Assembly (NCBI GenBank): GCA_902803285.1
Contig: CADCPC010000039.1
Location: 1-45,306, forward strand
Source of the DNA: an uncultured Erysipelotrichaceae bacterium
GTDB taxonomy: Bacteria > Bacillota_I > Bacilli_A > RFN20 > CAG-826
DNA: 45,306 nt
Direction: 5' to 3'
Shown: positions 1-45,306 of the stretch, piece by piece
Layout of the letters: each line of letters opens with the position of its first letter
Position numbering within the stretch: position 1 is the stretch's first letter
Program-made: the position numbers and the translations under genes
The notes under the pieces: generated by a model
What the model was told of the DNA's origin: nothing
Database searches by the model: none
What the model saw: the letters and a program-made list of their open reading frames with translations, nothing else

Positions 1-153
1 AATGAATATGTTCTAGCGGCGATTAAATATAATCAGCTATTATCTATTAATGATAATAATGTGGTAATATTAATAGTTGTCACTAGTTTGACTGCTCTAT
101 TATCACTTGGAGCATACATTGTATTAAGGAAAAGGAGAGGGATGAATAAATAA
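1..153 (+). CDS. C-terminal end of a membrane-anchored protein (5' end outside window)
   Basis: An open frame runs in from the left edge and stops with TAA at 151-153. The last 50 residues contain one hydrophobic segment (roughly residues 21-42 of the fragment, rich in Val, Leu, Ile and Ala) followed by a basic end, RKRRGMNK. This is the usual layout of a C-terminal membrane anchor, with the body of the protein outside the cell and a short positive tail inside. The gene sits directly before a run of secreted proteases, the first of which starts 2 bases after this stop, so it is probably the upstream member of that block. Nothing of the catalytic or binding part is visible, so no function can be named. 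Confidence 0.6.
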   Translation, partial: NEYVLAAIKYNQLLSINDNNVVILIVVTSLTALLSLGAYIVLRKRRGMNK

Positions 154-155
154 TT

Positions 156-1979
156 ATGAAAATGAAATTACCATTTATTATTGCTTCTTTAGCGTTATCG
201 TTTACTGTTGCTGGATGTGGGAATAACAACATTCCTGAAACCATTGTTCCAACTTCATCTTTAATGAGCATTGTGGTTACTAAGAATCCAAATAAGACAA
301 CTTACTTAATCAATGAAGAATTTGATTCTACTGGGCTTGAAGTTACTGCCACATATAGAGATAAAACCACTGCAGTAGTTACTGAATACACTCTTTCAGG
401 TTTCAGTTCTGAAACAGCAGGAGTTAAAACTATTACAGTTTCTTATAAAAGAAAAACAACAAGTTTTACAGTCAACGTTGTTGAAACTTCTGTTAATCCA
501 ACAGGCATTACTCTGTCACCAACTTCATTAACGCTTTATCCTAACCAAGGCAAAGCATTAACAGTTATTTTTGCTCCAAGCAATGCAAACTCAAATTTAG
601 GATTAACTTGGTCTTCTAATAGTTCAGTTATCACTGTTGATGATGGCATGGTGTTTGCTTCTGCTAGCGCTACAACATCTGATACAGCGATTATCACTGC
701 AACTTCAACTTATGATTCTTCAATTACTGCTTCAGTTAATGTAACAATTGAAGAAGAACCAGCTCCAACACAAGACGCTTGGACCATCATGATATACCTT
801 TGCGGTAGCGATCTAGAAAGTGGTAACGGTTTAGCTACTAGTGATCTTAAAGAAATTTTAAGTGTTGCTGGTCAACCAGACGATGTAAATATCATTGTGC
901 AAACTGGTGGTGCATCTAGCTGGTATTCAACATATGGCATTTCTGCTTCCAAATTAGGCAGATATCATATTGAAAACAAATCATTAAAATTAGACGCCTC
1001 ATTAACATATGCAAGCATGGGCCTAACTTCTACATTCCAATCTTTCTTAGAATGGGGATTAACAAATTATCCAGCTGAAAAAACTGGTGTTATTCTTTGG
1101 AACCATGGTGGTGCCCTTGATGGAGCGTGCTTTGATGAAAATGAAGACTACGATGGTTTAACTAACGACGAAGTTAAGACAGCATTGTCTAATGTTTTTA
1201 GCAAAAAAGGATTAACTGAAAAGTTAGAATGGATTGGTTATGATTGCTGCTTAATGCAAGTTCAAGATATCGCTGAGTTCAATAGTGAATATTTTAACTA
1301 CATGGTTGCTTCTGAAGAATTAGAGTCTGGCTATGGTTGGGATTACGATACATGGGTCGATGACTTATATTCTAAAAAACCAACAGAGACAATTTTGAAA
1401 GCAATTGTTGATGGCTTTATAAAAGATAATGGTGGTACTACTTCGCTCTCAAACGATCAAACATTATCTTATTTAAATTTAAATAATATGCCAACATATA
1501 AAACTGCTTGGGAAAAATTAGCGAGTGGTTTATCTACCGTTGTTTCAAGCTATGGGAAAAACAATTTCCAAACATTAATGAAATCAGTTAAATACTACGC
1601 AAGTGAAACTGGACTAGATAGTTCACAAGTTAATGATTATATTTATCAATATGGCTATTCACAAAGTGATTTCATTGATGAAGGTTCATACTACACTTTG
1701 CCAGGATATGTCGATTATGGTGTGTTTGATGTTATTGACTTCTTAGATACATTAGGCAAAAATTCCAGTTTTTCTTCTTTGAGCACAGAAATAGCTGCTG
1801 TTAGAACAGCATTTGCCAATTTAGTTGCATATTCTTCATGTGGCAAAGCGGCAGGCAATTCCAACGGATTGACATTCTTCTTCAGGTTAGGAAGCAGAAA
1901 TCCAAATAAAACGACTTATAAAAATACTTTTACAAGCTTTACCAATTGGGCTAGTTTTGTTAGTGCTTATGGCCTCTAA
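156..1979 (+). CDS. Secreted clostripain-family (C11) cysteine protease lipoprotein with BIG domains
   Basis: A 607-residue exported protease. The N-terminus is a lipoprotein signal peptide with lipobox VAGC, so the mature protein should be tethered by a lipidated Cys at about residue 21. A group-3 bacterial Ig-like domain follows (about 38-112), then a BIG2-like domain (about 115-200), then the C11 peptidase domain (about 207-607). The catalytic dyad is visible as His317 in NHGG and Cys365 in YDCCLM; the aligned Cys in the next gene is the one in YDACLM. C11 enzymes typically cut after Arg or Lys and are Ca-activated; the specificity here is not proven. A purine-rich AGGAGAGG lies about 17 nt before the ATG, which is far for a ribosome binding site, so translation may be coupled to the upstream gene. 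It forms a block with the next C11, S8 and M6 protease genes. Confidence 0.88.
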   Translation: MKMKLPFIIASLALSFTVAGCGNNNIPETIVPTSSLMSIVVTKNPNKTTYLINEEFDSTGLEVTATYRDKTTAVVTEYTLSGFSSETAGVKTITVSYKRKTTSFTVNVVETSVNPTGITLSPTSLTLYPNQGKALTVIFAPSNANSNLGLTWSSNSSVITVDDGMVFASASATTSDTAIITATSTYDSSITASVNVTIEEEPAPTQDAWTIMIYLCGSDLESGNGLATSDLKEILSVAGQPDDVNIIVQTGGASSWYSTYGISASKLGRYHIENKSLKLDASLTYASMGLTSTFQSFLEWGLTNYPAEKTGVILWNHGGALDGACFDENEDYDGLTNDEVKTALSNVFSKKGLTEKLEWIGYDCCLMQVQDIAEFNSEYFNYMVASEELESGYGWDYDTWVDDLYSKKPTETILKAIVDGFIKDNGGTTSLSNDQTLSYLNLNNMPTYKTAWEKLASGLSTVVSSYGKNNFQTLMKSVKYYASETGLDSSQVNDYIYQYGYSQSDFIDEGSYYTLPGYVDYGVFDVIDFLDTLGKNSSFSSLSTEIAAVRTAFANLVAYSSCGKAAGNSNGLTFFFRLGSRNPNKTTYKNTFTSFTNWASFVSAYGL

Positions 1980-2014
1980 TAAAAAATAAGCATTCATAAA
2001 TTAAGGGAAATATT

Positions 2015-5000
2015 ATGAATAAACGACGACTGAAAATAGGATTTGCCTCCCTTATAGGGGCAGTAGCTTTAGGGCTTACAATTACCGCTGTTTCATCAAA
2101 TGGCGGTTTTGCCTTTTCTAGAACCGATGGTGGCTTATATTCCATCACGTTAAATTCATCAAATAAGGTGACCTCCAATGGTGATCACTTAATGTACACC
2201 GCTAATGGTGGTGAAGTCACATTTACTTATACAAATACTTCTAGTTCTACTTCTGGACACGTTAGTTTGCTAGATGGCGGAACAGTTACTAATAAAGATA
2301 GAATCACTTCTATCGATACTTTCAGTTGTTCTTATTCAGGCTCAGGATATCTCACCTTTAAAACATCTTTAGACAATTCTACTTGGTCAGCAGAATCTGC
2401 CGCTATTACTAGTGAACAAGAATACACTATAAATAGTCACCCTTATTATTTAGCTTTAACTGCGCATGGTAGCGTTACCATTTTATCTGCTAGATATACA
2501 TTTACTTGTGTTCCAAACTCTAGTTCTAGCGAATATACAAAAGTCACATCTAATGATGATTTAACTGATGGCGAATATCTCATTGTTTATGAAACAGGAT
2601 CTGTTGCATTCAATGGTTCGTTAGACACGCTTGATGCAACAGAAAACACAATAGCGGTTACCATCAAAAACAACGCAATTACAGCAACTGATAAAATTGA
2701 TGCGTCAGCATTTACTATTGATATGGACGCAGGAGCAATTCAAAGTGCTTCTGGTTATTACATTGGTAGCGATTCTAACTCTAACGGCTTAAGCTCTTCT
2801 ACTACTACTGTATACGAAAATACAATCAGTATTGGAGAAAGTGGAGAAGCTACTATTGTTTCGAGCGGAGCATACTTAAGATACAATGCTGCATCTAACC
2901 AAAATAGATTTAGATATTACAAATCTTCATCTTATACTGGTCAAAAAGCAATTCATCTTTATAAAAAAGGCGGTTCTTCTACACCAGCAAGCGAAATTAC
3001 AAAAATTACTGTTAAATCTTCAAAGACAACATTTAACACTAAAGATAAATTAGAAGATTATTTAAACGGCATTACCGTTGACATCGAATATGACGATTCA
3101 ACCAAGAATGTTAATAATGTTGCATACGCTGATTTATCTACATATAAATTAGAATTAACTCTATTAACCCCAAGTGGCGTAAGTTATAAGACATCTGATG
3201 TTTTTGGCACATCAGGCACTTGGACAATCAGAGTTTCTGATAAACTTGACACAATTCACGGTGATGTATCAGTCACTGTTAAAGCGATTCCTGTTTCAAG
3301 TATCACTATTGGTGGAACATTAACTGTTGAAGCAGGCAAGACAACTCAATTAACCGCAACTGTTTCCCCAGATTACGCTGATAACCCATCTGTTACTTGG
3401 GAATCAGATGACATATCAGTAGCTACTGTTAGTACAACTGGTCTAGTCACTGGCGTTGCTGTAGGTACAGCAAAGATTACAGCTACCGCAAATGATGGCA
3501 GCGCTAAATATGGCGAAGTAACAATCGAAGTCACCGAAGCTACCGTCGTTGATGACGAAGGTGTATTTGAATTATTACAATCTGGTGCACCAGCCATTGG
3601 TGATTATGTAGTTATTGCTTCTGGCACAAGTGGTAGCGTTTATGCGATGAGCTCTGAGCAAAAGACAAGCAATAGAGCTGGCATTTCAACAACAGTTACA
3701 AATAGCACTATTACGCGTGATAGTAATTCTGAATTTGCTGCTTTTGAAATTCAAGAAGGTAGTGTTGAAGGCACATATGCATTCTATGATTATCTCAATG
3801 AAGGATATCTATATGCAGCAAGTAGTAGTGCTAACCAATTAAAATTAGAGAACACAATCTCTGGCAATTCAAGCTTTACTATTTCTGGAACAACAATCCA
3901 AGCAAATGGAACAAACTCTAGAAAATTAATGAGATATAATCCTAATGGCGGCAACCCATTATTTGCTTGCTATGCAACAAACACAAATGTCGGTAATGGC
4001 CCATCAATTTATGTAAAACAAGGTCAAAAGGTTTATGCAAATTCTATAGATATTAGCGGACCAGATAGCACATCTACTGGCTCAACAGAAAACTATTCAG
4101 TTTCTTATAATCCAGAGAACACAAACGTTAGAAATGTAACATGGACTTCTTCTGCAACCGGTGTTGCAACTATTGAAGATGGTGTTTTAACCGCTGTTTC
4201 AGCGGGGACTACTACAATTACCGCTAGTGTTCCAGGAGAAAATAGCACAACAATTAAAGCGACTAAGAAAGTTACTGTTTCTGATGTTGCAGTTACTGGC
4301 ATTTCATTAAATAAATCAACATTAACATTAGAAATTGATGAAACTTCAACACTGATTGAAACCGTTCTTCCAACCAACGCTACAAATAAAGCTGTCACAT
4401 GGACATCTAGCGATTCAGTTGTTGCGTCAGTCACTTCTGGTGTTGTTAAAGGCAAATCTGCAGGTGGTGCAACAATTACTGCAACTACTGCTGATGGTGG
4501 CTTTGTTGCAACTTGTAAAGTCACTGTTAATGCTGCTTCTGGTGGTGGAGATACCCCAGTTGGTGGCAGTGATACTTTAACTAAGGCAATAACTGGTGTT
4601 AGTGGCACAACTTATTCAGAATGGTCCGGCAAGACTGGTGAAAGTGGCGCTGTTTACGCAGGCCAATCCGCAGGAGACCATGATTCTATTCAATTAAGAA
4701 GCAACAATTCTAACAGTGGTATTGTTACAACTACTTCAGGCGGCATTATTGCTTCTGTGACAATTGATTGGAATTCAAACACCTCTACTGGCAGAACAGT
4801 TAATGTTTACGGTAGCCACTCTGCTTATACTGCGGCAAGCAGCTTATATGCTTCTGGCACTCAAGGAACATTATTAGGCACAATTGTTTATGGCACTTCA
4901 ACGTCATTAGAAATTTCTTCTGGCGATTATGAATATGTAGGCGTCCGTTCTTCTAGTGGCGCTCTATATATGACCTCAATTACGTTTGAGTGGGGTTCAT

Positions 5001-6400
5001 CCGAACCAATTTATCCAACCGCAATCACATTCAAAGATTCTGACATGGAATTAGGCTTAGGCAAGTCAACCACATTAGGCGTTAGCTTCACACCAAGCAA
5101 TGCAAATCAAAACAAAACATTAACTTGGTCTTCTTCTGACTCTTCTGTTGTCGCAGTTAGTAACGGAACAATTACTGCAAAAGCAATAGGCACAGCTACT
5201 ATTACAGCCTCTACAAAGAATCAATCCAATGCAACTATTAGTGATTCTGTTAAGATTACGGTTGTTGAAACTGCTCTAGATAAATGGACCATTATGATTT
5301 ACATGTGTGGTTCTGATCTTGAAACAGATAATTCCTTAGCAACATCAGACTTAAAAGAAATTTTGAGTGTTTCAGGACAACCAAGTGATATTAATATCAT
5401 TATTGAAACTGGTGGCGCTAAGACGTGGCATATGACAAACCCAACTGTCTCTTCAACAAAACTTGAAAGATGGCACATCAGAGATCAACAAATGATTAAA
5501 GATGATAGTCTTGCTATTGCAAGTATGGAAAAACAAAGCACATTCCAATCCTTCTTAGAATGGGGTCTTACAGAATATCCAGCTGAAAAGACTGGTGTCA
5601 TTATGTGGGACCACGGCGGAGCTATGATGGGTGTATGTTGTGATGAAAAACATGAATATGAAGGAATTACTGACGATGTCGTAGTTGCTGCTGTTGATGG
5701 AGCGTTCTCTAAAGTAGGCAGAACAGACAATCTCGAATGGATCGGATATGACGCTTGCTTAATGGGTGTTCAAGATATCGCTGATCTCAATTCACAAAGG
5801 TTCAACTATATGGTTGCATCCGAAGAATTAGAATCTGGCTACGGATGGGATTATGATAATTGGCTTGACAATTTATATGCTTATAATGATACGGAATCTG
5901 TCTTAACTGAAATTTGTACATCATTTATCAATGATGGCAGAAAGAGTTCTGACGAAACTCTTGCTTGGTATGATTTATCTAAAGCTGAAGCATATAGAAC
6001 CGCATGGGAAAATATGGCTTTGCAATTAAAATCAAAACTTAGCAATTCTAACAAATCAAGTTTTATAAGCTTGGTTAAGTCTTGTAAAACTTATGGTAGT
6101 GATGACTACACCGATGAATATATGGACAACTGTGTTTTTGATGCAAAAGACTTTGTTAATAAGTTGGCTGCTAATAGCACATTTAAACCAGATGCATCAT
6201 ACACTAATGCTGTATTAACAGCACACTCTAACCTTGTTAAGTGCTCCAAGAAAGGATCTAAGGCTGGCGAATCCTATGGAATTACAATGTTCTTCCCTGC
6301 TGGTGGAGATACTGGCATGAAATACTATTACACAACAGCCATGACAAGATTCACCAATTGGAGATATTTGTGTACCACATACAAAGGTTCTAACAGCTAA
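2015..6400 (+). CDS. Large multidomain secreted C11 (clostripain-like) protease
   Basis: A 1461-residue exported protein with an ordinary signal peptide (hydrophobic stretch about residues 9-27, no lipobox Cys). Approximate domain order: a beta-rich module (36-170); an unassigned module (173-318); a BIG3-like domain (326-425); a BIG2 domain (426-512); a second copy of the unassigned module (515-673); two BIG2 domains (674-757 and 757-847); a Ser/Gly/Thr-rich beta module (853-998); a BIG2 domain (998-1087); and a C-terminal C11 peptidase domain (about 1089-1461). The catalytic pair is His1200 in DHGG and Cys1248 in YDACLM. The protease domain is closely similar to that of the preceding gene (shared GSDLE, ATSDLKEILS and SEELESGYGWDYD), so the two are tandem paralogues. 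The TAAGGGA ribosome binding site is 6 nt before the ATG. The long non-catalytic part probably binds a surface, glycan or matrix, which is inference. Confidence 0.87.
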   Translation: MNKRRLKIGFASLIGAVALGLTITAVSSNGGFAFSRTDGGLYSITLNSSNKVTSNGDHLMYTANGGEVTFTYTNTSSSTSGHVSLLDGGTVTNKDRITSIDTFSCSYSGSGYLTFKTSLDNSTWSAESAAITSEQEYTINSHPYYLALTAHGSVTILSARYTFTCVPNSSSSEYTKVTSNDDLTDGEYLIVYETGSVAFNGSLDTLDATENTIAVTIKNNAITATDKIDASAFTIDMDAGAIQSASGYYIGSDSNSNGLSSSTTTVYENTISIGESGEATIVSSGAYLRYNAASNQNRFRYYKSSSYTGQKAIHLYKKGGSSTPASEITKITVKSSKTTFNTKDKLEDYLNGITVDIEYDDSTKNVNNVAYADLSTYKLELTLLTPSGVSYKTSDVFGTSGTWTIRVSDKLDTIHGDVSVTVKAIPVSSITIGGTLTVEAGKTTQLTATVSPDYADNPSVTWESDDISVATVSTTGLVTGVAVGTAKITATANDGSAKYGEVTIEVTEATVVDDEGVFELLQSGAPAIGDYVVIASGTSGSVYAMSSEQKTSNRAGISTTVTNSTITRDSNSEFAAFEIQEGSVEGTYAFYDYLNEGYLYAASSSANQLKLENTISGNSSFTISGTTIQANGTNSRKLMRYNPNGGNPLFACYATNTNVGNGPSIYVKQGQKVYANSIDISGPDSTSTGSTENYSVSYNPENTNVRNVTWTSSATGVATIEDGVLTAVSAGTTTITASVPGENSTTIKATKKVTVSDVAVTGISLNKSTLTLEIDETSTLIETVLPTNATNKAVTWTSSDSVVASVTSGVVKGKSAGGATITATTADGGFVATCKVTVNAASGGGDTPVGGSDTLTKAITGVSGTTYSEWSGKTGESGAVYAGQSAGDHDSIQLRSNNSNSGIVTTTSGGIIASVTIDWNSNTSTGRTVNVYGSHSAYTAASSLYASGTQGTLLGTIVYGTSTSLEISSGDYEYVGVRSSSGALYMTSITFEWGSSEPIYPTAITFKDSDMELGLGKSTTLGVSFTPSNANQNKTLTWSSSDSSVVAVSNGTITAKAIGTATITASTKNQSNATISDSVKITVVETALDKWTIMIYMCGSDLETDNSLATSDLKEILSVSGQPSDINIIIETGGAKTWHMTNPTVSSTKLERWHIRDQQMIKDDSLAIASMEKQSTFQSFLEWGLTEYPAEKTGVIMWDHGGAMMGVCCDEKHEYEGITDDVVVAAVDGAFSKVGRTDNLEWIGYDACLMGVQDIADLNSQRFNYMVASEELESGYGWDYDNWLDNLYAYNDTESVLTEICTSFINDGRKSSDETLAWYDLSKAEAYRTAWENMALQLKSKLSNSNKSSFISLVKSCKTYGSDDYTDEYMDNCVFDAKDFVNKLAANSTFKPDASYTNAVLTAHSNLVKCSKKGSKAGESYGITMFFPAGGDTGMKYYYTTAMTRFTNWRYLCTTYKGSNS

Positions 6401-6402
6401 TA

Positions 6403-8661
6403 ATGAACATTAACAAAATAATAAGATTATTATTTATATCAAGTGCAATGGTTTGTGTAGGGGTTTCTATGCAAACTTTTGCTATTTCTAGACACTTTTC
6501 TAAGGAAAATGAGTGTTCATCTGGCCCAATGTTTTATGCGGCCGGATATGCCTCAGAATACACTAATGAACCAAGTTATATAACTCAGAACCAATACACA
6601 TATAATTCTATGGAATTAGGAACCACATATAAAAGACATCGTGGTGATGGAGTTAAAGTTGCAGTTATTGATAGTGGCATTAACTATGAACACGAAGATT
6701 TTATATTAAACGATAATAGCGTCGTTAAATCCTCTTCCCGTTCCATTGAATATGATAGTGGTTGGAAATACTATAATTTTTCTAATTACCCAGAACATCT
6801 ACTTGATACATTAGGGCATGGCACAAATGTGGCTAGTGTAATAGCAAGTCAAATCAACTCTTTAGGCTGCGCTGGACTCGCTCCTAATGTTGAACTATAT
6901 GTCTATAAGGTTACTAATTCTAGCAATGGTTATGAATGGACCGCTATTCAAAATGCTTTGCAATACTGTATCGATAACAATATGGATGTTATTAATATGT
7001 CTTTCCAAGCATATGAACACGAAGTTACTTATGGTAGTTATAAAGTGGGAGCGTCAGTTGGCTGCTCTAGCATTTTAACTTCTAAGTTAAATGCATGCTA
7101 TGAAGCTGGCATTACATTAGTAGCGGCAGCAGGTAACTATAACACCAGCGAAAAGAGTTACCCTGCTAGTAATAATCATGTTATTTCTGTTGGCTCTTTA
7201 GCGGAATCTAGTAAGACAGAAAAGGCAGCCTATTCTAATTTAAGTGATATTGACTTAGTTGCTCCTGGCACAGTTTATGTTGCAGATATCGGTAGTTCAA
7301 ATAGTTATAAGAAAACTCAAGGAACATCTTTTTCTGCTCCGATAGTTACTGCCGCAATAGCCTTATATAAACAAAAGAACCCAACTGCTACTCCTAGCCA
7401 AATTGAAGAAGCCTTATATGCTTCTTGCGATGCGATAGAAGGCAATCCATCTTGGGCAGGCAATGGTAGATTAAACCTTAAGAATTTTATTAACGACGGA
7501 ACCGATTTAGTTAATGACATTATTCTAAATAATGTAGATAACGGTGAATTAATCATTAATGTTGGTGATACTTTTGATATTGACTATACAGTTGATGGAG
7601 AAGGCAACTTTGATGATTCTGTAAGTATTTATCCACTTATGGATGAAGGAGTTTTATCGGTAGATGAAAACGGAAGAATTACAGCGTTAAGTGAAGGCGA
7701 AGACTTCATCATCATTGAATCTAATCATGATGCGAGTATTTACGCTGAAATCGATGTGACAGTTACAGATTTACATTTAAATAATATTTCCATTACAGGA
7801 ATGACCACTAATTATGAAGTGGGTAGTGATTTTTTCTTTGATGGGACTTGTTTAGCAACTTATAGTAATGAATCAACAAAAGAAGTAACTCCAACAGTTA
7901 TATCTTTACCAAATATGGACAAAGCAGGAACATATAATGTTCAGGTTGAATATAGTGAATATGGAGATACAGTTACCGCCGAATATGAAGTGGTGGTTAT
8001 TGAGCCATTTATTGAAGTTACTTCTATATCTTTAGATAAACACGAGATAGAACTACATAAAGATGATGTTATAACAATCGAAGTGACTGTTGAGCCTGAT
8101 AACGCTACTAACAAAAACTTTGAAGTTTTATATGACGACACTGCAATCGAAATCGTAGAGCATACAGACAACTCAATAACCATAAAGGCTATTGGTGAAC
8201 CTGGAAACTCTACATTAACTGTTAAGGCTTTAGATGGCAGTGATTTAAGTGATGAATGTTCTATTACCATCTTAGAAGACCCTATCGAACCGGTGGATCC
8301 TATTGATCCTGTTGACCCAGCTGACCCAACTGATCCTGAAGATCCTGTTGACCCGACTGAACCAGAAGAACCTGTTGACCCAGTTGACCCTGTAGACCCA
8401 ACTGACCCAACTGATCCTGAAGATCCTGTCGACCCAGTTGACCCTGTAGACCCAGCTGACCCAACTGATCCTGAAGAACCTGTTGACCCAGAAGATCCAA
8501 CCGAACCTGAAGAACCAGAAGTCCCTACTGAGCCTACCGAACCTGAAATCAAAACTAATGGTTGTGGTGGTAGTGTTTTTTTCTCCAGCACACTATTAAG
8601 TATCCTATCTTTAACAGGTGCTTCTTTATTAATTATTAGCAAACGTAAAAAGCATAAATAA
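6403..8661 (+). CDS. Cell-surface subtilisin-like (S8) serine protease with BIG domains, Asp-Pro stalk and C-terminal anchor
   Basis: A 752-residue protein starting 2 nt after the previous stop, probably translationally coupled, with no clear ribosome binding site of its own. Signal peptide about 1-28. The peptidase S8 domain (about 60-325) has the triad Asp90 (VIDSG), His139 (GHGT) and Ser309 (GTSFSAP). A BIG2-like domain (370-455), a BIG3-like domain (457-535) and another BIG2-like domain (537-627) follow. Residues 627-710 are a low-complexity Asp/Pro/Glu stalk made of DPx units. The end is NGCGG (Cys721), a hydrophobic segment and KRKKHK. This resembles a sorting signal: a short Gly/Cys motif, a membrane helix and a basic tail. 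Likely an anchored extracellular protease held away from the membrane by the stalk. The substrate is unknown. Confidence 0.88.
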   Translation: MNINKIIRLLFISSAMVCVGVSMQTFAISRHFSKENECSSGPMFYAAGYASEYTNEPSYITQNQYTYNSMELGTTYKRHRGDGVKVAVIDSGINYEHEDFILNDNSVVKSSSRSIEYDSGWKYYNFSNYPEHLLDTLGHGTNVASVIASQINSLGCAGLAPNVELYVYKVTNSSNGYEWTAIQNALQYCIDNNMDVINMSFQAYEHEVTYGSYKVGASVGCSSILTSKLNACYEAGITLVAAAGNYNTSEKSYPASNNHVISVGSLAESSKTEKAAYSNLSDIDLVAPGTVYVADIGSSNSYKKTQGTSFSAPIVTAAIALYKQKNPTATPSQIEEALYASCDAIEGNPSWAGNGRLNLKNFINDGTDLVNDIILNNVDNGELIINVGDTFDIDYTVDGEGNFDDSVSIYPLMDEGVLSVDENGRITALSEGEDFIIIESNHDASIYAEIDVTVTDLHLNNISITGMTTNYEVGSDFFFDGTCLATYSNESTKEVTPTVISLPNMDKAGTYNVQVEYSEYGDTVTAEYEVVVIEPFIEVTSISLDKHEIELHKDDVITIEVTVEPDNATNKNFEVLYDDTAIEIVEHTDNSITIKAIGEPGNSTLTVKALDGSDLSDECSITILEDPIEPVDPIDPVDPADPTDPEDPVDPTEPEEPVDPVDPVDPTDPTDPEDPVDPVDPVDPADPTDPEEPVDPEDPTEPEEPEVPTEPTEPEIKTNGCGGSVFFSSTLLSILSLTGASLLIISKRKKHK
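8281..8533 (+). repeat. Tandem repeat encoding the Asp-Pro-rich stalk
   Basis: Inside the S8 protease gene, 6-, 9- and longer-unit repeats of the type GTTGACCCA/ACTGATCCT encode DPVDP, DPTDP and EDP steps. A longer unit of about 50 bases (CCAGTTGACCCTGTAGACCC and what follows) occurs at least twice, so the region probably grows and shrinks by slippage or unequal exchange. It gives spurious Ser/Gly-rich and Gln-rich frames on the opposite strand. Confidence 0.85.
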
Positions 8662-8675
8662 CTTATATCTTTTGA

Positions 8676-8703
8676 TAGCAATTTTTGAATATTGCTATTT
8701 TCG
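8676..8703 (+). terminator. Intrinsic terminator after the S8 protease gene
   Basis: Inverted repeat TAGCAAT (8676-8682) and ATTGCTA (8691-8697) with an 8-base loop, followed by TTTTC. It ends the protease block 15 nt after the stop codon and overlaps the -35 region of the next gene's promoter. Confidence 0.65.
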
Positions 8704-8711
8704 TGTATAAT
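8685..8711 (+). promoter_or_regulatory. Promoter of the M6 protease gene, -10 box next to the start codon
   Basis: TATAAT at 8706-8711 with a TTGAAT -35 candidate at 8685-8690 (15-nt spacer, short). Only 9 nt separate the -10 box from the ATG at 8721, so transcription should begin at or within a few bases of the start codon. No ribosome binding site fits in between. Confidence 0.55.
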
Positions 8712-8720
8712 AAAGCAAAT

Positions 8721-10820
8721 ATGAAAACAAAAAGTAAATTAGCCCTTATTCCTATATTTATAACCGCTATCTCATTATCTAGCTGTAGCTTTTGGGATAT
8801 CTTTGGAACTAGATTAAAATCTATTGATATTTCTGACATAAGCAAAGCTTACATATTAGGCGATGTTTTTGATGATAAAAACCAATTATCTATTACTGGC
8901 ACATATTCCAATGGCGAAACTAAAACACTAGCGTATAGTGAAGTAACAGTTAATTTGTCTTATCAGAATCCAGGAGAAACAATCACCGTTGATAGCAATA
9001 AACCTTTTACAGTGGCTAATAGATATCAATTAACAGTTTCTGTTAATAACGTCACATCAAACACTTTAACCATTAATGTTTTAGAACATCACATTTACGC
9101 TTCTTCTATTACATTAAACGGAGCAACCGCGATGAATGCTTGGAGCGAAGTAGAATTAACTACAACTGTTAATCCTATTAACTATACTGCTCCTATATCA
9201 TATAGAGCATCTAACTCTAACTTAGTGGAATTAACACCAACTGAAAGAGGTGTGAAGGTATATGGAGTTTCTGGTGGAGAAGTAGATATCATTGCTCGAA
9301 TTGCTAGTAGTGAATCTACTTATATCGAAGCAACTCATCACTTAACTATTTCTTCCTCAATTAACGTGACAACAATGTCGCAAAATTATAAAGATTACAC
9401 AGAAGATAATTATTACCGTATTAGCAGTTGTCCAACTAATGGTGATGTTAAACTTTTGGTCATTCCAGTATGGCTATCAGATTCTGCTAAATATATGTCT
9501 ATCTATAAAAAAGACGAAGTTAGAGAAGATATTGCTAAGGCTTATTTTGGTAGCGAAAAAGAAACAGGATGGCATAGTGTTTCCTCTTTCTATAGATATG
9601 AAAGCGGTGGCTTGTTAAATTTAAGCGGTACAGTTAGTAATTGGTATTCCAGTTCATTAAGCGCAAAGGAAGTTGGTGCTTATAACACTAAAGAAACATG
9701 CGCAGTTATTAAAGAAGCTACTAACTGGTATTTTGCTAATAATCCAACAGATTCCCGCTCAAATTATGATTTTGATGGCGATGGATATCTTGACGGAGTG
9801 GTATTAATTTACGCCGCTCCTGATTATTCTGCTTCTTCCTATTTAAGCGAATACGAGAATCTCTGGGCATATTGTTTTTGGATTCAAGAAGCTGCCAGTA
9901 TTGAAAACCCAGTTCCTAATGTTTTCTTCTGGGCATCGTATGATTTTATGTATGGCAAAGAAACAGCTTTTGTAAGAACTGGCAATTCATATTCTAATGG
10001 CGATACAAGTAGATGCTCTATTGACGCTCATACATATATTCACGAAATGGGCCACGTATTTGGTTTAGATGATTACTATGATTATGGTGGTTATAAATAT
10101 CGTCCATGTGGTGGATTCTCTATGCAAGATAGTAATGTGGGCGGACATGATCCATTCTCATTATTAGCCTTTGGCTGGGCAAATGCTTACATTCCAACTT
10201 CATCCATTGATATTAAATTAAGAAATTTTGATACAAGTCATCAAGTAATCTTATTAACACCTGAGTGGAATAGTTATAATTCCCCATTTGATGAATATTT
10301 GTTATTAGAATTCTATACAAATGATGGTGTTAATAAATTTGATACTGAGCAAGCATATTGTGGCTCATATCCACAAGGTCCACAAACTAAAGCGGGCGGC
10401 ATAAGATTGTGGCATGTCGATTCTCGTTTAATTAGATTAAATGACTCTACGGTCAGATTCTATAACAACTGCCAAGTAGGTAGAGTCACATTAGCGTTCA
10501 CTAATACATATTATAAGAATGAATCAGATATTGATTATGTAACCCCATTATTTAATGTCGATAGCAAATATGCAGATTATAACTTATTACAATTAATTAG
10601 AAATGATCACTTTGCAACATATCGACCAACAGGCAATATCTATACAAGTGATTTGTTCTATGATAATGATACGTTTGATATGTATGCATTTAGTTCACAA
10701 TTCGTAAATGGACCTTATCTTAATAGTGGTAAGTCATTAGGATTCTCCTTCAAGGTAAAAGAAATCTCCACCGATAGCAGTGGAGAAAAATACGCAACTA
10801 TATCAATTATTAAGGACTAG
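8721..10820 (+). CDS. M6-type (immune inhibitor A-like) zinc metalloprotease lipoprotein
   Basis: A 699-residue protein read from ATG 8721, chosen because it starts a lipoprotein signal peptide (MKTKSKLALIPIF..., lipobox LSSC). An in-frame ATG 36 nt upstream lies inside the terminator and promoter and is unlikely. After a BIG-type N-terminal region (about 30-220) comes the peptidase with zinc motif HEMGHVFGLDD (His441, Glu442, His445, Asp451) and, downstream, the conserved M6-like MQDSNVGGHDPFS. A DFDGDGYLDG segment before the active site looks like a calcium-binding loop, common in this family. It probably degrades extracellular proteins. The gene overlaps the convergent DUF368 gene by 4 bp at its 3' end. 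The leader seems to be absent (see promoter). Confidence 0.85.
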   Translation: MKTKSKLALIPIFITAISLSSCSFWDIFGTRLKSIDISDISKAYILGDVFDDKNQLSITGTYSNGETKTLAYSEVTVNLSYQNPGETITVDSNKPFTVANRYQLTVSVNNVTSNTLTINVLEHHIYASSITLNGATAMNAWSEVELTTTVNPINYTAPISYRASNSNLVELTPTERGVKVYGVSGGEVDIIARIASSESTYIEATHHLTISSSINVTTMSQNYKDYTEDNYYRISSCPTNGDVKLLVIPVWLSDSAKYMSIYKKDEVREDIAKAYFGSEKETGWHSVSSFYRYESGGLLNLSGTVSNWYSSSLSAKEVGAYNTKETCAVIKEATNWYFANNPTDSRSNYDFDGDGYLDGVVLIYAAPDYSASSYLSEYENLWAYCFWIQEAASIENPVPNVFFWASYDFMYGKETAFVRTGNSYSNGDTSRCSIDAHTYIHEMGHVFGLDDYYDYGGYKYRPCGGFSMQDSNVGGHDPFSLLAFGWANAYIPTSSIDIKLRNFDTSHQVILLTPEWNSYNSPFDEYLLLEFYTNDGVNKFDTEQAYCGSYPQGPQTKAGGIRLWHVDSRLIRLNDSTVRFYNNCQVGRVTLAFTNTYYKNESDIDYVTPLFNVDSKYADYNLLQLIRNDHFATYRPTGNIYTSDLFYDNDTFDMYAFSSQFVNGPYLNSGKSLGFSFKVKEISTDSSGEKYATISIIKD

Positions 10821-11773
10821 TCTTGTACTGGTTCTTCTTTTTGTTTTGCTTCAATTTTTCTTTGATATCTAACGAATAAATAAGCAGCGACAGCGCAGAT
10901 AATAAGTAGAGCAATACCTAGAGGTATCTCTACTTCTTTTTGTAGTGGCATTGCTACACCGTTAGACCATTTAATGTAATATTCCCAAACTTCGTAATTT
11001 AAGAATAAGGCAACATCGCTTCCGATAATAAATCCTAAGATGCCAAAGAATGTTACATCATGATATTTACTTAATAAGTAGTTCATCAATTTAGAAATGG
11101 CGAAGAAACCAACGATAACTCCAACAGCAAAGCACGCTAGTAAACCCATTTGTGTTCCAAAATGAGACCAATCTCCACTAAAACACTCTTTAGCGACAGT
11201 AACTGTAGAATTAACTAAAGGTTTATAGAAACCTAATAGAATAAGAAGCATACTTCCTGAAATACCAGGAACCACTAATGCAAAAGAAGCAACAACCCCA
11301 ACAGGAATTAAAACAAAATAGAACCAAATTTTTGGAGAAGCAAATTGGGCGCTTAAATCAGTTTTAGCAAAAATGCTACCAACTCCTAAACCAACAGCAA
11401 CTAAGATGCCTAGAATTAAGACGATAATATGAATAGCTTTTGGAGAAACTCCTTTAATCTCATCAGTAATTTTTGGAATGCTACCAGTGATAAAACCTGC
11501 AAAGATACAGATAACTCCAAATACGAATCCTTGTAGCGCTTTATCCATAAGGATAATCATTGGAATAACGCCGATAACAATGCCAATAAGAATAGGAATT
11601 AATATAACGACTGCTCTTTTGAATGATTTAAAAATATTGCTGACTGCCCAAACAATCTTTTCATAGACTTTTAGGATAACCGCAATTGTTCCTCCTGAGA
11701 CACCAGGAATAGCGCTAGCGACACCGATACCGATACCGACTAATAGTTGTTTAAACCATTCTTTAACTTTCAT
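10817..11773 (-). CDS. popT: DUF368 family membrane protein, probable polyprenyl-phosphate transporter
   Basis: A 318-residue multi-pass membrane protein with about eight or more hydrophobic segments and a short cytoplasmic tail ending KQKEEPVQD. The N-terminal GIGVASAIPGVSGGTIAVIL and the internal VPGISGSMLLILLGFY are the paired inverted Pro/Gly motifs typical of DUF368. Members of this family (PopT) have been shown to take part in recycling undecaprenyl phosphate across the membrane for wall-polymer synthesis, alongside DedA-family UptA. The family assignment is strong and the transport role is by family. Its start is 10 nt downstream of a TATACT box, and AAGAGG lies close before the ATG. 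It is transcribed divergently from pth. Confidence 0.85.
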   Translation of the reverse strand: MKVKEWFKQLLVGIGIGVASAIPGVSGGTIAVILKVYEKIVWAVSNIFKSFKRAVVILIPILIGIVIGVIPMIILMDKALQGFVFGVICIFAGFITGSIPKITDEIKGVSPKAIHIIVLILGILVAVGLGVGSIFAKTDLSAQFASPKIWFYFVLIPVGVVASFALVVPGISGSMLLILLGFYKPLVNSTVTVAKECFSGDWSHFGTQMGLLACFAVGVIVGFFAISKLMNYLLSKYHDVTFFGILGFIIGSDVALFLNYEVWEYYIKWSNGVAMPLQKEVEIPLGIALLIICAVAAYLFVRYQRKIEAKQKEEPVQD

Positions 11774-11783
11774 AGCCTCTTAG

Positions 11784-11789
11784 AGTATA
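11784..11789 (-). promoter_or_regulatory. Extended -10 box of the DUF368 gene
   Basis: On the minus strand the sequence reads TGTGCTATACT, an extended -10 (TGC plus TATACT). It lies 10 nt before the ATG at 11773, leaving room for almost no leader, although AAGAGG is also present in that gap. Confidence 0.5.
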
Positions 11790-11826
11790 GCACAATTAGA
11801 AAATATAAACTGAAAAATATATCTTG

Positions 11827-11835
11827 TGATATACT
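11827..11835 (+). promoter_or_regulatory. Extended -10 promoter of pth, immediately before the start codon
   Basis: TGATATACT at 11827-11835 is a good extended -10 element. Nine bases separate it from the pth ATG at 11845 and none of them form a ribosome binding site, so the transcript should begin within about three bases of the AUG. No convincing -35 is seen, as is common with extended -10 promoters. Confidence 0.6.
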
Positions 11836-11844
11836 TATCTCGTT

Positions 11845-12402
11845 ATGGGAACAAAATTAATAGTTGGCCTTGGCAATCCTGGTAAAAAATATGAACACAC
11901 AAGACACAATATGGGTTTTGATGTTTTAGATTTGTTTGCTGAACTCGCAATGATTGATGTCGATAAAGAATCTTTTAAAGGCCTTGTTGGTAGAGGCAAG
12001 GTATTTGATCAAGACGTTTATTTATTAAAACCACAAACATTTATGAATCTTTCTGGTGAATCTGTTGAAGAGATTGTTAAATATTTCAAGATTGAACTAG
12101 AAGACATCATTGTCATCTATGATGACATGGATTTAGAACCAGGAAAGATTAGACTAAGAGCTAGTGGCTCTAGTGGTGGTCATAAAGGTATTCAAAATAT
12201 CATTGAACATCTTCATAGCGAAGCAATCAAGCGTGTGCGTATTGGAATTGGTAAACCAACATATGACACGATTGATTATGTTTTAGGGAAGCCAACTAAA
12301 GACGAGAAACCTTTAATTGATGACGCGATTAAACAAGCTGTTGAGTCATTAAAGTTTGCATTAAAAGAAAATTTCGATTTAGCGATGACAAAATTTAATT
12401 AG
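11845..12402 (+). CDS. pth: Peptidyl-tRNA hydrolase
   Basis: A 185-residue enzyme that frees tRNA from peptidyl-tRNAs dropped by the ribosome. The N-terminal LIVGLGNPGKKYEHTRHNMGF contains the family signature and the catalytic His (His20 in TRHN). The central PQTFMNLSGE and YDDMDLEPG, with GGHKGIQNI, are also diagnostic. Length is standard. In Bacillus subtilis pth (spoVC) directly precedes mfd, as here; mfd begins within 15 nt of the stop. There is no Shine-Dalgarno sequence, and the promoter abuts the ATG, suggesting a leaderless message. Confidence 0.97.
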   Translation: MGTKLIVGLGNPGKKYEHTRHNMGFDVLDLFAELAMIDVDKESFKGLVGRGKVFDQDVYLLKPQTFMNLSGESVEEIVKYFKIELEDIIVIYDDMDLEPGKIRLRASGSSGGHKGIQNIIEHLHSEAIKRVRIGIGKPTYDTIDYVLGKPTKDEKPLIDDAIKQAVESLKFALKENFDLAMTKFN

Positions 12403-12419
12403 GAGGTAAGAGCCTAACG
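12401..12419 (+). promoter_or_regulatory. Ribosome binding site that points to an ACG start codon for mfd
   Basis: A consensus AGGAGG (12401-12406), overlapping the pth stop, is followed after 10 nt by ACG AAC TTA TTT AAA in the mfd frame. No ATG, GTG, TTG or CTG lies in frame between this site and GTG 12501, yet the 28 intervening codons read as sensible Mfd N-terminus. One base change (ACG to ATG) would give a perfect start, so this is either a true non-AUG start or a sequence error. Confidence 0.5.
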
Positions 12420-15400
12420 AACTTATTTAAAAAGCTTTCTCTTAATACTGCGATACCCCCCTTCTTAAGCAAAAGCGGGCTTTTTGTCGTTGATGATTTA
12501 GTGGGCATATCTTTATTAACCGCTAGTGCTTTTAAATGTCGAAAAGAGCCTTACTTATTGATTTGCCCTAATCTATATAAAGCTCAAAAAGTATATTCGT
12601 ACCTATCTTCTTTATTGCCAGAAAATAAAATCTTATTATTCCCGAATGATGAATTAATAAGAGCGGATTCTATTTCTGAATCTAAAGAAATGGCCGCTAA
12701 CCGTATCTATGTATTAGATGAAATACTTAATAAACGAGCGGATGTAGTGATATGTAATGTTGCTTCATTAACAAGATTTTTGCCATCAGTAGATTCTTTT
12801 AAAAGCCATATCTTAAACTTTAAGGTTGGTAAGTCCTATAACTTAGAGGATATTAAAAAGACATTAGCGAGAAGCGGATATGAGAGAGTAAATAAAATAG
12901 ATCAATCTCTCCAATTTGCGATTCGTGGTGATATCTTAGATATTTATTCAGTCAATTATGATGACCCAATACGTGTTGAGTTTTTCGATGACGAAATTGA
13001 ATCGATTAGATTTTTTGATATTGCAACTCAAACAAGTAAAACAAAAATCGATAGTGTTACAGTATTACCTGCTAATGACTTCTTATTTAGCGAAGAAGAA
13101 GTAAAAACCGCTAGTGAGAAAATCTTTAATAGATTAGAAAAAGATAAAGAAGTTTTATCGCTAGGAGATTTTGAAAATCTTAGAAACTTATCAGAGAGTG
13201 ATATCACTGATATTCTTGAATATAATTATTCACCTCGTATTTATAGGTATTACTCTTTACTTTGCAAAGAAAAGGCAACTTTATTAGATTACTGCAAAAA
13301 CTTCACTAATGTTATAGTGGACACTAAAGCAGTAGAAGAAAGCTATGATTTATTAAATGAAGAAGCTCATTCCTATTTGAATGAATTATTTGAAAACGGA
13401 AAGATGATATCTCACTTAGAAATGTATGAGAATTATTACCGTTTAAATTTCGATAGAAGTAGAACAATAAACACTAAGATATTATCCGATGATCCAGATG
13501 ATGTTATCTTCAAATGTATCAATGTTCCATTTTTTGCTAATAAGGATGTTGATGCTATTAACATTATTAGAACTTATTTAAATCAAGAATATAAAGTCAA
13601 TATTACTCTAAATAATAAAGAACAACTCAATGTCATTATTGATATGTTAAACACAAATCATATTCCTTTTGAAATGGAAGATTTCTTATCGGTTTCTTCT
13701 AATAAAAAGGTGTGTTTATCGATAGGAAGTCTTCCAAATGGCTTTGCTTTAGAAGAAGAAAAGATTGTTTTCTTAACTAGTAGAGAACTATTTAATGACA
13801 AAGTTAAAATCAGTAGATATGACAACAGATTTAAAGAATCAACAATCTTATCTAGTTATGAAGAACTAAGTCCTGGAGATTATGTTGTTCATGAATATCA
13901 AGGCATTGGTCAGTTCTTGGAATTGCAAACCTTAGAAGTACAAGGGCAACACCAAGACTATTTAAAGATTGCTTATCAAAATGATGAGATATTATATGTT
14001 CCACTTAACCAATTCCATCTCATTAGAAAATATGTTGGTAAGGAAGGAGCTAAGCCTCGCTTAACTAGACTTCATACAAAAGACTGGGAAAACACCAAAG
14101 AAAAGATTAAAAAACGTATCCATGATTTGGCAGAAAGATTATTTAATCTTTATGTCGAAAGAAGCAAGGTTGAAGGATATCGATTTGCTAAAGATGATGA
14201 ATTCCAAGAAAAGTTTGAAGAAGGTTTTGATAATGAACTAACTAAAGACCAACAAAGAGCAGTGGACGATATTAAAAGAGATATGGAGTCCAACCACCCA
14301 ATGGATCGCTTATTATGTGGAGATGTTGGGTTTGGTAAAACAGAAGTTGCTTTTAGAGCAGCCTTTAAGGCTATTAATTCTGGCAAACAAGTAGTGTTAT
14401 TATGTCCAACCACATTACTTGCAAGACAACACTATGAAGTTGCATTATCTCGTTTTGCAGGATTTGATATTAAAATTGCTATTTTTTCAAGGCTTGTACC
14501 ACTAAAGAAGCAAAATGAATATATCAAAGATATAAAAGCGGGAAAGATTCATTTAATCATAGGTACTCATAGACTTTTATCTAAAGAAATTGAATATAAA
14601 GATCTCGGCTTATTAATTGTCGATGAAGAACAAAGGTTTGGGGTAGAGCAAAAAGAAAGAATCAAAGAACTCAAGAGCAATATTGATGTTCTAACATTAA
14701 GTGCAACTCCAATTCCTAGAACTTTACAAATATCATTATTAGGAGTTAGAAGTCTTTCTCAAATTAATACTCCTCCTAAAGATAGAATGCCAATTCAAAC
14801 ATATGTCACACCATATCGTTTTGATGTTGTGAAAGAATTAATATCTAGAGAATTAGGTAGAGAAGGACAAGTTTTTTATCTCCATAATCGTGTAGACACT
14901 ATTTATCAGATGGCTAATCAACTACAAAGAGCCTTGCCTCAAGCTTCATTGGCGGTAATTCACGGACAAATGAATAAAGACGATATAGAAGAAACAATGA
15001 TGAAATTCTATAACGGGGATATCCAAATCTTAGTGTGTACTTCCATTATTGAAAACGGCATTGATGTTCCTAATGCAAATATGATTATCGTGGAAGATAG
15101 TGAAAGATACGGTCTTGCTCAGTTATATCAAATCAAAGGTAGAGTAGGTAGAGGAGATAGAATTGCTTACGCTTATTTGATGTATAACGGAAACAAGGTT
15201 TTGAAAGAAGATACACAAAAAAGACTGAGAGCCCTACAAGAATTTAGTGCTTTAGGCAGCGGATATCGTATTGCCCAAAGAGATCTTATGATTAGAGGAG
15301 CAGGAGATATTTTAGGACCTGAACAAGCTGGTTTTATTGATTCAATAGGTTTAGATATGTATATCAAATTATTAAATGAATCTGTCCAAGAAAAATTAAA

Positions 15401-15899
15401 CAATAAAAAGGCAGAAATCCCTCAATATGAGGCTAATCTAGACCTCAATATGGATGCATACATCCCTAAAGAATTCGCTAATGATCAAAATAAAATTGAA
15501 TTATATCAAGACATAATGGCGGCTTCTTCTCCTGAATCATTATTGGAGATTAAAAACAAAACAAAAGATATGTATGGAACTCTTCCAATAGAAGTGGAAC
15601 ACCTTTTCTTAAAAAGAAATATTCATCTTTTAGTAGCGTCATTAGAAACATGTTCTCTAAAAGAAAACCCAAAAAATATAGATATTCAACTTGGAGATAG
15701 GTTTATTAATATAAAAGGAATAGGAAATATGCTTTTTGAAGCTATGATACCTTATTTATCAATCATTAAAATTAGTTATTTGAATCATAAATTCAAAATA
15801 GTGGTTATGAAACGTAACAATTGGATTTATGATATAGAAGGAATATTAAAAGCCTTAAGAGATATATTAGAACACAATAGGACATTAGAAGCATTATGA
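12417..15899 (+). CDS. mfd: Transcription-repair coupling factor Mfd
   Basis: A DNA translocase that removes RNA polymerase stalled at lesions and recruits UvrA. About 1160 residues if it starts at ACG 12417, or 1132 from GTG 12501. The longer form is preferred because a strong ribosome binding site precedes it and residues such as [13 protein letters not shown] match the usual N-terminal UvrB-homology module. Order: UvrB-like domain (about 1-340); a degenerate middle; an RNA polymerase-interacting CarD-like domain near [12 protein letters not shown] (about 485-560); the helicase core with Walker A GFGKT (638-642), DEEQ (736-739) and TPIPRTLQ; RecG-like motifs including GRVGRG; and a C-terminal TRCF domain. 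Follows pth as in B. subtilis; overlaps rqcP by 4 bp. Confidence 0.96.
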
Positions 15900-16126
15900 G
15901 ATTAGATTTATTTTTAAAAGAAACAAGAATCATTAAAAGAAGAACGATTGCAAAAGAATATTGCGACCGTGGTTTAGTGACTTCTAATGGCAAGGTTGTA
16001 AAGCCATCTTATGAAGTAAAAAATGGTGATAATTTAGATATAAAATTAGGGGCCAAAGTTCTTTCAATTACTGCAAAAATTGAACCAGCAAATAAAAAAG
16101 AAAAAGCAGGATATGAGCCTAGATAA
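15896..16126 (+). CDS. rqcP: RqcP/YabO-type S4 RNA-binding protein
   Basis: A 76-residue protein that is almost entirely one S4 domain: [20 protein letters not shown], then CDRGLVTSNGKVVKPS and VKNGDNLDI. The family (Hsp15/YabO, RqcP) works in ribosome-associated quality control, binding stalled 50S subunits with RqcH to promote C-terminal Ala-tailing. The ATG overlaps the mfd stop (ATGA) and the 3' end overlaps the tilS start, so all three are translationally coupled. In B. subtilis yabO lies between mfd and tilS, which supports the assignment. Confidence 0.88.
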   Translation: MRLDLFLKETRIIKRRTIAKEYCDRGLVTSNGKVVKPSYEVKNGDNLDIKLGAKVLSITAKIEPANKKEKAGYEPR

Positions 16127-17327
16127 TTTAGATAAAAATAAGAAGTATTTATTGGCGTGTTCATATGGGCCAGATTCAATGGCGCTTTTTTACCTACTTG
16201 AAAAAAACGGAATTAGCTTTGATGTGGCACATGTAAATTTTGGATTAAGAAAAGAAGCCGCGCATGAAACTAATAGATTGACTGCATATTGCCATAAGCA
16301 CAACGTTCCAATTTACACCCTAATGGCGGAAGTAGATCGTAATAACAATATTGAAGATGAGTGCCGTAAAATTAGATACAAATTCTTCAAAATGCTCTCT
16401 GATAAATTTGGCTATGATGCAGTACTTGTTGCGCACCATCAGGATGACTTATTAGAAACTTATTTAATGCAGAAAAAACGCAGAAATTTACCAAAATTGT
16501 ATGGAATTGCTGAAAAAACTTTTATTTTTGAAGTAAATATCCAAAGGCCTTTATTAAACTATAGCAAAAAAGATTTGATTGATATTTGTCAGAACAATTA
16601 CATCCCTTATTCTATTGATTCTTCCAATAATGAAGATGACTATTTAAGAAACCGTATTAGGCATCGTGTTATTGAAAAGCTTACAAGCAAAGAAAGACAA
16701 GATTTAATTAAAGAAATCGCTGCCAAAAATGATGAACTCAATAATGTTTTTTCGCTTATCAATAAAAGCAATATTCATGATATTAAAACTTTATTATCCT
16801 TTGATGAGATAACCTACTTATATGCAATAAATGAGAGTGCATCTTCTTTGGATAAAAGTCTTATTATTTCCAAAAAAAGAGGACTGGAAATAAGAAAAAT
16901 TTTGAGTAGTAAAAAACCTAATGTTGTCTTAAAAATAACTGACAAGATTTTGTTTGTAAAAGAATACGACGCTGCTAGTTTTAAATTCGCTAAAAATCAA
17001 GACAATTTTAGTCTTCGAATAAATGGTAGAGAAGTAATTGATTGCGATCATTTTTATTTAGATTTGACAGGCGATATTTCTAATCTAAACATTACTGATG
17101 ACAGTTTTCCAATCACCGTTAGAATTGCTCAACCTAAAGACAAAACTTTAATTAATGGCTATCAAGTTGAAGCAAGAAGATTGTTTATTGACTGGAAGAT
17201 GCCACTTTCCATTCGTGAGCAGTGGCCTGTTATTGAAGACAAAAGCCACAACGTGATTTATATTCCTCGTTATCAAAAAGATTTTGTGAATGACAAAAAA
17301 AGAAATTTTTATGTCAAGCTTCATTAA
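16113..17327 (+). CDS. tilS: tRNA(Ile)-lysidine synthase TilS
   Basis: Converts C34 of the CAU-anticodon tRNA-Ile2 to lysidine so that it reads AUA and is charged with Ile. About 404 residues from ATG 16113, which overlaps the rqcP stop; an in-frame TTG at 16080 would add 11 Lys/Gln-rich residues and is less likely. The PP-loop reads SYGPDSMAL, where the usual form is SGGxDS, so the first Gly is replaced by Tyr. Downstream AHVNFGLR, CRKIRYKFF, AHHQDDLLETYLMQKKRRN and LRNRIRHRVI are typical, and the QKKRRNLPKLYGI form recalls Mollicutes TilS. A C-terminal TilS domain is present (RLFIDWKMPLSIREQWPVIE). The probable substrate tRNA is encoded at 23239. Confidence 0.92.
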   Translation: MSLDNLDKNKKYLLACSYGPDSMALFYLLEKNGISFDVAHVNFGLRKEAAHETNRLTAYCHKHNVPIYTLMAEVDRNNNIEDECRKIRYKFFKMLSDKFGYDAVLVAHHQDDLLETYLMQKKRRNLPKLYGIAEKTFIFEVNIQRPLLNYSKKDLIDICQNNYIPYSIDSSNNEDDYLRNRIRHRVIEKLTSKERQDLIKEIAAKNDELNNVFSLINKSNIHDIKTLLSFDEITYLYAINESASSLDKSLIISKKRGLEIRKILSSKKPNVVLKITDKILFVKEYDAASFKFAKNQDNFSLRINGREVIDCDHFYLDLTGDISNLNITDDSFPITVRIAQPKDKTLINGYQVEARRLFIDWKMPLSIREQWPVIEDKSHNVIYIPRYQKDFVNDKKRNFYVKLH

Positions 17328-17359
17328 GCATTTTGCTTTTCAATATCTTAGAAAACTAA

Positions 17360-17412
17360 TATAATCAATATATCTATCGTAAATAGATAGAGCTTATATA
17401 TCACTTAGGAGG
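17360..17412 (+). promoter_or_regulatory. ftsH promoter, 5'-end stem-loop and strong ribosome binding site
   Basis: TATAAT at 17360-17365 is the -10 box; no good -35 is seen. Near the expected transcript start lies a perfect 7-bp inverted repeat, TATCTAT (17371-17377) and ATAGATA (17383-17389), with a 5-base loop, which would put a small hairpin at the mRNA 5' end. AGGAGG at 17407-17412 sits 8 nt before the ftsH ATG, an optimal site. Confidence 0.5.
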
Positions 17413-17420
17413 TATTCCTT

Positions 17421-19472
17421 ATGGCAGAAAACAATGTACCTGAACCAAGAAGACGTATATCGTTTGGTTTTATCTTTGGCATATTATTAGTCGCTGGACT
17501 TATTGGCATTCTTATTTGGAGAATGTTTGGCAGAGTTGACAATACTACTCATATTTCCGTTCAAAGCTATATTCAACTTATCATGAACGATAGAGTGGAA
17601 AGTGTTAATATTACTAAATATTACCCAAGTGACAAATTGCTTATTTCTGGTGTTTATAAAGAAACTGATGATAGAAAAGTTAATTATACAGTTGTTACTG
17701 ATTACACAACATACGCTATGTCCGAGGTTGATTACACCTATAAACTAGGCGATGATCCAACTGAATACACAGTTACAGGCACTGTTAATGAAATCACAGC
17801 AGAACATTTCACAAAACCTATTAATGTTAATGATTTATATACACAAACATGGTGGGATCAATGGGGACCAACCATTATCATGCTTGTTGGTAGCGCAATC
17901 ATCGTTGTGTTCTTATTCTCTAGACTTGCAGGCTCTATTGGTTCAAGCAATAGACAGGCAATGGATTTCTCTAAATCTAGAGCAAGAAGAGTACAAGATT
18001 CCAAAGTTCGCTTTAGAGATGTTGCTGGATGTGACGCTGAAAAAGCAGAAATGGAAGAGATTGTTGAATATCTTAAAGACCCACAAAAGTTCACCAGATT
18101 TGGTGCTAAATTACCTAAGGGCATCCTTTTAGTTGGTGCTCCAGGAACAGGTAAGACATTATTAGCGAAAGCTGTTGCAGGAGAAGCAGGGGTTCCTTTC
18201 TTTTCGATTTCTGGTAGTGATTTCGTCGAAATGTTTGTTGGTGTTGGTGCTGGTAGAGTTAGAGATATGTTTAACACCGCTAAGAAGAATGCTCCTTGTT
18301 TAGTGTTTATCGATGAAATTGATGCTGTTGGTAGACAAAGAGGTGCTGGCTTAGGTGGCGGTAACGATGAAAGAGAACAAACACTTAACCAATTATTAGT
18401 TGAGATGGATGGCTTCTCTGATAACTCTGGCATTATTGTTATAGCTGCAACTAATAGAGATGACGTTCTCGATCCAGCTTTATTGCGTGCTGGTCGTTTT
18501 GATAGAAAGATTACTGTCTCTCTTCCAGATAGAGAAGGAAGAAAAGCAATCTTTGAAGTTCATTCTAGAAACAAGAAACTTGATCCATCAGTTGATTTCG
18601 GCGCAATCGCAGAAAGAACTGTTGGCTTCTCAGGTGCTGATATTGAAAATATCATGAACGAAGCTGCTATTTTAGCGGTTAGAAGAAAAAAGAACTCTAT
18701 CACCATGGATGAAATTGACGAAGCTATTGATAGAAGAATTGCTGGACCAGCAAAAACTACACGCACAATGAATAAACATGAGCGTGATATTGTTGCGTAC
18801 CATGAAGCAGGCCACGCAATCATTGGCTTAAAACTTGAACATTCTGATAAAGTTCAAAAGATTACTATCATCCCTCGTGGTAATACAGGCGGACATGTTC
18901 GTATGACACCTGAAGAAGATAGATTCTTATTAACAAAGAAGGAATTAGAAGCAAGAATAGTAGGTTACCTTGGTGGACGTTCATCTGAAGAAGTTTTCTT
19001 CGATGATATCTCTAGTGGCGCTCAAAACGATATTGAAATGGCAACACGTATTGCTCGTATGATGGTCACAGAACTTGGTATGTCTTCTTTGGGACCTATC
19101 CAATATGAAAGAGACACTGGAAGTGTCTTCCTTGGAAGAGACTACGCTTCTACACAAAAGAATTTCTCTTTAGCAACAGCAGAACAAATCGATGCTGAAG
19201 TTCAAAAGATTATTAACGATGCTCACGAACAAGCAATCGCATTAATCAAACAATATAAAGATGAAGTTGAACTCATTGCACAAACTCTTTTGAAACATGA
19301 ACAAATTACAGCTGAAGAAATTGATTATCTTCTCGCTAATGGTCATCTAAAAAGAGATGAAATTCAACCAGTTGTCGTTGAAGCTGAAGTAAGTGAAAAC
19401 GATACTGTTGAAGAAGAAAAATCTGATGAAGCAGTTGAGGCTGCTGAAGACGATAAAGGAGGAGAGGCTTAA
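17421..19472 (+). CDS. ftsH: ATP-dependent zinc metalloprotease FtsH
   Basis: A 683-residue membrane-bound AAA+ protease that degrades misfolded membrane proteins and short-lived regulators. Two membrane helices (about 14-33 and 148-170) bracket a small extracytoplasmic domain. The AAA module has Walker A GAPGTGKT (239-246), Walker B VFIDEID and a second region of homology (AATNR...ALLRAGRFDR). The zinc peptidase domain has HEAGH (461-465). The C-terminal tail is acidic (EVSENDTVEEEKSDEAVEAAEDDKGGEA). It follows tilS as in B. subtilis, but the hprT gene normally found between them is missing. A possible terminator overlaps the stop codon. Confidence 0.98.
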   Translation: MAENNVPEPRRRISFGFIFGILLVAGLIGILIWRMFGRVDNTTHISVQSYIQLIMNDRVESVNITKYYPSDKLLISGVYKETDDRKVNYTVVTDYTTYAMSEVDYTYKLGDDPTEYTVTGTVNEITAEHFTKPINVNDLYTQTWWDQWGPTIIMLVGSAIIVVFLFSRLAGSIGSSNRQAMDFSKSRARRVQDSKVRFRDVAGCDAEKAEMEEIVEYLKDPQKFTRFGAKLPKGILLVGAPGTGKTLLAKAVAGEAGVPFFSISGSDFVEMFVGVGAGRVRDMFNTAKKNAPCLVFIDEIDAVGRQRGAGLGGGNDEREQTLNQLLVEMDGFSDNSGIIVIAATNRDDVLDPALLRAGRFDRKITVSLPDREGRKAIFEVHSRNKKLDPSVDFGAIAERTVGFSGADIENIMNEAAILAVRRKKNSITMDEIDEAIDRRIAGPAKTTRTMNKHERDIVAYHEAGHAIIGLKLEHSDKVQKITIIPRGNTGGHVRMTPEEDRFLLTKKELEARIVGYLGGRSSEEVFFDDISSGAQNDIEMATRIARMMVTELGMSSLGPIQYERDTGSVFLGRDYASTQKNFSLATAEQIDAEVQKIINDAHEQAIALIKQYKDEVELIAQTLLKHEQITAEEIDYLLANGHLKRDEIQPVVVEAEVSENDTVEEEKSDEAVEAAEDDKGGEA

Positions 19473-19485
19473 TCCTCCTCTTTTC
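19457..19485 (+). terminator. Terminator-like hairpin over the ftsH stop codon
   Basis: AGGAGGA (19457-19463) pairs with TCCTCCT (19473-19479) around a 9-base loop and is followed by CTTTTC. The left arm encodes the last residues of FtsH. It probably ends or attenuates the ftsH transcript before dusB, which starts 12 nt later without a ribosome binding site of its own. Confidence 0.6.
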
Positions 19486-19490
19486 TTGTT

Positions 19491-20468
19491 ATGATTAAAA
19501 TTGGTTCTTTAAAAATAGAAGGGAAAGTTTTGCTTGCTCCAATGGCTGGGGTAACTTCTTTTGGCTATCGAAAATATATGAACCAATTTGGAGTTTCTGT
19601 ATGCGTTACTGAGATGGTTAGTGACATGGGGTTGATATATGATAACGCAGAAACAAAGACGTATATTGACTTCCCTAAGAGTGAAATTCCAACAGGAGTT
19701 CAATTATTTGGAAATTCGCCAGAAAATCTAGCAAAAGCCCTATTAATTTGTGAAAAACTAAATAATTCCATTGATTTTTATGATGTTAATATGGGTTGCC
19801 CTGTTAATAAAGTAACTAAGACTGGAGCAGGGAGTGCTTTGCTCAAAAATCCAAAACTCTGTGGAGATATAATTAGGGCTTTAAAAGCAGTGACCAATAA
19901 ACCAATCACCGCAAAAATCAGACTTGGCTGGGATAAAAAAAGCATTAACTATTTGGAAGTGATTAAAGAGTTAGAAAACGCTGGTGTGGACATGATTGGT
20001 ATACACGCTAGAACAACAAAAGATTTATATTCTGGAGTGCCTGATTTTGAGTTAATTAGAGACCTTAGAAAACAGATGAATGTCCCATTAGCGATATCGG
20101 GAAATATCTATACAGTTGATGATGCAGTTAGAGCGATGGAAATTACTGGAGCAGATCTTGTCATGGTGGCAAGAGGAGGGATAGGCAATCCTACCTTAAT
20201 TAGCAATATAAATCATTATTATAAAAACGAAGAATTGGAATCTCCTTCGCTAGTGGATCAAATTCGATATTGTAAGGAATTAGCAAAATCCATCATTGAG
20301 GAGAAAGGTGAGTTTGTTGGAATGCGTGTATATCGCGCTATTGCTCCTAAATTCTTCGCGTCATTTCCTAATTCAAAAAAATTAAAGAGTAGGTTATCAA
20401 TTGAGCTTAATAAATACCAAGATTTAGAGAAAATTTTGGATGAATATTTGGAAGAATTTGAAAAATAA
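19491..20468 (+). CDS. dusB: tRNA-dihydrouridine synthase (DusB-like)
   Basis: A 325-residue flavoenzyme that reduces uridines in the tRNA D-loop using NAD(P)H. The N-terminal LAPMAGVTSFGYR binds FMN, NMGCPVNKVTKTGAGSALL contains the catalytic Cys103, and GIHARTTKDLYSG and GNIYTVDDA are further family motifs. Length is normal. Its place before lysS matches B. subtilis (yacF-lysS), with the folate, cysK and hslO genes that usually intervene after ftsH missing. No clear Shine-Dalgarno sequence precedes the ATG. Confidence 0.94.
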   Translation: MIKIGSLKIEGKVLLAPMAGVTSFGYRKYMNQFGVSVCVTEMVSDMGLIYDNAETKTYIDFPKSEIPTGVQLFGNSPENLAKALLICEKLNNSIDFYDVNMGCPVNKVTKTGAGSALLKNPKLCGDIIRALKAVTNKPITAKIRLGWDKKSINYLEVIKELENAGVDMIGIHARTTKDLYSGVPDFELIRDLRKQMNVPLAISGNIYTVDDAVRAMEITGADLVMVARGGIGNPTLISNINHYYKNEELESPSLVDQIRYCKELAKSIIEEKGEFVGMRVYRAIAPKFFASFPNSKKLKSRLSIELNKYQDLEKILDEYLEEFEK

Positions 20469-20474
20469 ATAAGT

Positions 20475-20530
20475 TTTGACTACTTTGAAGTCAAACTTTC
20501 ATATATACTTAACAAGGACTGGAGGCAGTT
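20475..20530 (+). promoter_or_regulatory. Hairpin, -10 box and ribosome binding site ahead of lysS
   Basis: TTTGACT (20475-20481) and AGTCAAA (20489-20495) form a 7-bp stem with a 7-base loop followed by CTTTC, which could end the dusB transcript. TATACT at 20504-20509 is a -10 candidate, and GGAGG begins at 20521 before the ATG at 20535. The left arm also contains a TTGACT -35-like hexamer, but its spacing to the -10 box (22 nt) is too long. Confidence 0.45.
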
Positions 20531-20534
20531 ATCT

Positions 20535-22022
20535 ATGGATAATGTACAAAATTTAAACGATCAAGAGTTAGTAAGAAGAGAGAAACTAGAAAAATACAAG
20601 GCTTTCAAGGTTGATCCTTTTGGAAAGGCTTTTAAAGTTGCCCACTCTTCTAAAGATATTAAGGATGCTTACACAAAGAAGAGCCCTAATTCACTTGAAA
20701 GAAATAAACCTTATGTAACTGTCGCAGGTAGAATTAAGGCTATTCGAAGAATGGGCAAAGCATCATTCATGAATATTCAAGATAAAGAAGGCAACATTCA
20801 AGTCTATATGGGCATTGATGTTGTTGGCAAAAAAACATACGAATTATTTAAGCTTGCTGATATCGGAGATATCGTTGGAGTTTATGGTAGAGTCATGAAA
20901 ACCAGAAGTGGTGAACTCACTATTAGAGCAGAAAAATACACTCACTTAACAAAATGCTTACATCCTCTTCCAGAAAAATTCCATGGTTTAACCGATGTTG
21001 AAGAAAGAAGTAGAAGAAGATACTTGGATTTAATCGTTAACGATGAAAGCAGAAAAGTAGCTTTTGCACGTCCAAAACTTATCAGAAGCATTCAATCTTA
21101 TTTAGATAACCAAGGATTCGTTGAAGTGGAAACTGCTGTTTTATCCCCTATTTTAGGTGGTGCTAATGCAAGACCATTTGTGACACATATGAATGCACTT
21201 GATAAAGACTTCTATTTACGTATTGCTACCGAACTTAATCTTAAGAGATTACTAGTCGGTGGTATGGAAAGGGTTTATGAAATTGGTCGTTTATTCAGAA
21301 ATGAAGGGATGGATGCTTCTCATAACCCAGAATTTACAACTATTGAAGCTTACCAAGCGTATGGCGATTTACAATCAATGCGTAGACTTGCCGAAGGCAT
21401 GATTAGAAAAGCCGCTAAAGATGTTACTGGTAGTGATATCATTACTTATCAAGATAAGGTTATTGATTTCCATAAACCATTCAGATGGGTAAAGATGGCA
21501 GACCTTATTTTAGAAAAAACAGGCATCGATTTCAGAAATATTTATGATTTCGAAGAAGCTAAGAAATTAGCGGAAGAAAAGGGTGTTAAGTTAGAAGCTC
21601 ATAAAAATACAGTTGGACATGTCATGAATGAATTCTTCGAAGAATTCTGTGAAGCAGATTTAATCCAACCAACATTCGTATACTGCTATCCAATTGAAGT
21701 TTCTCCATTAACAAAGAAAGGCAAAGATCCTAGATACACAGAGAGATTTGAATTATTCGTTAATGGCAGAGAACTCGCTAATGCATATACCGAACTAAAT
21801 GATCCTATTGATCAAAAAGAACGCTTTATTGCTCAATTAAAGGCAAAAGAATTAGGCGATGAAGAAGCTAACGAAATGGATAACGATTTCATTGAAGCGT
21901 TAGAATATGGTATGCCACCAGCAGGCGGTATTGGCATGGGCATTGATAGATTGGCAATGTTATTAACCAACCAAGAAAACATTAGGGAAGTTATTTTATT
22001 CCCAATGATGAAAGATCGTTAA
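20535..22022 (+). CDS. lysS: Lysyl-tRNA synthetase, class II
   Basis: A 495-residue class II synthetase. An N-terminal OB-fold anticodon-binding domain (about 60-165, with VTVAGRIKAIRRMGKASFMN) is followed by the catalytic domain: motif 1 around FVEVETAVLSPILGGANARPF, motif 2 GRLFRNEGMDASHNPEFTTIE and motif 3 GGIGMGIDRLAML near the C-terminus. Length and motifs are standard for bacterial LysRS. Neighbours follow the conserved dusB-lysS pair. Likely transcribed from its own promoter with the downstream glycosyltransferase. Confidence 0.97.
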   Translation: MDNVQNLNDQELVRREKLEKYKAFKVDPFGKAFKVAHSSKDIKDAYTKKSPNSLERNKPYVTVAGRIKAIRRMGKASFMNIQDKEGNIQVYMGIDVVGKKTYELFKLADIGDIVGVYGRVMKTRSGELTIRAEKYTHLTKCLHPLPEKFHGLTDVEERSRRRYLDLIVNDESRKVAFARPKLIRSIQSYLDNQGFVEVETAVLSPILGGANARPFVTHMNALDKDFYLRIATELNLKRLLVGGMERVYEIGRLFRNEGMDASHNPEFTTIEAYQAYGDLQSMRRLAEGMIRKAAKDVTGSDIITYQDKVIDFHKPFRWVKMADLILEKTGIDFRNIYDFEEAKKLAEEKGVKLEAHKNTVGHVMNEFFEEFCEADLIQPTFVYCYPIEVSPLTKKGKDPRYTERFELFVNGRELANAYTELNDPIDQKERFIAQLKAKELGDEEANEMDNDFIEALEYGMPPAGGIGMGIDRLAMLLTNQENIREVILFPMMKDR

Positions 22023-22041
22023 TCTTTAAGATTTATATATT

Positions 22042-23187
22042 ATGGTAATTACTATCGTAAGCGATGTTTTGTGTGGTGAAGGAAACGGCACAAATGTTGC
22101 TACAATGAATTTAGTTAGATATTTGATATCTAAAAACTATGAAGTGCGCATTTTATCTCCTAAACAAGGAGAGAATGGTGACGAACATTATTATGTTGTT
22201 CCTGTTCAAGATTTGTGGATTTTTAATTCGCTCGTTGATAAAGTGGGTGTCAAACTTGCAAAAGCGCCAGATGACGTCATTGAAAAATGCATTGCAGAAA
22301 CAGACTATGTTCATGCGATAGTTCCTTTCCATTTATGTAATAAAGTAATCAGACTTGCTAACGAAAGAAAAATTCCAGTGAGCGTTGGCTTTCATATGCA
22401 AGCCGAGAACTTAACTAGTTATTTTGGATTAAATGAAGTGGCATTAGCCAATCATATGGTCTACAAAATTATTTATCGTATGACATTTTCTAGGGCGGAT
22501 GCGATTCATTATCCAACACAGTTTATTAGAGACATCTTCGAAACTAATATTCATAGAAAAACTAACGGCTATGTTATCTCTAATGGTGTATCTCCAGATA
22601 TGAAGAAAGTTGAAACACCAAAACCAGAAGAATATAAGAACAAAATCGTCATTTCTTCCGTAGGAAGATTAGCGAGAGAAAAATCCCAAGATACTTTGAT
22701 TAAGGCGATAAAATATTCTCGTCACGAGAAAGATATCCAACTCATCTTGGCGGGGCAAGGATTAAAAGAAAAGAAATATCGCAAACTCGCTAAAAATCTC
22801 ACGAATCCAATAGTGATGAAACAGTTCAAACGTGATGAAGTGGTGGATTTAATGAATTATTCTGATTTATATGTTCATCCTGCCACGATTGAATTAGAAG
22901 GTATTGCGTGTATTGAAGCGCTAGCCTGTCAAAAAGTCACAATCGTTTCTGACAGCAAGAAAAGCGCGACTAGACTATTTGTCGATGATCCAAAATGTAT
23001 CTTTAAACAAAGGAATCCTCGTGATTTAGCTAAAGTTATTGATTATTACATTGAGCATCCAGAAGAACGCAAGAAAGTTGAAGATGGATATAAGAACTTC
23101 GCTGAAGAGTACTCTGTTCTAAGATGTATGGAAAAGATGGAACAGATGATATTAGAAACAAAAGCTAAGAAAGAACAAGAAAAATAA
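22042..23187 (+). CDS. GT4-family glycosyltransferase (glycolipid or polysaccharide synthesis)
   Basis: A 381-residue GT-B fold enzyme. The N-terminal half has ITIVSDVLCGEGNGTNVATMNLVRYL, where an acceptor-binding Gly-rich loop is expected. The C-terminal half has VGRLAREKSQDTLIKAIKYS and the GT4 donor-binding stretch ATIELEGIACIEALACQKVTIVSD with its pair of Glu residues. No membrane helix is seen, but basic stretches fit peripheral membrane binding. The best family guess is a diacylglycerol glucosyltransferase-like enzyme of the kind that makes membrane glycolipids in Mollicutes and Bacilli; a capsule or teichoic-type sugar transfer is equally possible. It starts 20 nt after lysS with no visible ribosome binding site. 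Confidence 0.8.
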   Translation: MVITIVSDVLCGEGNGTNVATMNLVRYLISKNYEVRILSPKQGENGDEHYYVVPVQDLWIFNSLVDKVGVKLAKAPDDVIEKCIAETDYVHAIVPFHLCNKVIRLANERKIPVSVGFHMQAENLTSYFGLNEVALANHMVYKIIYRMTFSRADAIHYPTQFIRDIFETNIHRKTNGYVISNGVSPDMKKVETPKPEEYKNKIVISSVGRLAREKSQDTLIKAIKYSRHEKDIQLILAGQGLKEKKYRKLAKNLTNPIVMKQFKRDEVVDLMNYSDLYVHPATIELEGIACIEALACQKVTIVSDSKKSATRLFVDDPKCIFKQRNPRDLAKVIDYYIEHPEERKKVEDGYKNFAEEYSVLRCMEKMEQMILETKAKKEQEK

Positions 23188-23210
23188 TTTATTTATTTCT
23201 CTTAGGAATT

Positions 23211-23219
23211 TGATATAAT
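23211..23219 (+). promoter_or_regulatory. Extended -10 promoter of the tRNA pair
   Basis: TGATATAAT at 23211-23219 is a consensus extended -10 element 19 nt before the first tRNA base. A -35 hexamer is not obvious. Confidence 0.6.
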
Positions 23220-23238
23220 CTATCTTGCGCTACAAAGC

Positions 23239-23313
23239 GGACCCATAGCTCAAAGGAAGAGCCCTCCGCTCATAACGGAGTTGTTGTAGTGTCGGGATCT
23301 ACTGGGTCCACCA
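23239..23313 (+). tRNA. tRNA with CAU anticodon, probably tRNA-Ile2 (lysidine type)
   Basis: Acceptor stem GGACCCA/TGGGTCC, discriminator A and encoded CCA (23311-23313). D-arm GCTC-AAAGGAA-GAGC, anticodon stem CTCCG/CGGAG with loop CTCATAA (anticodon CAT at 23271-23273), variable loop TTGTT. G1-C72 and the absence of three consecutive G-C pairs typical of initiator tRNA argue against fMet. The GGACC acceptor and CTCATAA loop match bacterial tRNA-Ile2(CAU) better than elongator Met. The T-arm is abnormal: GTAGT/TCTAC has a T-T mismatch at the loop end and the loop is GTCGGGA, without the usual T54, A58 or TTCRA form. It may be functional but degenerate, or a pseudo-tRNA. Confidence 0.75.
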
Positions 23314-23316
23314 AAC

Positions 23317-23408
23317 GGAGAATTACCCAAGTGGTTGAAGGGGTCGGTCTTGAAAACCGAAAGGGGGTGCATAGCCCCGCTAGGGTTCGAATCCCTAATT
23401 CTCCGCCA
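23317..23408 (+). tRNA. tRNA-Ser (anticodon UGA)
   Basis: A 92-base class II tRNA with encoded CCA. Acceptor GGAGAAT/ATTCTCC, discriminator G, anticodon loop CTTGAAA with TGA at 23351-23353, a long variable arm (GGGGGTGCATAGCCCC region) and a standard T-arm with loop TTCGAAT. It is separated from the preceding tRNA by only three bases, so the two are co-transcribed. Confidence 0.97.
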
Positions 23409-23421
23409 TTTTTAAGAAATA

Positions 23422-23447
23422 GCTGATATTGAAATATCGGCTTTTTT
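23422..23447 (+). terminator. Intrinsic terminator after the tRNA genes
   Basis: GCTGATAT (23422-23429) and ATATCGGC (23434-23441) form an 8-bp stem with one G-T pair, followed by six T. On the other strand the same hairpin lies just after the stop of the minus-strand fragment at 23449-23547, so it may once have served both directions. Confidence 0.85.
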
Positions 23448-23448
23448 G

Positions 23449-23547
23449 TTAATTATCGTACAGACTAAGTTCTGTGACTGTTTTGACTGCGATTTTGAAT
23501 AATTCTTTTTCCTCTTTTGTCAAACCTTTAACCACTGGCTTATATAT
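23449..23547 (-). pseudogene. Probable C-terminal remnant of a minus-strand gene
   Basis: A 32-residue open frame between stop codons, without an ATG, reads ...KPVVKGLTKEEKELFKIAVK followed by TVTELSLYDN and a TAA stop. The amphipathic Lys/Glu-rich pattern looks like real protein, and a terminator hairpin follows the stop. There is no room for a 5' part: the frame ends at a stop codon at 23548-23550, where an unrelated Gly-rich frame on the plus strand begins. I do not recognise the family. Confidence 0.35.
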
Positions 23548-23608
23548 TCAAGACGGACCTGGTGGTGGAGGACCTGGTGGCGGTGGCCATGGAGGACATG
23601 GCAGATAA
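23474..23608 (+). pseudogene. Gly/His-rich C-terminal tail, probable gene remnant
   Basis: A 44-codon frame from GTG 23474 ends IQDGPGGGGPGGGGHGGHGR and TAA. The Gly/His-rich part (about 23553-23605) is strikingly biased, and two terminator hairpins follow within 50 nt, as expected behind a plus-strand gene. The N-terminal part overlaps the minus-strand remnant and is probably not coding. No ribosome binding site is seen. It is most likely the 3' end of a deleted gene, less likely a small secreted or metal-binding peptide. Confidence 0.3.
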
Positions 23609-23617
23609 TAAATAAAA

Positions 23618-23647
23618 GGTTGGGCTCACTCAAACCCAATCTTTTTT
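23618..23647 (+). terminator. Intrinsic terminator after the Gly-rich frame
   Basis: GGTTGGG (23618-23624) and CCCAATC (23635-23641) pair over 7 bp with a 10-base loop and are followed by six T. Confidence 0.8.
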
Positions 23648-23653
23648 GTTTTA

Positions 23654-23680
23654 TCAAATAAAAATATTTGATTTTATTTT
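23654..23680 (+). terminator. Second, tandem terminator hairpin
   Basis: TCAAATA (23654-23660) and TATTTGA (23665-23671) pair perfectly with a 4-base loop, followed by TTTTATTTT. It is AT-only apart from two pairs, so weaker than the one before it. The rest of the stretch up to 23727 holds only a possible -10 (TAATAAT, 23700-23706) and AGGA before the next ATG. Confidence 0.5.
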
Positions 23681-23727
23681 CTAAATCACTGTTGTTATGT
23701 AATAATAATCTTACAGGATGAATTAAG

Positions 23728-24159
23728 ATGCCAATTTGTAAAAATTGTGGAAGTAGAATCGATAAATTTAACAAAGACAGATGCCCTATTTGTGGAATAG
23801 AGTCTCCTTTTGATGGTGTTACTAGCGAGACTGTTGAAGTTACCACTAGTATTGATGTTGATAGCAAGGATTACCATCCAAAGAAAAAATCTACTCTTTT
23901 ACTTTTGTTTATTCTAACAGGCTATTTTGGCGTCCCATATTTTTATTTAAACATGAAAAAGATAGGCATCTACTATACAATCTTAAATCTTGCTGGTATC
24001 GGCCTAATTGGATTCATCTTAAGCTTCTATGCTTTTAATAATTTCTTATATGGCTACTTAGTAGCCTTCGCTATATTTGTTGTCCTTAATGTTTTGGTTG
24101 GATTATATTATTATTTCCTTCCTAACTTTAAAGATGGTAATGGAGATTTCCTACTTTAA
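23728..24159 (+). CDS. Zinc-ribbon membrane protein (TM2-like)
   Basis: A 143-residue protein with an N-terminal zinc ribbon (CKNCG at residues 4-8 and CPICG near 22-26), a Thr/Val/Asp linker, and three hydrophobic segments (about 54-72, 83-102 and 108-130). The stretch GYFGVPYFYLNMKKIGIYYT resembles the GxxGxHxFYLG core of TM2-domain proteins. The function is unknown; such proteins are often housekeeping membrane proteins of Bacillota. AGGA lies 9 nt before the ATG. Its stop overlaps the rsmE ATG by one base, so it is co-transcribed with rsmE and mtaB. Confidence 0.75.
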   Translation: MPICKNCGSRIDKFNKDRCPICGIESPFDGVTSETVEVTTSIDVDSKDYHPKKKSTLLLLFILTGYFGVPYFYLNMKKIGIYYTILNLAGIGLIGFILSFYAFNNFLYGYLVAFAIFVVLNVLVGLYYYFLPNFKDGNGDFLL

Positions 24160-24869
24160 TGCAAAGATATTTTGTCTCGATTGATAATGGAATTATTCGC
24201 TTCTTAGAAAGCGATATTTTTCATATTCAAAAGGTGATGAGAAATAAAGTTGGCGACAATATCCAAATAGTGAGTGATGGTAAAGCCTACTTAGCGGAGA
24301 TTAGCTCCATCAACCCATTAGAAGTATTTATCGTTAATCCAATATTAAATGAAAGTGAATTAGAAAAAGAATTAACACTCTTCTTCCCTCTTACAAAAAG
24401 TGATAAGGCAGAACTAGTAATCCAAAAAGCGACTGAATTAGGTGCTAGTAAAATAGTGTTTTTCCGTTGCAAAAGATGCGTTATTAAATTGGATGATGAA
24501 GCATTTAAGAAAAAGGCTATTAGATATAACACAATTGCTAAAGAAGCAGCAGAACAATGCCATAGAAATAAAATCCCGGAAATTATTGGAGTATTAAATA
24601 TCAAAGATATTTTTTCTTACTTATCTTCAAGAAACTTTGTAGCATACGAGCTTTTAGCGGGTAATACCACAAACTTATATGATGAATTAAAAGATAACAG
24701 TATCTCTACTTCCTTAATCGTAGGTCCTGAAGGCGGATTTGAAGAAAAAGAAGTGGATGAACTAGTGAATATGGGCTTTAAGGCGGTATCTCTTGGTAAA
24801 AGAATTTTAAGATGCGAAACCGCGGCTATATATGGCCTATCAGTCATATCTTTCTTCATGGAGAAATAA
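24159..24869 (+). CDS. rsmE: 16S rRNA m3U1498 methyltransferase RsmE
   Basis: A 236-residue SPOUT-class methyltransferase that methylates N3 of U1498 in 16S rRNA with SAM. The N-terminal PUA-like part starts MQRYFV. The catalytic part has LTKSDKAELVIQKATELGAS, NTIAKEAAEQCHRNKIPEI and the knot motif VGPEGGFEEKEVDEL with LGKRILRCETAA. Length and motifs match B. subtilis YqeU, which also precedes yqeV (mtaB), as here (start one base after the rsmE stop). Confidence 0.95.
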   Translation: MQRYFVSIDNGIIRFLESDIFHIQKVMRNKVGDNIQIVSDGKAYLAEISSINPLEVFIVNPILNESELEKELTLFFPLTKSDKAELVIQKATELGASKIVFFRCKRCVIKLDDEAFKKKAIRYNTIAKEAAEQCHRNKIPEIIGVLNIKDIFSYLSSRNFVAYELLAGNTTNLYDELKDNSISTSLIVGPEGGFEEKEVDELVNMGFKAVSLGKRILRCETAAIYGLSVISFFMEK

Positions 24870-26129
24870 ATGAAAAAATACACCTTTATTTCTTTGGGCT
24901 GCAAAGTTAATTCTTATGAGAGCAACGCTCTTGGAGATGAACTTAAAAAAAGAGGATACGTTTATAGCAATGACGATCCTGATGTTGCTTTTATTAATAC
25001 TTGCTCAGTCACAAGCACTGCCGATCAAAAAAGCAGACAACACATTCGCAAACTTATTAAAAAATATCCAAACGCTATAGTGGTGGTAATGGGATGCCAT
25101 TCTCAAGGCCATCATGAGTTTATTAAAAGTGAAATAAAACCAGCAATTATTGTTGGAACAAGTAATAGAAACAAAATCCCTGATTTAATTGAACAATATG
25201 AAAAAGATGGGGTTCCTGTGGATTTAACAGAACCAAATCCAAGATTTTTTAACTATGAAGAATTAGGGGTTACTAAATATTCAGAACAAGTCAGAGCCTA
25301 TCTAAAAATTGAAGATGGATGCGATAATTTCTGTAGTTATTGTTTAATTCCTTATATTAGAGGCAGAACAAGAAGTAGAAGCTTTGAAAGCTGTATTGAA
25401 GAAGCAACAGCCCTAGTAAACAACGGCTACAAAGAAATAGTGTTAACTGGTATTCATATCGGTGGTTATGGAAAAGACTTACAAGATATGAATTTTTCAA
25501 AGTTAACAAAAGCGATTTTAGATATCCCAAATCTACATCGACTAAGAATCTCTTCTATTGAAGAAAGTGAAATAGATGATGAATTAATAACTCTCATAAA
25601 TGAGAGAAGTAACTTAGCTAATCATTTTCATATTCCATTACAAAGCGGAAGTGACACAGTTCTTAAGAGAATGAATCGCAAATATAATAAAGAACAATTC
25701 TTGTCCAAACTAAAACTCATTAGAAAAGCATGCCCTGATGTTGCTTTGACTACTGATGTAATAGTGGGATTCCCAGGAGAGAGCGAAGAAGAATTTTTAG
25801 AGACAGTTGAATTCATTAAAGAATGTGATTTTAATATGCTCCACGTATTCCCTTATTCTCTTAGAGAAGGAACAGTGGCAGCAAAAATGAAAAACCAAAT
25901 CGACCCAAAAGTTAAAAGTGAAAGAGCGAGTACACTCATAGAATTATCTAAGCAATTGTGGGATAAATACTGCGATAAGTTTATTGGCCAAGAAGTTGAA
26001 GTGTTAATTGAACAATGGGATGAGAAAAACCTAGTAAATATTGGCCACACAAGCAATTATTTAGAAGTTAAAATACCAGGAGATAAAATTCCTGTAGGTA
26101 GTTTAATTAAAGTCATATATAAGAAGTAA
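24870..26129 (+). CDS. mtaB: tRNA t6A37 methylthiotransferase MtaB
   Basis: A 419-residue radical-SAM enzyme that adds a methylthio group to t6A37 of ANN-reading tRNAs. The N-terminal MTTase domain has SLGCKVNSYES (Cys11), NTCSVTS and MGCHSQG, which bind the auxiliary cluster. The radical-SAM cysteines are Cys151, Cys155 and Cys158 in the CDNFCSYC motif, followed by GRTRSR. A TRAM-like domain ends the protein. HIPLQSGSD and FPGESEEEF are family motifs. It is the last gene of the zinc-ribbon/rsmE/mtaB operon; no strong terminator follows. Confidence 0.95.
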   Translation: MKKYTFISLGCKVNSYESNALGDELKKRGYVYSNDDPDVAFINTCSVTSTADQKSRQHIRKLIKKYPNAIVVVMGCHSQGHHEFIKSEIKPAIIVGTSNRNKIPDLIEQYEKDGVPVDLTEPNPRFFNYEELGVTKYSEQVRAYLKIEDGCDNFCSYCLIPYIRGRTRSRSFESCIEEATALVNNGYKEIVLTGIHIGGYGKDLQDMNFSKLTKAILDIPNLHRLRISSIEESEIDDELITLINERSNLANHFHIPLQSGSDTVLKRMNRKYNKEQFLSKLKLIRKACPDVALTTDVIVGFPGESEEEFLETVEFIKECDFNMLHVFPYSLREGTVAAKMKNQIDPKVKSERASTLIELSKQLWDKYCDKFIGQEVEVLIEQWDEKNLVNIGHTSNYLEVKIPGDKIPVGSLIKVIYKK

Positions 26130-26177
26130 AAAATCTATTACAAATCAAAATATTTTATTTTGCTAAAAAATAGGCAA

Positions 26178-26224
26178 TTGATTAAAGAAAACCAATAATA
26201 GTATAATTTTACTAATTATTGGAG
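26178..26224 (+). promoter_or_regulatory. Promoter and palindromic operator of the aromatic amino acid operon
   Basis: TTGATT (26178-26183), an 18-nt spacer and TATAAT (26202-26207) form a good promoter. A near-perfect dyad covers the -10 box and runs to the ribosome binding site: CCAATAATAGTA (26192-26203) and TACTAATTATTGG (26210-26222), differing by one extra base and separated by 6 bases. The Shine-Dalgarno GGAG (26221-26224) is 7 nt before the ATG. The position suggests a repressor site for the operon. The leader is too short (about 20 nt) for a T-box or an attenuator. Confidence 0.6.
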
Positions 26225-26231
26225 CTTTATT

Positions 26232-27410
26232 ATGAGCAAAGGGACATTCGAGCATAATACTCAACCTTCTGTTATCAGAGAACTTTTTGAGTATGCGAAA
26301 AAGAGAAAACAAGAAATTGGAAACGAAAATGTTTTTGATTTTACAATCGGCAATCCAAACGTTCCTACTCCAAAAGAAGTAAATGAAGCTTTAATTGAAC
26401 TTATCAAAAACACTAACCCAATCAAACTTCATGGTTACACCGCTAATAGTGGAGACCCAAAAGTTAAAGAAGCAGTTGCTATACATATCAGCAAAACTTT
26501 TAACACTCATATTGATCCTGAACTAGTATATATCACTAGCGGAGCTTCCCCTGCCATCGTGTTTACCATTCATTCTTTAGTTTCTTGTAGTACTGATGAA
26601 GTCATTGTCTTTGCTCCTTATTTCCCGGAATATGGCCACTATGTCCACTACAAAGGCGGAAAACTTGTGGCGGTAAAACCAGGCAACAACTTCATTCCTG
26701 ATTTTAACGATTTCAAACATAAGATTAACGAAAACACTAAACTCGTAATTATCAATTCTCCAAATAACCCAAGTGGTGTGTTCTATGACGAAGAAGTTAT
26801 CCTTAAGATAACTGATATATTAAAAGAGAAAGAAAAAGAATATGGTCATCCAATTTATATTCTTTCTGATGAACCATATCGTGACTTACTATTTGCAAAT
26901 AAAAAATATCCTTTTATTACGAATTACTATAATGATTCTTTAGTAGCATATTCTTATAGCAAATCTCTCTCTTTAGCAGGAGAAAGAATTGGCTATTTAC
27001 TAGTCAATCCTAAAGCTCATGATTCCAAAGGCTTATATACTAAACTAATTAAGATAGGACATAACCTTGGTTATGTTTCCACATCATCTTTGTTCCAATA
27101 TCTATTACCAAAGGTAATGGATTTGAAAGTTGACATTGATTTTTATAAAGAAAATAGAGACATATTGTATAAGAATTTAACTGAGATAGGTTTTGATGTC
27201 TTTTATCCAGAAGGAGCGTTCTATATGTTTATGAAAGTTCCTAATGGCAACTCTAAGGAGTTCGTTGAGAAGGCTAAAAAATACGAAATAGTGGTTGTTC
27301 CTAGCGATCCATTTGGTGTTTCTGGATATGTCAGAATTGCCTACTGTGTTGATCGAGAAACAATCGTTAATTCTAAAGAAGCATTTGAAAAATTGTATAG
27401 AGGTGAATGA
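26232..27410 (+). CDS. Class I PLP-dependent aminotransferase, probably aromatic
   Basis: A 392-residue fold-type I aminotransferase. Key stretches are the N-terminal FDFTIGNPNVPTPKEV, the substrate/cofactor region INSPNNPSGVFYDEEV, LSDEPYRDL and SYSKSLSLAGERIGYL with the PLP Schiff-base Lys244. The C-terminal region has VRIAYCVD. As first gene of a chorismate and tyrosine operon it most likely transaminates 4-hydroxyphenylpyruvate to tyrosine; the family also includes aspartate and alanine aminotransferases, so the substrate is inferred from context. It starts just after the palindromic promoter and is followed 1 nt later by the chorismate mutase gene. Confidence 0.85.
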   Translation: MSKGTFEHNTQPSVIRELFEYAKKRKQEIGNENVFDFTIGNPNVPTPKEVNEALIELIKNTNPIKLHGYTANSGDPKVKEAVAIHISKTFNTHIDPELVYITSGASPAIVFTIHSLVSCSTDEVIVFAPYFPEYGHYVHYKGGKLVAVKPGNNFIPDFNDFKHKINENTKLVIINSPNNPSGVFYDEEVILKITDILKEKEKEYGHPIYILSDEPYRDLLFANKKYPFITNYYNDSLVAYSYSKSLSLAGERIGYLLVNPKAHDSKGLYTKLIKIGHNLGYVSTSSLFQYLLPKVMDLKVDIDFYKENRDILYKNLTEIGFDVFYPEGAFYMFMKVPNGNSKEFVEKAKKYEIVVVPSDPFGVSGYVRIAYCVDRETIVNSKEAFEKLYRGE

Positions 27411-27411
27411 T

Positions 27412-27669
27412 ATGAGCGATATCAAAGAACTAAGAAATAAAATTGATGAAATAGATAAAGCCATTGCGGAACTCTTTGAGAAAAGAATGCAGTTAGCAAA
27501 AGAGATTGGTGAATATAAAAAAACAAATAATTTACCAATTTTAGATAGCAAGCGTGAAGAAGAAGTAATAGCGAAAAATTTGAAATACATTAAAGATGAA
27601 TCTTTAAAAGCGTATTACGAAGAACTACTCAAAGAAATTATGAATCTCTCAAAGAGATATCAAAAATAA
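27412..27669 (+). CDS. Chorismate mutase, AroQ class
   Basis: An 85-residue all-helical chorismate mutase that makes prephenate. It starts at ATG 27412, one base after the aminotransferase stop; a longer frame reaching back into that gene is not needed. The signature is visible: ELRNKIDEIDKAIAELFEKR with the N-terminal Arg, then MQLAKEIGEYKKTNN and LPILDSKREEEVI, with further Lys/Glu at the active site. Free-standing AroQ domains of this size are common; here it is not fused to prephenate dehydratase or DAHP synthase. The aroB gene follows after 11 nt with an AAGGAG site. Confidence 0.9.
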   Translation: MSDIKELRNKIDEIDKAIAELFEKRMQLAKEIGEYKKTNNLPILDSKREEEVIAKNLKYIKDESLKAYYEELLKEIMNLSKRYQK

Positions 27670-27680
27670 GGAGAAAAGTT

Positions 27681-28694
27681 ATGATCTTAAAAATGGAATT
27701 AGGACCTTCATCATACGACATAGTCGTTGAAAGAGGATCATTAGGAAAATTAAAAACATATTTAGAACTCCAAAGAAAAGTTTTAGTTGTAACGGACGAT
27801 GGCATCCCTGAGAAATACGTTAAAAGTGTTCTCTCACAATGTAATGATGCGGTTTTGTTAACTTTCCCTCATGGAGATAAAAGCAAGAGCTTAACTAATT
27901 ATGAAAAGATTCTTTCTACTTTAGTAGATAATAGCTTCTCTCGTAGTGATGTTGTCATTGCTTTAGGCGGTGGAATGGTTAGTGACTTAGCAGGATTTGC
28001 CGCAAGTAGTTATATGAGAGGTATGGATTTTTATATCATTCCAACAACTCTATTATCACAAGTTGATGCTTCTATTGGCGGCAAAGTCGCAGTTAATTTT
28101 AAAGGTTATAAAAATTTAGTAGGTGCTTTCTATCAACCTAAGAAAGTAGTGATAGATTTAGACACTTTAAAAACACTTGATGAAAGACTCTTTAACGAAG
28201 GTTTAGCAGAAGCTATTAAAGTAGGCACCACTAATAGCTTATCATTATTTGAACTCATTGAAAAAAGCGAAAATATCCACGAAGATATTGATAAGATAGT
28301 GACCATGTCACTAATGATCAAAAAGAGCATCGTTGAAAAGGATGAAAAAGAAAGCTGGTTAAGGCAAACTCTTAACTATGGTCATACAGTGGGACACGCA
28401 ATTGAATCATTATCAGAAGGTAAACTATATCACGGAGAATGTGTTTCTATTGGAATGCTCTATTTAATTTCTGACGACTCTAGAGATAGGCTCAAAAAAG
28501 TTTTGGTTAAATATAATTTGCCAACTATAGATCAATTTGCTTCTGAAGAGTTAATCCAAGTTATCACTCATGATAAGAAAGCAAAAGATGAAACAGTAAC
28601 AGTTTGTTATGTTGAAGAAATAGGCAAAAACAAATTAAAGAGATTATCTGTCAGCGAACTTAAAAAGCTCATCGAGGAGTATAAAAAAATATGA
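27681..28694 (+). CDS. aroB: 3-dehydroquinate synthase
   Basis: A 337-residue NAD- and metal-dependent enzyme that closes DAHP into 3-dehydroquinate, the second shikimate step. Motifs: HGDKSKSLTNYEKI, VVIALGGGMVSDLAGFAASSYMRGM (NAD binding), IPTTLLSQVDASIGGKVAVN, AEAIKVG, and the metal ligands in LNYGHTVGHAIE and HGECVSIGM. Length is slightly short but all motifs are present. Its 3' end overlaps the aroC start (ATGA). Confidence 0.97.
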   Translation: MILKMELGPSSYDIVVERGSLGKLKTYLELQRKVLVVTDDGIPEKYVKSVLSQCNDAVLLTFPHGDKSKSLTNYEKILSTLVDNSFSRSDVVIALGGGMVSDLAGFAASSYMRGMDFYIIPTTLLSQVDASIGGKVAVNFKGYKNLVGAFYQPKKVVIDLDTLKTLDERLFNEGLAEAIKVGTTNSLSLFELIEKSENIHEDIDKIVTMSLMIKKSIVEKDEKESWLRQTLNYGHTVGHAIESLSEGKLYHGECVSIGMLYLISDDSRDRLKKVLVKYNLPTIDQFASEELIQVITHDKKAKDETVTVCYVEEIGKNKLKRLSVSELKKLIEEYKKI

Positions 28695-29770
28695 AAAACG
28701 TATTAGGCAGTAGTGTTACTCTCACTTTATTTGGAGAGTCACATCAAGAATATATTGGCGCAGTGTTAGACGGCTTATCAGCAGGTATCAAAGTTGATGA
28801 AGAATTTATCAAACATATGCTCGCTAAGAGAAGGCCATCATCTTTAACAGACACCGCTAGAAAAGAAGAAGATAATTTTAAAATTATCTCCGGTGTTTTT
28901 AATGGTTACACAACTGGCAGCCCTCTCACCATCATCATTCCTAATGAAAACGTTCGTAGTAGTGATTATGATGAAAAGGTTATTCGCCCAAGCCATGCTG
29001 ATTATGTGAGTGAAGTTAAATATCACGGCTTTGCTGATTATCGTGGGGGTGGCCATTTCTCTGGTAGATTAACTGCTCCAATTGTGGCACTAGGTGCAAT
29101 TTGTTTAAAAGCACTTAACGACAAAGGCATATTCATTGGCTCTCACATCTTAAAATGTGGAGCGGTTGAAGATGTTCATTTTGGTGATATTGAAAAAGAT
29201 GTCAAAGTATTAGATAACAAAGTTATTCCAGTTATCAGCAAGGTTGAAAGTGACATCGAAAAAGAAATCTTAAAAGCAAAAGAAAATCTCGACTCTATCG
29301 GTGGAGTGATTCAAGTTGGCATTAAGGGACTACCTGTTGGAGTCGGTTCTCCTTGGTTTTCTTCTTTAGAAGGCGTATTAGCCAACGCGATGTTTTCTAT
29401 CGGTGGAGTGAAAGGTATAGAATTTGGCAAAGGTTTTGACTTTGCTAAAGGATATGGTTCAGATAACAACGATGCCTTCGAAATTAAAGGAGGCAAAGTA
29501 GTTACTAAAACCAATAATAATGGCGGTATTAATGGCGGCATATCTAATGGCATGCCAATTATCTTTAATCTTGCTGTTAAGCCAACCCCTTCCATTGCTA
29601 AGGAACAAGACAGTGTTGATTTAGAAAAACAAGAAAACGTCAAAGTTTCTGTTAAAGGAAGACATGATCCTGCAATTATTAGAAGAATTAACGCAGTTAC
29701 AACTTGCTTAACCGCAATTGTGATTTGTGATGAATTAACCAAGAAATTTGGAGAAGATTATTTGAAATAA
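28691..29770 (+). CDS. aroC: Chorismate synthase
   Basis: A 359-residue FMN-dependent enzyme converting EPSP to chorismate. Diagnostic stretches: LTLFGESHQEYIGAVLDGLSAG at the N-terminus, RPSSLTDTARKEEDNF, GYTTGSPLTIIIPNENVRS, RPSHADY, YRGGGHFSGRLTAPIVALGAI, GSPWFSSLEG, NNNGGINGGISNGMPI and the C-terminal RHDPAIIRRI. Complete and of normal length. Overlaps aroB by 4 bp and is followed one base later by the aroE-aroK fusion. Confidence 0.98.
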   Translation: MKNVLGSSVTLTLFGESHQEYIGAVLDGLSAGIKVDEEFIKHMLAKRRPSSLTDTARKEEDNFKIISGVFNGYTTGSPLTIIIPNENVRSSDYDEKVIRPSHADYVSEVKYHGFADYRGGGHFSGRLTAPIVALGAICLKALNDKGIFIGSHILKCGAVEDVHFGDIEKDVKVLDNKVIPVISKVESDIEKEILKAKENLDSIGGVIQVGIKGLPVGVGSPWFSSLEGVLANAMFSIGGVKGIEFGKGFDFAKGYGSDNNDAFEIKGGKVVTKTNNNGGINGGISNGMPIIFNLAVKPTPSIAKEQDSVDLEKQENVKVSVKGRHDPAIIRRINAVTTCLTAIVICDELTKKFGEDYLK

Positions 29771-29771
29771 T

Positions 29772-31004
29772 ATGGAATACGGACTTATAGGGGAACACTT
29801 AGGACATAGCTTTTCCAAGCAAATCCACGAGGAGATTGCTGGATATAAGTATGAAATTAAAGAAATCGCTAAAGGTGATTTAGCTTCCTTTATGATGTCC
29901 AAAAACTTTAAAGCCATTAATGTGACCATTCCTTATAAAGAAGCAGTCATTCCGTTCTTAGATGAACTGAGTGAAGAAGCTAAGCTAGTGGGCGCAGTTA
30001 ACACTATTGTGAATAATAGTGGACATTTAATTGGTTACAATACTGACATGAAAGGTTTTATCGCTTTGCTAAAACATATGAACTTAGAAGTAGCTAATAA
30101 GAACATATTAGTACTTGGCCATGGTGGGGCTTCTAAAGCGGTAATTGCGGCTTTAAAAACATTAAAAGCCAAGAATATTCTTATTGCTTCAATCGATAAA
30201 GAAAAAGGCACCTTATCATATGAAGATATCTATGATAAACAAGAAGTGGAGATTATTGTTAATACAACTCCTGTAGGCATGTATCCAAATAACGATGCCT
30301 CACTAGTGGAGCTAAACAAGTTCGCCAATTTAGAAGCGTTTGTAGATGTTATCTATAATCCACTCAAGAGCAAAACCGTTATAGAGGCTCTTAAGTTAGG
30401 CAAAAAAGCTGAGGGTGGATTATATATGCTTGTCGCTCAAGCTCTATATGCGATAGAACACTTCTTAGATAAGAAGTTAGATGAATCAATTATAGACAAA
30501 GTCTATAATAATATATTAAAAAGCAAAAGAAATATCGTTTTGATAGGAATGCCAACATGCGGAAAAAGCACAATCGGTAAAATCATTGCTAAAGATTTAA
30601 ATGTTCCTTTTGTGGATACAGATGAAGAGATTATTAAAAGAATCAAAATGCCTATCAAAGATTATTTCACATTATTCGGAGAAGCTTCTTTTAGAAAAAT
30701 AGAAACCGATGTTATTAAGGGCTTATATAAACAAACTCCAACCATCATTTCTACTGGTGGGGGGATTATTAAAAACCAAATCAATATTGATCTATTGAAA
30801 CAAAATGGAATAGTGGTGTTTGTGGACCGCGATTTATCCCTATTAAAAGTTAGCGATTCTCGTCCATTATCTAGTTCAAAGAACACTTTAGAAATCTTAT
30901 ACAAAGAAAGACTACCTATCTACAAAGCTTGTAGTGATTTAGTGATTACAAATAACGGCGAGAAGTTTATAGATGCTGCACAGAAATTGGAGGAATTATT
31001 ATGA
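29772..31004 (+). CDS. aroE-aroK: Bifunctional shikimate dehydrogenase - shikimate kinase
   Basis: One uninterrupted 410-residue frame carries two shikimate enzymes. Residues 1 to about 250 are AroE: GLIGEHLGHSFSKQIHE, NVTIPYKEAVIPFLDEL with the catalytic Lys, GAVNTIV, GYNTDMKGF and the NADP-binding VLGHGGASKAV. Residues about 255-410 are AroK: Walker A GMPTCGKS (259-266), FVDTDEEIIKR, FGEASFRKIE, STGGGII and RPLSS. It would reduce dehydroshikimate and then phosphorylate shikimate, two consecutive steps. No stop or start codon pair is seen at the junction, and both halves keep their key residues. The gene ends overlapping aroQ by 4 bp. Confidence 0.95.
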   Translation: MEYGLIGEHLGHSFSKQIHEEIAGYKYEIKEIAKGDLASFMMSKNFKAINVTIPYKEAVIPFLDELSEEAKLVGAVNTIVNNSGHLIGYNTDMKGFIALLKHMNLEVANKNILVLGHGGASKAVIAALKTLKAKNILIASIDKEKGTLSYEDIYDKQEVEIIVNTTPVGMYPNNDASLVELNKFANLEAFVDVIYNPLKSKTVIEALKLGKKAEGGLYMLVAQALYAIEHFLDKKLDESIIDKVYNNILKSKRNIVLIGMPTCGKSTIGKIIAKDLNVPFVDTDEEIIKRIKMPIKDYFTLFGEASFRKIETDVIKGLYKQTPTIISTGGGIIKNQINIDLLKQNGIVVFVDRDLSLLKVSDSRPLSSSKNTLEILYKERLPIYKACSDLVITNNGEKFIDAAQKLEELL

Positions 31005-31426
31005 AGATATTAGTGGTTAATGGCCCAAACATTAATATGCTTGGAGTTAGAGAGCCTGAAGTATATGGCAATACTACTTATAAAGACTTAGTAAAACTCA
31101 TTAAAAAGCACTCCAAGGATGTTGGCGTGAAAGTCGATGTAAAACAGGATAATGTTGAAGGCAAATTAGTCTCAATTATTCAAAAAGCGTATAGGAAGTA
31201 CGACGGAATTGTTATTAATCCAGGTGCGTATACCCATACTTCGATTGCGATTTTAGACGCTCTTAAGAGTGTTAACATCCCAACAGTGGAAGTTCATATC
31301 TCTGATGTTTCTACTAGAGAAAACTTTAGACAAAAGAGTTATGTAGGGATGTATGCAGAAAAAACCATTATGGGTAAAGGAATAGATGGCTATATAGAAG
31401 CTATTGATTATTTAAGGAACAAATAA
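31001..31426 (+). CDS. aroQ: 3-dehydroquinate dehydratase, type II
   Basis: A 141-residue type II dehydroquinase that dehydrates 3-dehydroquinate by the trans route. The N-terminal VVNGPNINMLGVREPEVYG contains the catalytic Tyr; INPGAYTHTSIAILDAL and VEVHISDVSTRENFRQKSY contain the other active-site Asn, His and Arg residues. Length is standard (dodecameric family). The ATG overlaps the preceding stop and the stop overlaps the aroA ATG by one base. Confidence 0.97.
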   Translation: MKILVVNGPNINMLGVREPEVYGNTTYKDLVKLIKKHSKDVGVKVDVKQDNVEGKLVSIIQKAYRKYDGIVINPGAYTHTSIAILDALKSVNIPTVEVHISDVSTRENFRQKSYVGMYAEKTIMGKGIDGYIEAIDYLRNK

Positions 31427-32622
31427 TGATTGTTAGAATTGAGAAAAGTTCAGCCAGAGGAATAATTACTGCTCCTCCTTCAAAAAGCTATACACATCGA
31501 TATTTAATCGCTGCTGCATTAGCGGGAAACGTTACTATTAGTAATGTTGTCTTTTCTAATGACATTAACGCTACGATTAGATGTTTAGCTTCTTTAGGAT
31601 ATAAAGCCAATATCAACGAAGATAAAGTCAGCTTTATAAAAACCGATAACTTCTCTCCAATATTTGACTGTGGTGAAAGTGGATCAACTTTAAGATTTAT
31701 GATTCCAATTGTTATGTCTACTTATGAACACGCGACTTTTATTGGTAGTGAGAAACTCTTTTCTAGAGGCATCTCAGTTTATGAAGATATCTTCAAAGAG
31801 CAAGGAATAGATTATAAACTCAGTAAAGACTCGTTATCAGTAAATGGTAAACTCAAAAGTGGATACTTTAAGGTACAAGCTAATATCTCTTCTCAATTTA
31901 TTACTGGATTACTATTTGCTTCTACATTACTTGATGGTGATAGTTCTCTTGAATTAGTGGGAGAAGTCAGTAGCAAACCATACATCGATATTACCTTGGA
32001 TGTATTAAAGACATTTGGAATAATTATAGAAAATAATGAAAATGTTTACTTTGTAAAAGGTGGACAAACATATAAAGGTAAAGATATCGCAATTGAAGGT
32101 GATTATAGTAATTCAGCCTTCCTAGATGTCTTTAACTATCTAGGTGGCAGAGTAAAGGTTGAAGGCCTAAGAAGCGCTAGCAAACAAGGCGATAAAGTTT
32201 ATAAACAGCTTTTCTATTTCCTAAACAAAGGAAAGATGGAAATTGACTTAACAAATGCGATTGATTTAGGCCCAATACTATTTACCTTTGCCGCGATTAA
32301 ACATGGAGCGATATTTACAGGTATCGAAAGATTAAGAATTAAGGAAAGTGATAGAGTTAGTGATATGCTTTCTATTTTAAAGCTTTTTGGTGTTCGTTAT
32401 CTTTTAGAAGATAATAGGCTAGAAATCTTTGAAAGCGAACTGCATAGTTATGACAAGATTATTAGTCCTGCTAACGACCATCGTATTGTGATGTCTACAG
32501 CGGTCTTATTGACATTATTTGGTGGCAAGATTGCAAATGCAGAAGCAGTAAATAAGAGCTTCCCAGATTTCTTCTCCTATTTGAGAAGATTAGGAATAGG
32601 AGTTAGTTATGAGAATATCTAA
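31426..32622 (+). CDS. aroA: EPSP synthase (3-phosphoshikimate 1-carboxyvinyltransferase)
   Basis: A 398-residue enzyme joining PEP and shikimate 3-phosphate. PPSKSYTHRYLIAAALA is the N-terminal substrate loop (a Tyr replaces the more usual Ser/Asn after SKS), CGESGSTLRFMIPI is the central motif, and SSQFITGLLFA, EGDYSNSAFL, RLRIKESDR and NDHRIVMSTAV complete the family pattern. The GxSGSTLR form without an Ala-to-Gly switch cannot by itself settle class I or II. The 3' end overlaps tyrA by 14 bp. Confidence 0.96.
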   Translation: MIVRIEKSSARGIITAPPSKSYTHRYLIAAALAGNVTISNVVFSNDINATIRCLASLGYKANINEDKVSFIKTDNFSPIFDCGESGSTLRFMIPIVMSTYEHATFIGSEKLFSRGISVYEDIFKEQGIDYKLSKDSLSVNGKLKSGYFKVQANISSQFITGLLFASTLLDGDSSLELVGEVSSKPYIDITLDVLKTFGIIIENNENVYFVKGGQTYKGKDIAIEGDYSNSAFLDVFNYLGGRVKVEGLRSASKQGDKVYKQLFYFLNKGKMEIDLTNAIDLGPILFTFAAIKHGAIFTGIERLRIKESDRVSDMLSILKLFGVRYLLEDNRLEIFESELHSYDKIISPANDHRIVMSTAVLLTLFGGKIANAEAVNKSFPDFFSYLRRLGIGVSYENI

Positions 32623-33463
32623 AGAACACAAAATACTAATTGTTGGTTTAGGCCTTATTGGTGGCAGTTACGCTCAAGGGTTATCAAGAAAAGGCTATCA
32701 AGTAGGAGCAATTGATATTAGCCAATCATCTATCGATTTTGCACTGGCAAATAAATATATCAGTAGTGGACAAGCAGAAGTTAATAAAGACTATGTTTCT
32801 AATTTCGATGTTATTGTTTTTGCGTTATATCCATCAAAGATGATTGAGTGGATTGAGCAATATCAATCACTTATTAAAGAAAACGCTATATTAACGGATG
32901 TCAGTGGTGTTAAAGGGAGCAATGTCTATAAAATACAATCAATCTTGAGAAGTGATTTAGAGTTTATCGCTGCTCACCCAATGGCGGGTAGAGAAGTATA
33001 TGGAGTAGAAAACGCAAATGCAAATATCTTTAAAGGCGCCAACTATATTGTTGTTCCAACCAAAAACAATAGCGAAGAAGCAGTTGAACTATGCAAATCG
33101 ATTGGGGAAGAATTAGAATTCAAAAATATCTCCACTTTATCAGTAGAAGAACACGATGAGATGATTGGCTTTTTAAGCCAATTAACTCACTGTATTGCTG
33201 TGACATTAATGACCAGTAAAAAAAGTGAGCATCTCGCTGAATATACAGGTGATTCGTTTAGAGATTTAACAAGAATTGCAAAAATTAATGAAAATATGTG
33301 GTGCGAATTATTCTTATCTAATAAGGACGAACTCATCAAACAAATGGAGGCCTTTGAAAAAGAATTTGATAAATTAAAGACCGCTATCAAAGAAGATGAT
33401 GAGCAAACCATTAAAGAGATGATGGTGACTTCTACCCAAAGAAGAAAGATATTTGATAAATGA
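32609..33463 (+). CDS. tyrA: Prephenate dehydrogenase
   Basis: A 284-residue NAD(P)-dependent enzyme that oxidises and decarboxylates prephenate to 4-hydroxyphenylpyruvate, the committed step to tyrosine. Rossmann motif VGLGLIGGSYAQGLSRKGY at the N-terminus, LTDVSGVKG, AAHPMAGREVYGVENA and the helical C-terminal domain with LSQLTHCIA and GDSFRDLTRIAK. There is no ACT regulatory domain. The ATG lies inside the end of aroA (14-bp overlap), so expression is coupled. Confidence 0.95.
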   Translation: MRISKEHKILIVGLGLIGGSYAQGLSRKGYQVGAIDISQSSIDFALANKYISSGQAEVNKDYVSNFDVIVFALYPSKMIEWIEQYQSLIKENAILTDVSGVKGSNVYKIQSILRSDLEFIAAHPMAGREVYGVENANANIFKGANYIVVPTKNNSEEAVELCKSIGEELEFKNISTLSVEEHDEMIGFLSQLTHCIAVTLMTSKKSEHLAEYTGDSFRDLTRIAKINENMWCELFLSNKDELIKQMEAFEKEFDKLKTAIKEDDEQTIKEMMVTSTQRRKIFDK

Positions 33464-33473
33464 GGTAAGCGAT

Positions 33474-34514
33474 ATGAACATGAATTTTAAAAGAAAATTA
33501 CCTATTCCAATGGAGATAAAAGAACAATATCCAATCTCTGAAGAAGGTAGCGCCTCAAGAAAAGCAAATGATGAAGAAATCAAAAAGATAATCGACGGAA
33601 GAAGCGATAAGTTTTTACTTATTATCGGTCCTTGTTCTGCAGATAGAGAAGACGCAGTTCTTGATTACATCAATCGTTTGAAGAAGATTCAAGAAGATGT
33701 TAAAGATGTTATCTTTATCGTTCCTAGAATCTACACCAATAAACCAAGAACTACAGGAGCAGGATATAAAGGCATGCTCCATCAACCAGATCCATTAAAA
33801 GATCCTGATATCTTAAAAGGATTAATTGCTATTCGTAAAGTTCATATGCGAGCGTTAAACGAAACAGGGTTTAGCTGTGCAGATGAAATGCTTTATCCAG
33901 AGAACCATAGATTCTTATCTGATGTATTAGGATATGTGGCAGTAGGAGCAAGAAGCGTTGAAGATCAACAACATCGTTTAACCGCTAGTGGCTTAGATTT
34001 ACCAGTGGGTATGAAAAACCCAACCAGTGGTGATTTAAGAATTCTTCTCAATTCCATTAAAGCCGCTCAGGATGGACATACATTCATCTATCGTAACTGG
34101 GAAGTAGAAACTACTGGTAACAAATACGCGCACGCTATATTAAGAGGATATGTCGATAATCAAGGTATTGCTCATCCTAATTATCATCTAGAAGAACTAC
34201 GTTATTTCTGTGATATCTACAAGAACAGTGGTTTAGCTAATCCCGCCATTATTGTGGACTGTAATCACGATAACTCAGGCAAGAACTATTTAAGACAAAT
34301 CGATATCGCTAAAGATGTATTACATTCCATGGCGATTGATGAAGAAATTAATAAATATGTCAAAGGCTTAATGATTGAATCTTATTTAGAAGATGGCAAT
34401 CAAAGTAGTGATGGAACAATATACGGTAAATCCATCACCGATCCATGCTTAGGCATAGAAAAAAGCCAGTCCTTAATTTATGAACTGGCTGATATATTAA
34501 GAAGTAGAAAGTAA
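33474..34514 (+). CDS. aroF: DAHP synthase (3-deoxy-7-phosphoheptulonate synthase), class I AroFGH type
   Basis: A 346-residue enzyme making DAHP from PEP and erythrose 4-phosphate, the entry step of the pathway. ATG 33474 is preferred because GAGG lies 8 nt upstream; an in-frame ATG at 33453 would lie inside tyrA. Motifs: LIIGPCSADREDAV, VPRIYTNKPRTTGAGYKGM, ARSVEDQQHRLTASGLDLPVGMKN, HTFIYRNWEV and IVDCNHDNSGKNY. These are of the metal-dependent AroF/G/H class, which is usually feedback-inhibited by an aromatic amino acid. It is the last gene of the operon, though the first enzyme of the pathway. An in-gene stem AGCCAGT/ACTGGCT (34465-34491) lies near its end. Confidence 0.96.
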   Translation: MNMNFKRKLPIPMEIKEQYPISEEGSASRKANDEEIKKIIDGRSDKFLLIIGPCSADREDAVLDYINRLKKIQEDVKDVIFIVPRIYTNKPRTTGAGYKGMLHQPDPLKDPDILKGLIAIRKVHMRALNETGFSCADEMLYPENHRFLSDVLGYVAVGARSVEDQQHRLTASGLDLPVGMKNPTSGDLRILLNSIKAAQDGHTFIYRNWEVETTGNKYAHAILRGYVDNQGIAHPNYHLEELRYFCDIYKNSGLANPAIIVDCNHDNSGKNYLRQIDIAKDVLHSMAIDEEINKYVKGLMIESYLEDGNQSSDGTIYGKSITDPCLGIEKSQSLIYELADILRSRK

Positions 34515-34517
34515 TTA

Positions 34518-37331
34518 TTATTTTTTAGCAGCTTTCTTAGCAGTCTTCTTGACTGCTTTTTTTACACCCTTAGTAACGGCTTTACCTGCTTTCTTACGGA
34601 AAGACTTGCTAAAGATAATTGCAAGAGTGACACCGACTATGAGTGTGCCTCCACCAGCAGCAATGATAATGATTGTAGTGGTATCGAAGGTAATTCCACT
34701 CTTTGCTGGCTCAACAGTGATTTCATAAGTTGCAACTGCTGAAACACCATTTTCAGTATATTTAGCAGTTACTGTGTATTTACCAGCTTCAGACATCTTT
34801 TGTCCTGAGAAAACGAGATTCTCACTACTAGAGACATCTTTGATGCTGTCATCACTGTATCTAGCAATAACGACTGGCTTTACAAAGTGATCGCCAACAG
34901 TATATTTGGTTTTAGGATTGCTGATAGTGATTGAACTCAAAACAGGTATATTATCGCTAATGGTAATGGTATATGTTGCGGTAACAGTAATATCTCCTTC
35001 TTTGTAACCAACTAAAACTGTTTTTTCTCCAGTAGTGGTCATATCAGGAATATTAATGTTTTCAGGTTCAACTACTTGAGTAGTTCCATCACTATAATGA
35101 GCAGTAACAACTAGACCATCAGAATTGAAAGGTTCTCCCAAGACATATTCTCGCTTACCGCCCGACAAAGTAATACTTTCTAAAACCACTTGCGCTTTGA
35201 CTGTAACTTCAAATGTAGTAGTCACTGTGACGTCATCTTCTACATATGTAGCGGTAATGGTTTGAACTCCTGTGGTAGTTGGACTATATCCGTTATAAGT
35301 AACTTTATTAGTAACATCAGCGGTTGTGCCGTTTGTGTATGTAGCAACTACACTTATGCCTTCTACAGTAAATTCTTCACCATATTCATATTCTGTCTTG
35401 CCTCCGCTGACAGAAATACTGGTTAATAAGACAGGATCTTCCTCGATAGTGACTGTATATGAAGCGGTTTTTGTGATGCCGCCTTCCACATAACTGACGT
35501 TAATTGTATTGCTGCCAGCAGTAGTAGAATCAAAACCAGTAAATGTTAAATTAGCAGAGCTAGAAACATCTTCCTCGTCTCCATTAACATATTTAGCAAT
35601 GACTTGAGGTTTAACAAAAGTGCTGCCTTTACCATAGGAAGTTTTAGGATTCTTAACTTCAATACTAGATAAATCAGGTTTAACTATGTTAATAGTGTAA
35701 GAAGTGCTCTTAGTAACTTCATCTTCAGTATATGTAACAGTAACTGTTTTGCTTCCGATAGTAGAAGTATTAACACTGCTAACAGAAGTTGGAGTTACTG
35801 TTTTGGAAGAGCCATCTGAATATGAAGCTGTGCAAACACCATCAAAAGAGAATGGAGAACCTCTAACATAGCTTGTGGTTTGTCCACTGACTGCAATACT
35901 TGTTAAAGGTGCGACAACTGTAATAGAAATTGGCACTTCATAATTGGTTTCATCTATGGCCGCACTAGCAGTTAGAGTGGTTGTGCCGGTTTTTAAAGGT
36001 GTAATTGTAATATTTTCTCCTGAAGCACTAGAAGAACTGCTAATTGAGATGATAGTTGGATCATCAATATCCCAGTGAATAGAAGTGCCATTACTGGTTT
36101 TAGCATTAACAGTAGTGGTATTAGGAATATCTAATTTGATATCTGATTTAGAAACCGTGACTCCTTCTATACCTCCGATTGGATCACTGGCTGGATTTGC
36201 TGTTCCGGATTTATTGCCCCAAATAATATCTGCCCATTCAGGGAAATCAATAAATGGGTTTCTATTTTTGGTGAAATTTCTGTAAAGAAGATTGTTACGG
36301 TGAGCTTCAAACTCATCTGGTGGATCTATTTTGTTCCATTCGAGAAGGTCGGATATGATGCCTAATTTACCTGTTGTTGAAGAACTGGACACATACCCAG
36401 CGTAGCTCCAATCATCTAATGAATCTGTTAATGCCAAATTTGGATTATCAGAATCTATTCCGTCAGCATCGCTTCCAGAAAGATAATTATAACGAGCAAC
36501 CATATAGAAAACAGCTCTTGCTATATCGCCTTTGTCAGAATCTTGTGGCTCAAAAACAGTGGTTGTCGAGCTAGGGAATGTTTTGGAATAACCACTATAG
36601 TTACCGCTAGCGTAAGTATATTTGGATGAGCCATCTGTATAAGATTTTGTTTTATCTACATAGCCATAAAAATAATTACTATGTAGAGCACTATTAACGT
36701 AACTATCTCCTGGCCAAAGATGCATTGGATCACCTCTGGCTCCTCCTTGAGATTTGTTTTCGAAACCAGCAGATTTTGGCCAGATATGTTCCCTATCCAT
36801 TGACCACTTTGCATTGTTGCCATGAGATGTTCCACTTAAGCCATCATCAGTTCTTGCCCATGCTCTCATGTAATTATTCAAGCCTTCTCCTCGATTAACA
36901 TAAAGAGCATGTATATATGGGTTCATGCCAGAATTGTTGACTGATGAGCCATAACTATATCCATTAATTTCGTTTGTCAAAGAATTGTATCCAGATATTT
37001 GTGAAGCAGGAGATTTATCCCAGTCTCGATCTGTAATTTCATAAATTTGCCAGATTTTCTTTCCGTTATCGACATCGTATGAATAGTATTTCTGATTGTT
37101 TTTTAGAACATTTTTTAAATGGATTAATAAATCAGCGCCTCTATACCCAGCAACATCGTTATAGTAACTTCTAATGTCGTTTTCTGATAAATCATTAAGA
37201 TTAATGTTGGTAGGCAAAGATGCGACATCATAGGCATTTGCTTCTTTTTCTTGTCTGATAGCAGCAAAAACAATCGCGGTTGGCAAAGCAATAGCAACTG
37301 CAGAACTAAGGATTAATAATTTACGTTTCAT
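34518..37331 (-). CDS. Secreted endonuclease I-like nuclease with BIG repeats and Lys/Ala-rich C-terminal tail
   Basis: About 937 residues from ATG 37331, chosen over ATG 37349 because AGAGGA lies 8 nt before it. A signal peptide is followed by an endonuclease I domain (about 45-370) with the His-metal-finger signature MDREHIWPKS near residue 180 and GDPMHLWPGDSYVN. A BIG2-like domain and five group-3 BIG repeats of about 75-80 residues follow (each with a T/S-xY-xxG-xxF core and a V-x-Y-x-E/D end). The C-terminus has a membrane helix (TTTIIIIAAGGGTLIVGVTL) and a strongly basic tail, KKAVKKTAKKAAKK. Likely a surface-bound DNase/RNase for nucleotide scavenging. Convergent with the aro operon, whose stop is 4 bp away. 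Confidence 0.87.
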   Translation of the reverse strand: MKRKLLILSSAVAIALPTAIVFAAIRQEKEANAYDVASLPTNINLNDLSENDIRSYYNDVAGYRGADLLIHLKNVLKNNQKYYSYDVDNGKKIWQIYEITDRDWDKSPASQISGYNSLTNEINGYSYGSSVNNSGMNPYIHALYVNRGEGLNNYMRAWARTDDGLSGTSHGNNAKWSMDREHIWPKSAGFENKSQGGARGDPMHLWPGDSYVNSALHSNYFYGYVDKTKSYTDGSSKYTYASGNYSGYSKTFPSSTTTVFEPQDSDKGDIARAVFYMVARYNYLSGSDADGIDSDNPNLALTDSLDDWSYAGYVSSSSTTGKLGIISDLLEWNKIDPPDEFEAHRNNLLYRNFTKNRNPFIDFPEWADIIWGNKSGTANPASDPIGGIEGVTVSKSDIKLDIPNTTTVNAKTSNGTSIHWDIDDPTIISISSSSSASGENITITPLKTGTTTLTASAAIDETNYEVPISITVVAPLTSIAVSGQTTSYVRGSPFSFDGVCTASYSDGSSKTVTPTSVSSVNTSTIGSKTVTVTYTEDEVTKSTSYTINIVKPDLSSIEVKNPKTSYGKGSTFVKPQVIAKYVNGDEEDVSSSANLTFTGFDSTTAGSNTINVSYVEGGITKTASYTVTIEEDPVLLTSISVSGGKTEYEYGEEFTVEGISVVATYTNGTTADVTNKVTYNGYSPTTTGVQTITATYVEDDVTVTTTFEVTVKAQVVLESITLSGGKREYVLGEPFNSDGLVVTAHYSDGTTQVVEPENINIPDMTTTGEKTVLVGYKEGDITVTATYTITISDNIPVLSSITISNPKTKYTVGDHFVKPVVIARYSDDSIKDVSSSENLVFSGQKMSEAGKYTVTAKYTENGVSAVATYEITVEPAKSGITFDTTTIIIIAAGGGTLIVGVTLAIIFSKSFRKKAGKAVTKGVKKAVKKTAKKAAKK

Positions 37332-37402
37332 AAGCGTATCCTCTTTCATGTTAAGGATAACATATGAAAGTCAAAAGATAAATCTTTTCACAAATCATAT
37401 AG

Positions 37403-37408
37403 TATAAT
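37403..37408 (+). promoter_or_regulatory. -10 box before the 37429 gene
   Basis: TATAAT at 37403-37408, 20 nt before the ATG, with an AAGAGA weak ribosome binding site between. On the other strand TTGACT (complement of 37369-37374) is a -35 candidate for the divergent nuclease gene, with only a poor -10 (TAACAT). Confidence 0.45.
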
Positions 37409-37428
37409 TAATAAGCAAGAGAATACGT

Positions 37429-37947
37429 ATGAGTGAAGAAAAAAAGAAATCTACATATCTCAAAGATTTAGAAGAAAGCTATAAAAAACAAGCAGACACT
37501 AGAAAAGAAAAAATCAGACAGGAACCTAGTAAATGGAAGAGATTCTGGAAATGGGTTTGGTATGCGATTTCTTTTCCTTTCGTGTGGATCTTCTATAACA
37601 TCAGGGACTGGAGAACTGCGATTATATTTGCGATTGTGTTTCTTGTCGTTTCTAGTGAGGTGTGGGTTCCTTACTTGATAGGCGTTATTTTCTGGGCGAA
37701 CGAGCCATTAAGAATATCAATGTTTAGTATTGGTAGTGCATGTTGGCTTTTCTGGCTTGGACCAGGTACTCCCTTCCTTGTTATTGTTATAGGAATAACT
37801 ATAGGTGTTAAATATTTATTTAATTTAATCAAAAATCATATAGAAAAAAAGAGACAAGAGCGACTTGGAAGTGGTGCTGGAGGCCCATCGATTAAAACAG
37901 GTAAAAATCCAATCAAAACCAAGGGAAATCATAGTTATAAAGGTTAA
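37429..37947 (+). CDS. Small membrane protein of unknown function
   Basis: A 172-residue protein I do not recognise. The N-terminal 45 residues are highly charged (MSEEKKKSTYLKDLEESYKK and on), then two to four hydrophobic segments rich in Trp and Phe follow (about 43-58, 63-80, 84-104 and 108-128), then a basic, Gly-rich cytoplasmic tail. It is transcribed divergently from the nuclease gene. The Trp-rich segment starting WKRFWKWVWYAISFPFVW may lie at the membrane surface. No enzyme motif is visible. Confidence 0.65.
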   Translation: MSEEKKKSTYLKDLEESYKKQADTRKEKIRQEPSKWKRFWKWVWYAISFPFVWIFYNIRDWRTAIIFAIVFLVVSSEVWVPYLIGVIFWANEPLRISMFSIGSACWLFWLGPGTPFLVIVIGITIGVKYLFNLIKNHIEKKRQERLGSGAGGPSIKTGKNPIKTKGNHSYKG

Positions 37948-37996
37948 GCAAAAAATCTTTGACAAAACATGACATGTAATTTTCAATAGCATTTCA

Positions 37997-38146
37997 TTGA
38001 GGCGCGAATTCTTCTTGGGGAAGAGCGTTGCTAGATTAGAACAAGAATTGAATAAACATGGATTATGTAACAACATATTTCAAATCCAAAAAAGCGGATT
38101 TACATATTATTCAAAAAAAGGAAAACCAGTATGGATAAAAATTTAA
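37997..38146 (+). pseudogene. Short frame, probable C-terminal remnant of an unknown gene
   Basis: An open frame without ATG (earliest plausible start TTG 37997, no ribosome binding site) encodes about 49 residues containing LGKSVARLEQELNKHGLCNN and ending KGKPVWIKI. It overlaps the first 16 bases of the CPCC gene in another frame. The sequence reads like genuine protein, with mixed charged and aromatic residues, but there is no upstream coding part, so it is probably what is left of a decayed gene. It could instead be a small peptide. Confidence 0.3.
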
Positions 38147-38625
38147 AGCAAATTAAACCAATGTTGTGCCCTGTTTGTGGGAAATTCTATTTTTCAGAAT
38201 TAACCGATGTTGATATCGAGCAATTACATATGACGCCAAATACCACTCAATGTGATAGATGTGGCTGGTTTTATGACCTCGAACAAGTCGCTAATCCTGA
38301 TTTAGAACATGAATCAAACGAAATGTCTTTAAACCAATATAAAAAGTGGTACGAAGATAAAATTAAAGAAAATCCAGAGTGGGAATATTACGAAGATTTT
38401 ATCGGAGACCCAGAACCACACAAATGCCCTGTCTGTGGCGAATATGAATTTGAAGATTTATTATGCCATGATATTTGCCCGGTTTGCGGTTGGGAAGATG
38501 ATGGCATGGAAGTGGATCCTTATGATAAAGACGGTGGTCCTTCCAGTGAATTCTTAGAATATAAACAATCTTTCAAAGAAAAAAGAAGATTAAATCCAAA
38601 ATATAAGTGGTCAAAAGACAAATAG
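38131..38625 (+). CDS. CPCC-type zinc-ribbon protein
   Basis: A 164-residue cysteine-rich protein with two paired zinc ribbons: CPVCGKFYFSEL with CDRCGWFYD in the N-terminal half and CPVCGEYEFED with CPVCGWEDDGMEVDP in the C-terminal half. The second half matches the cysteine-rich CPCC family, small proteins of unknown role often found near toxin/immunity or mobile loci. The first ribbon looks like a divergent copy. No signal peptide; presumably cytosolic. AAAGGA lies about 10 nt before the ATG. A strong terminator follows. Confidence 0.75.
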   Translation: MDKNLKQIKPMLCPVCGKFYFSELTDVDIEQLHMTPNTTQCDRCGWFYDLEQVANPDLEHESNEMSLNQYKKWYEDKIKENPEWEYYEDFIGDPEPHKCPVCGEYEFEDLLCHDICPVCGWEDDGMEVDPYDKDGGPSSEFLEYKQSFKEKRRLNPKYKWSKDK

Positions 38626-38636
38626 CAAGACAAAAG

Positions 38637-38670
38637 AAAACGGGCAATCAATATTGATTATCCGTTTTTT
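38637..38670 (+). terminator. Intrinsic terminator after the CPCC gene
   Basis: AAAACGG (38637-38643) pairs with CCGTTTT (38662-38668), enclosing a second perfect stem AATCAAT/ATTGATT (38646-38659), and ends in six T. A two-base internal mismatch (GC against AT) separates the two stems. Confidence 0.85.
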
Positions 38671-38677
38671 AATTTAC

Positions 38678-38736
38678 GTGTCTCCAATTGTCCGTACACA
38701 CAAGGGTTTGAAATACCAATTGTCGAGACACACAAG
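38678..38736. repeat. Pair of 20-bp direct repeats nested in an inverted repeat
   Basis: CAATTGTCCGTACACACAAG (38685-38704) and CAATTGTCGAGACACACAAG (38717-38736) match at 17 of 20 positions, 12 bases apart. Overlapping them is an inverted repeat, GTGTCTC-CAATTG (38678-38690) and CAATTGTC-GAGACAC (38717-38731). Such a mix could be an operator for the NRPS operon or the scar of a small mobile element. The rest of 38737-38866 holds a hairpin AGAGGA/TCCTCT (38750-38769), a terminator-like stem, and no gene that I can see. Confidence 0.6.
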
Positions 38737-38830
38737 CATCATAATAAAAAGAGGAATATTCCATCCTCTAGTTAATGTAAATACCATAATTAAACTTATG
38801 TTTCGTTTTCTAATTAAAAGTTAGACAATT

Positions 38831-38852
38831 AAAAACCAAATATGGTTTTTTT
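38831..38852 (+). terminator. Terminator-like stem-loop upstream of the PPTase gene
   Basis: AAAAACCA (38831-38838) pairs with TGGTTTTT (38843-38850) around AATA, followed by more T. It ends 14 nt before the -10 box of the PPTase gene, so it could end a short transcript from the repeat region or act as a transcription barrier in either direction. Confidence 0.5.
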
Positions 38853-38866
38853 ATTATATAAATAGC

Positions 38867-38872
38867 TATAAT
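38867..38872 (+). promoter_or_regulatory. -10 box of the PPTase-NRPS operon
   Basis: A perfect TATAAT lies only 6 nt before the GTG start codon at 38879; no good -35 hexamer is found 16-18 nt upstream (GGTTTT at 17). If used, the transcript starts at or even just inside the start codon and has no leader. Confidence 0.45.
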
Positions 38873-38878
38873 ATTTAT

Positions 38879-39472
38879 GTGATTAATTTTAATGTGATAA
38901 TTGTGGATACAAATACATATTCTCTTGAAAGCCTTTTATCTTCCTGCTTTTTATCTGATAGAGATCTTAATGAATTATCAAGGTTCAAATTAGAGGAGAC
39001 AAAAAAGGAAAAAACTGCTTCATTAATTCTTAAAAATAAATATGTTGGTGAATATCAAGTTAACGAATTTGGAAAACCAATAAGTGAGAAATGCTATTTC
39101 AATATCTCTCACTGTAAAGGTGTGGTGGTCTTTGTCAAAGATGATTTCCCTATAGGAATTGATATTGAAAAAATTAGGCCTATAGAAGACGATTTGAGAG
39201 ATTATATATCTTCTAAGGAAGAAAAAGAATTTATTAAAGACGACGAACAATTCTTCGAGATTTGGACAAATAAAGAATCATTAACAAAATGTCTAGGAAC
39301 AGGTATAAAAAATAAAATCAGTGAAATTCCCGCCTTACCAATTACAGGGATTAAAACTTATCAAAACAAAACACTATATTCTCGGACAATAAAATATCAA
39401 GATTATGTGTTGTCAATTACAAGAGATAATAAAGAGCCATTTGAAATAATAATTCAGGAGGAACGATTATGA
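38879..39472 (+). CDS. 4'-phosphopantetheinyl transferase, Sfp type
   Basis: A 197-residue enzyme that attaches the CoA-derived phosphopantetheine arm to carrier proteins. GTG 38879 is the only upstream start that fits; there is no Shine-Dalgarno sequence. Motifs: FNISHCKGVVVFV, GIDIEKI (Asp95 and Glu97, magnesium ligands) and FEIWTNKESLTKCLG (Trp129, Lys132, Glu133). It is shorter than Sfp (about 224) and lacks part of the N-terminal region. Its stop overlaps the NRPS ATG by 4 bp (ATGA), so the two are coupled and its main client is surely the NRPS carrier domains. Whether it also serves the fatty-acid carrier protein is not known. Confidence 0.9.
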   Translation: MINFNVIIVDTNTYSLESLLSSCFLSDRDLNELSRFKLEETKKEKTASLILKNKYVGEYQVNEFGKPISEKCYFNISHCKGVVVFVKDDFPIGIDIEKIRPIEDDLRDYISSKEEKEFIKDDEQFFEIWTNKESLTKCLGTGIKNKISEIPALPITGIKTYQNKTLYSRTIKYQDYVLSITRDNKEPFEIIIQEERL

Positions 39473-42400
39473 ATAAGAATTATCCATTAACTAAAAGCGA
39501 ACAAGGTTTGTATATTTCTTCGCTTAATTCCGGAGATGCTTATAATCTCGCTAATACGGTTAATTTAGGAAAAGAAGTTACTAAAGAGCAAGTAAATACC
39601 GCTCTTAATGCCGTATTTGAAGCGCATCCATATTTATTCACTGTTTTGAATATTGATGAAGAAGGTAATATTTCTAAACACATTGAAAAGGAAGAGATTA
39701 AACTTCCCTTTGAAGAAGTTAAAGAAATAAAAATCGATTCCAAACCATATGAATTACTCAATAAGCATTTATATCGCTTCAAACTTTTTAAAGTGAAAGA
39801 TGAATATGTTTTCTATTTTGATTTCCATCACATTATTGTCGATGGTAGTTCGATTCATATTTTTGTCAGTGACTTTTTAAAGGCGCTTGAAGGTAAGAAA
39901 CTTGAAAAAGAAAAAGTTGATGCGAATGAGTTCGCTTTAAAAGAAGCTATAGATCTTAAGAGCAATAAATATAAAACCGCTAAAGATTATTATGAAAAAT
40001 TAGTGGGTGGAGTGGAAACTGACTCTGCCCCTGTAGAAGATAAAACTGATGAGAATATTAGTTGGGGCAACATTAGGATGCCTTTAAAAGTTAGTGACCA
40101 AGAAGTTAAAGCTTTAACTAAAAAATTAGGAATTAAAACTTCTTCCTTCTTCTTAGGCACATTCTCTTACTTACTAAGTAAGATCAATATGGAAAATGAG
40201 GCCCTTTTCTTAGCTGTACATAACGGAAGAGATGAATCTGTCTTAAATAGTGTCGGTTCTTATGTTAAAACCTATCCCTTTTATTTAAGCTATCAAGATG
40301 AAGATAAAGTCAGTGACTTCTTAAAGAAGGCTAACGAACAACAAATTGATAATGTTAAGAATAACATCTATCCTTTTGCAGATTTAAATAAAGACTTAGG
40401 AGTTTCTGCTGATGTTTTATTCTCTTATCAAGGCGATTATTTCTATTCTGGAATTTATCAAGGAAAGTTAGTTGAAGTAACCCCTTTATTAAGAAAAGAC
40501 GGCAAAGAAAAACTCAGTGTCGAACTTCATCGATTAAACGGAAAATATATCATTTGGGTAGAATTTAGAGCGGACCTTTATAACAAATCCACAATTAAGC
40601 ACATCATTAAGATGTTTGATGTGGCGATTTCTGAATTTTTAAAGAAAGATAAACTTATTGATGTCAGTCTCATAGATGAAGAAGAAATAAAATTACTCGA
40701 CTCATTTAACAAGACTAGTTTCCCATATATTGAAGAAGGAAAAACTATTTTAGATGACTTCTTGGAGGTGGTGAAAAAACAGCCAAATGAAGTGGCGGTT
40801 GTTTTCAAAGATAAAAAATACACATATAAAGAAGTGGACGAAATTTCCACAAGAATCGCTAACGAACTCATTAGATTAGGGGCCAAAAAAGAAAAAGTTG
40901 TTTCCATTTTAGTAAAGAAATCTGAATATATTGCTTTAGCCTCTTTAGGCGTTATTAAGTCTGGTGCGGCTTATCAGCCACTTGATCCAACTTATCCAAA
41001 AGATAGATTATCTTTCATGGTGAAAGATTCTAACGCCATCATTTTAATTAGAGATAGAGAGTTAGATGATTTAATTGATGATTTTAAAGGTAAAGTGTTA
41101 TTTACTGATGAATTATTATCTTTAAAAGATAATTCGGAAATAAAGACGCGCCCATCACCAAAAGATTTATTTATCATGCTTTATACTTCCGGCTCTACTG
41201 GAGTGCCAAAAGGAGTAATGCTGGAGCATGGCAATATCTTTAGCTTCTGTAGATATTATCGACAAGAATTTAATTTTGGACCAGGCTCAAGGAACGCTGC
41301 TTATGCTAGCTATGGCTTTGATGCCGATATGATGGATTTATATCCTGCTTTAACAAGTGGAGCCACTGTCTATATCATTCCTGATGAGATGAGACTGAAT
41401 CTTGTGGAATTGGGTGAATATTATAATAAAAACCAAATTACTCACGCTTTTATGACCACTCAAGTTGGTCGACAATTCGCTAGTGAAATTGAAGTTAAAT
41501 CACTTAAATATTTCGCTGTTGGAGGCGAAAAGTTAGTGCCTATGGATCCTCCTAAAGGATATAAATTCTATAACTTATATGGACCTACCGAAGGTACCGT
41601 TTTCTGCACTCTCCAATTAGTTGATAAAAATTATCACCGTATCCCTATTGGTAAATGTTTAACCGATTATAAGATTTATGTTTTAGATAAAAACAAAAAG
41701 AGATTGCCAATCTTAACGAGTGGTGAACTCTATATTTCTGGACCTCAAGTTGCTAGAGGTTATTTAAATAGAGAAAAAGAAAACAGCGAAGCCTTCTTAA
41801 CTAACTGGTTCACTAAAGAAGAAAAATTTGAAAGATTATATAAAACTGGCGATATTGTTCGTTTACTTGAAGATGGAACGATTGATTTTATCGGCAGAAA
41901 AGACGGACAAGTGAAAATCCGCGGCTTTAGAGTGGAACTTTCTGAAGTTGAAAAAGTAATTAGAGATTTTAAAGGCATTAAAGACGCGACTGTTAAAGAT
42001 TTCACTGACCCTAGCGGAGTGAAATATATCGTTGCTTATGTGGTGAGCGACTCTAAGATTGATGTCGAAGCTTTAAATAATTTCATCTTAGAAAGAAAGC
42101 CGCCTTACATAGTACCAGCTTATACAATGCAAATTGATAAGATTCCTTTAAATCAAAACCAAAAAGTAAATAAGAAAGCCTTACCAGTTCCTGAACTTAA
42201 AGTTGAAGAAATGGTGGCCCCAAGAAATGCTGATGAACAAGATATCTTTGATATCTTAAAAGGTGTATTAGGGCATGATCAATTTGGTGTCACTAATGAC
42301 ATTTTTGAAGTGGGATTAACTTCTGTTAGCTCGATTAGATTTACAATTTTACTTTCTAAAAAATATAACAAGTCTGTCGATAATGGAGATTTAAAAGAGC

Positions 42401-45306
42401 ATTCAACAATCTCCTCTTTAGCAGCTTTCCTTGCTAATAAGGAGGAAGACAAGACTTTTGAAGTTTTAGATGAATATCCTCTGACCAAAACCCAAGAAGG
42501 TATTTTTGTTGAATGTGTTTCTAAACCTAATAGCACAAACTATAACATCCCTTATCTATTTAAATTAGACAAGAAGATGGATTTAACTAAATTAAAAGAA
42601 GCGGTTAGCAAGACAATTGATAATCATCCATATTTAAAATCCATTCTTCATATGAATGATAATGGTGATATTGTTGCTAGAAGAAATAATAGTGCCGCTA
42701 AAGTTGAGATTCTTAAAAAAGAGATTGATATTAAATCTTTAGTTAGACCGTTTTCTATATTAGATGGAGAACTTTTCCGCGTAGAAATCTATGAAGGGAA
42801 AGATAATTATCTCTTCTTAGATTTCCATCACATTTTATGTGATGGCACCTCTGAAGCGATTATTTTAAGCGATATCGATAAAGCCTACTCAGGAGAAAAA
42901 TTAATTCCTGAAACCTATAGTGGTTATGAAGTCGCCCTTCAAGAAAAAGAAGATTTAGCCTCCCCTAAACTTGATAAGGCTAAAGCCTACTATAACGAAG
43001 TTCTTAAAGATGTCGATGGAGAATATACTTTAAAGAAAGATTTAAAAGTTGAAGAAACTTCTAAACTTCAATCTATTGATTATGAATTAGATTTAGATAA
43101 CGAATTAGTAAAGAAATACGTTGAAGCAAATAAATTAACCAATAACGCTTTATTTAATTTTGCCTTTGCCTTCAGCTTATCTAAATTCATCTACAAAGAT
43201 GATTCTTTATATGAAACTATCTATAACGGTAGAAAATCTTCTAAGGTAATGAATAGTGTATCAATGTTTGTAAAAACCTTACCGGTTTATATCAAATACA
43301 CTGAAGAAGATTTAGTGCTTGTTAAAGTTAAAGAGATGCAAGAACTCTTATCAGGTCTTGAAGAGAATGATTTATATTCCTTTGGTGATGTCGCTAACGA
43401 CTATAATTTAAAAGCGGATATTATCTTTGCTTATCAAGGAGATAACTTTAATTTTGATACTCTTGGTGGATTTAAAGTCACACCAATTTTAATGGAAAGT
43501 GAGACTCCTAAGAGTGATTTTGGTTTAGATATTTTCTTGGAAAATAATAAGTATCGCGCTCATTTTGAATGGGATCAAGCAGTGTACACAAAAGACACCA
43601 TTGATTCATTTAAGCGTTTATATGAATTAGCTTTAAATGAATTATTGACTAAAAAGAATATCAAAGATATTAATTGTCTTCCTGATTTTGATAAAGGACA
43701 ATATGAGAAATTTAATCAAACTGAGGTAGAAATACCAAAAGATATAACTGTTAATAAATTGCTTGAAAAACAAGCTAAAGAAAAACCAAGCAAAGTGGCA
43801 GTAGTGGCTAAAAACGGTAAATTAACTTATCAAGAACTTAACGAATCTGCAAATAAAGTGGCTCATTCTTTAATTAAAGAAGGGGTTATACTTGCAGAAT
43901 GTGTCGTAATGTTTATGCCGCGAATTAAAGAAGCATATGTTGTTAGACAAGGCATAGTGAAATCTGGTGGAGCCTTCGTTCCGGTTGATCCAAAATATCC
44001 AGATGAAAGAGTAAGTTATATTATTACTGATTCTGGTTCTAAATTATTAATATCCACTCGTGAAATTATTAAACAAAAACAAGATTTAATTAAATCCACG
44101 AAAGTGAAGGCTTTAGCAATCGAGGATTTATTAGAGTCTAAAGATAATAAGAATCCTGATGTTAAGATTCCTCAATCTTCTATGGCCTATGTCATTTATA
44201 CTTCTGGTTCAACTGGTAAACCAAAAGGCGTGATGATTGCGCATAAGAATTTACTTAATTATGTTTTAGATGGCTCTAACTTAGCCACAATATGTTATCG
44301 CGATATTGGAGAAGACTGTGTTAGCTGCTCTTTTGCTTCGCTTTCATTTGATGCTTCTTTGCAAGAAGAATTTGTACCTTTAACTCATGGTTACACCGCG
44401 GTTATAGCAAGTGAAGAAGAAATTGAAAATCCAATGTTACTGGCTAAGACTTTAAAAGAGAATCACGTCAAATATATGTTCATGACCCCATCCTTTGTAT
44501 CTAATTTATTAGATATTGATGTCTTTGTGGACGCTTTAAAAGAATTTAAATATGTTGATATGGGTGCAGAAGCAGTCCCAATGGAACTTTGTAATCGCTT
44601 AAGAAGTTTAGGGGTGACCGCCAATTTATTAAATGGATATGGTCCAACCGAAACTACAATTACGGCGACATACGCTTTGGTAAAAGATAAATACATGACT
44701 ATTGGTAAACCAGTAGCCAACACTAAAGTTTATACTTTAGATAAGCACGGACACATCTTGCCAATTAACGCCATTGGTGATTTAACTATCGCTGGGGAAT
44801 CAGTTGGCTTAGGTTATTTAGGTTTAGCCGAAAAAACTAAAGAAGCCTTTATTGAAGTTAATAACTTAAAAGCTTATCGAAGTGGTGATATGGCAAGAAT
44901 TAACAGCGAAGGCAACGTGGAATTCTTTGGTCGACTTGATAACCAAGTGAAATTAAGAGGCTTAAGAGTGGAACTCGATGAAATTGAAAGAGTCCTTAAC
45001 TCTTATAATTCCGTTACAAGAAGTATTATCTTAGTTAAACAAAGTCCAGAAGGAGATTATTTAGCGGCCTACTTTACTGCTTCAAGTCAAGTTGATAAAG
45101 ACAAATTACTTGAACATATGGCTAAATACTTAACTCCATATATGGTCCCTAAAGTGGTGATGCAGTTAGATAAATTCCCACTTACCCCAAACGGTAAAAT
45201 CGATAAAAAATCTCTTCCAGAAATTGAAGTTAAAGAAGAAAAGAAAGAAGTGAAATCTGCTTCTAATGAGTTAGAAGAAAAACTCTTAACATTATTTAAA
45301 AAAGCT
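39469..45306 (+). CDS. Nonribosomal peptide synthetase, modules C-A-T-C-A-(T...), truncated by window end
   Basis: A single frame of 1946 codons, open at the right edge, with AGGAGG (39456-39461) 7 nt before its ATG. Approximate domains: condensation C1 (1-420) with HHIIVDG 120-126; adenylation A1 (425-905) with YTSGSTG from 572, YGPTE and A10 Lys899; thiolation T1 (912-985) with Ser952 in VGLTS; condensation C2 (1002-1425) with HHILCDG 1120-1126; adenylation A2 (1428-1920) with YTSGSTG from 1577, GYGPTE 1723-1728 and A10 Lys1910; and the beginning of a second carrier domain. Catalytic motifs of C, A and T are intact. No epimerase or methyltransferase domain is seen. It would join at least two amino acids. 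Base composition is AT-rich like the neighbours, so no recent transfer is evident by eye. Confidence 0.93.
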   Translation, partial: MNKNYPLTKSEQGLYISSLNSGDAYNLANTVNLGKEVTKEQVNTALNAVFEAHPYLFTVLNIDEEGNISKHIEKEEIKLPFEEVKEIKIDSKPYELLNKHLYRFKLFKVKDEYVFYFDFHHIIVDGSSIHIFVSDFLKALEGKKLEKEKVDANEFALKEAIDLKSNKYKTAKDYYEKLVGGVETDSAPVEDKTDENISWGNIRMPLKVSDQEVKALTKKLGIKTSSFFLGTFSYLLSKINMENEALFLAVHNGRDESVLNSVGSYVKTYPFYLSYQDEDKVSDFLKKANEQQIDNVKNNIYPFADLNKDLGVSADVLFSYQGDYFYSGIYQGKLVEVTPLLRKDGKEKLSVELHRLNGKYIIWVEFRADLYNKSTIKHIIKMFDVAISEFLKKDKLIDVSLIDEEEIKLLDSFNKTSFPYIEEGKTILDDFLEVVKKQPNEVAVVFKDKKYTYKEVDEISTRIANELIRLGAKKEKVVSILVKKSEYIALASLGVIKSGAAYQPLDPTYPKDRLSFMVKDSNAIILIRDRELDDLIDDFKGKVLFTDELLSLKDNSEIKTRPSPKDLFIMLYTSGSTGVPKGVMLEHGNIFSFCRYYRQEFNFGPGSRNAAYASYGFDADMMDLYPALTSGATVYIIPDEMRLNLVELGEYYNKNQITHAFMTTQVGRQFASEIEVKSLKYFAVGGEKLVPMDPPKGYKFYNLYGPTEGTVFCTLQLVDKNYHRIPIGKCLTDYKIYVLDKNKKRLPILTSGELYISGPQVARGYLNREKENSEAFLTNWFTKEEKFERLYKTGDIVRLLEDGTIDFIGRKDGQVKIRGFRVELSEVEKVIRDFKGIKDATVKDFTDPSGVKYIVAYVVSDSKIDVEALNNFILERKPPYIVPAYTMQIDKIPLNQNQKVNKKALPVPELKVEEMVAPRNADEQDIFDILKGVLGHDQFGVTNDIFEVGLTSVSSIRFTILLSKKYNKSVDNGDLKEHSTISSLAAFLANKEEDKTFEVLDEYPLTKTQEGIFVECVSKPNSTNYNIPYLFKLDKKMDLTKLKEAVSKTIDNHPYLKSILHMNDNGDIVARRNNSAAKVEILKKEIDIKSLVRPFSILDGELFRVEIYEGKDNYLFLDFHHILCDGTSEAIILSDIDKAYSGEKLIPETYSGYEVALQEKEDLASPKLDKAKAYYNEVLKDVDGEYTLKKDLKVEETSKLQSIDYELDLDNELVKKYVEANKLTNNALFNFAFAFSLSKFIYKDDSLYETIYNGRKSSKVMNSVSMFVKTLPVYIKYTEEDLVLVKVKEMQELLSGLEENDLYSFGDVANDYNLKADIIFAYQGDNFNFDTLGGFKVTPILMESETPKSDFGLDIFLENNKYRAHFEWDQAVYTKDTIDSFKRLYELALNELLTKKNIKDINCLPDFDKGQYEKFNQTEVEIPKDITVNKLLEKQAKEKPSKVAVVAKNGKLTYQELNESANKVAHSLIKEGVILAECVVMFMPRIKEAYVVRQGIVKSGGAFVPVDPKYPDERVSYIITDSGSKLLISTREIIKQKQDLIKSTKVKALAIEDLLESKDNKNPDVKIPQSSMAYVIYTSGSTGKPKGVMIAHKNLLNYVLDGSNLATICYRDIGEDCVSCSFASLSFDASLQEEFVPLTHGYTAVIASEEEIENPMLLAKTLKENHVKYMFMTPSFVSNLLDIDVFVDALKEFKYVDMGAEAVPMELCNRLRSLGVTANLLNGYGPTETTITATYALVKDKYMTIGKPVANTKVYTLDKHGHILPINAIGDLTIAGESVGLGYLGLAEKTKEAFIEVNNLKAYRSGDMARINSEGNVEFFGRLDNQVKLRGLRVELDEIERVLNSYNSVTRSIILVKQSPEGDYLAAYFTASSQVDKDKLLEHMAKYLTPYMVPKVVMQLDKFPLTPNGKIDKKSLPEIEVKEEKKEVKSASNELEEKLLTLFKKA

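Follow-up and report, generated by a model that had tools for sequence, protein, structure and literature searches.

A peptide synthetase (NRPS) cluster, mru0066-mru0071, was described by Leahy et al. in 2010 from the methane-producing archaeon Methanobrevibacter ruminantium M1, with suggested roles in sensing, regulation, and export and no mechanism given (PMC2812497). Our search of the open-access literature on NRPSs with SpoIIE, STAS, and MATE proteins returned no description of such a system beyond this one. Like the operon analyzed here, the archaeal cluster has a two-module C-A-T-C-A-T NRPS (condensation, adenylation, and carrier domains), for which a reductase is named in the Figure S8 legend (PMC2812497). 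It adjoins serine phosphatases, an anti-sigma factor antagonist, and a MatE efflux protein, and, set against the text of that paper, our operon has the same mru0068-type neighborhood of an NRPS adjoining SpoIIE, STAS, and MatE (PMC2812497). The M. ruminantium cluster differs in its archaeal host, in gene order, in having two phosphatases, and in having its phosphopantetheinyl transferase (PPTase) gene elsewhere (mru0514); the paper's description, the sole basis of our comparison, makes no mention of the MatE protein carrying a fused kinase domain (PMC2812497). AusA/AusB of Staphylococcus aureus, which make the aureusimines, share with our locus two modules, a terminal reductase (R) domain of similar kind, and a dedicated PPTase; however, AusA is organized as A-T-C-A-T-R with no first C domain, whereas our NRPS begins with C (PMC12153313). 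Ruminopeptin (rup) and other gut Bacillota clusters, compared here by description as cited in PMC12327764, also use an NRPS to produce dipeptide aldehydes that are protease inhibitors. On the regulatory side, the HATPase kinase, STAS, and PP2C components of RsbU-RsbV-RsbW, SpoIIE-SpoIIAA-SpoIIAB, Rv1364c, and SiaABCD all have counterparts with intact motifs in our operon, and its PP2C-HATPase fusion is shared with Rv1364c. Partner switching of this type is the textbook control of sigma factors. What sets our operon apart from these known partner switches is that its kinase is joined to a MATE exporter, and that a search of the genome turned up no cognate alternative sigma factor.

The window, 45,306 nucleotides long, is the entire contig C39 of the small, AT-rich draft genome (1.04 Mb) of a rumen member of the Bacilli (G000). 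The final 87 bases of the window match exactly the beginning of the reverse complement of a second contig of that genome, C25 (L097), and the frame joined across the two encodes an NRPS of 2,411 aa with the order C-A-T-C-A-T-R and an intact reductase. The window holds the first 1946 of the 2411 residues (C-A-T-C-A and the start of T2), and T2-R lies on C25. The features are listed below, with positions in the window unless C25 is named.

38879..39472, plus strand: Sfp-type 4'-phosphopantetheinyl transferase, operon gene 1, GTG start, 197 aa
39469..45306, plus strand: NRPS open reading frame, 1946 aa, open at the contig end
39469..40728, plus strand: C1 condensation domain, candidate N-acylating starter C, HHIIVDG intact
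40729..42198, plus strand: A1 adenylation domain, ten-residue code DAMQAGLVFK
42244..42432, plus strand: T1 carrier domain (Pfam), serine in VGLTSVSS
42469..43695, plus strand: C2 condensation domain, HHILCDG
43744..45258, plus strand: A2 adenylation domain, code DAQSDGGITK
45220..45306, plus strand: 87-base identity with the reverse-complemented start of C25, where the operon continues
C25, to 4659, minus strand: T2-R end of the NRPS
C25, 2890-4662, minus strand: MATE-HATPase fusion
C25, 2586-2882, minus strand: STAS protein
C25, 438-2579, minus strand: sensor-SpoIIE-HATPase protein

The five genes follow the order PPTase, NRPS, MATE-kinase fusion, STAS, and membrane sensor-PP2C (SpoIIE)-HATPase, with a 4-bp overlap between NRPS and MATE and gaps of 6-7 nt before STAS and before SpoIIE. 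All five are under purifying selection, with dN/dS of 0.06-0.31 wherever it could be computed. The first-pass annotation, made from the window, had described a PPTase overlapping by 4 bp a two-module NRPS that has intact C, A, and T motifs and is cut by the window end, and this description was borne out by the reading frames, the Pfam ACPS match in the first of them, and the Pfam domains and motifs of the second. Its guess of a C-A-T-C-A-T-R synthetase proved right in architecture, and reading to the right of 45306 gave the rest of T2 and the reductase with no early stop. A contig-end stop or misassembly was rejected, and a foreign contig was likewise answered, by the exact 87-bp overlap, the open joined frame, and the uncut gene in relatives, among them a close relative (L034) whose NRPS is 93% identical. 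Where that annotation saw the start of a small peptide pathway, it had found the front of a larger operon but not the kinase-fused MATE and the partner-switch set, which lie beyond the window.

The PPTase matches Pfam ACPS (E 1e-11) and, weakly, NCBIfam AusB (77 bits; cut-off 225), carries the motifs GIDIE and WTNKES, and has a dN/dS of 0.09-0.20. In the window part of the NRPS, Pfam finds Condensation twice, AMP-binding twice, PP-binding once, and AMP-binding_C once, with E-values to 1e-148. After contig joining, two modules are followed by a terminal reductase within one protein, and the translated reductase contains TGSTGFLG, STLS, and YVHSK, which match the TGxxGFLG, T, and YxxxK motifs. 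Its best solved-structure match is the T-R didomain of an NRPS (PDB 6vtj/6vtz, E 6e-67), which we take to be the archaeal M. ruminantium enzyme; host and product differ from those of our NRPS. Membership in the AusA family (NCBIfam NF047350) was rejected, as the window's 1946 residues score 897.6 bits against a cut-off of 2500 and the domain order differs. In a tree of C domains, C1 stands apart from all second-position C domains, and it is 24% identical to C domains that follow an acyl-ligase module, not above the 28% for second-position C domains. Neither A-domain code was matched with confidence to a specificity; as a guess, the fifth residue of the A2 code, an aspartate, could correspond to a basic or polar side chain. 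The A2 code is the same in nearly all Bacilli relatives. A plasmid search returned distant NRPSs only, with <30% identity among the best matches.

When an NRPS starts with a C domain, that domain typically adds an N-acyl group, so that cyclization is blocked. The domain order of the NRPS thus favors an N-acylated dipeptide aldehyde as the predicted product over a pyrazinone, because C1, a candidate starter C, would N-acylate the first residue. The PPTase would arm T1 and T2, C1 would acylate the first amino acid, C2 would join the second, R would release the N-acyl-dipeptide aldehyde, and the MATE domain would export it. N-acyl-dipeptide aldehydes are a class known as protease inhibitors. Of the two products proposed in the first pass, the aldehyde fits the reductase architecture, and the pyrazinone is the less likely one.

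The unusual part of the operon is the kinase-fused MATE exporter with its partner-switching set. The exporter is identified by a Pfam MatE match and a MATE fold, and the predicted model of the fusion combines this fold with a C-terminal HATPase, with PDB MATE matches reaching a TM-score of about 0.85 of the target. The fused kinase domain is homologous to RsbW/SpoIIAB and contains the ExxxN and DxG boxes (EMVDN, DDGVPFDP), with ExxxN and DDG(x)PFDP kept in nearly all MATE-HATPase fusions. The second HATPase, on the SpoIIE protein, keeps ExxxN, and its DxG aspartate is not invariant. The STAS protein has the phosphorylatable-serine motif (YISSAGLR, with ISSAGL), and the metal-binding aspartates of the PP2C/SpoIIE domain (D382, D400, D519, D571, and D572) are invariant in the alignment. 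In the phosphatase protein, two membrane helices flank an extracellular region. Foldseek placed its phosphatase half nearest to Rv1364c RsbU-RsbW, with the SiaA PP2C domain among the best structural matches, and returned no named sensor for the extracellular part. This sensor domain is the fastest-changing part, at 22-29% identity where the A2 code is unchanged. Judged by their motifs, the MATE-HATPase, STAS, and sensor-PP2C-kinase proteins are a complete partner-switching set.

NRPSs had been called rare in this lineage, and a condensation domain was indeed detected in only 26 of the 144 related genomes, spread over 9 of 59 genera, but the bacterium's own genus departs from that pattern with 15 of 19. 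Among NRPS-selected Bacilli loci with enough downstream DNA, the MATE-HATPase fusion lies within 5 kb of the NRPS in 21 of 22. When loci of the same family were instead chosen by the exporter fusion alone, the NRPS was immediately upstream in 19 of 20. Within the genus, the SpoIIE protein of ~715 aa occurs in 14 of 15 genomes with an NRPS versus none of the four without. A STAS frame is present in the loci L035, L039, L041, and L050. At least three loci (L221, L223, and L231) have the fusion without adjoining STAS/SpoIIE. One congener, G001, has NRPS, STAS, and SpoIIE with MATE-HATPase detected nowhere in its genome, so the exporter is not the sole target there. The sequences, then, establish the order of the genes, the integrity of the catalytic motifs, the action of purifying selection, and, across many genomes, the tight linkage between NRPS and fusion.

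We consider it about an even bet (probability roughly 0.5) that the five genes make, export, and regulate a small peptide aldehyde, with the partner switch acting on the exporter instead of a sigma factor. The latter point rests on the failure to find the expected type of sigma factor in the genome. A single Sigma70_r2 protein, the size of RpoD, was detected, and the only STAS (one), the only SpoIIE (one), and both HATPase_c_2 matches all fall inside this operon. Six congeners that are 94-97% complete (G001, G005, G009, G010, G013, and G017) have one sigma each, and a cognate alternative sigma factor was found neither in these nor in our genome, where 91% completeness means that one could have been missed. 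Beyond the genus, additional small ECF-like sigmas occur in many members of the family. The single sigma and the confinement of the set to this operon make a classical alternative-sigma output unlikely. In the proposed scheme, the kinase domain on the exporter might phosphorylate the STAS serine, the membrane phosphatase might strip that phosphate on an outside signal, and export might be turned on or off when STAS binds the kinase domain of the exporter. More tentatively, a sigma-factor-free switch of MATE-fused kinase and extracellular sensor, working through reversible phosphorylation of STAS, may gate aldehyde release, with the fusion possibly serving further small-molecule pathways of gut bacteria too (NRPS, acyl-ligase-T-C plus esterase, and GH3-type ligases).

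The kinase domains could instead hold the housekeeping sigma or another transcription factor, in which case the switch would act on transcription, either of the operon or of the cell, and the MATE would be a membrane anchor only. The SpoIIAB/RsbW homology of the HATPase domain, the one RpoD-size sigma, and the retention of STAS and SpoIIE-HATPase in G001 without the MATE fusion are in keeping with this idea, and a Chlamydia RsbW homologue reportedly binds the primary sigma. It leaves unexplained, however, why kinase and exporter are fused and why the fusion keeps company with an NRPS in 19 of 20 fusion-selected loci. The related cluster belongs to an archaeon (PMC2812497). Archaea are not known to have sigma factors. 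We regard this role as rather unlikely. A target outside the operon, such as a diguanylate cyclase in a SiaABCD-like arrangement, with the NRPS product as autoinducer for the extracellular sensor, would suit the sensor's topology, the SiaA match, and the shared operon of sensor and NRPS; yet a sensor that diverges so far while the A2 code stays constant is a poor fit for a receptor of a conserved product, and we think this quite unlikely. Finally, the locus might be an ordinary AusA-kind dipeptide aldehyde/pyrazinone cluster beside an incidental stress-signaling cassette. AusA does give the NRPS its best NCBIfam score (898 bits, cut-off 2500), and the reductase resembles that of AusA (E 6e-32), but AusA lacks the first-position C domain (PMC12153313). 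An incidental neighborhood is excluded by the gene overlaps, by linkage that recurs in many genera, and by the pattern of co-occurrence, and this last account is disfavored as very unlikely.

A full partner-switch set thus sits beside a peptide synthetase in genomes of ~1 to 1.5 Mb in which the expected type of alternative sigma was not seen. If the switch does act on the exporter, it would represent a new regulation of bioactive small-molecule secretion, widespread in rumen and gut bacteria, and would help explain the similar M. ruminantium cluster. The locus also makes an uncultured rumen lineage a concrete place to look for an aldehyde that inhibits proteases. The suggestion that such a pathway may be undescribed in this lineage holds only in part, given that archaeal cluster (PMC2812497) and the abundance of homologues among public rumen MAGs.

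The draft genome of this uncultured Erysipelotrichaceae bacterium (G000; 1.04 Mb, 73 contigs, 91% complete) divides its NRPS gene between two contigs, and the window is all of one of them (C39, 45,306 bp). The first-pass annotation described a phosphopantetheinyl transferase (PPTase) gene overlapping an NRPS gene by 4 bp at the right end of the window, which was borne out exactly by ORF and domain analysis. When reverse-complemented, a second contig of the same genome (C25) starts with the same 87 bases that close the window, all identical, and joining the two gives a single open frame of 2,411 aa with the order C-A-T-C-A-T-R. Past position 45306, where the annotation had anticipated the rest of the T2 carrier domain and possibly a reductase, the frame stays open and T-R is found on C25; the C-terminal end of the joined translation is an NAD-binding reductase, in which the TGSTGFLG and YxxxK motifs are both present. 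The gene is uncut in close relatives among rumen MAGs, and the nearest full-length copies are 82-93% identical. The operon comprises five genes:

38879-39472, forward strand, right end of the window: PPTase, 197 aa
39469 to the window end, forward strand: NRPS, overlapping the PPTase gene by 4 bp
C25, downstream of the NRPS gene with a 4-bp overlap: MATE transporter carrying an HATPase_c_2 domain at its C terminus, 590 aa
C25, 7 nt after the MATE-HATPase gene: STAS protein, 98 aa
C25, 6 nt after the STAS gene: sensor-SpoIIE-HATPase, 713 aa

Both parts of the MATE-HATPase fusion are recognized by Pfam in an orthologue from another MAG (L034; E = 4e-25 for MATE and 6e-15 for HATPase_c_2), and its predicted structure (mean pLDDT 82) matches MATE crystal structures. 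The HATPase domain matches SpoIIAB and RsbW by sequence, weakly (E about 0.01; Pfam 6e-15), and its ATP-binding boxes are kept in nearly all fusions examined. In the 713-aa protein, two membrane helices border an extracellular region, and a PP2C/SpoIIE phosphatase and another HATPase are also present; its phosphatase half is structurally closest to the RsbU-RsbW part of Rv1364c. The operon's own STAS protein retains the STAS serine, and the PP2C aspartates are invariant in the alignment. Values of dN/dS against five relatives were 0.06-0.31 in all five genes where computable, and the operon is therefore maintained under selection.

The reading that best explains these parts, an inference, is that the NRPS would synthesize a small peptide product, that the MATE domain would export it, and that export would be controlled by reversible STAS phosphorylation, through a kinase borne by the exporter itself and a phosphatase belonging to the membrane sensor. 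The sensor region shows only 22-29% identity among relatives that share an unchanged A2 code, and this fast divergence argues that the sensor would read something other than the NRPS product.

Linkage was assessed with two selections of loci. Among Bacilli loci selected by NRPS and having at least 4.5 kb downstream, the fusion lies within 5 kb of the NRPS in 21 of 22; among NRPS-selected loci outside Bacilli (mostly Lachnospiraceae, also Bacteroidales and Fibrobacter), 10 of 15 carry one or more of the three partner-switch genes. When loci of the same family were selected by the fusion alone, independently of NRPS although with a query alignment built from NRPS-linked fusions, an R-ending NRPS lay directly upstream in 19 of 20, the exception being L219. 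Within the genus, a SpoIIE protein of roughly 715 aa occurs in 14 of 15 NRPS genomes and in none of four NRPS-less genomes; in the one NRPS genome without it (G013), the NRPS contig breaks off within R. Not every genome has the fusion: no MATE-HATPase was detected anywhere in the related genome G001 despite its NRPS, STAS, and SpoIIE. The G001 locus (L098) has the order NRPS-STAS-SpoIIE and A1 and A2 codes unlike the rest of the genus. At L227 and L229, a response-regulator gene takes the place of SpoIIE directly downstream of MATE-HATPase and STAS.

The single STAS, single SpoIIE, and two HATPase_c_2 domains of G000 all fall inside the operon, and the switch is therefore a closed set in this species. 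The sole Sigma70_r2 protein found in this 91% complete genome is RpoD-sized (434 aa), and a single protein of that size was likewise found in G001, G005, G009, G010, G013, and G017 (94-97% complete). Extra small ECF-like sigma factors are frequent in family members outside the genus and occur in some congeners, so the finding of no sigma partner applies to G000 and the six genomes just named. It is well established that archaea lack sigma factors. The related cluster of the archaeon Methanobrevibacter ruminantium, noted in 2010 (PMC2812497), thus points toward a switch that has no sigma partner. The operon described here resembles that cluster and may be its bacterial counterpart. Three features are new as far as the open-access literature searched shows: the joining of kinase and MATE in one protein, the near-obligate association of this fusion with the NRPS throughout a family of small-genome Bacilli, and the absence of a detected sigma partner.

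By architecture, the NRPS belongs to the reductase-terminated dipeptide class. Identity with AusA was rejected on score and domain order. The ten-residue codes (A1, DAMQAGLVFK; A2, DAQSDGGITK) gave no substrate assignment; A2 is unchanged in nearly all Bacilli relatives and A1 differs at hydrophobic positions. A C domain in first position is often N-acylating, a point made for M. ruminantium (PMC2812497). In several Lachnospiraceae homologues the same modules are preceded by an additional AMP-binding domain at the N terminus, which is probably an acyl ligase because the amino-acid-anchoring aspartate is missing. Such a front domain fits lipo-initiation, for which the C-domain tree gives no proof in C1. 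The NRPS would be expected to release an N-acyl-dipeptide aldehyde, and protease-inhibiting aldehydes are products of gut NRPSs in this general class (PMC12327764; PMC12153313).

Elsewhere in the window lie genes for secreted or surface proteins:

156-10820, forward strand: secreted/surface protease run, made up of two clostripain-family (C11) proteins that have Ig-like domains, one subtilase, and a protein matching M6 weakly
34518-37349, reverse strand: Endonuclease I-type secreted nuclease, 943 aa, with Ig-like (Big_3) repeats, from domain search

The protease run is outside the NRPS operon, about 28 kb away. Proteases of this kind are classically inhibited by peptide aldehydes, so the run could include targets or partners.

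More distant Lachnospiraceae fusions adjoin other small-molecule genes in some loci, and several have no such neighbor. The same regulators accompany a second type of assembly line (L105:7816-12792, L106:5276-10246, L194:2093-10761), in which STAS adjoins genes for a 995-1007-aa acyl-ligase-T-C protein and for a carboxylesterase; L194 additionally has a MATE-HATPase, which neighbors the acyl-ligase-T-C and carboxylesterase genes, as well as a SpoIIE phosphatase and a standalone HATPase. At L204:7385-10775 and L205:5900-8126, MATE-HATPase adjoins a GH3-family acyl-amido synthetase-like gene, supported in L204 by Pfam GH3, and a SpoIIE phosphatase. A separate set of STAS, an about 385-aa STAS-containing protein, and an about 625-aa SpoIIE-HATPase occurs in G002, G005, G008, G014, G016, G017, and other congeners, including NRPS-less genomes, and at L053 it lies immediately downstream of the NRPS operon.
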